Below are positions 1 to 48,090 of a stretch of 48,090 nucleotides of DNA, piece after piece; position 1 is the first letter of the stretch, and each line of letters begins with the position of its first letter. This stretch comes from an uncultured Clostridia bacterium. GTDB taxonomy: Bacteria; Bacillota; Clostridia; Christensenellales; Borkfalkiaceae. The position numbers and the translations under genes were made by a program. The notes beneath the pieces were generated by a model. The model saw nothing but the letters and a program-made list of their open reading frames with translations. It did no database searches and was not told where the DNA came from. The stretch is from positions 1 through 48,090 of the forward strand of contig CANQQD010000011.1 in assembly GCA_947625865.1 (NCBI GenBank), read 5' to 3'.

Positions 1-63
1 GTGCATTACAGCGACGATTTTATGCGGCAGGAAATGGACAAAGTCAACTTTGTCGTAGCATAA
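1..63 (+). CDS. C-terminal end of an unidentified gene (partial)
   Basis: Frame 1 is open from the window edge through 20 codons to a TAA at 61-63. The visible tail contains the residues FMRQEMDKVNFVVA. It is too short to assign to a family, and the real gene may be longer or absent. The AT-rich run after the stop suits a gene end. Confidence 0.35.
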   Translation: MHYSDDFMRQEMDKVNFVVA

Positions 64-423
64 ATAAGCGATATTTTATTAAAACGGCTTTAAAATAATT
101 AACAGTGCAAGCAAAACCACGCTTTTGCGCCGGCGCTCTCGGCGGCTGTAAGGACAGCAGCCGCCTCGGTAAGGCTAACGCCTTCGGTGCGACACCGTGA
201 CGCGATTGCGCCTATGGCGAACAATCGCTATTCCGTCGCTGCGCTCCTTACGCGCGGGACGGATGCGCTCACTCATCTCGCGCGGCAAAACAGCGCACTG
301 TGCTGTTTTGAGGAATCCGCGCTCGTCCCAATTTACTCCCCAAATTACTCCCCAAACAGTGCAAAAATTATTAGGGTTCCCGCAAAAATACGCAGTATTT
401 TTGTGGGAAGAGGAGCAAAAAAG
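64..423. repeat. Intergenic region with interspersed structured repeats
   Basis: No gene is supported here. Positions 141-330 hold a copy of the repeat also seen at 5021-5157, 38226-38357, 38584-38717 and, reversed, at 39305-39480 and 44859-44985. Its landmarks are a GC-rich hairpin (GGCTGT/ACAGCAGCC), a second hairpin (GCGATTG/CAATCGC) and an AAAACAGC/GCTGTTTT hairpin. Positions 373-416 hold a second hairpin element with arms CAAAAATAC and GTATTTTTG flanked by TTCCC and GGGAA; related copies lie at 5419-5466 and 19787-19834. The short reading frames running through it arise from the repeat. Confidence 0.7.
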
Positions 424-460
424 CGCAAAAAATAACAGGTTTTTGCTAAAAAACCTGTTA
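424..460 (-). terminator. Intrinsic terminator of the tRNA operon
   Basis: A perfect inverted repeat (TAACAGGTTTTT pairing with AAAAACCTGTTA) is followed on the minus strand by a T-rich tail (TTATTTTTT). It lies just downstream of tRNA-Cys in the direction of transcription. Confidence 0.8.
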
Positions 461-483
461 AAAATGCCGCTTTATTGCGACGA

Positions 484-558
484 TGGAGGCGCCACCCGGA
501 TTTGAACCGGGGAGTCAGGGTTTTGCAGACCCTTGCCTTACCACTTGGCTATGACGCC
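484..558 (-). tRNA. tRNA-Cys (anticodon GCA)
   Basis: On the minus strand the sequence folds as a cloverleaf. The acceptor GGCGTCA pairs with TGGCGCC, the anticodon loop CTGCAAA carries GCA, the T arm is GGTTCAAATCC, U is the discriminator, and the 3' CCA is encoded at 484-486. It is the last of three tRNAs in one minus-strand unit. Confidence 0.97.
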
Positions 559-585
559 TTATAAAAAAACAGCGCGGCTTTTCGA

Positions 586-660
586 TGGAGCGGGAGACGA
601 GATTCGAACCCGCGACATTTACCTTGGCAAGGTAACGCTCTACCACTGAGCCACTCCCGC
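586..660 (-). tRNA. tRNA-Gly (anticodon GCC)
   Basis: Minus-strand cloverleaf starting GCGGGAG and ending CTCCCGC-T-CCA, with anticodon stem TTACC/GGTAA, anticodon GCC and T arm GGGTTCGAATCTC. CCA is encoded. It is the middle gene of the Val-Gly-Cys unit. Confidence 0.97.
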
Positions 661-683
661 ATAATCAGCCGCACTGTTTGGTT

Positions 684-759
684 TGGTGGGAGCTACAGGG
701 CTCGAACCTGTGACCCACTGCTTGTAGGGCAGTTGCTCTCCCAACTGAGCTAAGCTCCC
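684..759 (-). tRNA. tRNA-Val (anticodon TAC)
   Basis: Minus-strand cloverleaf with acceptor GGGAGCT pairing with AGCTCCC, D arm GCTCAGTTGGGAGAGC, anticodon stem ACTGC/GCAGT with loop CCTACAA (anticodon TAC), T arm CAGGTTCGAGCCCTG and encoded CCA. It is the first tRNA after the promoter at 772-800. Confidence 0.97.
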
Positions 760-771
760 AAACGCTTTATT

Positions 772-800
772 AATATACCAAATATATTTTTAAAAATCAA
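772..800 (-). promoter_or_regulatory. Promoter of the tRNA Val-Gly-Cys operon
   Basis: On the minus strand: TTGATT (795-800), a 17-base spacer and TATATT (772-777), 13 bases before the tRNA-Val 5' end. Confidence 0.75.
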
Positions 801-935
801 GCGATTTTTTATTAAATTTGATAATTTCGGCAAATATTTTTCTCAGTAGTTGCGGCGCGATTTTGTCGCCACAATATATAGTATATGCGCGTTTTCCCCA
901 TATTGCCTAACGCTGTGAGGAGCGCGGGGATAATC

Positions 936-973
936 AAGCCGCCGCGGGGTTTTCAAAAACCCCGCGGCGGCTT
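936..973 (-). terminator. Probable terminator after rubrerythrin
   Basis: A long GC-rich inverted repeat (AAGCCGCCGCGGGG pairing with CCCCGCGGCGGCTT, A/T-rich loop) lies 27 bases past the rubrerythrin stop. The downstream tail is only weakly T-rich, so termination may be partial. Confidence 0.55.
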
Positions 974-999
974 TCGTTGCTCTGTATAGCTATTTCCGC

Positions 1000-1545
1000 T
1001 CAATAATTTTCCTTTTTAACTTCAAAATAGCTCTGCGGGTGCTTGCATACGGGGCAGATCTCGGGCGCCTTGGTGCCCACTACGATGTGCCCGCAGTTGC
1101 GGCATTCCCAAACCATAACGCCGCTCTTTTCGAAAACCTGCTTTGTTTCAATGTTTTTCAAAAGCGCGCGGTATCTCTCCTCATGCGCCTTTTCAATTGC
1201 GGCAACGCCGCGGAACTGCTCGGCAAGTGCGGTAAATCCCTCCTCGTCGGCTTCGCGCGCCATTCTCTCGTACATATCCGTCCATTCGGCGTTTTCGCCC
1301 TCGGCCGCCGCGAGTAAATTCTCTTCGACCGTCCCGAGCTCGCCGAGCGCTTTGAACCAGAGCTTTGCGTGCTCCTTTTCGTTTTCGGCCGTCTTTAAAA
1401 AGAGCTCGGCGATCTGCTCGTAGCCTGCTTTTTTAGCCACCGAAGCGAAGTATGTATATTTGTTTCTCGCCTGCGATTCGCCCGCGAAGGCTTCCCACAG
1501 GTTCTTTTCCGTCTTTGTGCCCGCATAGGGATTTCTGTTTGCCAT
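1000..1545 (-). CDS. rbr: Rubrerythrin
   Basis: A cytoplasmic non-heme di-iron protein that detoxifies peroxide in anaerobes. The 181-residue product has an N-terminal ferritin-like four-helix domain with the iron-binding EANxxxEH-type elements ([25 protein letters not shown]). A C-terminal rubredoxin-like domain binds iron through two CxxC pairs (CRNC, CPVC). Length and domain order are typical. I chose the ATG at 1543-1545 because CGGAGGA lies just upstream; the longer open frame reaching 1611 would begin inside the promoter. It is a single-gene unit. Confidence 0.95.
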
Positions 1546-1579
1546 AAAATTTCCTCCGTTGTATATTTTCAGCACCTGA

Positions 1580-1608
1580 ATTTTATCACACCGCGAAAGC
1601 TTTGTCAA
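1580..1608 (-). promoter_or_regulatory. Promoter of the rubrerythrin gene
   Basis: On the minus strand: consensus TTGACA (1603-1608), a 17-base spacer and TAAAAT (1580-1585), 35 bases before the ATG. No PerR-like box was recognised with confidence. Confidence 0.85.
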
Positions 1609-1689
1609 CAACGTCCCCCCAGACCTTTTTCGTTTTTATATTTTATAGCTTATTACGCCGGCTTTTTGCGCCAAAATTCCGTTAAAGTC

Positions 1690-1718
1690 TTGAAAAGATT
1701 GACAAACGGTGCTAAAAT
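1690..1718 (+). promoter_or_regulatory. Promoter of the GH43-deacetylase unit
   Basis: TTGAAA (1690-1695), 17 bases, TAAAAT (1713-1718), 40 bases before the ATG. A perfect TTGACA at 1699-1704 has no well-spaced -10 box. Confidence 0.65.
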
Positions 1719-1757
1719 AATATCCGGCAGTTTTTGGAAATTTTTTAAGGTGAAGAT

Positions 1758-3248
1758 ATGAATTACGAAAATCCCGTTTTGTTTGCAGACTACTCCGACC
1801 CGGACGTCATACGCGTCGGCGACGATTTCTATATGGTGGCGTCCTCGTTCAACCATGTGCCGGGCGTGCCCGTTTTGCACTCTAAAAATTTGGTGGAGTG
1901 GGAGATAATCAACTACGTATTGCCCAAAATACCGTTCGAGAGGTTCGACAGGGTCTGCCACGGCGACGGCGCATGGGCGCCCTCGATACGCTATAACGAC
2001 GGCAAGTTCTACTGCCTTATACCCTTCCCGGACGAGGGCATCTTCGTCTCCGAAACCTCCGACCCGTACGGCAAGTGGTCGCTTTTGCGCCCTCTTCTCG
2101 TCGGCAAGGGCTTCGAGGATCCCTGCCCCATCTGGGCGCACGGCAAGTGCTTTGTGGTGTTCGCCTTTGCCAAGAGCCGCGCGGGCTTCAACTCAAAGCT
2201 CGCCATTTTCGAGACGGACGCCGATTTGAAGACCCCCGCCGAAAAATACGCCTTTGTATATGACGGGCACGACATGAACCCCAAGATAGAGGGTCCCAAA
2301 TTTCATAAGATAGGCAAATATTTTTATATTCTTGCGCCCGCCGGCGGCTTTCAGTGCGGCTGGCAGGTAGCCCTGCGTTCGGAGAAGATATACGGTCCCT
2401 ACGAGCCCAAGATAGTTATGCTTCAGGGCGACACCGACGTGAACGGTCCCCATCAGGGCGCGCTCATAGATCTTGACGACGAGGGCAGACGCTGGGCGTT
2501 CATGCACTTTCAGGACATGGGCCCGTTCGGCAGGGTGGTGCACCTCCAGCCCGTCGCGTGGGCGCACGGCTGGCCTCTGTTCGGCAGGGTGGAAGACGAC
2601 CTGATCGCGGGCGAACCGGTTGAGGGCGGGGAGTATCCCGTAGATATAAAGACGGACTATACCATAGACCCAAACGACAATTTTGCGGGCGACAAGCTCT
2701 CGCCCGTATGGCAGACCCCCGCAAATCCGCAGGACGACTGGTATTCCTTCAAGCACGGGCTCAAGCTGAACTGTATATACTACGCGCGTTCCGCTCTTTC
2801 GGACCTGCCGCAGCTTATAATGCAGAAGGTGCAGTACAGGAATTTTTCGGTGAAATGCAAGTGCAAATTAAATCTCGTAAACGACGGCGACGAGGTCGGT
2901 TTTACGGTGTTCGGCAGGGAGTATTCCTATATCTGCGTTGTGAGGATAGAGGGCAGGAATTATCTCGAGATCCGCAAGGGCTCCATAGGCGGGGCCGAGG
3001 ACGAAACGCTGTGCCGCAGCCAGCCCTACCCGGACGACTATGTCACCTTCCAGATAAGCGCGCGCTATGAGGAGAGGCACAGGTTAGCCATAAAATATAC
3101 CTTCGGCGGCAGCGCGTTCACCAAAAAGTTTTACGCGTCAAAGGGCAGATGGGTAGGCGCAAAGATGGGCATTTACGCCCGCGCGAACAGCATTTCCAAG
3201 GGCAGCGCGACGTTTAAGTTTTTCAGGGTAACGCCCGTAAACCGCTGA
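1758..3248 (+). CDS. Glycoside hydrolase family 43 (beta-xylosidase / alpha-L-arabinofuranosidase type)
   Basis: Predicted intracellular exo-acting hydrolase removing xylose or arabinose from side chains of plant oligosaccharides. The N-terminal five-blade propeller (about 1-310) shows the three expected acids: D14 in SDPD (base), D121 in FEDPCPIW (pKa modulator) and E178 in IEGPKFHK (acid). Residues ~320-496 look like the beta-sandwich domain of GH43 xylosidases. No signal peptide is present, so the substrate must be imported. The 496-residue length fits xylosidases of this family. Exact specificity (xylose or arabinose) cannot be read from the sequence. It is followed 36 bases later by a deacetylase gene, probably in one transcript. 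Confidence 0.88.
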   Translation: MNYENPVLFADYSDPDVIRVGDDFYMVASSFNHVPGVPVLHSKNLVEWEIINYVLPKIPFERFDRVCHGDGAWAPSIRYNDGKFYCLIPFPDEGIFVSETSDPYGKWSLLRPLLVGKGFEDPCPIWAHGKCFVVFAFAKSRAGFNSKLAIFETDADLKTPAEKYAFVYDGHDMNPKIEGPKFHKIGKYFYILAPAGGFQCGWQVALRSEKIYGPYEPKIVMLQGDTDVNGPHQGALIDLDDEGRRWAFMHFQDMGPFGRVVHLQPVAWAHGWPLFGRVEDDLIAGEPVEGGEYPVDIKTDYTIDPNDNFAGDKLSPVWQTPANPQDDWYSFKHGLKLNCIYYARSALSDLPQLIMQKVQYRNFSVKCKCKLNLVNDGDEVGFTVFGREYSYICVVRIEGRNYLEIRKGSIGGAEDETLCRSQPYPDDYVTFQISARYEERHRLAIKYTFGGSAFTKKFYASKGRWVGAKMGIYARANSISKGSATFKFFRVTPVNR

Positions 3249-3284
3249 CAGGCGGAATTTTCAGGGGAATAAGGAGGCTTAAAA

Positions 3285-4142
3285 ATGTTTCGCCAGATGT
3301 TCGAAGAAAAATATATGCGCTTTCCCGGGGGCAGGTCGAAGGCGCTGACGTTCAGCTATGACGACGGCGTCAAAGCGGACAAGCGGCTCATAGAAATTTT
3401 GGACAGGCACGGTTTGAAGGGCACCTTTAATTTAAACAGCCGTCTGTTCGGCTGCGAGCGCTGGCACGACAGAATGGACGAGGAGCAGACCTATCTCACC
3501 TTTTACAACAGGTCGCACGAGATAGCCCTGCACGGCGCACGGCACGTATTTTTGAACAAGGTGCCCCTGCCCGAGGCGATAAACGAAATTGTGCAGAACA
3601 GGCTGTATCTCGAAAACAAATTCGGGCGCATAGTGCGCGGAATGGCGTATGCGTATAACGGCTATAACGCCGAAATACTCAACATACTCCCGCAATTGGG
3701 CGTTGCGTACGCCCGCACGACCCGCTCCACGCACAGCTTTTCCATGCCCGATAATTTTCTGGAATGGCACCCTACGTGCCACCACACCGAGGAGGAGCTT
3801 TTGCCGCTTGCCGAAAAATTCGCCGCGGGCGCGCCCGAAAACGAATTTAAAAACCGCGAGCCGTGGCTTATGTATATCTGGGGTCACAGCTACGAGTTCG
3901 ACGACGACAATAACTGGCAAAAAATCGAGGACGTGTGCGATCTTTTGGGCGGCAGGCAGGATATATGGTACGCCACGAACATAGAGATCCGCGACTACGC
4001 CGAAGCCTACGGGCGGCTGCGTTTTTCCCTGGACGGCGAGCGGGTCTATAACCCCTCGGCTATCCCCGTCTGGCTGGAGATCCGCGGCAAGGTCTACCGC
4101 ATAGACCCCGCCCAAACCGTCTGCTTCGACAAAGAAATCTGA
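3285..4142 (+). CDS. Polysaccharide deacetylase family protein (CE4-like)
   Basis: A 285-residue NodB-like barrel. Motif 1 is FSYDDG (D26, D27) and motif 2 is HGARH (H83, H87), giving the Asp-His-His metal site of the family. No signal peptide or membrane segment is seen, so it probably acts on imported acetylated oligosaccharides rather than on the cell wall. AAGGAGG lies 8 bases before the ATG. Co-transcription with GH43 and nearness to pectin genes suggest removal of acetyl groups from plant glycans; the substrate is inferred. A role unrelated to pectin cannot be excluded. Confidence 0.8.
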   Translation: MFRQMFEEKYMRFPGGRSKALTFSYDDGVKADKRLIEILDRHGLKGTFNLNSRLFGCERWHDRMDEEQTYLTFYNRSHEIALHGARHVFLNKVPLPEAINEIVQNRLYLENKFGRIVRGMAYAYNGYNAEILNILPQLGVAYARTTRSTHSFSMPDNFLEWHPTCHHTEEELLPLAEKFAAGAPENEFKNREPWLMYIWGHSYEFDDDNNWQKIEDVCDLLGGRQDIWYATNIEIRDYAEAYGRLRFSLDGERVYNPSAIPVWLEIRGKVYRIDPAQTVCFDKEI

Positions 4143-4150
4143 TTTCGCGC

Positions 4151-4179
4151 TTGCAAACAGAGTAAAAATATTGTATTAT
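4151..4179 (+). promoter_or_regulatory. Promoter of kduD
   Basis: TTGCAA (4151-4156), 17 bases, TATTAT (4174-4179), 34 bases before the ATG at 4214. Confidence 0.65.
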
Positions 4180-4213
4180 ATTAAAGCTAAAAACAGTTTT
4201 GGAGGGAAATATA

Positions 4214-4966
4214 ATGATTTTGGATCTATTTAAGCTTGACGGCAAGGTTGCTCTGGTCACGGGCAGCAACACGGGGCTGGGGCAGGGCATCTGCAAGGCG
4301 TACGTCGAGGCGGGCGCAAAGGTAGTGGGAGTATCCCGCCGCCCCTCGACCGAAACTGCCGAAATGCTCGGCGAAAATTTTTATAACGTCATCGCCGATT
4401 TAAGCACGACGGATGTCATTCCCCGCATAATCGAGGAGGCGGTCGCCAAATTCGGCAGGATAGATATCCTTGTAAACAACGCGGGAATAATAAAAAGGCA
4501 GGACAGTATCGAGTTTTCCGAGGAAAATTGGGACTCGGTCATGAACGTGAACCTCAAAACGGTGTTCTTTTTGACGCAGGCTGTGGGGCAGCAGTTCATA
4601 AAGCAGCACTCGGGCGGCAAGATAATAAATATAGCCTCTATGCTCTCCTTCCAGGGCGGCATAAGGGTGCCCTCGTATGCGGCGGCTAAGTCGGGCGTGC
4701 GGGCGCTGACGATGTGCCTCGCCAACGAGTGGGCGAAGTACGGCGTAAACGTAAACGCCATCGCCCCCGGATATATGGCGACCAACAACACGCAGGCGCT
4801 TCGTCAGGACGAGGAGCGTTCGGCGGACATTCTGGCAAGGATCCCCGCGGGTCGCTGGGGCACTCCCGCCGATTTGGAGGGCGCGGCAGTGTACCTCGCT
4901 TCGGCGGCATCGGACTATGTGAACGGGTTTACTCTGGCGGTTGACGGCGGCTGGCTGGGGAGATAA
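4214..4966 (+). CDS. kduD: 2-dehydro-3-deoxy-D-gluconate 5-dehydrogenase (KduD)
   Basis: A cytoplasmic NAD(P)-dependent short-chain dehydrogenase that converts 2,5-diketo-3-deoxygluconate, made by KduI, to 2-keto-3-deoxygluconate. The 250 residues show TGSNTGLG (16-23) for cofactor binding, NNAG (88-91) and the catalytic S142, Y155 and K159. The opening ILDLFKLDGKVALVTG is typical of KduD, which supports this call over a generic SDR. The start at 4214 follows GGAGGGAAATATA; a longer open frame from 4199 would use a codon inside that site. It stands alone between a promoter and a strong terminator, away from kduI at 12438. Confidence 0.92.
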   Translation: MILDLFKLDGKVALVTGSNTGLGQGICKAYVEAGAKVVGVSRRPSTETAEMLGENFYNVIADLSTTDVIPRIIEEAVAKFGRIDILVNNAGIIKRQDSIEFSEENWDSVMNVNLKTVFFLTQAVGQQFIKQHSGGKIINIASMLSFQGGIRVPSYAAAKSGVRALTMCLANEWAKYGVNVNAIAPGYMATNNTQALRQDEERSADILARIPAGRWGTPADLEGAAVYLASAASDYVNGFTLAVDGGWLGR

Positions 4967-4975
4967 AAAAGTTCA

Positions 4976-5010
4976 CAAAAAAGCAGACATTCGACGATGT
5001 CTGCTTTTTT
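4976..5010 (+). terminator. Intrinsic terminator of kduD
   Basis: The hairpin AAAAAAGCAGACA / TGTCTGCTTTTTT ends in six Ts, starting 10 bases past the stop codon. Confidence 0.9.
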
Positions 5011-5020
5011 CGTGAGTTTT

Positions 5021-5220
5021 GGCGGCTCTGCTTCTCACACGGCGTAAGGACAACGCCGTGTTCGGTCACCGCCTGCGCCTTTCTCTTTGCGCAGGCTCAT
5101 CTCGCGCGGCAAAACAGCGCACTGTGCTGTTTTGAATACTCCGCGCTCGTCCCTCTGCCCGCCATATAAAAGGGCGCACGTTTTATATAATGGCGCAAAT
5201 TCACCTCAGCTGAGGCGAAC
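5021..5220. repeat. Interspersed repeat, family C copy
   Basis: It begins GGCGGCTCTGCTTCTCACACGG and continues with hairpins ACACGGCGT/ACGCCGTGT and AAAACAGC/GCTGTTTT, then a TATATAATGGCG segment. Nearly the same block occurs at 38226-38430 and 38584-38790. Short reading frames through it carry the same peptide SRGKTAHCAVL at each copy, which reflects the DNA repeat and not a protein family. Confidence 0.8.
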
Positions 5221-5221
5221 G

Positions 5222-5560
5222 CCACCCCCACAACTTGCCCTCTTCCGTGGTAACGGGGGAGGGTGCCCTGAAAGGGCGGGTGGGAGTAAATAATTTAACC
5301 CGCCCATTAAGCCTTGTCATTTCGAGTCGCGGAGCGCGAGATTTCTCACACGGCGTAAGGACAACGCCATCTTCCGTCGCCGACCCGCTTTCCCGTGCCA
5401 TCTTCCGTCGACAATCACAGGGTTCCCGAAAATTGCAGCATAGCGAAATTTTTGGGAAGAGGAGCCGCAACATGGCAAATTTGCCGTTTGCGCGAAGAGT
5501 AAACGGCTTAAAGCCAAAGTTTGCAGCGACGAGGGAGGGTGGCGACGTAGTCGACGGGTG
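5222..5560. repeat. Cluster of interspersed hairpin repeats (families D, E, F)
   Basis: 5232-5290 is a family D element with hairpins CCCTCTTCCGT/ACGGGGGAGGG and GCCCT-gaa-AGGGC. From 5302 comes the CCATTAAGCCTTGTCATTT block also found at 19672, 38975 and 48053. 5419-5541 is a family F block whose near-identical copy lies at 19787-19907. A second family D hairpin (CGAC-gta-GTCG) follows at 5543-5553. No gene is supported. Confidence 0.75.
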
Positions 5561-5584
5561 GGAGTAAATAATTTTCACCACAAC

Positions 5585-5690
5585 ATTTTGCAAGCAAAAT
5601 ATTTCACATCGGCGGAGCCGATATTTAACATTTGCGCAGCAAATATTTCGCACAAGCGAAGCGAGTATTTAACGTTGTCCGACGGACAAC
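5585..5690. repeat. Array of five short perfect hairpins
   Basis: Five inverted repeats with loops of 2-4 bases stand in a row: ATTTTGC/GCAAAAT, ATCGGC/GCCGAT, ATTTGC/GCAAAT, TTCGC/GCGAA and GTTGTCC/GGACAAC. Linkers resembling ATTTCAC or ATTTAAC separate most of them. The arms all differ, while linkers and loops are conserved. It lies downstream of the minus-strand P-type ATPase gene, so it could form its 3' untranslated region. Confidence 0.75.
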
Positions 5691-5727
5691 CCGCCCGCGG
5701 CGACACGCCGCTTGACTGGCTCAAAGA

Positions 5728-5766
5728 AAACAATTAAGAAACTAAGGTCAAGCGTTACGTTTGCGG
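5728..5766. repeat. Short hairpin repeat, family G copy
   Basis: CAATTAAGAAACTAAGG followed by the hairpin CAAGCG-tta-CGTTTG. Related copies upstream of kdgK (10272-10308) and of the uxa operon (13773-13809) read GCAGCG/CGCTGC, and one at 39663-39698 reads CAAGCG/CGCTTG. Confidence 0.6.
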
Positions 5767-5786
5767 CGGGAGAGCGTGAGGAAAAA

Positions 5787-8399
5787 TTATTTTCTTTTGC
5801 CAAAAAGTCTTACGACAGGCTTTTCCAGCTCCACGAGCGGAATTATCGCAAACGCCACGCCTATCGAGGTCAGCCATTCGCGCCAATCAAGGGGCGCGGT
5901 GCGGAATATCCCGTTAAAAAATGGCGTAACCACCACCAAAGCCGTCAAAGCCGCTCCCAAAACAAAGGATATATCCAAATATTTGTTGGAAAAAATCCGC
6001 TTGTTGAAAATGCCGTTTTTCTGCGAGCGCAGATTGAAGGAGTGGAAGAGCTGTATAAAACACAGGCTCACAAACGCCATGGTCATTGAAACCTCGTGGT
6101 GCGAAGTATCCAGAACGTGCTCGCCTATAAGATACGCCGCAAGCACAAGACCGGTCTGCAGCGCGCCCTGAATGAGTATGTCCCTGCCCATGGCTCCCGC
6201 AAAGAGCGATCTGCCCGTTTTGCGTGGCGGCAGGCTCATAACGTCCCTTTCGGCGGCTTCCGTGCCGAGGGCGAGGGCGGGGAAGGAGTCGGTTATAAGA
6301 TTGACCCACAGTATCATTACGGGCGTCAAAAATCTCTCGCCCAGAATGACGGTGGCAATAAAAAGGCACAGCACCTCGGCAATGTTCGCGGAAAGCAGAA
6401 ACTGTATTGCCTTGGTTATGTTGGAATATATCTTCCTGCCCTCCTCCACGGCGTCCACGATGGTTGCGAAGTTGTCGTCGGAGAGCACCATGTCCGCCGC
6501 CTCTTTTGATACCTGTGTGCCCGTTATCCCCATACCTATGCCTATGTCGGCTTCCTTTATTGACGGTGCGTCGTTCACGCCGTCGCCCGTCATTGCCGTC
6601 ACCTTGCCCTGTGCGCGGAACGCCTTTACGATTCTTATTTTATTTTCGGGACTGACGCGTGAAAACACCGAATAGCGCATTATATCTTCGTTTAACCGTT
6701 CGTCCGTCATCCGGTCGAGTTCCGCGCCCGTTGCGGTGAGATCGCCGTCGCGGAGTATTCCGAGCTCCGCGGCAATCGCTTTTGCGGTGGCGGGGTGGTC
6801 GCCCGTTATCATCAAAGGCTTCATGCCCGCGGCGCGGCATTTTTCCACCGCCGCCTTTACCTCGGGACGGGGCGGGTCTATCATTCCCGCAAGCCCCACG
6901 AATATCAGGTCTTTCTCTTCTAAACTCTCGCCCTCGCAGTACGCCGCCGCAAGCACGCGGAGCGCGCCGCCTGCCATTTTTGCGTTGGCGTTTTGTATCA
7001 TTTCTATGTCCCTTTCGGTTATTTTTTTAACGCCCTCCGCCGTAAGTATTCTGTCGCACCGCGATAAAAGAATGTCCGGCGCGCCCTTTGTGTGGGAATA
7101 TATGCCGTTTTCACGCGCGTTCACCGTCGTCATAAGCTTCCGCACGCTGTCGAAGGGCAACTCGTTTATGCGGCGGTTTTTTTCGGAAAACTCAACATAT
7201 CCCTCGCCTTTTTCGCCGAAGGCATAGGCTATGAGCGCCGTTTCGGTGGGGTCGCCCGCGAGCCCCGCCTTTGTCGCGACGGCGTCGTTGCAGAGGCAGA
7301 GGATATCCTTTAAAAGCTTCTTGTTTCCCGAGGGAACGAATACGTCCTTGACCGTCATTCTGTTGAGGGTAAGCGTGCCCGTCTTATCCGAGCAGATTAT
7401 TTCGCAGCACCCCAAAGTCTCCACGGACGAGAGGTTTCTTACTATGGCGTTCCGTTTTGACATTTTCTGAACGCCCATGGCAAGCACGATCGTGACCACG
7501 GCGGGCAGTCCCTCGGGGATCGCCGCCACGGCAATGGCTACCGAGGTCATGAACGCCTCGCTCCACGCGGAAGGGTCGCGTACCATCGAAACGGTAAAGA
7601 TCACCGCCGCCACGGCGAGGACTATCACGGACAATATCTTAGCCGTTTTGGCAAGCTGCCTGTTCAGGGGAGAGGGGTCGTCCTTTGCATTTTGCAACAT
7701 GTATGCTATTTTTCCCATCTCCGTGTCCATTCCCACGGCGCACACCACGCCCCTGCCCCTGCCGTAGGCGACCGTTCCGCCGAGATATGCCATATTCTCC
7801 CTGTCGCCGATAGCCGCCCCTGCGTCCACCGTCTTTTCCGCATGCTTTTCGCTCGGTACGGATTCTCCTGTGAGCGCGGCTTCCCCGATCTTCAGCGCGG
7901 CGGTCTGTAAAAGACGCATGTCCGCCGGCACGACGTCGCCCGCCTCGAGCGCGACTATATCGCCCACGGTCAGCTCCGCGGAGGGTATGAGTCGCTGCTC
8001 CCCGCCGCGTATAACTTTTGCGTACGGCATGTTCTTCGCCCGCAGCGCCTCGAGCGCGTTTTCGGCTTTGTTTTCCTGCACGAACCCTATCGCGGCGTTT
8101 ATCAGCACTATCGCCAGTATTATCGCCGGGTCTATCAGCCCGGCAAGGCTTTCCCCGCGGACTATGTGCCCGTAGACCGCAAATCCCGCGGAGATTGCCG
8201 CCGCAGCGAGCAGAACTATTATCATGGCGTCGGCAAACTGAGCAAAAAAGCGCGCCAATGCAGGCTTTTTCTTCTTTGCGGCAAGCTCGTTTTTGCCGTA
8301 TTTTTCCTGCCTCGCCGCCGCCTCACTGTCGCTGAGCCCGCTTTCCGCCGACTGCAATTCCTTCAAAACGTCCGCGCCGGACATAGAATGATAGTCCAA
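5787..8399 (-). CDS. Cation-transporting P-type ATPase, calcium type (P2)
   Basis: An 870-residue membrane ATPase exporting a cation, most likely Ca2+. In order it shows an N-terminal cation-ATPase domain (10-80), the actuator loop TGES (177-180), PEGLPA (295-300, the ion-binding helix typical of Ca2+ pumps), the phosphorylation site CSDKTGT with D338, TGDGVNDAP, and about six C-terminal membrane helices. I place the start at the TTG at 8399 because GGAGGGGG lies six bases upstream; the first ATG, 15 bases further in, would be too far from that site. Mn2+ or another ion is possible. No partner genes adjoin it. Confidence 0.92.
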   Translation of the reverse strand: MDYHSMSGADVLKELQSAESGLSDSEAAARQEKYGKNELAAKKKKPALARFFAQFADAMIIVLLAAAAISAGFAVYGHIVRGESLAGLIDPAIILAIVLINAAIGFVQENKAENALEALRAKNMPYAKVIRGGEQRLIPSAELTVGDIVALEAGDVVPADMRLLQTAALKIGEAALTGESVPSEKHAEKTVDAGAAIGDRENMAYLGGTVAYGRGRGVVCAVGMDTEMGKIAYMLQNAKDDPSPLNRQLAKTAKILSVIVLAVAAVIFTVSMVRDPSAWSEAFMTSVAIAVAAIPEGLPAVVTIVLAMGVQKMSKRNAIVRNLSSVETLGCCEIICSDKTGTLTLNRMTVKDVFVPSGNKKLLKDILCLCNDAVATKAGLAGDPTETALIAYAFGEKGEGYVEFSEKNRRINELPFDSVRKLMTTVNARENGIYSHTKGAPDILLSRCDRILTAEGVKKITERDIEMIQNANAKMAGGALRVLAAAYCEGESLEEKDLIFVGLAGMIDPPRPEVKAAVEKCRAAGMKPLMITGDHPATAKAIAAELGILRDGDLTATGAELDRMTDERLNEDIMRYSVFSRVSPENKIRIVKAFRAQGKVTAMTGDGVNDAPSIKEADIGIGMGITGTQVSKEAADMVLSDDNFATIVDAVEEGRKIYSNITKAIQFLLSANIAEVLCLFIATVILGERFLTPVMILWVNLITDSFPALALGTEAAERDVMSLPPRKTGRSLFAGAMGRDILIQGALQTGLVLAAYLIGEHVLDTSHHEVSMTMAFVSLCFIQLFHSFNLRSQKNGIFNKRIFSNKYLDISFVLGAALTALVVVTPFFNGIFRTAPLDWREWLTSIGVAFAIIPLVELEKPVVRLFGKRK

Positions 8400-8622
8400 T
8401 TTGCCCCCTCCGTATCAAAGATTGCGGCAGCCGTTCTGGCGCCGCTTATCTGCAATTACCCGTTATATGCGCAGTATATGCAATTTTTTATATAAAATGT
8501 TTGCGGAGATGTTTTTTGTAATGTCCGAAAAATATATCAAACAGTCCGTTTTGTGCATAGAAATGTATTGATTTAACTATTATAATGTATAGCGTGATAA
8601 AATAATCGGTAAGGAGAAAAAA

Positions 8623-9606
8623 ATGACGGTCAAAGAAAAGATCAATGCACTGGTAGAAGAGCTCGGCAACGTGGGCATAGTACCCGTGATAAAACTCGAC
8701 AGGGTGGAGGACGCCGAGGCTCTGGCAAAGGCGCTCCGCGACGGCGGCATCAACTGCGCCGAGGTGACCTTCCGCGCCGCGGGCGCAGACGAGGTCATCC
8801 GCCGCATGGTAAAGGCTTATCCCGACATGCTTGTCGGCGCGGGCACCGTTTTGACCTGCGAGCAGGCTGACGCGGCATATGCCGCGGGCGCAAAGTTCTG
8901 CGTGGCTCCCGGTCTGAACCCCAAGGTGGTAAAGCACTGCCTCGAAAGCGGCATACCCTTCGCGCCCGGGCTTTCGTCTGCGAGCGAAATAGAGCAGGCT
9001 TTGGAGTTAGGGCTGGATTTTGCCAAATTCTTCCCCGCGGAGCAGGCGGGCGGGCTGCCCTATATAAAGTCTGTGTGCGGTCCCTACACCACGATGCGCT
9101 TCATGCCTACGGGCGGGGTCAACGCGGACAATCTCAACAGCTATCTCTCATATAAGAAGATCGTTTGCTGCGGCGGAAGCTGGATAGTTCCCGAAAAGCT
9201 GCTTGCAGCGGGCGACTGGGCGGGCATAACAAAGCTCTGCCGCGAGGCGATAGACAGGATGCTCGGCTTCGAGATGGTGCACGTGGGGCTTAACTGCGCC
9301 GATCCCGCAGAGGCGGAGTCCGTTGCCGACGAATTCGATAAGGCGTTCGGATTCACAAAAAAGGTGGGCAATAGCTCGGTGTTCGCCGCAACGTATATGG
9401 AGATGATGAAAAAGCCCGGCAGGGGCGCGAACGGTCACATAGCCATAGCCACGAATTCTGTGAAGCGCGCCGTATATCAGCTTGGCCTCCGCGGCTTCGA
9501 GGCGGACGAGAGCTCTTTCAAATACAACGCAGAGGGAATTTTGAACGTGGCGTATTTGAAGCATGAGTTTGGGGGGTTTGCCGTGCATCTCGTGCTCCGC
9601 AAATAG
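8623..9606 (+). CDS. eda: KDPG/KHG aldolase fused to a VOC-like domain
   Basis: Cleaves 2-keto-3-deoxy-6-phosphogluconate to pyruvate and glyceraldehyde-3-phosphate, the last step of uronate breakdown. Residues 1-212 form the class I aldolase barrel with E47 (AEVTFR), the Schiff-base lysine K135 (FAKFFPAE) and phosphate-binding GG motifs (MPTGGV, GGSW). Residues ~217-327 are an extra domain (MVHVGLNC, GHIAIAT, VHLVLRK) that looks like a glyoxalase/VOC fold; ordinary Eda is about 210 residues. The extra part lacks an obvious full metal-ligand set. TAAGGAGA precedes the ATG. It is a single gene, followed directly by a family B repeat. Confidence 0.9.
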   Translation: MTVKEKINALVEELGNVGIVPVIKLDRVEDAEALAKALRDGGINCAEVTFRAAGADEVIRRMVKAYPDMLVGAGTVLTCEQADAAYAAGAKFCVAPGLNPKVVKHCLESGIPFAPGLSSASEIEQALELGLDFAKFFPAEQAGGLPYIKSVCGPYTTMRFMPTGGVNADNLNSYLSYKKIVCCGGSWIVPEKLLAAGDWAGITKLCREAIDRMLGFEMVHVGLNCADPAEAESVADEFDKAFGFTKKVGNSSVFAATYMEMMKKPGRGANGHIAIATNSVKRAVYQLGLRGFEADESSFKYNAEGILNVAYLKHEFGGFAVHLVLRK

Positions 9607-9800
9607 CTCCCGCCAACGGGTGATAAACTTCGCAATACGGTGTTTGGAAAGTTTTAGGCAAGCTAAAACTTTTAACCCAAAGCGTCGGGCAAAGCCCTCG
9701 CGCGCGCTCCGCTTGTCAGCGGGTCACGTACGTCTGTGTACGCTCCCCTTGCCAATGCTCGCGCTCCTTGTCTTGCTCGTTTCTGACCCGTTGCAAGCTA
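9607..9800. repeat. Structured interspersed repeat, family B copy 1
   Basis: It begins right after the eda stop. Terminal arms CAACGGGT (9614-9621) and ACCCGTTG (9786-9793) are complementary. Inside are the hairpins AAGTTTTAG/CTAAAACTT and CGTAC/GTACG. Copy 2 at 13318-13510 is almost identical; copies at 19445, 44683 and 47759 differ in sequence but keep the pairing. Confidence 0.85.
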
Positions 9801-9829
9801 ACGTTTTCCTCGCGCGCCTTGCATAACTC

Positions 9830-10228
9830 GCTTCTACCCACCGCATAACTCCGTAATAGCAACTCTTCCTTGGCTTCTTCCCCCTTGGGGGGGAAGCTCC
9901 CGCGTAGCGGGTGATGGGAGGGGGGTAATAAAAAGCAAACCACCTCTCCCACCCGTCACTACGTGACACCCTCCCCCGTCGGCGACGGAAGAGGGCACGG
10001 GGTAGACCCGCCACCCCCAACCTTGGCGCCCTTCGCTTGCGAGGGGAGCTGCCGAGCAAAGCGAGACTGAGGGGAGGGAAAAACAAAAGCCATACTCCCA
10101 CCCGTCACTTCGTGACACCCTCCCCCGTCGGCGACGGAAGAGGGCACGGGGGTAGACCCGCCACCCCCAACCTTGGCGCCCTTCGCTTGCGAGGGGAGCT
10201 GTCGAGCAAAGCGAGACTGAGGGGAGTG
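9830..10228. repeat. Tandem family D and A repeats upstream of kdgK
   Basis: Two tandem units of about 150 bases (roughly 9945-10076 and 10095-10228) each hold the hairpin GTCAC/GTGAC, the constant hairpin CCCCGTCGGCGACGG, and a block ending GAGACTGAGGGGAG. Single units recur at 13600-13728, 39478-39590 and 44975-45090. I see no gene in 9607-10566. Confidence 0.8.
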
Positions 10229-10335
10229 TTAATTCCCGTTTGACTTGTGACAATGTAAATCAAAAGTCAACGCAATAAAGAAACTTGGGTGCAGCGACAC
10301 GCTGCCACGAGCTTTTTGTGAACTAATATAAATAA
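10223..10335 (+). promoter_or_regulatory. Leader segment shared with the uxa operon
   Basis: About 110 bases here closely match 13723-13838 upstream of the ABC ATPase-uxaBAC operon. Shared landmarks are GTTAATTCCCGTTTGACTTG, AATAAAGAAACTTGGGTG, the GCAGCG-aca-CGCTGC hairpin and TTTTGTGAACTAA. The copies are separated from their genes by about 230 and 30 bases. It may be a common control region, or simply another repeat; the hairpin part also occurs at 5728 and 39663 away from uronate genes. Confidence 0.5.
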
Positions 10336-10339
10336 TAAA

Positions 10340-10516
10340 CGGCGCAAGCAGGGTTTCCCTGCGCCAGCGCACACAATTTGCGCATACCTGCGCCTCAGCA
10401 GTGGGAATTGCCGCCATTATATAATATGTGCGCCCTTAGAATGGCGGCAAGGGCGGCAGCGCCGCCCAAAATCACGAAAAATTTGAGTGTGCGCAACCGC
10501 ACGAAAATTTTTGTGA
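10340..10516. repeat. Reverse copy of the 38171-38888 type repeat
   Basis: Read on the minus strand it carries CACAAAAATTTTCGTG, a GGGCGCACATATTATATAAT segment, ATGGCGGCAATTCCCAC and CAAATTGTG, in the order seen in the tandem units at 38171-38888. Between 10517 and the kdgK ribosome site lies an A-rich stretch with no clear promoter. Confidence 0.65.
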
Positions 10517-10566
10517 AACCAAAATCAAAATAAAAAAATCATAATATCATTTAGAGGAGAAAAATT

Positions 10567-11598
10567 ATGAAAAAAATCGTAACCATGGGCGAAATAATGC
10601 TTCGTCTTTCCACACCCAACAACGAAAAGTTCATCCAGGCCGACGAGTTCGACATCAACTACGGCGGCGGTGAAGCAAACGTTGCGGTATCCTGCGCAAA
10701 CTACGGCCATAAAGCCGAGTTCGTAACCGCCGTTCCCGACAACGAGATAGGCGAGTGCGCCATAGCGGCTCTGCGCAAATACGGCGTAGAGGTAGACCAC
10801 ATCGCAAGGTGCGGCGAAAGACTGGGCATTTATTATCTCGAAACGGGCGCGGCAATGAGACCCTCCAAGGTAGTTTACGACAGGGCTCATTCCTCGATCT
10901 CCACCGCGACGGCGGCAGATTTTGATTTCGACGCCATATTCGAGGGTGCGGACTGGTTCCATTTTACGGGCATCACTCCCGCAGTTTCCGACGCGGCAGC
11001 CCTCTTGACCGAGGAGGCGTTGAAGGCAGCCAAAAAGCACGGCGTAACCGTCTCCTGCGACCTCAACTTCCGCAAGAAGCTCTGGTCCAGCGAAAAGGCG
11101 CAGAAGGTCATGAAGAACCTCATGCAGTACGTCGACGTGTGCATCGGCAACGAAGAGGACGCGGAACTTGTTCTCGGCTATAAGCCCGGCAAGACCAACG
11201 TTACGAGCGGCGAACTCGAGCTCGAGGGCTACAAGTCCATTTTCGAGCAGATGACCCGCGATTTCCACTTCAAATATGCAATTTCCTCCCTCCGCGTTTC
11301 GCACTCGGCTTCCGATAACGGCTGGTCGGCTTGCATCTACAACGGCGCGACGGGCGAGTTCTATCATTCAAAGACCTACCGCATAAGCCCCATCGTAGAC
11401 CGCGTTGGCGGCGGCGACAGTTTTGCGGGCGGCACCATCTGCGGCTTCCTCGACGGCAAGGACTGGAAGGCTGCGCTTGAATTCGGCGTTGCGGCTTCCG
11501 CTCTTAAACACACCATCCCCGGCGACTTCAACCTTGTAACGAGAAAGGAAGTAGAAGCTCTTGCCGGCGGCGACGGTTCGGGCCGCGTTCAGAGATAA
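10567..11598 (+). CDS. kdgK: 2-keto-3-deoxygluconate kinase (PfkB family)
   Basis: Phosphorylates KDG to KDPG with ATP, the step that joins the KduI/KduD and UxaCBA branches. The 343-residue product has the ribokinase-fold entry motif NYGGGEANVA (31-40) and the C-terminal signature VGGGDSFAGG with catalytic D284. CDLNFR (164-169) is typical of KDG kinases. GAGGAGA lies upstream of the ATG. The stop overlaps the next start (TAATG), showing translational coupling. A fructokinase role is less likely given kduI in the same operon. Confidence 0.9.
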   Translation: MKKIVTMGEIMLRLSTPNNEKFIQADEFDINYGGGEANVAVSCANYGHKAEFVTAVPDNEIGECAIAALRKYGVEVDHIARCGERLGIYYLETGAAMRPSKVVYDRAHSSISTATAADFDFDAIFEGADWFHFTGITPAVSDAAALLTEEALKAAKKHGVTVSCDLNFRKKLWSSEKAQKVMKNLMQYVDVCIGNEEDAELVLGYKPGKTNVTSGELELEGYKSIFEQMTRDFHFKYAISSLRVSHSASDNGWSACIYNGATGEFYHSKTYRISPIVDRVGGGDSFAGGTICGFLDGKDWKAALEFGVAASALKHTIPGDFNLVTRKEVEALAGGDGSGRVQR

Positions 11599-12437
11599 TG
11601 CAAATAGCTTTCAGAACGCACGACCTCGGCGTAAAGGGGCTGGACGCGGCGGTGGATAAACTGCATGCTTCGGGCATCTCCGCAGTCCAGCTCGTGGCGT
11701 ACAAGTTCATGGACGAAATAAAGTACGCGCCGGGCGGTCTTGACGGGGAAAACGCAACACGTATAGGCAAAACGCTTGCGGAGAACGGCATAAAGGTGGG
11801 GCTCATAGGCGCCTACTTCAACCCCGTCCACTCCGACAAGCAAGAGGTGGAGCGGTGCAAGGCGGTCTTTAAGGAATATTTAAAATATTCGCACCTTTTG
11901 GGGTGCCCCATAGTCGGCTCGGAGACGGGCAGCTTCAACGACGACAAGTGGACCTATAATCCTTTGAACCGCACCGAAGAGGCGCTGAACACCGTAATAG
12001 ACACCTTCCGCGGGCTGGCGGAATACGCGCGGAGCGTAGACGCATATGTCGGCATGGAGGGTGCGGCGGGGCACGTATGCTACGACGTAAAGACCTTGAA
12101 GCGCGCCGTGGACGCAATAAACGCCGACAATATCAGAATAATCTTCGACATATATAACTATCTCGACGCCTCGAACTATTTCAGCTATCTCGACATTCTG
12201 GACGAGGGACTGAGGACCTTTGCGGGAAAAATAGTTGTTTTCCACATAAAGGACTGCGTGTTCGAGGACGGCAGGCTTAAGCAGGTCGCGCCCGGCAAGG
12301 GAATGTTCGATTTCGATAAAATTCTCGGCAAAATCAAGGCGTACGACAAAAACGCCGTGCTCGTTTTAGAGGGCACGACGGGCGACGATATAATACCATG
12401 CACAGAATTTATAAAAAATAAATGGGAGCAAGTTTAA
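11598..12437 (+). CDS. Sugar phosphate isomerase/epimerase-like TIM barrel
   Basis: A 279-residue barrel of the AP-endonuclease-2/xylose-isomerase-like family. Metal-binding acids and histidine appear at E154 (GMEG), D184 (FDIYNY), H216 (FHIKD) and E258 (LEGTTG). It is coupled by one-base overlap to kdgK and ends one base before kduI, so a role in uronate conversion is likely. The reaction is unknown: epimerisation or isomerisation of a keto-uronate would fit. No signal peptide is present. Confidence 0.75.
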   Translation: MQIAFRTHDLGVKGLDAAVDKLHASGISAVQLVAYKFMDEIKYAPGGLDGENATRIGKTLAENGIKVGLIGAYFNPVHSDKQEVERCKAVFKEYLKYSHLLGCPIVGSETGSFNDDKWTYNPLNRTEEALNTVIDTFRGLAEYARSVDAYVGMEGAAGHVCYDVKTLKRAVDAINADNIRIIFDIYNYLDASNYFSYLDILDEGLRTFAGKIVVFHIKDCVFEDGRLKQVAPGKGMFDFDKILGKIKAYDKNAVLVLEGTTGDDIIPCTEFIKNKWEQV

Positions 12438-13316
12438 ATGAAAGAACTTAAATTCGACGTGAGATATGCCAACCATCCCGACGACTCCAAGCACTACACC
12501 ACAAAGGAGCTGAGGGAAAAATATCTCATAGAAAAGCTGTTCGAGGCGGATGAAATTCTTTTGACCTATTCGCATCAGGACAGAATTATAGCGGGCGGCG
12601 CAATGCCCGTAAAGGAGACCCTCTCTTTGGGCACATGCAAGGAGCTTGCAACGGCATACTTCCTTGAAAGGCGGGAGCTGGGCGTCATAAACATCGGCGG
12701 CGCGGGCGTAATAACGCTCGACGGCAAGAGATGGGAGATAGGACACAAGGAGGGTATATACGTAGGCTTGGGGACCAAAGAGGTGGAATTTTCCTCGGTC
12801 GACCGCAAAAACCCCGCAAAATTCTATATCAACTCCAGCCCCGCGCACAAGGCGTATCCCACCGTTAAAATCACAAAGCCCGTGGAGGGAGTGGAGCCCC
12901 CCGAGGGCACGAGATACTGCGTGCAGAGACACCTCGGCGACGCGAGCTCTATAAATAAGCGCACCATAAACCAATTTATAATAGGCGACGTTTGCCAAAG
13001 CTGCCAGCTCTCGATGGGAATGACGGAGATAGCCGACGGTTCGGCGTGGAACACCCTCCCGAGCCACACCCACGAGAGGAGGATGGAGGTATATATGTAC
13101 TTCGAGCTTCCCGAAAGCGAGGCGGTCATCCACCTCATGGGACAGCCGCAGGAAACGCGCCACATTATAATGCACAACGAACAGGCGGTCATTTCGCCGA
13201 GCTGGTCCATCCACAGCGGCGTCGGCACCCACAACTACACTTTTATATGGGGCATGTGCGGGGAGAACCAGACGTATGATGATATGGATAATATTGCGAC
13301 CAAAGATTTAAAGTAG
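12438..13316 (+). CDS. kduI: 5-dehydro-4-deoxy-D-glucuronate isomerase (KduI)
   Basis: Converts the unsaturated uronate product of GH105 to 2,5-diketo-3-deoxygluconate, the substrate of KduD. The cupin-fold zinc site is visible as H210, H212 and E217 ([14 protein letters not shown]) with H259 (SWSIHSG). Its 292 residues exceed the E. coli form (278) by about 14. No separate ribosome site of strength is needed because it directly follows the upstream gene. A family B repeat starts just past the stop. Confidence 0.95.
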
Positions 13317-13317
13317 T

Positions 13318-13510
13318 TCCCGCCAACGGGTGATAAACTTCGCAATACGGTGTTTGGAAAGTTTTAGGCAAGCTAAAACTTTTAACCCAAAGCGTCGGGC
13401 AAAGCCCTCGCGCGCGCTCCGCTTGTCTGCGGGTCACGTACGTCTATGTACGCTCCCCTTGCCAATGCTCGCGCTCCTTGTCTTGCTCGTTTCTGACCCG
13501 TTGCAGACTT
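13318..13510. repeat. Structured interspersed repeat, family B copy 2
   Basis: Nearly identical to 9607-9800. Terminal arms CAACGGGT (13324-13331) and ACCCGTTG (13496-13503); internal hairpins AAGTTTTAG/CTAAAACTT and CGTAC-gtctat-GTACG. It starts two bases past the kduI stop. Confidence 0.85.
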
Positions 13511-13728
13511 CGTAAATGCAAAGTCTTGCTCGCTTCTAACCGCTTGCTAATTTCGTAATTGTAAAGTGCTCGTATCTGCGCGCTTGCAAACTTCGTAAGG
13601 GCAACGCACCCCCAACCTTGCCCTCTTCCGTCGGCAACGGAAGAGGGCAAGGAAAAGCGGGCGGCTTCCAACCACCTTGGCTCCTTCCTCTGGGGGGAGC
13701 TGTCGAGCGAAGCGAGACTGAGGGGAGT
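13511..13728. repeat. Repeat remnants of families A and D
   Basis: This contains partial family B tails (CGCTTGCAAACTTCGTAA type), a fully paired hairpin CCCTCTTCCGT/ACGGAAGAGGG at 13620-13647 and a family A block ending GAGACTGAGGGGAG. No gene is seen. Confidence 0.7.
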
Positions 13729-13853
13729 GTTAATTCCCGTTTGACTTGCAATAATGTAAGTTAAGAATTAACGCAATAAAGAAACTTGGGTGCAGCGACA
13801 CGCTGCCACGGCTTGCCGAGAATTTTGTGAACTAAAATAAAAATTAATATATA
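13723..13853 (+). promoter_or_regulatory. Shared leader segment and promoter of the ATPase-uxaBAC operon
   Basis: 13723-13838 closely matches the segment upstream of kdgK (10223-10335), with the GCAGCG-aca-CGCTGC hairpin at 13792-13806. It runs into a promoter TTGTGA (13825-13830), 17 bases, TATATA (13848-13853), 16 bases before the ATG. Confidence 0.55.
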
Positions 13854-13869
13854 GGGGAAATAAATAAAA

Positions 13870-14967
13870 ATGGCACAACTTACATTCAAAAACATAAACA
13901 AGGTTTATCCCAACGGTTTCCATGCCGTGCACGACTTTAACCTTGAAATCAACGACGGCGAGTTCATCTGCCTTGTAGGCTCATCCGGCTGCGGAAAGTC
14001 CACGACCCTCAGAATGGTTGCGGGACTCGAGGATATCACCGCGGGCGAGTTCCTTATCGACGGAAAGCTTGCCAACCAGATGACCTCGAGGGAGAGGGGA
14101 ATAGCGATGGTATTCCAGTCCTACGCGCTCTATCCTCACCTCACCGTGTACGAAAACCTTGCGTTCGGTCTTACCCTCGAGGGTATCGACGCCGACGTTA
14201 TCGAGGAAAAGGTTCAGGCGACCGCTAAAATTCTCGGTCTCGAGCCCTATCTCGACAGGTTCCCCCGCGCGCTCTCCGGCGGTCAGTGCCAGCGTGTCGC
14301 GGTAGGCCGCGCGCTGATAAGAAAGGTTAATATCTTCCTTATGGACGAACCTCTCTCCAACCTCGACGCAAAGCAGCGTGTTACCATGCGTTCGGAGATA
14401 AAGCAGATCCACCGCTCCGTGGGCGCGACCACAATCTACGTTACCCATGACCAGACAGAGGCAATGACCATGTCCGACAGGATAGTAGTCATGAACGCGG
14501 GCAGGATCCAGCAGGTGGGCACCCCCTTCGAGCTGTATTTCTATCCCCGGAACCTCTTCGTCGCTGGCTTCATAGGCGAGCCTCCCATGAACTTCATAAA
14601 GGGCACCGTTGAGGGCGGCAAACTGACGGTCGGCGAGCTCTCGCTCGACCTTACGCCCATAGTGAACGACGTGGCGGCGCTCGAGGGCAGAAAGGTCGTA
14701 TTCGCTTTCCGTCCCGAGGCAATAGAGCTCGATCCTAAGGGCTCCGACCACTATACCATAAATTCGCAGGTAGATCTTACCGAGCTTCTCGGCGACACTA
14801 CCAACGTATATGCGAATGTGGGAGACGTAAACGTAATACTCAAGGTCAACCCGCACAAGACGCCTGCAATGGGCTCCGGGTTCAGCTTTGCCGTGCCTTA
14901 CAAGGCAGCCTATGTGTTCGATCAGGAGACCGAGCAGATAGTGGAAAATTCGCTCGAAAGGCATTAA
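13870..14967 (+). CDS. Sugar ABC transporter ATP-binding protein (MsmX/UgpC type)
   Basis: Energises a CUT1-family sugar importer at the inner face of the membrane. The 365 residues show Walker A GSSGCGKST (37-45), LSGGQ (135-139), Walker B FLMDEP and the C-terminal regulatory OB-fold (~240-365). Residue 140 after LSGGQ is Cys where the paralogue at 27851 and most relatives have Arg. No permease genes adjoin; it leads the uxaBAC operon, so it may power the importer at 21942-28945 or an unlinked one. Confidence 0.9.
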   Translation: MAQLTFKNINKVYPNGFHAVHDFNLEINDGEFICLVGSSGCGKSTTLRMVAGLEDITAGEFLIDGKLANQMTSRERGIAMVFQSYALYPHLTVYENLAFGLTLEGIDADVIEEKVQATAKILGLEPYLDRFPRALSGGQCQRVAVGRALIRKVNIFLMDEPLSNLDAKQRVTMRSEIKQIHRSVGATTIYVTHDQTEAMTMSDRIVVMNAGRIQQVGTPFELYFYPRNLFVAGFIGEPPMNFIKGTVEGGKLTVGELSLDLTPIVNDVAALEGRKVVFAFRPEAIELDPKGSDHYTINSQVDLTELLGDTTNVYANVGDVNVILKVNPHKTPAMGSGFSFAVPYKAAYVFDQETEQIVENSLERH

Positions 14968-14973
14968 AGCGCA

Positions 14974-15009
14974 GGGCGGGCGCAGCTTTGATCTCCGCCT
15001 GCCCGTTTT
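14974..15009 (+). terminator. Weak terminator-like hairpin between ATPase and uxaB genes
   Basis: GGGCGGGCG pairs with CGCCTGCCC (one G-U pair) and is followed by GTTTT. The next gene starts 55 bases later with no clear promoter, so it may lower rather than stop transcription. Confidence 0.4.
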
Positions 15010-15063
15010 AAAGCGCCGCATAAAGCGGCAACAATAAAAAAATAAGATCCGGAGCAATGAATT

Positions 15064-16515
15064 ATGGAACTTTTAAGCAAAAAAATAATCAAAGACGTGC
15101 CCGAAAGGAAGGTCAAAATACTGCAGTTCGGCGAGGGCAACTTCCTCCGCGCGTTCATTGAATGGATATTGCAGGACCTCAACGACAAGGGCGCCATAGA
15201 AGCCGGCGTCGCGGTGGTTCAGCCCATGCCCTTCGGCAGAGTGAAGGAGCTTAACGAGCAGGACGGTCTGTATACTTTGAGGCTCGAGGGCATAGACGGC
15301 GGCAAAACGGTTAAAAACAGCCGCGTTATAAACGTTATAAACGACTGCATAAATCCCTTCACCGACTACGAAAAATATCTTGCATACGGCGAGAGCGACG
15401 ATCTGCAGATAATAATATCCAACACGACGGAGGCGGGCATTGCCGTAGACCCTTCGGACACCGACTTTTCGGTCTGCCCCAAGAGCTACCCCGGCAAGCT
15501 TCTCGCGCTTCTGAAGAGGAGATACGACCACTACAATGGCGCAGCGGACAAGGGACTTGCCATCATTCCCTGCGAGCTTATCGACAACAACGGCGACGAA
15601 CTCAGAAGATGCCTCAACGAGCTTGCGGAAATAAATAAAATGGACAAGAAGTTCATTGACTGGCTCAATACGGCGAACCACTTCACCTCCACGCTTGTCG
15701 ACAGGATCGTCCCCGGCTATCCCAAAAACGAGATAGAGGAGATACAAAAGGAGACGGGATATATCGACAACAACGTCGTAAAGGGCGAAATATTCCACCT
15801 CTGGGTGCTCAAAAAGGAGCCCTATATACAAAAGGTGCTCCCCGCCGACAGCACGGGGCTGAACGTCATATTTGCCGACGATATCAAGCCCTATAAGCAG
15901 AGAAAGGTAAAAATACTGAACGGCTCCCACACAGCCATGGTGCCCGTCGCATATCTTTGCGGCATCGACACCGTGGGCGAATCGGTGAACGACCCCGTAA
16001 TAGGCAAGTATGTGCGCGACTTCGTATTCGACGAGGTCAACCCCACCATAGCCCTTCCGCAGGACCAGATGACGGCATTTGCCAACAGCGTTATAGAGAG
16101 ATATCAGAACCCGTTTATACGCCACGAGCTCATGTCGATCGCCCTCAATTCCACCACGAAGTTCAAGACGAGGCTTCTGCCCACGCTCGAGGACTATGTG
16201 AGGATAAAGGGTACCCTTCCGAAGCATCTTCTTTTCTCCTTTGCCGCGCTCGTAGAGTTCTACAAGGGCAAGAGGGGAGAGCAGGACATAGCCCTGAACG
16301 ACGACCCCGCATACCTTGCAAAATGGAAGGAGCTCTGGGCAAGCTTCAAGGGAGACTATAAAAAGCTCGCCCACGACGTCCTCGCATGGAAGGAGGCGTG
16401 GGACATTGATATGAACACCATCCATCCCGAAATCGCGGAGACGGTTGCAGGATATCTTAAAGCAATCGAAACCAAGGGTATGAGAGCAGCGGTAGAGGAA
16501 TTTGTAAATGGCTAA
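15064..16515 (+). CDS. uxaB: Tagaturonate reductase (altronate oxidoreductase)
   Basis: NADH-dependent reduction of D-tagaturonate to D-altronate in galacturonate breakdown. The 483-residue protein has the UxaB nucleotide-binding entry VKILQFGEGNFLRAFIEW and a mannitol-dehydrogenase-like C-terminal domain (KVKILNGSHTA region). The FGEGNFLRAF motif and the position next to uxaA favour UxaB over the fructuronate reductase UxaD. The stop overlaps uxaA by 8 bases. Confidence 0.92.
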   Translation: MELLSKKIIKDVPERKVKILQFGEGNFLRAFIEWILQDLNDKGAIEAGVAVVQPMPFGRVKELNEQDGLYTLRLEGIDGGKTVKNSRVINVINDCINPFTDYEKYLAYGESDDLQIIISNTTEAGIAVDPSDTDFSVCPKSYPGKLLALLKRRYDHYNGAADKGLAIIPCELIDNNGDELRRCLNELAEINKMDKKFIDWLNTANHFTSTLVDRIVPGYPKNEIEEIQKETGYIDNNVVKGEIFHLWVLKKEPYIQKVLPADSTGLNVIFADDIKPYKQRKVKILNGSHTAMVPVAYLCGIDTVGESVNDPVIGKYVRDFVFDEVNPTIALPQDQMTAFANSVIERYQNPFIRHELMSIALNSTTKFKTRLLPTLEDYVRIKGTLPKHLLFSFAALVEFYKGKRGEQDIALNDDPAYLAKWKELWASFKGDYKKLAHDVLAWKEAWDIDMNTIHPEIAETVAGYLKAIETKGMRAAVEEFVNG

Positions 16516-17980
16516 AAATACAATAATCATAAACCCGCTCGACAATGTGGCGGTCGCTCTCCGCGACCTTAAAAAGGGCGAACTGCACGAGGGAGTGACC
16601 CTCATTGAGGACATCACAAAGGGTCATAAATTTGCGTTGAAGCCCATCAAAAAGGGCGAACATATAATAAAATACGGCAACCCCATCGCCTATGCGACGG
16701 CGGGTATAGCCGCGGGCGAGCACGTGCATACCCACAACGTGCACACCAATTTAAAGGGCGAGCTGGAATATACCTATAACAAAATACCCACCGACTTAAA
16801 GCCCGTAAAGTCCCGCAAGGTCAACGTTTACGAACGCGCAAACGGCGACGTCGGCATAAGGAACGAGCTTTGGGTAATTCCCACCGTGGGCTGCGTGAAC
16901 GGTCAGGCTAAGCTCATTGTGGAGACCTTCAAGGAAAAGTACGGCACGGAGGGCTACGACGGCGTATTCACATACACCCATCCCTACGGCTGCTCCCAGC
17001 TCGGCGACGACCACGAGAGAACCAAACTCATACTGCAGAAGATAGTGCGCCATCCCAACGCGGGCGGCGTGCTCGTGCTCGGTCTGGGCTGTGAAAACAA
17101 CCAGATGTCCGCCTTTAAGGCCTCTTTGGGCCCCGTGGACGAGAGCAGAATAAAATTCCTCGTCTGCCAGGAGGTGGAGGACGAGATAGCGGCGGGCGTT
17201 GAAAAGCTGCACGAGATAGCCGAAGTGATAAAGCACGACAAGCGCGTGGGAAAGGATATTTCCTGTCTTAAAGTGGGCTTGAAGTGCGGCGGTTCGGACG
17301 GGCTTTCGGGCATAACCGCAAACCCGCTCGTGGGACGTTTTTCGGACTATATAGTTGCCGCGGGCGGCACGACCGTGCTCTCCGAGGTGCCCGAAATGTT
17401 CGGCGCGGAGCAACTCCTCATGAACAGGGCAAAGGACGAGGCGACCTTCCAAAAGGTAGTAAAGCTCATCAACGAATTCAAGGAATATTTCATAAGAAAC
17501 GGTCAGGAGGTCTATGAAAACCCCTCGCCCGGCAACAAGGCGGGCGGCATAACCACGCTCGAGGATAAATCGCTCGGTTGCACCCAAAAATCGGGCTCGG
17601 GTCCCGTGGAGGACGTTGTTTTCGACGACGGCTTTGTGACCCACAAGGGCTTGAATCTTTTGAACGGACCCGGCAACGATATGTGCGCCGTGACCAACAT
17701 AGCTGCGGCTGGTTGCCACCTCGTGCTGTTCACCACGGGGCGCGGCACGCCTTTCGGCGGCTTTGTGCCCACCCTCAAGATAGCCACCAACTCCGACCTT
17801 GCCAAAAACAAGGCAAACTGGATAGATTTCAACGCGGGCGCGGTGCTCGAGAGCGATTTCGACACCCAGCTCGAAAAGCTCATCGACCTCGTGGTGGAGA
17901 CTGCCAACGGCAAACCCGCGAAGAATGAGCTAAACCACACCAAGGAAATAGCAATATTCAAAACGGGGGTAACTTTGTAA
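16508..17980 (+). CDS. uxaA: Altronate dehydratase
   Basis: Dehydrates D-altronate to 2-keto-3-deoxygluconate. The 490-residue protein carries the N-terminal SAF domain (about 1-95, with a HTHNVHTN metal-binding type stretch) and the large UxaA domain (YTHPYGCSQLGDDHERT, GLGCENNQ, LKCGGSDGLSG). Full-length, SAF-fused form. Start overlaps uxaB and the stop overlaps uxaC (TAATG), so the three are translated as one unit. Confidence 0.94.
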   Translation: MAKNTIIINPLDNVAVALRDLKKGELHEGVTLIEDITKGHKFALKPIKKGEHIIKYGNPIAYATAGIAAGEHVHTHNVHTNLKGELEYTYNKIPTDLKPVKSRKVNVYERANGDVGIRNELWVIPTVGCVNGQAKLIVETFKEKYGTEGYDGVFTYTHPYGCSQLGDDHERTKLILQKIVRHPNAGGVLVLGLGCENNQMSAFKASLGPVDESRIKFLVCQEVEDEIAAGVEKLHEIAEVIKHDKRVGKDISCLKVGLKCGGSDGLSGITANPLVGRFSDYIVAAGGTTVLSEVPEMFGAEQLLMNRAKDEATFQKVVKLINEFKEYFIRNGQEVYENPSPGNKAGGITTLEDKSLGCTQKSGSGPVEDVVFDDGFVTHKGLNLLNGPGNDMCAVTNIAAAGCHLVLFTTGRGTPFGGFVPTLKIATNSDLAKNKANWIDFNAGAVLESDFDTQLEKLIDLVVETANGKPAKNELNHTKEIAIFKTGVTL

Positions 17981-19392
17981 TGAAAGAATTTATGGATAAG
18001 GACTTCCTTCTCGACACCGACACGGCAAAAATGCTCTATCACGAGCACGCCGAGAAGATGCCCATAATAGACTATCACTGCCACCTCCAGCCCAAGGAGA
18101 TTTACGAGGACAAGAAGTTCAGGAATCTCGCCGAGGTCTGGCTGGGCGCGGGCGACAGATACGGCGACCACTACAAGTGGCGCGCCCTCCGCGCAAGGGG
18201 CTACGGGGAGGACTCCATTTCGGGGCCCGACGACGACTACAAAAAATTCATGCAGTTCGCCGAGAGCATGCCCTATTTCGTGGGCAATCCCCTCTATCAC
18301 TGGTCGCACCTCGAGATGCGCAGATATTTCGGCATAGACGACATTATAAATAAAGAAAACGCGCCCAAGATCTGGGAAAAGGCGAACAAGGTTCTCGAAA
18401 CGCTCACCGCCCGCGAGATGATGTATAAGTTCAACGTAAAGACGGTGTGCACCACCGACGACCCCGTGGACAGCCTCGAGTGGCACAAGAAGATGAACGA
18501 GGACAAGACGCTCAAAGTGCGCGTGCGCCCCGCCTTCCGTCCCGACAAGGCGATAAACGTAGAACTCTCGTGGTTCCGTAGCTGGGTGGACCAGCTTGCG
18601 GGAGTAGTGGGCAGACCCATCAAGTCCTTGCAGGATCTGCTCGACGCGCTTGCCGAAAGGATCAAATTCTTCGATTCCATGGGCTCCAAGCTCTCCGACC
18701 ACGCGCTGGACGTCGTTTGCTACGCCCCCGCGACCTACAAGGAGGCAAACGAGATCTTCTTAAAGGGCATGAAGGGCGAGCATATCTCCGTGGGAGAGCA
18801 GGATAAATACAAGGGTTACGTGCTCATCGCGCTTGCCAAGGAATACGCAAAGTACGGCTGGGTGCAGCAGTATCATATCGGCGCGCTCAGAAACAACTCC
18901 AAGAGCATGCTCGAAAAGATAGGCCCCGACACCGGCTTCGACGCAATAGAGGACGCGGTATACATGGAAAAGCTCTCCGCGCTCCTCGGCGAGATAGACA
19001 AGGACGGCAATCTGCCCAAGACGATTTTGTACTGCCTCAACCCGCGCGACAACTATGCCTTAACGGTGCTTGCGGGCTGCTTCCAGAAGGAAGGCGTGAA
19101 GGGCAGGGTGCAGGTCGGCACGGCGTGGTGGTTCCTCGACCAGCAGGACGGCATGCGCCAGAACCTCGAAACGCTGATGCAGGTAGGGCTTGTGGCGCAG
19201 TCCGTGGGCATGCTCACCGACAGCCGCTCCTTCCTCGCATATCCCCGCCACGAGTACTACAGAAGATTGCTCTGCCAGATGCTCGGCAGACTTGTGGAAA
19301 GCGGGCAATACCCCGCGTGCGAACTTCCCCGTCTCGGCAAGATTGTGGAGGATGTGTGCTATAACAACGCCGCCGAATATTTCGGGTTTTAA
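17980..19392 (+). CDS. uxaC: Uronate isomerase (glucuronate/galacturonate isomerase)
   Basis: Isomerises D-galacturonate to D-tagaturonate, and D-glucuronate to D-fructuronate. The 470-residue amidohydrolase-fold enzyme opens with the metal site DYHCHL (H33, H35). It includes the family stretches WKWR-like HYKWRALRARG and CLNPRDNY, and ends with the TDSRSFLAYPRHEYYRR block. It is last in the operon, coupled to uxaA by a one-base overlap and followed by a strong terminator. Confidence 0.95.
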   Translation: MKEFMDKDFLLDTDTAKMLYHEHAEKMPIIDYHCHLQPKEIYEDKKFRNLAEVWLGAGDRYGDHYKWRALRARGYGEDSISGPDDDYKKFMQFAESMPYFVGNPLYHWSHLEMRRYFGIDDIINKENAPKIWEKANKVLETLTAREMMYKFNVKTVCTTDDPVDSLEWHKKMNEDKTLKVRVRPAFRPDKAINVELSWFRSWVDQLAGVVGRPIKSLQDLLDALAERIKFFDSMGSKLSDHALDVVCYAPATYKEANEIFLKGMKGEHISVGEQDKYKGYVLIALAKEYAKYGWVQQYHIGALRNNSKSMLEKIGPDTGFDAIEDAVYMEKLSALLGEIDKDGNLPKTILYCLNPRDNYALTVLAGCFQKEGVKGRVQVGTAWWFLDQQDGMRQNLETLMQVGLVAQSVGMLTDSRSFLAYPRHEYYRRLLCQMLGRLVESGQYPACELPRLGKIVEDVCYNNAAEYFGF

Positions 19393-19400
19393 AAATTCAC

Positions 19401-19436
19401 AAAAAATGCGGAACCTTTTCGGGTTCCGCATTTTTT
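19401..19436 (+). terminator. Intrinsic terminator of the uxa operon
   Basis: Hairpin AAAAAATGCGGAACC / GGGTTCCGCATTTTTT with a six-T tail, 8 bases past the uxaC stop. Confidence 0.92.
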
Positions 19437-19444
19437 CGTTTCAG

Positions 19445-19586
19445 CTCCCGCCAACGGGTGATAAACTTCGCAATACGGTGTCGCGTTTGCGTTTTGCTTG
19501 GGTCATGTACTTCTTTGTACACTCCCCGTCGCAAAGCCGCACGCTCCTTGTCTTGCTCGTTTCTAACCCGTTGCCAACTTCGTAAT
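19445..19586. repeat. Structured interspersed repeat, family B copy 3 (short form)
   Basis: Terminal arms CAACGGGT (19452-19459) and ACCCGTTG (19566-19573), inner hairpin TGTAC-ttcttt-GTACA. It lacks the AAGTTTTAG hairpin of copies 1 and 2 and is about 50 bases shorter. Confidence 0.8.
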
Positions 19587-19597
19587 TGCAATGTTCA

Positions 19598-19930
19598 CCT
19601 TGGCGCCCTTCGCTTGCGAGTGGAGCTGTCGAGCGAAGCGAGACTGAGGGGAGTGTAAATAATTACACCGCTCATTAAGCCTTGTCATTTTGAGCGTGAG
19701 CGTAGCGGTAAGCGAAATAATCCCCTCGTGGACTGGTCGAGGCGCGATGAAATACCTCGCTCGTCCTCTTCCGTCGCCAAGTCACAGGGCTCCCGAAAAT
19801 TGCAGCATAGCGAAATTTTTGGGAAGAGGAGCCGCAACATGGCAAACTTGCCGTTTGCGCGTAGAGCAAACGGCTTAAAGCCTAAGTTTGCGGCGACGAG
19901 GGAGGGTGCCCTGAAAGGGCAGGTGGGAGT
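19598..19930. repeat. Family A, E, F and D repeats
   Basis: A family A block (19598-19655) is followed by the TTAAGCCTTGTCATTTTGA block. A family F block (19787-19907) nearly identical to 5419-5541 comes next, then the family D hairpin GCCCT-gaa-AGGGC (19908-19920). No gene is supported. Confidence 0.75.
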
Positions 19931-19964
19931 ACCCGTTGCTAACTTTGTAAATACAATGTTCACA

Positions 19965-19999
19965 AAAAATGCGGAGCCTTTGCGGGCGCCGCATTTTTT
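19965..19999. terminator. Bidirectional terminator hairpin
   Basis: AAAAAATGCGG pairs with CCGCATTTTTT, giving a T-run on either strand. It lies 39 bases past the pectinesterase stop on the minus strand and closes the repeat region on the plus strand. Confidence 0.75.
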
Positions 20000-20037
20000 G
20001 AATTGGTAAAAACCGCGCTTATTCCAAAAAAATCATA

Positions 20038-20967
20038 TCAATCCGACGTAAAACGCGCCTTGAAAGTATTTATAATTTCATTAGTCTCGTCCGCGGACAA
20101 CTTTTTGCTCCACGGGACGGGAGCTGTTTCCCTGCCCGAAAGCCCGAAATGTGCAAACCTCGCCGTTTTGTCCCTTTGCGTGTCGTTCCATTTGTCGTAG
20201 AGGGACGGGTCGATATGCGTTCCCAGCCGGCAGTCTATAAATTCGCACTTGCCGAAGTCTCTCCAGGGTCTTGCAAGGAATACGGCGCCCTCGCCCGCGC
20301 CCTCAGAAATAAAATCGCAGCCGTAAAAAACAAATCCGCGCTCCTGCTTCAGCGAATGCGCCGGAGCGGCGACATAGCCGCGGCCCCTTGTGTCGTGCAG
20401 GGATATAAGCTTGCAGCTTTTGAAAAGCGCCGTGGCGCAGCCGAAAATAAAGTCCACCGTGCCGTAGATCCTGCAATTTTCAAACAGGTGGAGGGAGCCG
20501 CCTTCCATATAGAGCTGTTTTTCGGGGATAAATCCGCGGTAGCGGTTCACGAGGTCGTCGGGAAACGGTGCTACAAACAGCGTGTCCTGCGTGGACCTGA
20601 GGTCGACGTTTTCAGCCGAAAAACTCTTCGAATTTACCGAGAGCGCCACGCATTGCCCTACGGCTGCGGGGTCGGTGTTGGAGTTTTCGATGGTAAGATT
20701 TTTAAATTTAACGCGCTCGCCCGTGACGCACACCGTGTAGGTGCGGAAGGTGTTGTATTCCTGCCCGTCGGCGTGAATTTTACGCGCGTAATCGTCATAA
20801 GTTATAACAGTTGTTTCACGTTCCTCGCCTATCAGGGTAACGTCGTCGGCTTCTATAAGGGTCTTCCGGCGGTAGACGCCCTTTTTCAAATATATGGTGG
20901 CGGGTTCATGCAGATTATTCAATATGTCCGACAAATTGTCGCTTGCGTCCAAATGCAGCTCTCGCAT
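20038..20967 (-). CDS. Pectin methylesterase (CE8), predicted cytoplasmic
   Basis: Hydrolyses methyl esters of galacturonate residues. The 309-residue beta-helix protein shows GQCVALSV (104-111), QDTLF with D128, YGTVDFIFG with D172 and LARPW with R234, which are the catalytic and binding motifs of the family. There is no signal peptide; the sequence starts MRELHLDAS. It would therefore act on imported methylated oligogalacturonides, like other cytoplasmic or periplasmic members. AGAGGAG lies upstream of the ATG. It is divergent from the importer operon and shares its intergenic control region. Confidence 0.9.
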   Translation of the reverse strand: MRELHLDASDNLSDILNNLHEPATIYLKKGVYRRKTLIEADDVTLIGEERETTVITYDDYARKIHADGQEYNTFRTYTVCVTGERVKFKNLTIENSNTDPAAVGQCVALSVNSKSFSAENVDLRSTQDTLFVAPFPDDLVNRYRGFIPEKQLYMEGGSLHLFENCRIYGTVDFIFGCATALFKSCKLISLHDTRGRGYVAAPAHSLKQERGFVFYGCDFISEGAGEGAVFLARPWRDFGKCEFIDCRLGTHIDPSLYDKWNDTQRDKTARFAHFGLSGRETAPVPWSKKLSADETNEIINTFKARFTSD

Positions 20968-20993
20968 AACAAAACTCCTCTGTTTACGGTCCC

Positions 20994-21022
20994 ATTATAG
21001 CACAACTTTTTTTGTGAAACAA
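20994..21022 (-). promoter_or_regulatory. Promoter of the pectin methylesterase gene
   Basis: On the minus strand: TTGTTT (21017-21022), 17 bases, TATAAT (20994-20999) with an extended -10 (TGCTATAAT). An inverted repeat CACAA/TTGTG (21001-21016) fills the spacer and could be an operator. Confidence 0.7.
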
Positions 21023-21033
21023 TAAAAAAAGTA

Positions 21034-21062
21034 TTGATTTTTAAAATTGACCATGTTATAAT
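21034..21062 (+). promoter_or_regulatory. Promoter of the importer gene cluster
   Basis: TTGATT (21034-21039), 17 bases, TATAAT (21057-21062). It lies 64 bases before the ATG at 21127 and back to back with the methylesterase promoter. Confidence 0.7.
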
Positions 21063-21126
21063 GAGTAAGCTAAATGTAAAAATGTATCCTTATGTTTTGG
21101 CGATTTTTGTTTAGCTTTACAAAATT

Positions 21127-21819
21127 ATGAGCAATAGAAACATATTCGGGAGATTGTCCTATAACCAATATAAATTTTGGGATCTGTTCCTGTTTTTGGT
21201 GATTATGGGGCTGTTCGAGTTGATAAATTATATGGCTCTGAACCACTGGTTTTCGAATATGCTGTTCACTGTTTCGCTGATGTATGCGATATCCCTTATC
21301 GTATTGGTCCGCTGGAATTGGTTTGCTTCGCTTTTTCCCGTTTTGGACGGGATTCTATATTGTGTATTATACGGTGCAACGGCGCAAATGTATGTGATTT
21401 ACGCCGTCGGCAACGCTTTTCTGCTTTTAAGTTGGTTCATATTTAAGCTCATTCCCAAAAAAAAGCTCTTCTCCAGGTGGTATTTAACGCTGATATATCC
21501 CGTCGCGGCGGTGATCTTGGTGTTTATCGGCAGGAGCGCCGTGGCGGCATGCTTCGGATATGATTTCATCGGAGTAATGGCCGAGAACGCGTGGGATCTT
21601 GTGAGCGGCGCGTTTGCGGTGATAGCCCTGCTCGTCGTCCGCAGGATAGACGGCATGCTCGTAGACCAGAAGGAGTATCTCTTGGAACTCGAGGAGCAGA
21701 AGAAGGGCAGACCCGCCGACGAGGACAAGTGGGAGGGCTACACCGAACTCAGCGAGGACGAGCTCAAATATTTCCGCAGCGATAGCGAAAGTATTTTGAA
21801 AAAGCCGGACGACAAATAG
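21127..21819 (+). CDS. Uncharacterised membrane protein at the head of the importer cluster
   Basis: I do not recognise the family. The 230-residue product has about five hydrophobic segments (roughly 18-36, 43-61, 66-108, 119-137, 150-172) and an acidic cytoplasmic tail (EEQKKGRPADEDKWEGYTEL region). There is no signal peptide or catalytic motif. It is separated by 122 bases from the permease gene, and together with the proteins at 26653, 27273, 28959 and 29642 it makes five small membrane proteins in this cluster. The ribosome site is weak. Confidence 0.7.
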   Translation: MSNRNIFGRLSYNQYKFWDLFLFLVIMGLFELINYMALNHWFSNMLFTVSLMYAISLIVLVRWNWFASLFPVLDGILYCVLYGATAQMYVIYAVGNAFLLLSWFIFKLIPKKKLFSRWYLTLIYPVAAVILVFIGRSAVAACFGYDFIGVMAENAWDLVSGAFAVIALLVVRRIDGMLVDQKEYLLELEEQKKGRPADEDKWEGYTELSEDELKYFRSDSESILKKPDDK

Positions 21820-21941
21820 CTCTTTTCCAAAGTATATATTATATAATGTGGTCGCGGCAACGCGTTCCTTCAAAATTCGGCAATAAGCTTCAGGCTTTTG
21901 TATATTACTAAGACACTAAGTGATATGGAGGAAAAATTTCA

Positions 21942-23027
21942 ATGTTCAAACTCAAATGCGACGACTTCCTTGTCTATGACGAGTCGACCGGCACCTACTC
22001 GATGTCGGCTGACCAGCAGGTAAGGGACGAGGCTGAGAAGAACACATGGAAGTCCGCCGGATTCACGATCCTCAAAGACTGGCGTCTCTATCTGATGCTC
22101 GTACCCATGATTTTGGTGTATTTCCTTTGGAAGTACATGCCCATGTACGAGTTGACCGCCTGCTTCAAGGATCCTACCACCGGCGATGCGGCAGGTCACG
22201 TCAATTCAATGTCGTGGGCAGGCTTGCGGTATTTCCAGATGCTGTTCACCGATAAGCAGCTCAGCCCGGAATTCTGGTTTGCTTTCAGGAACACGTTCAT
22301 AACCGCGTTCTACGGGCTTTTGTTCGGGTTCCCCACGCCCATAATTCTGGCGCTGTTCTTCAATGAAGTACGCTCCAACATTGTACGCTCTATAATGCAG
22401 GTTTGCGTATATCTGCCCAAGTTCCTTTCGACGGTTATAGTAACCTCCCTTGCGCTCATTCTCTTCCGCGGCACAGCTAACGGAAAGCAGAGCGAAGGTA
22501 TTGTGGCGTCCATATTTAAAGCGTTCGGCGCTGATAAGGCGCTTATCGACAACGGTCTTGTGTTCACAACCCAATACTACAGGGCGATCTACATAATCAC
22601 CGACCTGTGGGAGCACGCGGGCTATGACTCGATAGTGTTCTTCGCGGCGGTAATAGCCGTTTCGCCTACGTCATACGAGGCTGCGCAGATAGACGGCGCG
22701 GGCAAGATGGCGCAGATGAGATACGTCGTAATTCCTTCGATCCTTTCGACGGTCGTTATAATGCTCATAATGAAGATAGGCGGACTTCTCTCCGTAGGCT
22801 ACGAAAAGATATACCTGTTATTGGGCGACGGCGTTAACGGCGAGGACAACTACGCCGTGGCGCAGGTTGTTTCAACTCTTGCCAACCAGTGGTCGGGCGA
22901 CGGCAACATCTCCGGCGGCAAAGCTCTCGGTACCGCTGCCGAAATGCTCAATAACTTAATAGGAATGATCCTCGTGCTCGGCGCAAACGCTGTTGCGAAG
23001 AGAGCTTCCAACGTATCGCTGTATTAA
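21942..23027 (+). CDS. Sugar ABC transporter permease, LplB/YteP type
   Basis: One half of the membrane channel of a CUT1 importer. The 361-residue protein has a roughly 45-residue hydrophilic N-terminal extension, then six membrane helices and the ATPase-contact loop EAAQIDGAGKMAQM. B. subtilis YteP-YtcP-YtcQ, which import rhamnogalacturonan products, are the obvious functional model given GH105 in the same cluster. ATGGAGGAAAAATTTCA precedes the ATG. It is followed 18 bases later by the second permease. Confidence 0.92.
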   Translation: MFKLKCDDFLVYDESTGTYSMSADQQVRDEAEKNTWKSAGFTILKDWRLYLMLVPMILVYFLWKYMPMYELTACFKDPTTGDAAGHVNSMSWAGLRYFQMLFTDKQLSPEFWFAFRNTFITAFYGLLFGFPTPIILALFFNEVRSNIVRSIMQVCVYLPKFLSTVIVTSLALILFRGTANGKQSEGIVASIFKAFGADKALIDNGLVFTTQYYRAIYIITDLWEHAGYDSIVFFAAVIAVSPTSYEAAQIDGAGKMAQMRYVVIPSILSTVVIMLIMKIGGLLSVGYEKIYLLLGDGVNGEDNYAVAQVVSTLANQWSGDGNISGGKALGTAAEMLNNLIGMILVLGANAVAKRASNVSLY

Positions 23028-23045
23028 GGAGGGGAAGAGTAAACC

Positions 23046-23972
23046 ATGAAAAGAAAAACAGAAAAATCCGAGCTTATATTCCGGATAGTTGCATATTTCA
23101 TTCTCATAGTTTTCGCACTGATCTGCGTATATCCTCTTATATATGCCCTTTCGGCTGCGTTCAGTTCGTCCGCTGCGCTCAATGCCGGCAAGGTCGTCAT
23201 AATTCCCGTGGATGTGCAGGGCACGGCGTTCCTCTCCGTAATCACGGATAACGTATTCTGGGTAAACTACTCCAACACCCTGTTTTTGACCTTCTTCGGC
23301 ACGGTATGGGCGTTGGGCTACTCCATACTCGGCGCATACGCTCTCTCCAAAAAGAGACTTATGGCAAGGCGCGCCTTCAACTTCTTCCTCGTATTCACAA
23401 TGTGGTTCTCCGCAGGTATAGTTCCCCAGTATCAGAACTATATGAACACCGCCGAGGTGTTTGCAAATATAGGCATAAGCGACCTCAAGTGGACGGTAGT
23501 TTTAGCGATGGGCATGAACGCGACCAACATAATCCTTTTAAGAAACGCCTTCGAGGGCGTTCCCTCCGAAATAGAGGAGGCGGCAAGGATCGACGGCGCC
23601 ACCGAAATGCAGATACTTACCAAGGTGTATATCCCCATGAGCAAGGCGACGATAGCAACGGTCGCATTGTTCTTCGGAATTTCCCGCTGGAACGGTTACT
23701 TCTGGGCGTACAAGGTAATACCTTCCTCGCAGAGCTTCTCGTGGCCCGTGCAGGTTTATATCCGCGACTATATTGATAAGTACACCACTATTTCCAACAG
23801 CCCGCATCAAATGGTAGACGATATAGAGCAATGGGATACCAAGTACCCTTATGCGGCAATATCCGCGGTATATTCGATGGTCGTATGCGCCGTTATCCCC
23901 ATCCTTGCAATCTATCCCTTCATCCAGAAGTATTTCGCAAAGGGCGTCAATATGGGCGGCGTAAAGGAATAA
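23046..23972 (+). CDS. Sugar ABC transporter permease, LplC/YtcP type
   Basis: Second channel half, 308 residues with six helices and the EAA loop EIEEAARIDGATEMQI. The KRKTEKSELIFRIVAYFIL opening is typical of YtcP-like permeases. AAGGAGGGGAAG near the upstream stop serves as ribosome site. The gap of 64 bases to the binding-protein gene has no terminator. Confidence 0.92.
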   Translation: MKRKTEKSELIFRIVAYFILIVFALICVYPLIYALSAAFSSSAALNAGKVVIIPVDVQGTAFLSVITDNVFWVNYSNTLFLTFFGTVWALGYSILGAYALSKKRLMARRAFNFFLVFTMWFSAGIVPQYQNYMNTAEVFANIGISDLKWTVVLAMGMNATNIILLRNAFEGVPSEIEEAARIDGATEMQILTKVYIPMSKATIATVALFFGISRWNGYFWAYKVIPSSQSFSWPVQVYIRDYIDKYTTISNSPHQMVDDIEQWDTKYPYAAISAVYSMVVCAVIPILAIYPFIQKYFAKGVNMGGVKE

Positions 23973-24036
23973 TAATGTTTAATTTGGGGTAAAACCCTGT
24001 TAATAAAAAAGAAAAATATTTTATAAGGAGAAAAAA

Positions 24037-26565
24037 ATGAACAAATACAAAAAACTCGCCATTGCCGCGGTCTCCATGGTAATGGCAGGAACAATGGCAG
24101 TTTCATTGGCAGCCTGCGGCGGCGGTGGCGGCAGCGAAGGTCCCTCTAAACACACTCCCCGTCCGGCAACTTATCAGGGAACCATTGATAACACCAAGAT
24201 CACCAAGCTTTTAACGCATATGACCGAAAGCAAGGCTGATACAAGAGAAACGCGTCTTGCCGAAGGCTGGAAAACCGCTCAGGACTACTGGACGATCCTT
24301 AAGAACAGCGATATCGAAGATGCGGGCGCATATGACTACGCGGCATGTACCAGCAGAGCAAACGTAGAGCTCAACATTGCAATAGGGCACAACGATAAGA
24401 GAACATCGACCCACTTTGCAAGCGACTTCGGTAAGACCATAACCCTTCCCGACGGCAATACGTACACCAACAGCCAGGCTAAGCCCGCATGGGCTCAGAT
24501 GGGAAAAGACCTCAATATCACCTGGAAGGACGTATACAAGGGCTGGTCGTCGAGTGCCAACCTCAATAATATCGTCAGCAATCAGGACGGCGCTACCTAT
24601 GGGGGCGTGGATATGTTCACGACCGACCTCAGCGTAGCCGTATCAAAGGCTTCTAGCGGCACAAATATACTCAATCTGGCTGATCATCTTGATGAAATGC
24701 CTCACTTCAAGGCATTCCTCGAGAGCAACCCTATAGTATATCTGTCCCTCCTTCAGGACGGTATGGATAAGACGACCGGTGAGGGCAAGACGCTGTATGT
24801 CGCTCCCTACTTCGACGGTTACGACGATATCGAAAGATATTGCCTGATGCGCCAGGATATGGTAGCAAAGCTCCTCAACGGCAACACGGCTTCCACCAGC
24901 GATATTGCATTTACCGACGCATGTGCCGAGGATGTCTATGTATCCTCCTATATGGGTCAGACCGGTAAAATCAATATCGAGAGCCTGAATGAAGCCGGTA
25001 CTGCTAAAATAACCATCACCAAGGACTATGACGCGGCTCTTGCTGCAGCCAAGGACGAATCAACTGCTCTCGGAAAGGCTTACAAGGCAATTACAGATGC
25101 GGTTTATGCGGGCACCAGCGGCAACATCGTTGATATCATGAACGAAGCTTTGAAGGTTACCAACGGCGCAACCGGCGCTCAGCTTCTCGATCTTTACCGC
25201 GCATATATCGACGTAGCTTATAAGAACGGTACTTCCGCCGCTTATGCTGCAGACAAGCGCGCCAACCTCTTCAACGGCTACGACGCAGCATGGGATGCAG
25301 ACGATCTCTGCGCTCTGCTCCGTTGCGCAATGACCAACTCCTCGATGCTTGTAGGCGAAGGCAAGACTCTTCAGGGAATAGCTCCCCGTTCCGGCCAGAA
25401 CGACAGAACTCCCGATATGGTTTCCCTTGCGGCTCAGCTTTTCGGCGCACGTGGTGCAACATCCAGATTTGAGCAGACCTACATCGACAGTGAAGGCAAG
25501 CTTCAGGACGCACGTAACGACGCTCATTATTGGGAAGCTATGGCGCTTCTGCACAACTTCAAGGCCGAGGGTCTCATTGCCGACTACACCGGCTACGGCG
25601 ACTTCAGCGCAGCTCAGGGTATAAACGGCGATGTTGAAACTCTGATGCTCTACGATTATTCGCAGACGCAGACCTCCAACGCAATAGCCCTTGATGCAGA
25701 TGTTTCCATTGATCTTCCTCAGGGCTACAAGTTCGGTCCCGTTATGACTCCCGTTGCTAAGTGGGATGTTGACGGCGACAACAACTACGGCGAAGCGGAC
25801 GAAATATTTAGATTCACCGAGAGCTGGCGTTCCACCAAGACCGGCGGTCTTGCACTCAACGGCGCTCTTACGGGCGATAAATTAACGGCGGCTCTTCAAT
25901 TCGTTGACTACCTGTACTCCGAAGACGGTCAGATAGTTTCCACCTACGGCCCCATGGCTACCAACGCACAGGGCGCGGGCGGTTTCTGGTACAACACGCA
26001 GGCTACTGCCGAGCAGATAGCTGCAGGTAAGTACTTCACCTACAAGGGCGTAAAATACTCCGGCACGGATTATAAGGGTAAAACCACTCCCACAATAACG
26101 ACCACCCTCTATAATGCATTCGCAGGCAAGGATGGCGTTACCGGCGGCGGCTCTGCAAACCTTGAAGGCTCTGCACGTAACTTCACCAACTACGCACGTA
26201 GACTTATCGGTTCCACGCTTCCCGTAGGCGTTAAGGATCAGTCCTTCGAGAACCAGCTCACCGCTTCCATGGGACGTGAGGGCGCAAACAAGGTAGGTCA
26301 GGGACTTGCACTCGGCACGGTTAAGGGCATGAGCCTCGAGATCGACGCGAACAACTACTGGTTCACCTGCGTTCCTTCGGGACTTCCTATTTCGTCTGAT
26401 ATTCAATCTTCCGAACTTGACGGTACAGCGCAGCAGCATCTTAAGTATATAACCGGTACTGCAAAAAAGAGCGGAGACAAGAACTTCTATAGCATAATGA
26501 ACTATATAATTCTTAACGGTTTAAGTGGCAGATATAATCAGCAGAGTGAGTCTTATTCTTTCTGA
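24037..26565 (+). CDS. Oversized solute-binding lipoprotein of the sugar importer
   Basis: Captures oligosaccharides outside the cell. A lipoprotein signal is clear: KYKK, a hydrophobic core, then LAAC with lipidated C27 and a glycine-rich linker. The rest (842 residues in all) resembles extracellular solute-binding protein family 1, for example PMATNAQGAGGFWY and the VDYLYSEDGQ region near the C-terminus. Ordinary relatives have about 430-550 residues, so about 300 are extra, probably within 270-480. Codon choice is richer in GTT/GCT than in its neighbours, as for highly expressed genes. Placement after both permeases and before a stabilising hairpin fits its role. Confidence 0.9.
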   Translation: MNKYKKLAIAAVSMVMAGTMAVSLAACGGGGGSEGPSKHTPRPATYQGTIDNTKITKLLTHMTESKADTRETRLAEGWKTAQDYWTILKNSDIEDAGAYDYAACTSRANVELNIAIGHNDKRTSTHFASDFGKTITLPDGNTYTNSQAKPAWAQMGKDLNITWKDVYKGWSSSANLNNIVSNQDGATYGGVDMFTTDLSVAVSKASSGTNILNLADHLDEMPHFKAFLESNPIVYLSLLQDGMDKTTGEGKTLYVAPYFDGYDDIERYCLMRQDMVAKLLNGNTASTSDIAFTDACAEDVYVSSYMGQTGKINIESLNEAGTAKITITKDYDAALAAAKDESTALGKAYKAITDAVYAGTSGNIVDIMNEALKVTNGATGAQLLDLYRAYIDVAYKNGTSAAYAADKRANLFNGYDAAWDADDLCALLRCAMTNSSMLVGEGKTLQGIAPRSGQNDRTPDMVSLAAQLFGARGATSRFEQTYIDSEGKLQDARNDAHYWEAMALLHNFKAEGLIADYTGYGDFSAAQGINGDVETLMLYDYSQTQTSNAIALDADVSIDLPQGYKFGPVMTPVAKWDVDGDNNYGEADEIFRFTESWRSTKTGGLALNGALTGDKLTAALQFVDYLYSEDGQIVSTYGPMATNAQGAGGFWYNTQATAEQIAAGKYFTYKGVKYSGTDYKGKTTPTITTTLYNAFAGKDGVTGGGSANLEGSARNFTNYARRLIGSTLPVGVKDQSFENQLTASMGREGANKVGQGLALGTVKGMSLEIDANNYWFTCVPSGLPISSDIQSSELDGTAQQHLKYITGTAKKSGDKNFYSIMNYIILNGLSGRYNQQSESYSF

Positions 26566-26598
26566 TTGTAGCAAGTTAAAACATTATAAAGTTATTGA

Positions 26599-26627
26599 GG
26601 GGCGCCCGCGCAGGGCGCGGGCGCCCC
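26599..26627 (+). promoter_or_regulatory. Very stable hairpin after the binding-protein gene
   Basis: A perfect 13-base-pair GC stem (GGGGCGCCCGCGC / GCGCGGGCGCCCC) with a three-base loop, followed by GAAAAAACC rather than Ts. It is not an intrinsic terminator. It probably protects the 3' end of the binding-protein message, so that it is more abundant than the downstream genes. Confidence 0.65.
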
Positions 26628-26652
26628 GAAAAAACCTTTCGGGGGATAAAAT

Positions 26653-27276
26653 ATGAAAACTCAGATGAGATTCCAAAAATACATGTGCCTTGCGATGTTG
26701 CTTGTCGGCGCATTGTCATTGCTATATGCATTTTTCTATTGCTCGGGAGCCCTTTCCGAGCTGGGGCAAGCGATAAAGCTTGATGGCGTAAACAGGGTTT
26801 CTGCGTTTACGGCAGCAGAGGGAAAATACGACGCCGTTTTTTATAATGATATCCAGCCCTTTAATAATCTTTTGATGATAATGGGTATAGTGATGATATT
26901 GCTTGCGGTCGTGCTCTATATAACGGGCTGCAACAAGAGAAGAAATTATTACATAAGCAACTATGTTGCAACCGGCTTGTGCGCAGGCGGCGATATCGTT
27001 ATTTCGTTGATTCTTTTGGTTATGTGCGGGACATGGCACAATAAGTTTCTTAATGTGGACTTTGAAGCATGGAAAGCTTATGCTGACAAAATGGACGAGT
27101 CAGCCAGGCATTTCAGCGATTCGCAGTTGTGGTTCATATTGGGTTATGTTGTGTATGCAATAGTAATAGTTGCTGCAATATTGCTTATTTTGAATCTCGT
27201 ATGGAAGATTCTCCTTATGAAAGGTGAAAAGCAGTTGCTCAACGGCAGCGCGCTCAAAGAAGGAGGTGCGGTATGA
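26653..27276 (+). CDS. Uncharacterised four-helix membrane protein (importer cluster)
   Basis: I cannot assign a family. It has 207 residues with likely helices at about 10-33, 71-92, 102-125 and 159-190, and a soluble stretch of some 35 residues after helix 1. No enzyme motif is seen. The stop overlaps the next start by four bases (ATGA), so it is translationally coupled to the next membrane protein and through it to the ATPase gene. An accessory importer subunit is a reasonable inference. Confidence 0.75.
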   Translation: MKTQMRFQKYMCLAMLLVGALSLLYAFFYCSGALSELGQAIKLDGVNRVSAFTAAEGKYDAVFYNDIQPFNNLLMIMGIVMILLAVVLYITGCNKRRNYYISNYVATGLCAGGDIVISLILLVMCGTWHNKFLNVDFEAWKAYADKMDESARHFSDSQLWFILGYVVYAIVIVAAILLILNLVWKILLMKGEKQLLNGSALKEGGAV

Positions 27277-27851
27277 ACAACACGACATCCAATCCCGTTA
27301 TAAGTAGCGATATAATGCGCTACAAAAAGAACAAATTCGGAGCAAATCTTGCTCTTTTAGCAATAGTTTTCGACTGTATTTACTTTATGGTTCTATACAG
27401 TGTAGCTAATGATGAGGGCGTGGAATACTACGCAACATGGGCAATAGCGTTTGACGTTATTTTCAACCTTGTATTCCTGCTTGCAACATTCCTGTTGTCC
27501 GAACAGGTAAAAAATTATAACAGTAAGCTTTTTATTCTTCAGCTTATTTTGGGCGCATGCCAGATCGGCAGAATCTTCTGGTTGCCTCTCGGCGGATTCA
27601 TGGCTGATCCCAAAGCAATAGACATAGGCAAATTCCTTGTTATGGCTATCTCGCTCGGAGCTTCCGGCGGACTTGAAATAGCTTCCGCGGTGATAGGTTA
27701 TATCCGCAGCAAACAGGTTGCCGAATTCAACCAAAAGGTCGAGAACGGCGAAGTGGATATAATGGCGACTATCCGCCAGGTTGACGCAGAGGAAGAAGCG
27801 GCAAAAGCAGCTCCCGTAGTTGCCGGTAACGCGCAAGAGGAGGTGCAATAA
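27273..27851 (+). CDS. Uncharacterised four-helix membrane protein coupled to the ATPase gene
   Basis: 192 residues, helices at about 22-44, 54-76, 85-106 and 118-143, then a charged and alanine-rich cytoplasmic tail (EEEAAKAAPVV). AAGGAGGTGCG gives a strong ribosome site. It overlaps both neighbours: four bases with the upstream gene and one base (TAATG) with the ATPase gene. Function unknown; such coupling points to a complex with the transporter. Confidence 0.75.
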   Translation: MNNTTSNPVISSDIMRYKKNKFGANLALLAIVFDCIYFMVLYSVANDEGVEYYATWAIAFDVIFNLVFLLATFLLSEQVKNYNSKLFILQLILGACQIGRIFWLPLGGFMADPKAIDIGKFLVMAISLGASGGLEIASAVIGYIRSKQVAEFNQKVENGEVDIMATIRQVDAEEEAAKAAPVVAGNAQEEVQ

Positions 27852-28945
27852 TGCCTGAAGTAAACATTCGACATCTGGACAAAATTTATGACGGCGGCGT
27901 GCAGGCTGTATATGATTTCAACCTTGACATAGCCGACGGCGAGTTTATAGTCCTTGTAGGACCTTCCGGTTGCGGCAAGTCTACGACCCTTCGTATGGTT
28001 GCCGGACTTGAAGATATATCCGCAGGCACCCTTATCATAGACGGTAAGGACTGCACGCAGTTGCCCCCTAAGGACAGAGATATAGCGATGGTGTTCCAGA
28101 ACTACGCTCTGTACGGGCACATGACGATTTACGAAAACATGGCTTTCTCCCTGACCCTCCGTAAGGAGAACAAGGAGATCATTCACAGAAAGGTTATGGC
28201 TGCGGCTGAGATACTTGATTTAAAGACCCAGCTCAACAAAAAGCCCCGCCAGCTCTCCGGCGGCCAACGCCAGCGTGTGGCGATGGGACGTGCAATAGTC
28301 CGTAACCCCAAGGTGTTCTTGTTTGACGAACCTCTTTCGAACCTCGACGCAAAGCTACGCGGATCGATGAGGCGCGAGCTTATCCTTCTTCATAAAAAAC
28401 TGAACGCAACTATCATGTACGTTACCCACGACCAGACGGAAGCATTGACGCTTGCCGACAGGATCGTTTGTATGTCGATGGGACATGTTCAGCAGATAGG
28501 TAAGCCCATCGAGCTTTATGAAAAACCCGCAAACACATTCGTTGCCACCTTTATAGGACTTCCTCCCATGAATATGTTCGAAGGTAAGATTGAGGGCGGT
28601 CACTTCAAGTGCGACCTGTTCGATTATCCTCTTTCGGCAGAGCAGGGCAAGGTGCTTGCCGGTCATGAAGGCAAACAAGTCATTTTGGGCGTACGTCCCG
28701 AAAACGTGACCCGCGACGGGCACATAGACCTTGCCATAACCAACAACGAGAACCTCGGTATGAACACACTCGTTCACGGTAAGATCGGCGGCAAGAAGAT
28801 AGTGGTTTGCAAGTTTGCCGAGTGGTGCAACTATAAGGCGGGCGACACTATCCAGATAGGCTTCGATCCCGAGATGATGCACTTCTTCGAGATGCCTCAA
28901 AAAGATGAAAAGGGCAATGAATTGCCAGGTAAAGCAATAAGGTAA
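27851..28945 (+). CDS. Sugar ABC transporter ATP-binding protein of the importer cluster
   Basis: MsmX/UgpC-type ATPase, 364 residues: Walker A GPSGCGKST (37-45), LSGGQRQRV (135-143), Walker B FLFDEP, regulatory OB-fold from about 240. It closely resembles the paralogue at 13870 over the ATPase domain. Many Bacillota importers of this class share one unlinked MsmX; here an ATPase gene sits inside the importer operon. CAAGAGGAGGTG precedes its ATG. Confidence 0.93.
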   Translation: MPEVNIRHLDKIYDGGVQAVYDFNLDIADGEFIVLVGPSGCGKSTTLRMVAGLEDISAGTLIIDGKDCTQLPPKDRDIAMVFQNYALYGHMTIYENMAFSLTLRKENKEIIHRKVMAAAEILDLKTQLNKKPRQLSGGQRQRVAMGRAIVRNPKVFLFDEPLSNLDAKLRGSMRRELILLHKKLNATIMYVTHDQTEALTLADRIVCMSMGHVQQIGKPIELYEKPANTFVATFIGLPPMNMFEGKIEGGHFKCDLFDYPLSAEQGKVLAGHEGKQVILGVRPENVTRDGHIDLAITNNENLGMNTLVHGKIGGKKIVVCKFAEWCNYKAGDTIQIGFDPEMMHFFEMPQKDEKGNELPGKAIR

Positions 28946-28958
28946 GGAGGTAAGAGAT

Positions 28959-29567
28959 ATGTCAGAAAACGTTCAGACTAAGAAAGAAACCTTTGAAGAG
29001 CCCTCCAAGCCTTCGGTTGGCGCAAGGATAAAGGAGTGGTTCCGCAAGAAGATAGTTAATCTCAAGCGCCGTCCCCAGAATATAGCCTTGCTGTTCCTTG
29101 CGATTGCTTCTGTTTATTACATGTTCATAATGTTTGTAATAGGCGGGGCAATTAATGAAATCAACCAGGTTGATAGCCTTCCTGCAACAGGGCTTTGCAC
29201 TTTTATTTCTACCCTTTTGTCAATACTTGTGCTTGTAAGCTTTTTGAACTCATTTCCCAAGCGTAAGAAGCCTAATATTGTATTCATTATAATCACAGCA
29301 TTAATGATAGCTGCAATAATCGGCTGTGATTTGGGGTATTATATACCTGTAGGTGAATATCTTAAAACCCCGGAAGGTTTGACAAGATCAGTGGCTCCTA
29401 AGGCACAGCCCTATGTGCTTGCCCATATTATTCTTCTTGCGGTGGCGGCAGTGGTGTTTGCGCTCCTGCCCGTTTACAGCAAGCTGATCAAGAAGATCAA
29501 TACTTCCGTCAAGCTTGAATCCGCGACCGAGAATATGAAGGGCGGCATCGATATTCAGGAAGACTGA
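28959..29567 (+). CDS. Uncharacterised four-helix membrane protein
   Basis: 202 residues with a basic cytoplasmic N-terminus (RIKEWFRKKIVNLKRRPQN) and helices at about 42-63, 77-98, 105-128 and 150-173. No family was recognised. It follows the ATPase gene by 13 bases with AAGGAGGTAAG as ribosome site. Topology resembles the 27273 product, and the two may be distant relatives. Confidence 0.72.
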   Translation: MSENVQTKKETFEEPSKPSVGARIKEWFRKKIVNLKRRPQNIALLFLAIASVYYMFIMFVIGGAINEINQVDSLPATGLCTFISTLLSILVLVSFLNSFPKRKKPNIVFIIITALMIAAIIGCDLGYYIPVGEYLKTPEGLTRSVAPKAQPYVLAHIILLAVAAVVFALLPVYSKLIKKINTSVKLESATENMKGGIDIQED

Positions 29568-29592
29568 TAAAACATTAAAATTTATCCGAAAT

Positions 29593-29627
29593 ATAACCGG
29601 CAAAATAAATTTTTGTCGGTTATTTTT
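29593..29627 (+). terminator. Terminator within the importer-hydrolase cluster
   Basis: ATAACCGGCAAAA pairs with TTTTGTCGGTTAT (one mismatch-like pair) and runs into TTTTT. It lies 25 bases past one gene and 14 bases before the next start, leaving no room for a promoter after it. Downstream expression must depend on readthrough or on regulated folding. Confidence 0.7.
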
Positions 29628-29641
29628 CAAAAGGACGCAGG

Positions 29642-30331
29642 ATGTCTAAGAAAAAAAATAAAACGCCCGAGACGACAATAGAAAATTATTACGATCTGAA
29701 GGTCGACAAGGTTGACGAACTCGTCGCCGTTCTGAAGGGCGAGAGTACTACCTTTGAAGAGGACGTGAACTATGCGATGAATGCCAATATGGGCGTTTAC
29801 GATCCCAAAAATGTAAAGCGTAACGGCAAGGACAAGGAGTTCGACCCCTATAAAACGGATTTTTTAGGCAGGGTGCCCACATGGATAAAGGCGATATTCA
29901 TTAAATTTTGGTTCGCGGGCATGGTCTGCTATTTTGTAATGATGGGTATTATGCCAAACAGCGGCTATCTCGACCAAGCCGTACTGACGGGCGCGGTTAT
30001 GGGTATAATCGTTGACATACTTGTCAATCCGCTGTTCAGATTTATGGAGTCCGACAGACGGGAGTTCAACGCCTACATGATGTTCCCGTTCCCGTTTAAG
30101 GCGTTCTGGACATTTTTTGCAAACATATTCTATTATATCATAGTCGGCTATCTGATTGCCGTAGTCTACACCTATCTCGTGATCGCCAAGGTGGTCATGG
30201 GTGTGGAGCCGCTTTTGTTCGGAGTGATAAATGTTGCCATCGACATGCTGTTTATCGGCATAAAGGACGGCGTGGTTGCGCTTGTCCGGCATTTAAAAAA
30301 CAAAAATAAGGAGAAAGAGGCTAATGTTTAA
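29642..30331 (+). CDS. Uncharacterised membrane protein coupled to the GH28 gene
   Basis: 229 residues with a hydrophilic N-terminal part of about 80 residues, then helices at about 82-104, 112-132, 152-178 and 186-212. No family was recognised. The stop overlaps the polygalacturonase start by 8 bases, so the two are translated together. A weak ribosome site (AAAGGACGCAGG) lies directly after the terminator hairpin. Confidence 0.72.
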   Translation: MSKKKNKTPETTIENYYDLKVDKVDELVAVLKGESTTFEEDVNYAMNANMGVYDPKNVKRNGKDKEFDPYKTDFLGRVPTWIKAIFIKFWFAGMVCYFVMMGIMPNSGYLDQAVLTGAVMGIIVDILVNPLFRFMESDRREFNAYMMFPFPFKAFWTFFANIFYYIIVGYLIAVVYTYLVIAKVVMGVEPLLFGVINVAIDMLFIGIKDGVVALVRHLKNKNKEKEANV

Positions 30332-31862
30332 GAAGCTCTTCGTTTCAAGCACCACGGCGTGCTTTGAATTGAAAAATTCAAATCCCTACTACAGCCCCGA
30401 AAAATATAAGGTACTTTTGAACGGCGAAGTCGTAGGCGAATACAGCACGAATGTATTTTCTCTTTTCGACCTGCAACCTGGGACGCAGTATGCCGTAGCC
30501 GTTAAGCCCGGCAGGGGACGCATAACGTTCACCACGCCCACCGACGCCGGGGTTATCGACGTGAAATCCATCGGCGCAAAGGGCGACGGCGTTTCGGACG
30601 ACACATATTACGTCCAGATGGCGATAGATATGTGCCCCGAAGGCGGCAGAGTGGTAGTTGCGGGCGGTAGCTTTCTCGTCCGTCCGATAGTTTTAAAAAG
30701 CGACATTACGCTGGAGATAAAAAAGGGTGCGGAGCTTTTGGGTGATATCGAGGAAACGCATTATCCCTATGTGCCCGCGAGCGCGTTTGTCGACGGCAAA
30801 AAGGAGATTTTGGCAAGCTGGGAGGGCGAGCTTCACGACTGCCACCAGTCCTTTGTTTCGGCATACAGACAGAAAAATATAAAAATAGTGGGCGAGGGCG
30901 CCATAAACGGCAACGCAGACCACTCCACATGGTGGGCGACGCCCAAGGGCAGGAAGGTCGCCCGTCCCCGCCTCGTGTTCCTGAACAAATGCAGAAACGT
31001 CGTATTCCACGGCGTGACCTGCAAGAACTCGGCTTCGTGGAACCTTCATCCCTTCTTTTCAAACAATCTCAAATTTTACGATCTGAGAATACAGAACCCC
31101 TATACGGGTCCCAATACCGACGGCCTCGACCCCGAGAGTTGCGACAAAGTGGATATAGTCGGCTGCGTATTCAGCGTCGGCGACGACTGCTGCGCCATCA
31201 AGAGCGGCAAACTCCACATGGGCAGGACGTTCAAAACGCCCGCAAACCACCACACCCTCCGCAACAACCTTTTCCAGGACGGTCACGGCGCAATAGTTTT
31301 GGGCAGCGAGATGAGCGGCGGTGTAGAAAATCTCACCGTTTGCCAGTGCGTATTCAAGCACACCGACAGGGGGCTCAGAATAAAATCCCGCCGCGGCAGG
31401 GGCAAGGACGGCATTATTGACGGCGTACTCTTCGAAAACATAAAAATGGAGAATGTGATAACGCCGCTTGTAATAAACATGTATTATTTCTGCGACCCCG
31501 ACGGTCACACCGAATACGTCTGGTCCCGCGACCCCAACACCCCCGTGGACGACGGCACGCCCTACCTCGGCAAATTCAGGTTCAAGGACATCGACTGTGT
31601 GGACTGCGAGTGTATGGCGGGCTATTTCGACGGGCTCGTGGAACAGCCCATAAAGGAGGTCGCCATCGAGAACGTCAGTTTCCACTTCAAGGCGGACGCA
31701 AAGCCCTCGAAGCCGGCAATGCTCGAGCATGTCCGCGACTTCTGCAGGGAGGGGCTGTACGTAGACAATGTTGAACGCCTCGTGCTCAAAAACGTGACGT
31801 TCGACGGAGTAGTCGGCGAAAAGATCATCAAGCACAACTGCAAAGAAGTGACAGAGGAATAG
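30324..31862 (+). CDS. Polygalacturonase-type glycoside hydrolase (GH28), predicted cytoplasmic
   Basis: Cleaves galacturonate-containing oligosaccharides. After an N-terminal beta domain of about 75 residues (fibronectin III-like) comes the right-handed beta-helix. All GH28 landmarks are present: NTDG with D266, D287-D288, GHG with H321 and RIK (352-354). No signal peptide is seen in 512 residues, so it should act inside the cell, probably as an exo-enzyme on imported oligomers. The N-terminal domain plus GH28 arrangement is common in exo-polygalacturonases. GH105 follows 9 bases later. Confidence 0.9.
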   Translation: MFKKLFVSSTTACFELKNSNPYYSPEKYKVLLNGEVVGEYSTNVFSLFDLQPGTQYAVAVKPGRGRITFTTPTDAGVIDVKSIGAKGDGVSDDTYYVQMAIDMCPEGGRVVVAGGSFLVRPIVLKSDITLEIKKGAELLGDIEETHYPYVPASAFVDGKKEILASWEGELHDCHQSFVSAYRQKNIKIVGEGAINGNADHSTWWATPKGRKVARPRLVFLNKCRNVVFHGVTCKNSASWNLHPFFSNNLKFYDLRIQNPYTGPNTDGLDPESCDKVDIVGCVFSVGDDCCAIKSGKLHMGRTFKTPANHHTLRNNLFQDGHGAIVLGSEMSGGVENLTVCQCVFKHTDRGLRIKSRRGRGKDGIIDGVLFENIKMENVITPLVINMYYFCDPDGHTEYVWSRDPNTPVDDGTPYLGKFRFKDIDCVDCECMAGYFDGLVEQPIKEVAIENVSFHFKADAKPSKPAMLEHVRDFCREGLYVDNVERLVLKNVTFDGVVGEKIIKHNCKEVTEE

Positions 31863-31871
31863 GAGGATATT

Positions 31872-33005
31872 ATGGATTATTCAATCATCGACAGATATAT
31901 CGACAGGCTCATCGAGGACACAACTCCCGACAAGCCCATCTGGAACATAGAGAACATCAAGCAGGGCAAAAAGCCCGCATGGAACTATATCGACGGCTGC
32001 ATGATGACCTCGCTGTACACCATTTACAGGCAGACGGGGCTCAAAAAGTACATCGATTTTATTGACAAATTCGTGGATTATTATGTGTACGAGGACGGCT
32101 CGATCCGCGGCTATGACCTTGAAACCTACAACCTCGACAATCTCAACGAGGGCAGGGTGCTCTTCGATCTGTACCGCGAAACAGGCAAGGAAAAGTACAA
32201 AAAAGCCATAGAGCTTTTGCACAGCCAGATACTCTCCCAGCCACGCACGGGAACGGGCAACTTCTGGCACAAGAAGATCTATCCCAATCAGGTGTGGTTG
32301 GACGGATTATATATGGCGCAGGTGTTCTACACCCGTTATGAAACGGAAATGAACGGCGGCAAGGGCTATGGCGATATCGTAAAGCAGTTCCGGGCCGTCT
32401 ATGACAACATGTACGACAAGGAGAAAAAGCTCTACTATCACGGCTGGGACTGGTCAAAGCAGGCGTTCTGGGCGGATAAAAAGACGGGGCTTTCCAAATC
32501 CTTCTGGCTCCGTTCGGTCGGCTGGTACACAGTGGGTCTGGTGGACGCCATAAGCTATTTCAGCGACGGCGCCATCGGCGAGAAGGCTCAGCTCATAGAA
32601 ATATTCCGCAACACTATAGAGGGGCTGGAGCAGTACATAGACCCCGACGGACGCATGTTCTATCAGGTGCCCGACCAAATGGGCCGCGAGGGCAACTATC
32701 TCGAAACGTCGGGCAGCGCCATGATCTCCTATGCGATGATGAAGGGCGCCCGCCTCGGTTATGTGGACAAAAGGTTTGCCGCGCTCGGCAAAGAGGTGTT
32801 CGACGGGATATGCGCCAAGTATCTCACCTCAACGGGCGGCAAGCTGAATTTAGGCGGCATCTGCCTTGTTGCGGGGCTCGGACCCGAGAACAATCCCCGC
32901 CGCAACGGCACGTTCGAATATTATATCTCGGAGCCCGTTGTAGAGAACGACGCAAAGGGCACGGGACCGTTCGTAATGGCATATACCGAACTCAAGCAGC
33001 TTTAA
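31872..33005 (+). CDS. Unsaturated rhamnogalacturonyl hydrolase (GH105)
   Basis: Removes the unsaturated uronate from the non-reducing end of pectic oligosaccharides made by lyases, feeding KduI. The 377-residue alpha6/alpha6 barrel has the catalytic region VWLDGLYMAQ with D144, matching D143 of B. subtilis YteR, and SFWLRSVGWYTVGL. No signal peptide. AGGAGGATATT precedes the ATG. It is the last gene of the cluster. YteR/RhiN-like is the best match; YesR-like specificity is possible. Confidence 0.92.
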   Translation: MDYSIIDRYIDRLIEDTTPDKPIWNIENIKQGKKPAWNYIDGCMMTSLYTIYRQTGLKKYIDFIDKFVDYYVYEDGSIRGYDLETYNLDNLNEGRVLFDLYRETGKEKYKKAIELLHSQILSQPRTGTGNFWHKKIYPNQVWLDGLYMAQVFYTRYETEMNGGKGYGDIVKQFRAVYDNMYDKEKKLYYHGWDWSKQAFWADKKTGLSKSFWLRSVGWYTVGLVDAISYFSDGAIGEKAQLIEIFRNTIEGLEQYIDPDGRMFYQVPDQMGREGNYLETSGSAMISYAMMKGARLGYVDKRFAALGKEVFDGICAKYLTSTGGKLNLGGICLVAGLGPENNPRRNGTFEYYISEPVVENDAKGTGPFVMAYTELKQL

Positions 33006-33046
33006 AACTCAATACGTATCGGCAGTTCAGATAAAATTTTATTATT

Positions 33047-33080
33047 TAAGTGCGCGGAGCCTTGCGGCTCCGCGCGCTTA
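33047..33080. terminator. Hairpin closing the pectin cluster
   Basis: TAAGTGCGCGGAGCC pairs with GGCTCCGCGCGCTTA (one mismatch) around TTGC. The T-rich tail is poor on the plus strand and better on the minus strand, so strength is uncertain. Confidence 0.55.
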
Positions 33081-33160
33081 ATTCATGGCTGCGATCCTAC
33101 TCGCGGACGGTGTTTTTACTTAAAATTGCCCGTGGGTAACCCAAATGTTACATTCAAATA

Positions 33161-33189
33161 TTGACTTTTTGACCATCGGCGGATATACT
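33161..33189 (+). promoter_or_regulatory. Promoter of the HTH-glycine-repeat gene
   Basis: TTGACT (33161-33166), 17 bases, TATACT (33184-33189). An inverted repeat GTAAC-ccaaat-GTTAC (33136-33151) lies 9 bases upstream of the -35 and may be an operator. Confidence 0.8.
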
Positions 33190-33217
33190 TTACTCACAAA
33201 TCGCTAAGGAGCAAGCT

Positions 33218-34030
33218 ATGACAACCGGTCAAAAGATTTTACAGTGCAGAAAGCAGAAGGGGCTCACCCAATCTCAGCTTGCCGGATTGCTGGGCGTAAC
33301 CCGTCAAACTGTCTCCCGCTGGGAGAGCGACTCGGTATTTCCGGAAACGGAAAATTTGGTTGAGATGGGCAGGCTTTTCAATGTAACGGTGGATTATCTT
33401 TTAAACTATGAAAATGAGGGCGGAGTTCCGCTTGGCGCAGGGCATAAACCGCTCAATCTGTCCGATATTTTTAAAAGCGGCGTTTACTTTGAGTACAGAA
33501 GCAAAAGAACTCTGTTCGGGCTTCCGCTCGTCCATGTGAATATTGGTTTAGGCAGGGCGGCAAAGGGAATAATAGCCGTCGGGCTTGTCGCAAAAGGGGT
33601 CATATCCTTTGGACTGCTCGGTTTTGGGGTAATTTCATTCGGACTTCTTTCCTTAGGCGTGTTCGCGTTCGGCACATTGGCGTTGGGGCTGTTCGCCGCG
33701 GGCGCGATCGCTCTCGGGATAGTAATTGCCGCAGGCGCAATAGCTTTGGGAATGTTCTCGCTTGGCGCGGTGAGCGTGGGGCTGTACGCTACGGGAGCCG
33801 TATCCTACGGCTATTTTGTTGCGATAGGCGACAGGGCTTGCGGATTTATTGCTGTTGGCGGGCATTATGCGCGGGGTACATATTCGGCTGTTGCAGACGA
33901 GCTTTATAGCTTAAAGGATATGATTTACTGTGGCTTTAACGATCTGCCTGCGGCGTTCGCGCTCTTTAACGGCTGGAGCAAAGGAATATTCGAAGGCGTT
34001 TTAAACGGCGCTATAACACTCGGCGGATAG
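33218..34030 (+). CDS. HTH (XRE) protein with a period-five glycine repeat domain
   Basis: Residues 5-63 are a Cro/C1-type HTH (GLTQSQLAGLLGVTRQTVSRWE). From about 110 to 214 almost every fifth residue is glycine: 21 glycines, with exact spacing of five except two steps of six. The consensus is hydrophobic-hydrophobic-A/S-x-G. This has the period of pentapeptide-repeat proteins, but the residues are hydrophobic. It could form a compact beta-solenoid or a membrane-embedded sensor. The C-terminal 55 residues are less regular. AAGGAGC precedes the ATG. The target is unknown; no enzyme gene is co-transcribed. Confidence 0.85.
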   Translation: MTTGQKILQCRKQKGLTQSQLAGLLGVTRQTVSRWESDSVFPETENLVEMGRLFNVTVDYLLNYENEGGVPLGAGHKPLNLSDIFKSGVYFEYRSKRTLFGLPLVHVNIGLGRAAKGIIAVGLVAKGVISFGLLGFGVISFGLLSLGVFAFGTLALGLFAAGAIALGIVIAAGAIALGMFSLGAVSVGLYATGAVSYGYFVAIGDRACGFIAVGGHYARGTYSAVADELYSLKDMIYCGFNDLPAAFALFNGWSKGIFEGVLNGAITLGG

Positions 34031-34037
34031 TTGAAGC

Positions 34038-34076
34038 CACGGGCGGCGGGAGCATTGCTCCCGCCGCCCGTGTTTT
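34038..34076 (+). terminator. Intrinsic terminator of the HTH-repeat gene
   Basis: CACGGGCGGCGGGAGC / GCTCCCGCCGCCCGTG is a perfect 16-base-pair stem with loop ATT, followed by TTTTT. Confidence 0.93.
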
Positions 34077-34113
34077 TAACACCTGTATTTGATTTTGTAT
34101 AACCGTATGCGCT

Positions 34114-35781
34114 TTATCCCAAAATCGCAACGGACAGAATACAGAAGATTATGAGCGACACGGCGTCCACGATGGTTGTTATAAAGGGACTTGCAACCGC
34201 CGCGGGATCCAGCCTGCACGCTTTGACCAATAGAGGCAGAATTGCGCCGACGAGCTTTGCAATGACAACGGTGCAACACAGAGCCAAAGACACGATGGCG
34301 CACAGTCCGGGGGTATAGCCCTTGTATCCGAATAAAAGATTATCTACGAGCATCAGCTTTGCAAAGCAGGCAACGGCAAGCGTAGTGCTTAAAAGCAGCG
34401 CTGCGCGGATCTCCTTCCACAGCACCTTGCCCGTGTCCTTCAGGGTAAGCTCGCCCAGCGCCAGCGCACGTATGACCGTAACGGATACCTGCGAGCCCGA
34501 GTTGCCGCCCGTATCCATCAGCATGGGCACGCAGGCGAACAGCACGGGGCTGATGGCGTTTAATCTGCCCTCGAACGTATTTATAATGAGCCCCGTAAAG
34601 GTGGCGCTCACCATAAGTATCAAAAGCCATGGCACGCGGCTCTTCCATATAGAAAAGACGCTTGTTTTTAAATAAGGCTTGTTGGCGGGCATGATGGCCG
34701 CCATTTTTTCTATGTCCTCGGTGTTTTCCTTTTCGAGGACGTCCAGCGCGTCGTCAACCGTAACTATTCCCACAAGCCGCTTTTCGTTGTCGGTGACGGG
34801 TATAGCCAAAAAGCCGTATTCGGAGATAGTCCTCGCAACGTCCTCCCTGTCGTCGAGAGTGTTGACGTATATGACGTTATCTTCCATAATATCGGAGATG
34901 AGCGCGTCCTTTTTTGCAATTAAAAGGTCCTTCGCCGTGACGAGCCCTATAAGTTTTCTGTACGCATCCGTCACATAGCAGGTGTATATGGTCTCCTTGT
35001 CGATGGCGGTTTCGCGTATGCGGTCCAGCGCTTCTTCCACGGTCATCTGCGGTTTAAATTCCACAAATTCAATGGTCATAATGCTTCCCGCGCTGTTTTT
35101 GGGGTATTTCAGCAGATCGTTGATATATCCGCGCGTTTCTGCGTCGCTGAGCGCGAGCAGTCTTTTTACTACGTTTGCGGGCATTTCTTCAACGAGGTCC
35201 ACGGTATCGTCAAGGAACAGTCCGCCCATAACGTCCTTGATTTCCCTGTCGGTCAGCTTTTTTAAAAGCGCCTCCTGCGTGTCGCGGTCTATCTCCGCAA
35301 ACATATCCGCCGCCAGATCCTTTGGCAGGATGCGGAACAATACGGGCAGATCTTCCTCCTGTACGTGTTCGAAAATTTTCGCCAGGTCAATTTCATTCAT
35401 TTCCGCAAGGAGGGGCTTTAAAACGGCGAAGCTTTTGTTTTGCAGCAGCTGCAAAATTTCCTCCTCCTCGGTTATTCTGCGGGCAACGTCCTCGGGCAGA
35501 TCCTCGATTATGTCTACGGTGTCCTCCACGGAAACGTCGTCCATAACCTCCTGCAGCTCGTCGTCGCGCAGCCCCGCAACTATCTGTCGCTGTACGGACG
35601 GGTCGAGCAAAACGAGCGTATCTGCCAGAACGCCCTTGTCGAGAGCACGGCAAAGAGGGATCAATTTGTCGCCGCCGAGAGAGGTAACGGTTTCGGCTAC
35701 GGCCTCGGGAGGCATATCATTCAGTAGCGCGGCTGCCCTGTAAATGTCGGTTTCGAGCAGATTTTTAATTTCCTCTGTCAT
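34114..35781 (-). CDS. mgtE: Magnesium transporter MgtE
   Basis: Mg2+ channel of the inner membrane. Order: acidic helical N domain (about 1-235), two CBS domains (about 240-370, with IMTIEFVEF and GIVTVDDALDVLEKE) and five membrane helices (about 385-555). At 555 residues it is about 100 longer than usual, and the N domain seems to contain a second set of helical repeats (DTVDIIEDLPEDVARRI and DTVDLVEEMPANVVKRL). GGAGGCG precedes the ATG. It is probably the third gene of the araC-family/lipid-kinase/mgtE unit, 44 bases after the kinase. Confidence 0.93.
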   Translation of the reverse strand: MTEEIKNLLETDIYRAAALLNDMPPEAVAETVTSLGGDKLIPLCRALDKGVLADTLVLLDPSVQRQIVAGLRDDELQEVMDDVSVEDTVDIIEDLPEDVARRITEEEEILQLLQNKSFAVLKPLLAEMNEIDLAKIFEHVQEEDLPVLFRILPKDLAADMFAEIDRDTQEALLKKLTDREIKDVMGGLFLDDTVDLVEEMPANVVKRLLALSDAETRGYINDLLKYPKNSAGSIMTIEFVEFKPQMTVEEALDRIRETAIDKETIYTCYVTDAYRKLIGLVTAKDLLIAKKDALISDIMEDNVIYVNTLDDREDVARTISEYGFLAIPVTDNEKRLVGIVTVDDALDVLEKENTEDIEKMAAIMPANKPYLKTSVFSIWKSRVPWLLILMVSATFTGLIINTFEGRLNAISPVLFACVPMLMDTGGNSGSQVSVTVIRALALGELTLKDTGKVLWKEIRAALLLSTTLAVACFAKLMLVDNLLFGYKGYTPGLCAIVSLALCCTVVIAKLVGAILPLLVKACRLDPAAVASPFITTIVDAVSLIIFCILSVAILG

Positions 35782-35825
35782 AACGCCTCCTTACTGTAAC
35801 CGCGCCTAAGGTTTTGCGCGGAATA

Positions 35826-36728
35826 TTAAATGTGTGCGGTGTATTCCGTAACGTCCGGCACGGTTTCGCCGTCTATTTGCAGGGCGCAGGGCTTTTCGAA
35901 TTTCACGGTTATCTCCTTGCCCTCCAGAACCTTGACCATTTTCTCCTTTTTCACGTGCTCGCCCTTGAAGATTTTGGGGAAGAGTAGAAGGGTCTTTATC
36001 TTGCCCTTGCCGTACATCACGCAAAGGCTCAGTTTCTCTCCCGATTTTCTGTTCTGGGCGGGAGTGGGTATCATTCCGCCGCCGTAGTAGCAGCCGAGCA
36101 TCGAGGGCGCGATCCAGACCTTTTTAAAGTCGAACTCCTCGCCGTCTACAGTCACATGCGCGTTTCTCGGTTTAAAGTGGAACAGCAGCCCTTTTATGGC
36201 GATAGAGGTATAATTGACCTTTTTGCCCGCGGCTTTCAGCTTGTCGCCCACCTCGCAGCAGTAGCCGTCGATGCCGTAGCCGATGCCGTTTATAAATTTA
36301 TATTCCCTGCCGTTCACGGTCACTACGGGCAGATCCTTTATGAAGTCGTTTATCTGGAACAGCGTGTTGTTCTCGTTTATATCCTCTGCGTTCAGATCCT
36401 TTTTCTGGGGATAAAATTCCTTCACGTGCGCCCTTAGGTCGTTGAAAAAGTCGTTGCCGTTGCCCGCCGCATAGAGGTAAACCTCGTTTTGCAGCCCGTC
36501 GCAGTTCACGGCGTTCACAAACCTGTTCAGCGTGCCGTCGCCGCCCGCTATCAAAATCTTTACCGACGGGCCGAGAGCCTCCACGTGCGCGGGAAGCTGT
36601 TCCCCAAGCTCCGTCAGGCTCTGGAAGGTAATATTATCGTCCGCAAGCAGCGCCGAAACGCGCTCTTTCACGGCGTCAACCTCGCCCTTACCCGCAAGCG
36701 GATTGTAGTAGCAAACATAATCAGCCAT
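35826..36728 (-). CDS. Diacylglycerol kinase-like lipid kinase
   Basis: Cytoplasmic or membrane-associated kinase of the DagK/YegS family. Residues 4-14 give YVCYYNPLAGKG and 62-68 GGDGTLN, the ATP-binding signatures; the C-terminal beta-sandwich ends with QIDGETV. The 300-residue length is typical. Substrate may be diacylglycerol or another lipid. The ATG follows the AraC-type regulator stop by two bases, so the two are coupled. A GAGGAGAA ribosome site lies in the end of the upstream gene. Confidence 0.88.
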   Translation of the reverse strand: MADYVCYYNPLAGKGEVDAVKERVSALLADDNITFQSLTELGEQLPAHVEALGPSVKILIAGGDGTLNRFVNAVNCDGLQNEVYLYAAGNGNDFFNDLRAHVKEFYPQKKDLNAEDINENNTLFQINDFIKDLPVVTVNGREYKFINGIGYGIDGYCCEVGDKLKAAGKKVNYTSIAIKGLLFHFKPRNAHVTVDGEEFDFKKVWIAPSMLGCYYGGGMIPTPAQNRKSGEKLSLCVMYGKGKIKTLLLFPKIFKGEHVKKEKMVKVLEGKEITVKFEKPCALQIDGETVPDVTEYTAHI

Positions 36729-36730
36729 TT

Positions 36731-37510
36731 TTATTCTCCTCTTTTGTTGATTTTGCGAAAATCTTCGCCGAAATTATCTTCACCCGTCCGTCTCTTGCAA
36801 GCCTCGGAGGGGGATATACCGAAATATTTTTTGAATACCCGCGAAAAATACAGCGGTTCGGCAAACCCGCACGCCTCGGCGATCTGCCCCACGGAATAGT
36901 TGCTGTATCTGTTGCCCACGCCGCTCATAATGATCTCGGCGGCAAGCTCCATTCGCGAGCTTATAAGAAATTCATGCGGGGTGGCGCCCGTCTCTTTTTT
37001 GAACAGCTTCCGCACATAGTCGCTGTTCAGCGGCAGCTGCTTTATGCTGTCCTCCAGCGAAAAGGTGGAATTGGAGAGATTTTTTTTGATCTCCCCGCGT
37101 ACCGTCGCAACCACGGGCGAAAGCCTTTTGTCGCCGGCAAACGCCGCGAGATATGCGGCAATCAGACTTCCCAAAGCCTGCAAAATACCGCTTCGTGTTG
37201 AGTTTTCCGCTTTAAAATAGGTCTCGGCCTGTTTTGCGGCAAAGGCGAGCCCGCGCTCGTTGTCGTCGCAAATCAGCCGTATTTCCCTGAACGGCAGCAT
37301 CGCCTGCTCTAAACTTACCAGCGTTGCCGCGCCCGAAAGCGAGTAGCGCAAAAGCGGCGGAACGACTGCCGCCGTGCCCTCGCCGAATTGCAACCTGCCG
37401 CCCGCGTGGCTGAGAGTGCAGCTGCCCTTTGCGACGATGACCGAAAAATTTTTATCTGCGTGCGGTGCGGCGTAGCAGGGCGCCTCTCCCGCATAGGCAA
37501 TACCGTTCAT
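36731..37510 (-). CDS. AraC-family transcription regulator
   Basis: 259 residues. The N-terminal half (1-90) looks like a small cupin-type sensor (GTAAVVPPLLRYSL). The C-terminal half (about 135-240) carries the two HTH motifs and the signature GFAEPLYFSRVFKKYFGISPSE. Sugar sensing is common in the family but the ligand is unknown. No ribosome site precedes the ATG at 37510: the -10 box ends six bases upstream, so the message should be leaderless. The start codon sits in the centre of a perfect palindrome. It leads the unit with the lipid kinase and mgtE. Confidence 0.88.
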   Translation of the reverse strand: MNGIAYAGEAPCYAAPHADKNFSVIVAKGSCTLSHAGGRLQFGEGTAAVVPPLLRYSLSGAATLVSLEQAMLPFREIRLICDDNERGLAFAAKQAETYFKAENSTRSGILQALGSLIAAYLAAFAGDKRLSPVVATVRGEIKKNLSNSTFSLEDSIKQLPLNSDYVRKLFKKETGATPHEFLISSRMELAAEIIMSGVGNRYSNYSVGQIAEACGFAEPLYFSRVFKKYFGISPSEACKRRTGEDNFGEDFRKINKRGE

Positions 37511-37545
37511 AACGGTATTTTAACACATTACGGCTGTTTTGTCTA
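37501..37545 (-). promoter_or_regulatory. Leaderless promoter and palindromic operator of the AraC-family gene
   Basis: On the minus strand: TAGACA (37540-37545), 17 bases, TAAAAT (37517-37522), then six bases to the ATG. The palindrome TACCGTT-cat-AACGGTA (37501-37517) has perfect 7-base arms with the start codon in its centre. A protein bound there would cover the transcription start, which suggests autoregulation. Confidence 0.65.
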
Positions 37546-37671
37546 TGATTTTAACGCAAAAACCGACGTTTATCGTCATATCCTACGCCGTTCGCCGCGG
37601 GCGTTGAACGGCGTCTGCTTTATCATAATATCAAATACTTTTAAAAAAACAGCGCAAAACAACGAGTATGT

Positions 37672-37700
37672 TTGACTTTTTTTGCCAAAACGGCTATAAT
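37672..37700 (+). promoter_or_regulatory. Promoter of the SecB-like gene
   Basis: TTGACT (37672-37677), 17 bases, TATAAT (37695-37700), 33 bases before the ATG. Confidence 0.85.
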
Positions 37701-37733
37701 AAATTTATTATCGAATCATCAGGAGAAACATAA

Positions 37734-38168
37734 ATGAAAATCGATTTTAAAGGTGTTACCGCAGAGGAGCTCTCCTTCAAAATGAACCGGGTGCGCCTGA
37801 ATCCCGAGGAGCGGCTGGACATAAAACCCCAGTTCTCCCGTCAGGTGAGAAAGGTGAACAATAACGACAAACTGAATTTTGTTGCGCTGTCCGTGAAGAT
37901 AGAGAGCACCGAGGAGGAGCCCAAGCCCTTCGATATCAACGTGACCCTTGTGGGCATATTCGAGGTCACCGACGTAAAAAGCGACGCGGAGGAGAGGAGC
38001 TTTGTTATAGAGGCTACAAAGAATCTGTATCCTTATCTCCGTTCGGCGGTCACCAATCTCACCGCCGGCGCCTACATCGCGCCTCTTAACCTGCCCATCA
38101 TCACGGGACCGCTGTTTCCGGAGGATAGGGAGCAGTATGCGTTTACGGTCGGCAGCAATATAAACTGA
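37734..38168 (+). CDS. SecB-like chaperone
   Basis: 144 residues. The C-terminal part NLYPYLRSAVTNLTAGAYIAPLNLP matches the pattern of SecB (LFPYARE..., then an L-N-L-x-P motif). The middle (FVALSVKIESTEE..., FDINVTLVGIFEV) fits SecB beta strands. Canonical SecB keeps exported proteins unfolded in Proteobacteria; SecB-like proteins elsewhere can be toxin-antitoxin chaperones. No toxin or antitoxin gene adjoins. CAGGAGAAAC precedes the ATG. It is a single gene, followed by repeats. The family call is by motif reading only. Confidence 0.65.
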   Translation: MKIDFKGVTAEELSFKMNRVRLNPEERLDIKPQFSRQVRKVNNNDKLNFVALSVKIESTEEEPKPFDINVTLVGIFEVTDVKSDAEERSFVIEATKNLYPYLRSAVTNLTAGAYIAPLNLPIITGPLFPEDREQYAFTVGSNIN

Positions 38169-38170
38169 AA

Positions 38171-38888
38171 GGTTCACAAAAATTTTCGTGTGATTGCGCA
38201 CACTTAAATTTTTCGTGAGTTTGAGGGCTCTGCTTCTCACACGGCGCAAGGAATAACGCCGTGTTCGGGCACCGTTCGCGCGGGACGTTTGCGTTCACTC
38301 ATCTCGCGCGGCAAAACAGCGCACTGTGCTGTTTTGAATACTCCGCGCTCGTCCCTCTGCCTGCCATATTTAGGGGCGCACATATTATATAATGGCGGCA
38401 ATTCCCACCGCCGAGGTGCAGATATGCACAAATTGTGGCTTGCTGCGCAAAAGCGTGGTTTTGCTTGCAAAGTAAATTATTTTAAATATTTTGCTCGTTT
38501 CTAACCGCTTGCTTACTTCGTAAATACAAGGTTCACAAAAATTTTCGTGTGATTGCGCACACTCAAATTTTTCGTGAGTTTTGGCGGCTCTGCTTCTCAC
38601 ACGGCGTAAGGACAACGCCGTGTTCGGTCACCGTTCGCGCGGGACGAATGCGTTCACTCATCTCGCGCGGCAAAACAGCGCACTGTGCTGTTTTGAATAT
38701 TCCGCGCTCGTCCCTCTGCCTGCCATATTTAGGGGCGCACATATTATATAATGGCGGCAATTCCCACCGCCGAGGTGCAGGTATGCACAAATTGTGGCTT
38801 GCTGCGCAAAAACGTGGTTTTGCTTGCAAAGTAAATTATTTAAAATATTTTGCTCGTTTCTAACCGCTTGCAAACTTCGTAATTGCAA
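38171..38888. repeat. Tandem direct repeat of about 359 bases, two copies
   Basis: Copy one (38171-38529) and copy two (38530-38888) align end to end with few differences. Each contains the inverted repeat CACAAAAATTTTCGTG ... TTTTTCGTG, a family C block, an ATATTATATAATGGCGGCAA segment and a tail AACCGCTTGC..ACTTCGTAA. The first inverted repeat may also end transcription of the SecB-like gene. Open frames of about 70-104 codons through the copies are by-products. Confidence 0.85.
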
Positions 38889-39865
38889 CGCTCCTCCCAG
38901 CCTTGGCGCCCTTCGCTTGCGAGGGGAGCTGTCGAGCGAAGCGAGACTGAGGGGAGTATAAATAATTTAATCGCCCATTAAGCCTTGTCATTTTGCGCGA
39001 GGGCTTTGCCCGTCGTACCGAACGCGCAAGCGTTACGCCCTGCCGAGGGTTCCCGTTTACGGGAAACGGCAGAGCGATATGCGACCCGCTGAAAGCGGGC
39101 GATTGACCGACATAATCCCCTCGTGGTCTGCTTTTGGTGAGTTGAAACCGCACACAAAGCCGTCGCTACGCTCGGGCGAGGTTCGATGGAATGACAAAGT
39201 CGCTACGCGACAGATTCTTCGGTCACTCCGTTCCCTCAGAATGACAGGGGGGAGTGTGCTTGCTAACTTTGTAAATACAACTTTCCGTGGCTCCTTCCTC
39301 TGGGGGGACGAGCGCGGATTTCTCAAAACAGCCTAGTAGCGCTGTTTTGCCGCGCGAGATGAGTGAGCGCAAACGTCCCGCGCGTAAGGAGCGAAGCGAC
39401 GGAATAGCGATTGTTCGCCTTTGGCGCAATCGTGTTACGGTGCCCGAACACGGTGTTGTCCTTACACCGAGTGAGACGGCTCCCGCGTAGCGGGTGATGG
39501 GAGGGGTAATAAAAAAGCAAATGACTTCTCCCACCCGCCCTTGTAGGGCACCCTCCCCCGTCGGTGACGGAAGAGGGCACAGGGTAAAATAGCGTGTCGC
39601 TGACCCGAGCATCTTAACAAAACAAATCGCTTGACGTGCGCTATCGTTTATCTACCGCTCCCGCAATAAAGAAACTCGGGTCAAGCGTAACGCTTGCCGC
39701 TTGACGGGCTCAGAGGCAAGTCAAGCGGTAAAGCAATTAAGAAACTTCCGCGTATTTTAAACATTTCCGCAAATACGGCGGCGCAGTTTGCGCCGCCGAC
39801 TGCCATAATTTCACGGCACGGTCTTAATATCGTCACAATTTGCGCCTAATATATAATATAAGGTG
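38889..39865. repeat. Dense cluster of interspersed repeats, no gene
   Basis: 38901-39012 is identical to 47979-48090 over at least 112 bases. 39197-39250 holds a reversed TTCTGAGG...GAAGAATCTGTCGC-type repeat, also at 45117-45165. 39305-39480 is a reversed family C copy. 39478-39590 is a family D copy with hairpin GCCCT-tgt-AGGGC. 39663-39698 is a family G hairpin (CAAGCG-taa-CGCTTG). The last 60 bases before the protease gene are AT-rich with no convincing promoter. Confidence 0.75.
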
Positions 39866-39871
39866 ATTAAT

Positions 39872-41107
39872 ATGAAAAAATCTGGTTTGATAAAGCTTAT
39901 AGCCTCCGCCGCGGCGGCAGTTTTTGCATTTTCGCTTGCGGGCTGCTCCGCGGGGATCGCGGCAGGCGGCGAAGTAAGGGAATACAGCGTGACTATCGCC
40001 CAAACGGAGGGCGGAGCGGAGCTCTCCTCCGCAGAGGTCCTCGAAAAAATACGCCCCACCGTAGTGGACGTGACCAGCAGCTCCGAAACGGCTGTCAGCG
40101 CGGGCAGCGGCGTCATAATCGGCGGAGCCGTCGGGTCGGGCGCGGGCAGCGAGTATTTTATAGTCACTAACCACCACGTCATAGACGGCGGCAGTTCGTT
40201 CACGGTGGACGTGCTCGATATAGCGGACGACGGCACTGAGACGACCACTGCATACAGCGCACTGCTTGTCGGCGGCTCGCAAAAGCGCGATATAGCCGTG
40301 CTCTCCGTAACCGTGCCCGCGGGCGTAACGCTCAAAACCGCCGCGTTTATCGCGGACAGCGACAAGGTCAGGGTCGGGACGGAGGTCTACGCCATAGGCA
40401 ACCCCCTCGGCATTTTGGGCGGCTCCGTCACCCACGGCATAGTTTCCGCCACAAAGCGCGACGTAAACGTGGGCGGGATCGGCACAATGACTCTCATGCA
40501 GACGGACGCGCTCATCAACGGCGGCAACTCCGGCGGCGGACTGTTCGATACGAGCGGCGCGTTAGTCGGTATAATAAATTCCGGCTACGACACCTATAAC
40601 GACATGCAGGTGGAGGGCCTGAACTTCGCCATTCCCGCCAACGACGCAAAATATGCGGCTACGTCCCTCATAAACACGCACGAGGGGCAGGGCGGGACCG
40701 TCACGAAATACGGCTATGTGGAGGGCGACGCGCGGCTGGACGTCACCTTTTCCACCGCCACCCTCTATACCGACGCAAGCCTTTCGGGGCGCGCCGTCTG
40801 CCTTGTGGCTGCGGCGAGCGGCACGGAAAGCCCTCTGTATCCGTCGTGGACTAACGGCGTCAAGGCCGTCACGGCGATAACGGTAAACGGCACACGGCAC
40901 GACCTTTCGGTCAGCTCGGGCGGCTCCTACGCCCTGACGCAGGAGGCAAATAAAATAATATCCGCCGTGCGGGCGGGGGACGGGGTGACCGTGGAATACA
41001 GGGACGTGCTTTCGCGCCAGATAGGCTTTATATCGTCCTATAACTACCTCGGCAGCGAGTTGAAAACAGCCTCGTTCACCGCGGAGCAATATATCTACGA
41101 GCCTTAA
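39872..41107 (+). CDS. HtrA/DegP-like serine protease, lipoprotein
   Basis: A surface-anchored protein quality-control protease. The signal ends in the lipobox LAGC with C25. The trypsin-like domain shows H102 (TNHHVI), D140 (KRDIAVL) and S220 (GGNSGGGL). A C-terminal domain (about 280-411) is in the place of a PDZ domain but only loosely resembles one. I start at the ATG at 39872, six bases after AAGGTG, and not at the GTG at 39863 which overlaps that site. It is 411 residues and stands alone. Confidence 0.88.
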   Translation: MKKSGLIKLIASAAAAVFAFSLAGCSAGIAAGGEVREYSVTIAQTEGGAELSSAEVLEKIRPTVVDVTSSSETAVSAGSGVIIGGAVGSGAGSEYFIVTNHHVIDGGSSFTVDVLDIADDGTETTTAYSALLVGGSQKRDIAVLSVTVPAGVTLKTAAFIADSDKVRVGTEVYAIGNPLGILGGSVTHGIVSATKRDVNVGGIGTMTLMQTDALINGGNSGGGLFDTSGALVGIINSGYDTYNDMQVEGLNFAIPANDAKYAATSLINTHEGQGGTVTKYGYVEGDARLDVTFSTATLYTDASLSGRAVCLVAAASGTESPLYPSWTNGVKAVTAITVNGTRHDLSVSSGGSYALTQEANKIISAVRAGDGVTVEYRDVLSRQIGFISSYNYLGSELKTASFTAEQYIYEP

Positions 41108-41140
41108 AACAGCTTAAAAAACAAATACAGATATCAAATT

Positions 41141-41175
41141 GATAGCGGCGGGCGCAAAATGCGCCCGCCGCTATC
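41141..41175. terminator. Hairpin between convergent genes
   Basis: A perfect 15-base-pair stem (GATAGCGGCGGGCGC / GCGCCCGCCGCTATC) with loop AAAAT. It overlaps the stop codon of the minus-strand HTH gene and lies 33 bases past the protease stop. T-tails are poor, so it may be a weak bidirectional terminator. Confidence 0.55.
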
Positions 41176-41413
41176 CGTTGTCCGTAAGCCCCAGAAGGTA
41201 GTCCACCGAAACGCCGAAGAACGCCGCCATTGCGGCAAGCGTTTCAAGCGGCGGCTGCCTCTGGTCCTTTTCATAGTGCAAATAGGTGACGGGGTTCAGC
41301 CCCAGCGTCTCCGCAAGCTCCCTCTGCGTGAGCCTCCGCTCCTCGCGAAGCTCTTTAAGCCTCTCCCCCAAAATAATTTTAATTTCCTTTTTCATTACTT
41401 GACATATTACCAT
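41171..41413 (-). CDS. Small HTH (XRE) regulator
   Basis: Up to 80 residues, mostly a Cro/C1-type HTH (RLTQRELAETLGLNPVTYLHYEKDQRQP), with the frequent tail VSVDYLLGLTDNG. Two starts are possible: the ATG at 41413, six bases after a TATATT -10 box (leaderless), or the ATG at 41395, which gives MKKEIKIILGERLKE; neither has a good ribosome site. The first lies in a palindromic operator, which suggests autorepression. Confidence 0.82.
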   Translation of the reverse strand: MVICQVMKKEIKIILGERLKELREERRLTQRELAETLGLNPVTYLHYEKDQRQPPLETLAAMAAFFGVSVDYLLGLTDNG

Positions 41414-41452
41414 TTTGGTAATATAATTTACCCGTAACTACCAATTTGGTAG
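41406..41452 (-). promoter_or_regulatory. Paired palindromic operators of the small HTH gene
   Basis: Two palindromes share the core ACCAWTTTGGT or its complement: ATTACC-atttt-GGTAAT (41406-41422) and CTACC-aattt-GGTAG (41438-41452). Their centres are 31 bases apart, three helical turns, so two dimers would bind on one face. The first covers the possible start codon at 41413. A TATATT -10 box (41420-41425, minus strand) lies between them. Confidence 0.7.
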
Positions 41453-41472
41453 CAAAAGGAGGGGCTCAGCGG

Positions 41473-41515
41473 GGCAAATAAAAGTCCGCCCGCGGAGTTT
41501 CCGCGGGCGGACTTT
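41473..41515 (-). terminator. Intrinsic terminator of the HTH gene at 41529
   Basis: AAAGTCCGCCCGCGG / CCGCGGGCGGACTTT with a minus-strand tail TTTTATTT, 14 bases past the stop. Confidence 0.88.
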
Positions 41516-41528
41516 ACCGTCGTTTCGT

Positions 41529-41831
41529 TTAATCTTCGAGTAAGTGGAGTATGGCTTTTTTCTTTTTGTCGGACAATTTGCGGAATTGCCCCAAAAGAGC
41601 CTTTTCCTGCGCGGTCACCGGCTCGGTGTCCTCGTCCTCGGCAAAGAATTGCGCAAGCGATATCCCGAACGCCCCGCACAGCCGCGTGAGCGTGTCAAGG
41701 CTCGGCAGCGCGTTTTGCTTGGTGAGAAGGGTCGAAACGGTCGATTGCGTCAGCTCGGCTTCGAGTGCAAGCTGGTTTGTGCTCCATCCCCGCTCGTCCC
41801 GCAGGCGTTTTATTTTTTCTACGATATCCAT
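41529..41831 (-). CDS. HTH (XRE) regulator with C-terminal helix
   Basis: 100 residues. HTH in residues 5-62 (WSTNQLALEAELTQSTVSTLL), then the conserved tail AQEKALLGQFRKLSDKKKKAILHLLE found in many Clostridia regulators. No ribosome site precedes the ATG at 41831: TATAAT (41838-41843, minus strand) ends six bases before it, so the message is probably leaderless. Divergent from the zinc-ribbon gene, whose promoter lies 35 bases away. Target unknown. Confidence 0.85.
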   Translation of the reverse strand: MDIVEKIKRLRDERGWSTNQLALEAELTQSTVSTLLTKQNALPSLDTLTRLCGAFGISLAQFFAEDEDTEPVTAQEKALLGQFRKLSDKKKKAILHLLED

Positions 41832-41837
41832 AGTTAT

Positions 41838-41843
41838 ATTATA
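41838..41843 (-). promoter_or_regulatory. -10 box six bases before the HTH gene start
   Basis: A consensus TATAAT on the minus strand followed by ATAACT and the ATG. The -35 region is poor (TAAGTT at a 17-base spacing), so an activator or weak expression is likely. Confidence 0.5.
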
Positions 41844-41877
41844 ATCAAAACGCCGTTAAAAACTTAGCGGCATATCG

Positions 41878-41906
41878 TTGACAAATTATCGGACTTTCGT
41901 TATAAT
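41878..41906 (+). promoter_or_regulatory. Consensus promoter of the zinc-ribbon gene
   Basis: A perfect TTGACA (41878-41883), 17 bases, TATAAT (41901-41906). ACAGGAGAATTACC precedes the ATG at 41941. Confidence 0.93.
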
Positions 41907-41940
41907 ATTGTCGTTATTTCGTTAAAACAGGAGAATTACC

Positions 41941-43602
41941 ATGCACAAATGTACAAATTGCGGCGCGGAGTTCGAGGGCAATTTTTGCCCCGAGTGCGGC
42001 GAGAGCGTTTCAAAAACAAAAGTATGTCCCGCGTGCGGGGCGGAGTGTGCAAGCGGGGCTAAATTCTGCAGTATTTGCGGATATTCCTTTGCAAAGGGCG
42101 AGTCCGCCAAGCAGCCCGCAAAAGCCGTGGCTGCAAAGGCAAAAATTTCGCCTAAAACGGAAGCGGCGTTCAAACGGGCGCACAACATATTTGAGGTTTT
42201 GCCAGCGTGGATGCTTTTTATATTTTCCGTGCTTGCGTTTATCTTCATGGCTCTTCCCGCGGTGGCAACGCCCTCCATCGACATCATGGGACAAACTATC
42301 CCGTCCGAAAATTTAGGCAGTCTGTATGCGGCTTACGGCGGAATGGTAGAGGACGTGCCCATAAAGGGCTGTGCCGCAGCCGCGCTTCTGTTCGCCGTCT
42401 TTTCGGCGCTTTTGACGTGTGTTTTAATAGCGTTCAACAAGGTAAAGCAGCTTAAAAGCAGCGCCGTGACGTTGATGGGAATTTACCGCGTGAGGATAAA
42501 AAAGATAGCTGAAATTTTGTGTACGCCGGTATATCTGACCTTTATAATAATAAGCTCCTGCGCAATGGGCGTTATTTCGGCAACGGACGGAGGCGCGGGG
42601 CTTATAACGGCGGGTACGGGCGTAATACTCCTGCTTGTTTTTTCCTGCCTCGCCTTTGCCTTAGCCGTCGCCTGCGCCGCGGCGGACAGGTTTATCGTTT
42701 TAAAGAACTTCCCGCAGCTTGAAAAGATCCCCGAAAGGAAGCCGAGGGAATTTCACGGCTCGGCCCCGAAGGAGGTCGCAAAGCCGCAAAAACCGGTAAA
42801 ACCGCAAAAATCTGAGATACCGCTGTGGCAAGAAAAGCAATTGAAGAGATATGCGATTCTTAAAAGAATGAGCTATATAGGCGCATTGCCGACAATTTTA
42901 TCAGGTGTTTACATTATTATATTCGGTTCATTTGGTCTTTTGCCGATTGAAATTATAATAGTCATTATCTTTTTTGCCGCGATAATACTTGCCATACTCT
43001 TTTTAAAGCCGAAAATTTTAAACATAAAATTAAAAAAGGCTTTAATTATAATGTGTTTATTAGTGCAATGTTTCATTATGTTTCTTTTTATCTATCAAGC
43101 TTATTTCATTATTTTTTCAATTATTACTGATAAATTTTATTCGTATTATGATTATGATTTTTTCATATTAAACAGGATAGTCACATTTATATCCCTTGTG
43201 CTGGGATTGTTTGAAATTATCCTTTGCATTGCAACGCTTGTGAACGGCAAAAAAGTAAAAAATTTATTGTATACGGATAAAAAGCAGGGGACCTTGACCG
43301 ATTACGGCAAGGATTTTGTGCAAAGGCAGAACGCATATACGGCTGCAATAAAGCAACATAACGAGGAATACAATGCGGACATGTCCAAATTTAATACCTA
43401 TATGTCGGAGCTTGAAGAATACGATCTTGAAAGAGAAATGTGCGCGGCGGGATATGACTATGGCGACAGTACCGAAAGAAAGCTGTTCTGGGTGCGCACG
43501 CACAAAGCTTTGACGGCGGTCATTGCCGTGCTTATAGCTGCGGCTATCGTTCTGGCGGTGGTTTTGCCCGCAGCCCTCGCGCCCGCCGCGGCGGCTGTTT
43601 AA
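41941..43602 (+). CDS. Double zinc-ribbon membrane protein
   Basis: 553 residues. Two zinc ribbons at the N-terminus (C4/C7 with C16/C19, and C29/C32 with C43/C46), a linker, then about eight membrane helices: near 86-108, 138-160, 192-245 (two), 310-355 (two), 363-425 (two) and a last one at about 525-550. A soluble stretch of about 80 residues (440-520) precedes the final helix. No catalytic motif was recognised. The part coded by 42890-43260 is much richer in A and T than the rest. Function unknown. Confidence 0.8.
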   Translation: MHKCTNCGAEFEGNFCPECGESVSKTKVCPACGAECASGAKFCSICGYSFAKGESAKQPAKAVAAKAKISPKTEAAFKRAHNIFEVLPAWMLFIFSVLAFIFMALPAVATPSIDIMGQTIPSENLGSLYAAYGGMVEDVPIKGCAAAALLFAVFSALLTCVLIAFNKVKQLKSSAVTLMGIYRVRIKKIAEILCTPVYLTFIIISSCAMGVISATDGGAGLITAGTGVILLLVFSCLAFALAVACAAADRFIVLKNFPQLEKIPERKPREFHGSAPKEVAKPQKPVKPQKSEIPLWQEKQLKRYAILKRMSYIGALPTILSGVYIIIFGSFGLLPIEIIIVIIFFAAIILAILFLKPKILNIKLKKALIIMCLLVQCFIMFLFIYQAYFIIFSIITDKFYSYYDYDFFILNRIVTFISLVLGLFEIILCIATLVNGKKVKNLLYTDKKQGTLTDYGKDFVQRQNAYTAAIKQHNEEYNADMSKFNTYMSELEEYDLEREMCAAGYDYGDSTERKLFWVRTHKALTAVIAVLIAAAIVLAVVLPAALAPAAAAV

Positions 43603-43632
43603 ACAAAAAATTTCAAAAATTATAAAAAAGAG

Positions 43633-43662
43633 TTGACAACCCCCCTTGGCGTATGGTAAACT
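43633..43662 (+). promoter_or_regulatory. Promoter of the rpmG-secE-nusG operon
   Basis: TTGACA (43633-43638), 18 bases, TAAACT (43657-43662). The -10 box is imperfect but well placed. Confidence 0.65.
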
Positions 43663-43666
43663 TCAT

Positions 43667-43696
43667 TTACACCTCAAAGAGGGGTGTAATTTTTTT
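43667..43696 (+). promoter_or_regulatory. Terminator-like hairpin at the 5' end of the rpmG message
   Basis: TTACACCTC pairs with GAG-gg-GTGTAA (two-base bulge), followed by seven Ts. With the promoter at 43633-43662 the transcript would begin within a few bases of the stem. It might be an attenuator, a message stabiliser or the terminator of the upstream gene (64 bases past its stop). Confidence 0.5.
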
Positions 43697-43714
43697 GTAT
43701 GGAGTTTTCCAAAA

Positions 43715-43882
43715 ATGGCAACCAAAGCGCAAGTAAGAACAAAGATCACATTAGAGTGCACCGTTTGCAAGCACCGCAATTACGACAGCTATAAAAATAA
43801 GCGTAACGATCCCGACAGGCTTACAATGTCCAAATACTGCCCGTTCTGCAAGAAGCACACCGAGCACAAGGAAAGCAAGTAA
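43715..43882 (+). CDS. rpmG: Ribosomal protein L33, zinc-binding form
   Basis: 55 residues with two CxxC pairs (CTVC, CPFC), the zinc-containing form of this 50S protein. I chose the ATG at 43715 because it gives the standard [18 protein letters not shown] start; the longer open frame from 43646 would begin inside the promoter and hairpin. GGAG lies 10 bases upstream. It is followed by secE and nusG, the usual order. Confidence 0.96.
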
Positions 43883-43896
43883 TCAGAGGTTTTGAT

Positions 43897-44133
43897 ATGG
43901 CTGATAACCAAAAAGCGGCAGGCGATAAAAAACCCAATATATTCGTCCGCGCCGGCAGAAAACTTAAAGAAACTTTTTCCGAGCTTAAAAGAGTGACGTG
44001 GCCTACCTTCCCCAAGGTGGTAAAGGCTACGTGCGTGGTTTTGGTTGTCGTAGTTGCGTTCACCGTAGTCGTTACGGGAATAAATTACGGCATGCAGGCG
44101 CTTCTCGACGTAGTAACCAAAATAGGTCAGTAA
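43897..44133 (+). CDS. secE: Preprotein translocase subunit SecE
   Basis: 78 residues. One membrane helix (about 44-64) preceded by the family motif ELKRVTWPTFPKV. It clamps SecY in the translocase. It lies 14 bases after rpmG and 12 before nusG. AGAGG serves as ribosome site. Confidence 0.95.
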   Translation: MADNQKAAGDKKPNIFVRAGRKLKETFSELKRVTWPTFPKVVKATCVVLVVVVAFTVVVTGINYGMQALLDVVTKIGQ

Positions 44134-44145
44134 GGAGGTGGAGCT

Positions 44146-44682
44146 ATGGCAACAATGGTAGCCGATCCCGAAAATCCCTGCTGGTACATTCTGCATACCT
44201 ATTCGGGCTATGAGTCGATGGTGAAGGACAGCCTGTTCCGCCTCATAGAAAACAACAATCTGCAGGATATGATCTTCGATGTAAAGATCCCCATGGAGCA
44301 GACCATCGAGGAGAAGAACGGCAAGCGCAAGCTGGTAGAGCGCAAGCTGTTGCCCTGTTACGTATTTATAAAAATGATCTACTCCAACCAGCTGTGGTAT
44401 CTCGTGACCAACACGAGGGGAGTGACGGGCTTTGTAGGTCCGCAGGGCAGACCCATTCCCATGAAGGAGTCCGAAATACGCAAGATGCGTCTTGAGGAAG
44501 TGGTGGTGGACGCCGACTTTGCCGTAGGCGACAAGGTGGCTGTGGATTCCGGTCCTTTGGAGGGCTTCGAGGGCGTCATAACCGAACTCAACGACGCCGC
44601 CCAGAAGGCAAAGGTCAATATTCAGATGTTCGGAAGGAATACTGACGTGGAAGTGGAGTATATCCAAATCAAGAAATTATAA
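44146..44682 (+). CDS. nusG: Transcription elongation factor NusG
   Basis: 178 residues. NGN domain with CWYILHTYSGYE and KLLPCYVFIKM, then the KOW domain (FAVGDKVAVDSGPLEGFEGVI). Binds RNA polymerase and links it to ribosomes or pausing signals. TAAGGAGGTGGAG gives a strong start. Unlike the usual tight nusG-rplK spacing, 655 bases of mostly repeat DNA follow. Confidence 0.96.
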   Translation: MATMVADPENPCWYILHTYSGYESMVKDSLFRLIENNNLQDMIFDVKIPMEQTIEEKNGKRKLVERKLLPCYVFIKMIYSNQLWYLVTNTRGVTGFVGPQGRPIPMKESEIRKMRLEEVVVDADFAVGDKVAVDSGPLEGFEGVITELNDAAQKAKVNIQMFGRNTDVEVEYIQIKKL

Positions 44683-44822
44683 GCTCCCGCCAAGCGGATT
44701 ATAAGCGTCGCATAGCTGTGTCAAGCTCCGCTCCGCCTAAGTCGTGTACGTCTGTGTACACTCCTGTCGTCGGTGCTCGCTTTCCTTGCTCTGCTCGCTT
44801 CTAACCGCTTGCAAACTTCGTA
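44683..44822. repeat. Structured interspersed repeat, family B copy 4
   Basis: It starts directly after the nusG stop. Terminal arms CAAGCGG (44691-44697) and CCGCTTG (44805-44811) and inner hairpin TGTAC-gtctgt-GTACA (44745-44760). Both arm pairs differ from copies 1 and 2 yet remain complementary. Confidence 0.8.
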
Positions 44823-44849
44823 AAAACAAATATCCTTGGCTTCTTCCCC

Positions 44850-45337
44850 CTTGGGGGGACGAGCGCGGAGTTCTCAAAACAGCACAGTGTGCTGTTTTGC
44901 CGCACGAGATGAGCCTGCGCAAAGAGAAAGGCGCAGGCGGTGCCCGAACACGGCGTTATTCCTTGCGCCGTGTGAGACAGCTCCCGCGTAGCGGGTGATG
45001 GGAGGGGAAAAACAAAAGCCATACACCCACCTGTCGACTACGTCGCCACCCTCCCCCGTCGGCGACGGAAGAGGGCAAGGAAAAGCGAGCGACCCCAACC
45101 TTGGCTCCCCCTTCTGTCATTCTGAGAAGGGCGCAGCCCGACGAAGAATCTGTCGCGCAGCGACCTTTTAAAATAATAGCCCCGCAACTTACTCTTTGTC
45201 ATTTCTGTTTGCATCGTTAATCATTTAAGTAATCACCGGAAATTCAGACGTATGGATTTTCGTGAAGATATTTGTGGGAGAATATATTAAATCTGTTCAT
45301 GGTATATTCGTTTTAACCACATTGGAGGAAATTTTTT
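44850..45337. repeat. Repeats between nusG and rplK
   Basis: 44859-44985 is a reversed family C copy. 44975-45090 is family D with hairpin CGAC-tac-GTCG (45035-45045). 45117-45165 is the TTCTGAG...GAAGAATCTGTCGC repeat. The remaining 45166-45337 is AT-rich and must hold the rplK control region if transcription restarts here; I see no convincing promoter or r-protein leader in it. Confidence 0.7.
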
Positions 45338-45763
45338 ATGGCAAAAAAGATCACTGCGGTCGTAAAGCTGCAGCTCCCCGCCGGTAAAGCTACCCCCGCA
45401 CCCCCCGTAGGCTCTACGCTGGGTCCCCACGGTATCAATATCCCCGGCTTCACCAAGGAGTTCAACGCAAAGACCGCCGCGCAGGCGGGACTTATCATCC
45501 CCTGCGTAGTCACCATCTATCAGGACAGAAGCTTCACGTTCATTCTCAAAACTCCCCCTACGCCCGTGCTTATCAAGAAGGCGCTGGGGCTTGAAACGGC
45601 TTCCGCCCGTCCCAACCGCGACAAGGTGGGCAAGCTCACCAAGGCTCAGGTTGAGGAGATAGCAAAAACCAAACTGCCCGACTTGAACTGCCACGATTTA
45701 GAGGCGGCTAAGAGCATGGTCAAGGGCACCGCGCGCTCTATGGGCGTAACGGTGGAGGAGTAA
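45338..45763 (+). CDS. rplK: Ribosomal protein L11
   Basis: 141 residues, standard length. The N-terminal domain has [23 protein letters not shown], and the C-terminal rRNA-binding domain has [11 protein letters not shown]. Part of the GTPase centre of the 50S subunit. TTGGAGGAAATTTTTT precedes the ATG. rplA follows 13 bases later. Confidence 0.97.
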
Positions 45764-45776
45764 GGAGGTACGCGCT

Positions 45777-46466
45777 ATGAAGATGTCTAAAAAATATGCG
45801 GAAAGCGTAAAATCGTACGACCGCTCCAAGGCCTATGATATAACCGAGGCTACGAAGATCGCCCTTGAAACGGCAAAGGCTAAGTTCGACGAAACAATAG
45901 AATTGCACGTGCGTTTGGGCGTCGATCCCAGACAGGCAGACCAGCAGGTCCGCGGCGTGCTCGTGCTCCCCAACGGCACAGGCAAGACCGTGCGCGTGCT
46001 CGTTATCGCCAAGGGCGACAAGGCTGACGCGGCGCAGGCTGCGGGCGCGGACTATGTGGGCGCGGAGGAGACCATCCAGCGCATCCAGTCCCAGAACTGG
46101 TTCGATTTCGACGTAATGATCACCACTCCCGACATGATGGGTATGGTAGGTAGAATAGGTAGACTCCTCGGACCCAAGGGCTTGATGCCCAACCCCAAGA
46201 GCGGCACCGTTACCATGGACGTTGCAAAAGCGGTAAAGGAAGTTAAAGCCGGTAAAGTTGAATACCGTCTCGATAAAACCGCCATAATCCACGTGCCCAT
46301 CGGCAAGAAGTCCTTCGGGCAGGAGAAGATAGTGGAGAACTTCACCGCCCTCATGGACGCAATAGTAAAGGCAAAGCCTGCCGCCGCAAAGGGACAGTAT
46401 ATAAAGAGCGTCACCATAACCTCGACCATGGGTCCCAGCGTAAAAGTTTCCTATAACAAGGGCTAA
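45777..46466 (+). CDS. rplA: Ribosomal protein L1
   Basis: 229 residues. [21 protein letters not shown] is the L1 signature region. L1 forms the mobile stalk that releases tRNA; in many bacteria it also represses its own operon. TAAGGAGGTACGCG precedes the ATG. Confidence 0.97.
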
Positions 46467-46491
46467 AAAATAAATATCCCGCAAAAAACGG

Positions 46492-46520
46492 TTGACACAG
46501 AGCCGTTTTGCGGATATAAT
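46492..46520 (+). promoter_or_regulatory. Consensus promoter of rplJ-rplL
   Basis: TTGACA (46492-46497), 17 bases, TATAAT (46515-46520). It starts 25 bases past the rplA stop. Confidence 0.92.
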
Positions 46521-46534
46521 TACAACGAAAATCA

Positions 46535-46657
46535 AATTTCCGAGCCGTAGAAGGCGGGTGCTCAAATGCTCAATTTCCCGCGGAGGTCAGGAGAGAAAAA
46601 GCAGAACGATAATTTTGCGTTTTCCCTGTTGCCCCGCGGCGGCAGGGAATTTTATTT
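46535..46657 (+). ncRNA. Ribosomal protein L10 leader
   Basis: The 5' leader carries the family's landmark GCCGTAGAAGGCGGGTGCTC paired with later TTTCCCGCGGAGGTCAGGAG. It is followed by a terminator-like hairpin TTTCCCTG / CAGGGAA with a TTTTATTT tail (46621-46657). L10, with L7/L12 bound, is known to bind such leaders and lower expression of its own operon. A further hairpin GCCGC-atgaat-GGCGGC (46670-46689) lies before the rplJ ribosome site. Confidence 0.8.
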
Positions 46658-46717
46658 GAACCTCACAAAAAGCCGCATGAATGGCGGCATTTGCGTGAAC
46701 TTCTTTAAGGAGGTAAT

Positions 46718-47239
46718 ATGTCGGCTAATTTCGAAGCAAAAAAAGCAGTCGTCGAAGAGATAACGGAAAAGATCAAGGCTTCACGGTCGGTAGTTTTTGT
46801 GGACTACGTCGGGCTCACGGTTGCCGAGGCTTCCCAGCTGCGCAACAAGTGCAGAGAGGCGGGCTGCGAATACAAGGTGTATAAAAACACCCTTGTCAGA
46901 AAGGCTTTCAACGAATTGGGCTATAAGGATTTCGACTCCGACCTCAACGGACCCACCGCGATCGCGTTCAGCAACGATGAAACATCGGGCGCAAAGATCA
47001 TGGTGGCAGCCGCAAAGGACTTCGAGAACAAGATCACTTTGAAGAGCGCGTTCGTTGACAACTCGTACGTCGATAAAAACGGCGTAAAAGCGCTTGCTAC
47101 GATGCCCTCGAAGGAAGAGCTGCTTGCAAAGCTGCTCGGCTCCTTGCAGGCGCCCGTTGCAAATCTTGCGGGAGTACTGTCCAACATGCTTGCGGGACTT
47201 CCCCGCGCACTCAAAGCCGTTGCGGACCAAAAGGCGTAA
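46718..47239 (+). CDS. rplJ: Ribosomal protein L10
   Basis: 173 residues. The opening AKKAVVEEITEKIKASRSVVFVDYVGLT is typical of L10; the C-terminal helix would bind L7/L12 dimers. TTTAAGGAGGTAAT gives a strong start. Regulated by the upstream leader. Confidence 0.97.
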   Translation: MSANFEAKKAVVEEITEKIKASRSVVFVDYVGLTVAEASQLRNKCREAGCEYKVYKNTLVRKAFNELGYKDFDSDLNGPTAIAFSNDETSGAKIMVAAAKDFENKITLKSAFVDNSYVDKNGVKALATMPSKEELLAKLLGSLQAPVANLAGVLSNMLAGLPRALKAVADQKA

Positions 47240-47328
47240 CACGGCGCGCCGCGTAAGCGGTGCAAACAAGGCGGGCGCAGCCTGAACAGCGCAAAAAAAT
47301 AATAAAAATTATCAGGAGTAATAAAAAA

Positions 47329-47709
47329 ATGGCAGACGTTAAAAAGATGATAGAAGAAATCAAGGGCATGACCGTTCTTGAACTCAACGAGCTTGTAAAG
47401 GCAATAGAAGAGGAGTTCGGCGTAAGCGCGGCGGCTCCCGTAGCAGTAGCAGCCGCACCTGCAGCAGGCGCAGCCGCATCGGCTCCCGCAGTTGAAGAAA
47501 AGACCGAATTCAACGTAGTTCTTAAGGACGCGGGCGCAAAGAAGATAGACGTTATCAAGGTTGTACGCGCATTCACCGGTCTCGGACTTGTCGAGGCTAA
47601 GACCGCCGTTGAAAAGGGCGGCGTGCTCAAGGAGAACGTTGCGAAGGAAGAGGCAGAGAAGATCCTTGCCGATCTCAAGGCAGCCGGCGCAAACGCAGTT
47701 CTGGAGTAA
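47329..47709 (+). CDS. rplL: Ribosomal protein L7/L12
   Basis: 126 residues. N-terminal dimerisation domain ([19 protein letters not shown]), alanine-rich hinge ([15 protein letters not shown]), and C-terminal factor-binding domain ([20 protein letters not shown]). The ATG at 47329 follows CAGGAGTAATAAAAAA; the frame open further upstream to 47260 is not conserved-looking. A terminator follows, so rpoB is not read through here without partial readthrough. Confidence 0.97.
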
Positions 47710-47718
47710 GTAAGAAAA

Positions 47719-47752
47719 TAAAAAATGGGGGGGTCTTGCCCCCCCTTTTTTA
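47719..47752 (+). terminator. Intrinsic terminator of rplJ-rplL
   Basis: AAAAAATGGGGGG / CCCCCCTTTTTTT hairpin around TCTTG with a seven-T tail, about 10 bases past the rplL stop. Confidence 0.92.
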
Positions 47753-47758
47753 TTTTCG

Positions 47759-47910
47759 CTCCCGCGGCAAGCGCGGATATACGTCGCATAACATTGTTGC
47801 CTTTGCGTTTTTGCTTAGTCATTTACGTTTAAGTAAACTCCTGTCGCAAAAGCCGCAGGCGCCTCGTTCTGCTCGTATCTGCGCGCTTGCTGACTCCGTA
47901 AGGGCAACTT
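47759..47910. repeat. Structured interspersed repeat, family B copy 5
   Basis: Terminal arms CAAGCGCG (47768-47775) and CGCGCTTG (47882-47889). The inner hairpin TTTAC-gtttaa-GTAAA (47822-47837) has different bases from all other copies but still pairs. A middle stem TTTTTGC/GCAAAA flanks the inner hairpin. Confidence 0.8.
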
Positions 47911-47978
47911 TCCTTGCTCTGCTCGCTTCTACCCACCGCATAACTTCGTAAATACAGCTTCCATAATAGCACCCCCAA

Positions 47979-48090
47979 CCTTGGCGCCCTTCGCTTGCGA
48001 GGGGAGCTGTCGAGCGAAGCGAGACTGAGGGGAGTATAAATAATTTAATCGCCCATTAAGCCTTGTCATTTTGCGCGAGGGCTTTGCCCG
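47979..48090. repeat. Family A and E repeat, identical to 38901-39012
   Basis: All 112 bases up to the window edge match the block at 38901-39012, including the CGCCCATTAAGCCTTGTCATT segment. The match probably continues past the edge. Confidence 0.85.

Follow-up and report, generated by a model that had tools for sequence, protein, structure and literature searches.

The nine genes between positions 21127 and 30331 of the window, by which we mean the whole stretch of 48,090 nucleotides analysed here, probably work together as one ABC importer dedicated to chains that derive from pectin and are rich in galacturonate. An ABC sugar importer is commonly regarded as a machine of five parts, and in CUT1 importers two permeases, two ATPases and a binding protein are normally enough; a nine-gene block with five extra membrane proteins, carried by several groups of gut Bacillota, would mean an undescribed layer of importer architecture. 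The block is best read as an LplBC/AlgM-type importer of galacturonan that has been enlarged by five accessory subunits, all of them obligate, and that perhaps uses two ATPases unlike each other; contact, substrate and mechanism are what we infer. Such a block would also make testable how bacteria with a sole, cytoplasmic-looking GH28 enzyme feed on pectin.

All nine genes, here called A to I, lie on the forward strand. Gene A (21127..21819) codes for a membrane protein of 230 aa with six membrane segments by hydropathy, and is followed by the permease genes B (21942..23027, LplB/AlgM1-type) and C (23046..23972, LplC/AlgM2-type), both with a BPD_transp_1 domain in Pfam and with AlgM1 (E 4.8e-47) and AlgM2 (E 1.9e-71), respectively, as top PDB matches. 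D (24037..26565) codes for an enlarged binding lipoprotein of 842 aa with a profile match to AlgQ2/AlgQ1 (E 2.4e-20), and G (27851..28945) for a MalK/UgpC-type ATPase (NF008653, 461.6 bits). The ORFs E (26653..27276, 207 aa), F (27273..27851, 192 aa) and H (28959..29567, 202 aa) each show four membrane segments by hydropathy, while I (29642..30331, 229 aa) shows five, overlapping ones, and its predicted model has a cytosolic N-terminal region followed by about four membrane helices. E and F overlap by 4 bases (27273-27276), F and G by 1 base (27851), and I shares 8 bases (30324-30331) with the gene of a GH28 polygalacturonase-like enzyme (30324..31862, forward strand, PF00295). The ORF list confirms to the exact position the genes, coordinates and overlaps given by a previous sequence-only reading, and ORFs, hydropathy, Pfam and the PDB profile match of D confirm its description of five small membrane proteins interleaved with permeases, binding lipoprotein and ATPase. 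Comparison with related genomes shows that the constant block consists of these nine genes and ends with I at 29642, the GH28 gene adjoining it often, though not always. Two other pectin genes are linked to the block, a GH88/105-type hydrolase (GH105; 31872..33005, forward strand, PF07470, E 4.8e-84) and a pectin methylesterase (PME; 20038..20967, reverse strand, PF01095, E 3.5e-34).

The same reading had called the five membrane proteins uncharacterised, and indeed none of A, E, F, H and I reaches a Pfam or NCBIfam cut-off. YesL/DUF624 proteins are a known small companion of LplB/LplC-type permeases; this identity was rejected for the five, which have no Pfam match to PF04854 and reach at most 6.3 percent in hhalign, against 96.5 percent for a control from contig C4. 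Comparison of the five with one another did not show homology: the best pair, F-H, reached an hhalign probability of 11.5-24.9 percent over the first two segments only, with E-H at most 11.4 percent and the remaining pairs at most 2.4 percent. Single-member Pfam matches among 70 members (for example DUF3611, E 6.8e-5, in one member) and two single NCBIfam matches were inconsistent and were set aside. Sequence-profile searches of the PDB with the five returned nothing related, and a fold search with the predicted model of I (pLDDT 83.2, pTM 0.68), in which the cytosolic N-terminus is long, gave no match. As a weak negative, no paper among open-licence PMC texts was found whose title or abstract start describes the block.

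The order A-LplB-LplC-binding protein-E-F-ATPase-H-I is present in 79 of the 80 distinct loci that lie whole within their contigs, a count based on stop-to-stop frames of at least 60 aa, for which small breaks near gene ends escape detection; two of the loci with kept order have one gene split between frames. The flanking genes vary, but all five membrane proteins are retained in those 79 loci, whose records carry the labels Clostridia, Lachnospiraceae, Erysipelotrichaceae, Oscillospiraceae, Acholeplasmatales and Bacilli. The 80 loci were collected via I, which is therefore present by construction, and searches with F and A served as an independent check: F and I occurred in the identical 21 of 151 genomes, and the A search gave four new loci, every one with the block. 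Overlapping locus collections were merged, so that counts refer to distinct loci (77 complete), and one collection of family members excludes those below set scores. E and F overlap in 42 and F and G in 41 of 76 loci, where junction counts have an n of 69-76 and family sizes range from 69 to 77 proteins over 77 loci because the start codon of some genes could not be assigned. Searches of the sampled genomes found no intact copies of the five outside the block; weak matches to I (G144, contig C10) and to A (G173, and G250 contig C147, the latter without the block) were judged chance. The match to I in G016 is interrupted by stops, and that to A in G319 has one TGA inside. Five other permease pairs examined in the same genome all lack the five proteins. 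The earlier reading had proposed to test whether other genomes, too, carry the five together with LplB/LplC permeases and an oversized binding protein, and they do; since the nine genes recur in unchanged order across related genomes, the arrangement is more than chance.

With two BPD_transp_1 permeases (B and C) and an AlgQ/LplA-like binding protein anchored by lipid (D), the block has the parts of an LplB-LplC/AlgM1-AlgM2 (CUT1) importer, but it departs from that type by its five further conserved membrane proteins. A best match to AlgM1/AlgM2 was rejected as a sign of polymer import because it is unspecific, the genome's ordinary LplB fitting AlgM1 better (E 9.3e-68) than B does. D reaches no Pfam cut-off, and its relationship was seen through the PDB profile to AlgQ1/AlgQ2, binding proteins for a polyuronate. 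Among 76 relatives of D, with a median length of 862.5 aa, 69 have a lipobox-like motif and 75 a hydrophobic N-terminus. In contrast to D, the three pectin enzymes of the window have no hydrophobic N-terminus, and by a simple hydropathy test one was found in 0 of 46 PME, 2 of 67 GH28 and 1 of 60 GH105 relatives. The linked enzymes therefore look cytoplasmic from their sequences, as the chain-cutting enzymes of AlgM1M2SS-like systems are, which fits import of more than monomers. Pectin marker genes accompany 69 of the 77 distinct complete loci, with none in the fetched stretch of the other 8, and the GH28 gene at 30324 is the only GH28 match in the genome.

The ATPase G has ABC_tran, OB_MalK and TOBE_2 domains in Pfam and intact catalytic motifs of the MalK type. 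What follows its Q loop (Y-G-H) sets it apart from ordinary MalK-type ATPases, in a comparison of the six commonest strings in which Q loop strings cover 76 of 77, and in the PDB comparison it is closer to MsmX than to AlgS. A second MalK-type ATPase, G2, is encoded on the forward strand at 13870..14967 according to Pfam and motif comparison, and was missing from the system as first described. Its relatives lie within the fetched stretch in 24 of 77 distinct complete loci and adjoin the block in 13. AlgM1M2SS has an ATPase homodimer; here a pair of unlike ATPases is a possibility.

The S component is the substrate-catching part of ECF importers, a different class from type I ABC importers. The predicted structure of A (pLDDT 89.3, pTM 0.80) resembles ECF S components, which made up all of the first eleven matches of a fold search in the PDB (probability 0.51-1.00, TM by target 0.47-0.60), with E values of 0.02-1.8 and none below 0.001. 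This likeness goes beyond what had been seen in the sequence; the fold match speaks for it and the E values against it. Sequence comparison with S components gave 1.2 percent at best, with no match to PF12822. The AXXXA motif for docking to EcfT is not conserved in helix 1 of the A family and is absent from the A of the window; crude counts found it anywhere in helix 1 in 21 and in helix 2 in 30 of 75 A sequences (of 77), and within the first 50 residues in 19 of 28 control S components, one of which (L209) is probably in the wrong frame. No ECF module was found near A, and the genome has a single EcfT match, located on a different contig (C2).

Co-variation was assessed in the 41 of 77 loci in which all twelve families are present, with GH105 as descent proxy. 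Correlations with B, C and D were 0.61-0.77 for E, F and H and 0.33-0.43 for A, whereas A, E, F and H reached at most 0.20 with GH28 and PME. B, C and D themselves gave 0.14-0.22 with GH28 and 0.28-0.31 with PME, and the latter also lay above all 1000 permutations, so the contrast with A, E, F and H lies in size. In 39 loci of one D type the values were 0.57-0.78 for E, F and H, 0.31-0.41 for A and -0.05 to 0.09 for GH28 and PME; splitting loci by the two D types explained little, the second type being only 2 of the 41. I correlated more with B (0.57) and G (0.53) than with D (0.31), and before correction it followed the pectin enzymes at 0.85-0.88. Co-occurrence, co-variation of four of the five, and the lack of family cut-off matches and of intact copies elsewhere make accessory subunits, suggested earlier, the best reading of these proteins, for which we infer contact with the transporter. 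The other early suggestion, a scaffold for cytoplasmic hydrolases, is weakened by the loci without pectin marker and by the low correlation of A, E, F and H with GH28 and PME.

A rival explanation is that the five form a membrane complex of their own, such as a sensor or docking platform for cytoplasmic pectin enzymes, and that an importer with the normal five parts is only expressed alongside it. The fold class that A resembles also takes in membrane sensors and MreD (PMC11109136), and the long cytosolic N-terminus of I and its uncorrected correlation with the enzymes would suit such a role. Even so, we consider it unlikely, since the 8 marker-free loci keep the five, A, E, F and H co-vary with the transporter rather than with GH28 and PME, and their genes are interleaved with transporter genes, with frequent overlaps across E, F and G. 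It is improbable that the five act outside the working transporter, chaperone-like, helping the permeases or the large binding protein to be made, inserted or matured: the co-variation with D (E 0.77, F 0.70 and H 0.64, with the GH105 proxy) and the unusual size of D agree with this, but the predicted fold of A resembles that of transport or sensing proteins, and it would be unusual for a single lipoprotein to need five different chaperones. It is hardly credible that the five are hitch-hikers which have no function in common and persist through recent shared ancestry and transfer of the block, for although the block is patchy over the phylum (3/291, 1/348 and 1/398 sampled genomes) and looks transferred, and divergence is greatest in families A, D, E, F and H (mean distance 0.85-0.99), gene order is kept at identities to the window proteins of only 16-68 percent, near-invariant residues persist within each of the five families, and none of the five was lost in the 79 loci.

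The reading as one importer thus draws on the kept order, the shared genomes of F and I, the overlaps, the co-variation, the absence of the five from other permease pairs, the match of D to AlgQ, enzymes mostly without export signals, the pectin markers and the unusual stretch that follows G's Q loop. Against it stand the unspecific AlgM match, the closeness of G to MsmX, the tendency of I to follow the enzymes, the PME permutation result, the marker-free loci, the presence of G2 in a minority of stretches and the weak fold match of A, without sequence likeness. In such an importer, D would capture a long, partly methyl-esterified oligogalacturonide and B and C would form the ATP-driven path, perhaps powered by a G/G2 pair. 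The S component-like A may sit beside B and C and help to accept or gate the acidic chain, while E, F and H, presumably with four helices and both termini on the inner side, would surround and stabilise B, C and D, and the long N-terminus of I would face the ATPase side. PME, GH28 and GH105 would then de-esterify and cut the chain in the cytoplasm, with products passing to the uronate pathway encoded upstream. A more specific and more tentative proposal is a composite importer, in which type I permeases, an S-component-fold subunit, four further membrane subunits, an enlarged AlgQ-type receptor and a heterodimer of two unlike MalK-type ATPases could serve gut Bacillota to take up long pectin chains, still methyl-esterified, into the cytoplasm. 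If A were an S-component-fold partner of a type I importer, two importer classes thought separate would be joined; a composite importer would add a new use of the S-component fold to those in ECF uptake, in signalling and in cell-shape proteins, and would provide a route for near-polymeric pectin in gut Bacillota.

Among known systems, YesL/DUF624 resembles the five in its size of about 200 aa, its several membrane helices and a gene adjoining LplB/LplC permeases (same genome, contig C4, L218), and differs from them in that the five lack profile similarity to it. The predicted fold of A resembles that of ECF S components, MreD and 5TMR kinases, but A is linked to a type I importer and has neither sequence similarity to S components nor a conserved AXXXA in helix 1. 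The pectin-binding protein SPH1118 (about 70 kDa) from Sphingomonas A1 and oligogalacturonide importers of the TogMNAB type handle pectin or its oligomers, as proposed here; PMC7055323 places SPH1118 beside an oligopeptide-type ABC system and mentions Tog systems without small extra subunits, which sets both apart. B, C and D find their best PDB relatives in the alginate importer of Sphingomonas A1 (AlgQ2/AlgM1-AlgM2/AlgS-AlgS, PDB 4tqu), with which the Streptobacillus system Smon0123/0121-0122/0120, a relative of it, is grouped as the nearest known kind. Alginate-type systems, according to PMC5717064 and PMC7055323, take in a polyuronate and cut it inside, and the alginate and Smon systems are described in PMC5717064 as a four-subunit transporter with an ATPase homodimer plus a binding protein. 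The block in the window exceeds these by five membrane proteins; its binding protein is larger, and its ATPases may be two unlike ones.

The open reading frames, coordinates and overlaps that the sequence-only reading had assigned to this region are correct by ORF reading of the window, and the nine genes at 21127-30331 are a unit. The block comprises a small membrane protein (A, 21127-21819), LplB- and LplC-type permeases (B, 21942-23027; C, 23046-23972), a binding lipoprotein (D, 24037-26565), two small membrane proteins (E, 26653-27276; F, 27273-27851), an ATPase (G, 27851-28945) and two further small membrane proteins (H, 28959-29567; I, 29642-30331). When I and F were searched separately in 151 genomes of the family, they were found in an identical set of 21 genomes, and the A to I order was constant in 22 of 22 loci from two genera. 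A contig scan with I retained 80 loci, whose taxon labels, taken from depositors' record titles, include Clostridia, Lachnospiraceae, Erysipelotrichaceae, Oscillospiraceae, Acholeplasmatales, Bacilli, Christensenella and Candidatus Coproplasma. Together with the window and the loci from the family and A searches, the complete order was present in 94 of 108 loci. Among the 14 incomplete ones, 11 are truncated at a contig end, two keep the nine genes but have one of them frame-split (E in L127, D in L143), and one, on a Bacilli-labelled contig (L138:5326-10061), is a remnant in which an unrelated ABC gene is followed by the C-terminal part of G and then by H and I. Removal of duplicates left 91 distinct loci, 77 of them complete; counting the two frame-split loci, all nine genes are kept in 79 of 80 distinct untruncated loci, which bears out the co-occurrence of the five small proteins with LplB/LplC permeases and D that the sequence-only reading had put forward for checking.

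Because the contig scan had used I as query, a separate search with A was carried out in 200 genomes of the order. Ten matched, nine of them strongly, giving five already-known loci and four new ones (L166-L169), and the block was complete in all four. The block is rare: I was found in 3 of 291 genomes sampled from the class, and in phylum samples F was found in 1 of 348 genomes and A in 1 of 398. It spans 7974 to 10411 bases across loci, with a median gap of -1 base for E/F and F/G (overlapping in 42 and 41 of 76 loci, respectively), 12 bases for G/H, 15 for B/C and 71 to 99.5 for A/B, C/D, D/E and H/I. In one relative genome (G116, contig C1) the block is present in two copies about 20 kb apart (L063 and L064), and each of the nine proteins scores the same in both, which reflects either a large repeat or an effect of assembly.

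None of A, E, F, H and I scored above the curated cut-off in Pfam and NCBIfam scans, a scan of 70 distant members gave only scattered matches, each confined to one or two members, and profiles of 45 sequences each found no related chain in the PDB; the profile searches proposed earlier for each protein thus leave all five without a described family in these collections. YesL (DUF624) is a small companion of LplB/LplC permeases, and its Pfam model had no match in the window's own genome. Next to the permease pair of the other LplB/LplC-type importer of this genome (L218, contig C4), a YesL/DUF624-like protein (L218:10090-10773) is missed by Pfam but detected by profile comparison, at 96.5 percent. 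The five proteins reached at most 6.3 percent against this control, and a YesL/DUF624 identity was rejected. PF00528 has 16 matches in the genome; besides the window pair, five sugar-importer-like permease pairs were read (three on contig C1, one each on C4 and C12), and none of the five proteins lies near any of them.

Co-variation was followed by comparing distance matrices over 41 distinct loci with the nine block genes plus GH28 (30324-31862), the GH88/105-type hydrolase GH105 (31872-33005) and pectin methylesterase (PME, 20038-20967), GH105 serving to correct for shared ancestry; the loci share kinship, and the values are non-independent tests. After correction, the correlation with B, C and D was 0.61 to 0.77 for E, F and H and 0.33 to 0.43 for A, against 0.14 to 0.22 for GH28 and 0.28 to 0.31 for PME. 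In the 39 loci of one D type, the values were 0.57 to 0.78 for E, F and H, 0.31 to 0.41 for A, -0.04 to 0.09 for GH28 and -0.05 to 0.09 for PME. In neither set did any of 1000 permutations attain the correlation of any of the five small proteins with B, C, D or G, but PME, and GH28 with D and G, were likewise unreached in the 41-locus set, so the contrast there is a difference of size. Chromosomal proximity alone does not explain the co-variation, since H, whose gene sits between G and I, correlates with B, C and D (0.62-0.64) above G (0.44) and I (0.32). I is the exception, at 0.53 with G and 0.57 with B versus 0.31 with D, and 0.85-0.88 with the enzymes when uncorrected. All five small proteins probably belong to the importer as obligate parts, or are partners to it, with a mode of action that we infer.

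E, F, H and I are predicted from loop charges to have both ends in the cytoplasm. The AlphaFold2 model of I (pLDDT 83.2, pTM 0.68) had no fold match. For the A model (pLDDT 89.3, pTM 0.80), the best eleven PDB matches were S components of ECF transporters, including 4huq chain S, which we take to be one, and the twelfth was unrelated; E-values were 0.02 to 1.8 (none below 0.001), probabilities 0.51 to 1.00 and TM by target 0.47 to 0.60. Set against 28 S-component sequences from related genomes, A gained no sequence support (1.2 percent), while two S-component groups recovered each other at 78.4 percent. Passages of PMC11109136 describe the S-component fold in MreD and 5TMR histidine kinases as well, and associate AXXXA in helix 1 with docking to EcfT. 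This motif is not conserved in A: it occurs somewhere in helix 1 in 21 of 75 sequences and in helix 2 in 30 of 75, and the window protein lacks it. Among the control S components, a crude count places it within the first 50 residues in 19 of 28. An Arg-Trp pair (R62-W63), placed inside a long predicted helix (52-82), is present in 75 of 75 A sequences, and contact with an acidic sugar would be speculation.

G is a MalK/UgpC-type ATPase by NCBIfam, with MsmX nearest in the PDB and AlgS second. A second MalK-type ATPase by Pfam, G2 (13870-14967), lies among the putative uronate-pathway genes upstream and was present in 24 of the 77 distinct complete loci: 6 times immediately before A, 7 times immediately after I and 11 times elsewhere. 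The count covers stretches of about 10 kb each side of I and could miss G2 genes farther out. The 77 G sequences and 26 G2 sequences formed separate groups in a tree (support 0.33 and 0.996), and catalytic motifs are intact in both. After the Q loop, Y-G-H or Y-A-H occurs in 75 of the 76 G sequences shown (77 in total), and Y-P in all 26 G2 sequences and in a further four of the genome's ATPases. In MalK this segment faces the permease coupling helix, so that G is possibly an ATPase fitted to this complex and possibly a partner of G2. Three other MalK-type ATPases of the genome (L219, L220 and L221, contig C1) have 646-668 aa, about 300 above the usual length.

Profile searches of the PDB matched B to AlgM1 (E 4.8e-47; next SugA-type, 9e-5) and C to AlgM2 (1.9e-71; next SugB, 4.4e-8). 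As a sign of polymer import this match was rejected, since the ordinary LplB of contig C4 matches AlgM1 better than B does (9.3e-68); it shows the permease family but not polymer import. D matched AlgQ2/AlgQ1 (2.4e-20) along part of its sequence; it has 842 aa (median 862.5 in 76 relatives), compared with 490 to 516 aa in AlgQ chains. A further D-type binding protein gene follows I in one relative (L128:10648-13056).

The region around the block is a galacturonan-use island. Upstream (8623-19392), translations presumably correspond to KDPG aldolase, KDG kinase, KduI, UxaB, UxaA and UxaC; PME (PF01095) is divergent, and GH28 (Pfam) and the GH88/105-type hydrolase (PF07470) lie downstream. The product of 8623-9606, which we take to be KDPG-aldolase-like, has 327 aa with an additional C-terminal domain, and 33218-34030 encodes an HTH regulator whose long second half is hydrophobic, glycine- and leucine-rich and repeat-like. 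At least one of PME, GH28, GH105, UxaA, UxaB, UxaC and KduI was found in the surrounding stretch at 95 of 108 loci, and at 69 of 77 distinct complete ones. At two of the eight marker-less loci (L123 and L131) a GH4 enzyme adjoins the block, and the GH4 family includes known galacturonidases.

Export signals are rare among the enzymes: a simple test based on hydropathy found them in 0 of 46 PME, 2 of 67 GH28 and 1 of 60 GH105 sequences, versus 75 of 76 for D, and the single GH28 of the genome (94 percent complete) is that of the window. That methylesterase and polygalacturonase are both predicted to be cytoplasmic points to the import of esterified chains of more than one or two units. The alginate system of Sphingomonas A1, in which the polyuronate is imported before cutting according to portions of PMC5717064 and PMC7055323, is the known precedent for uptake of an uncut polyuronate.
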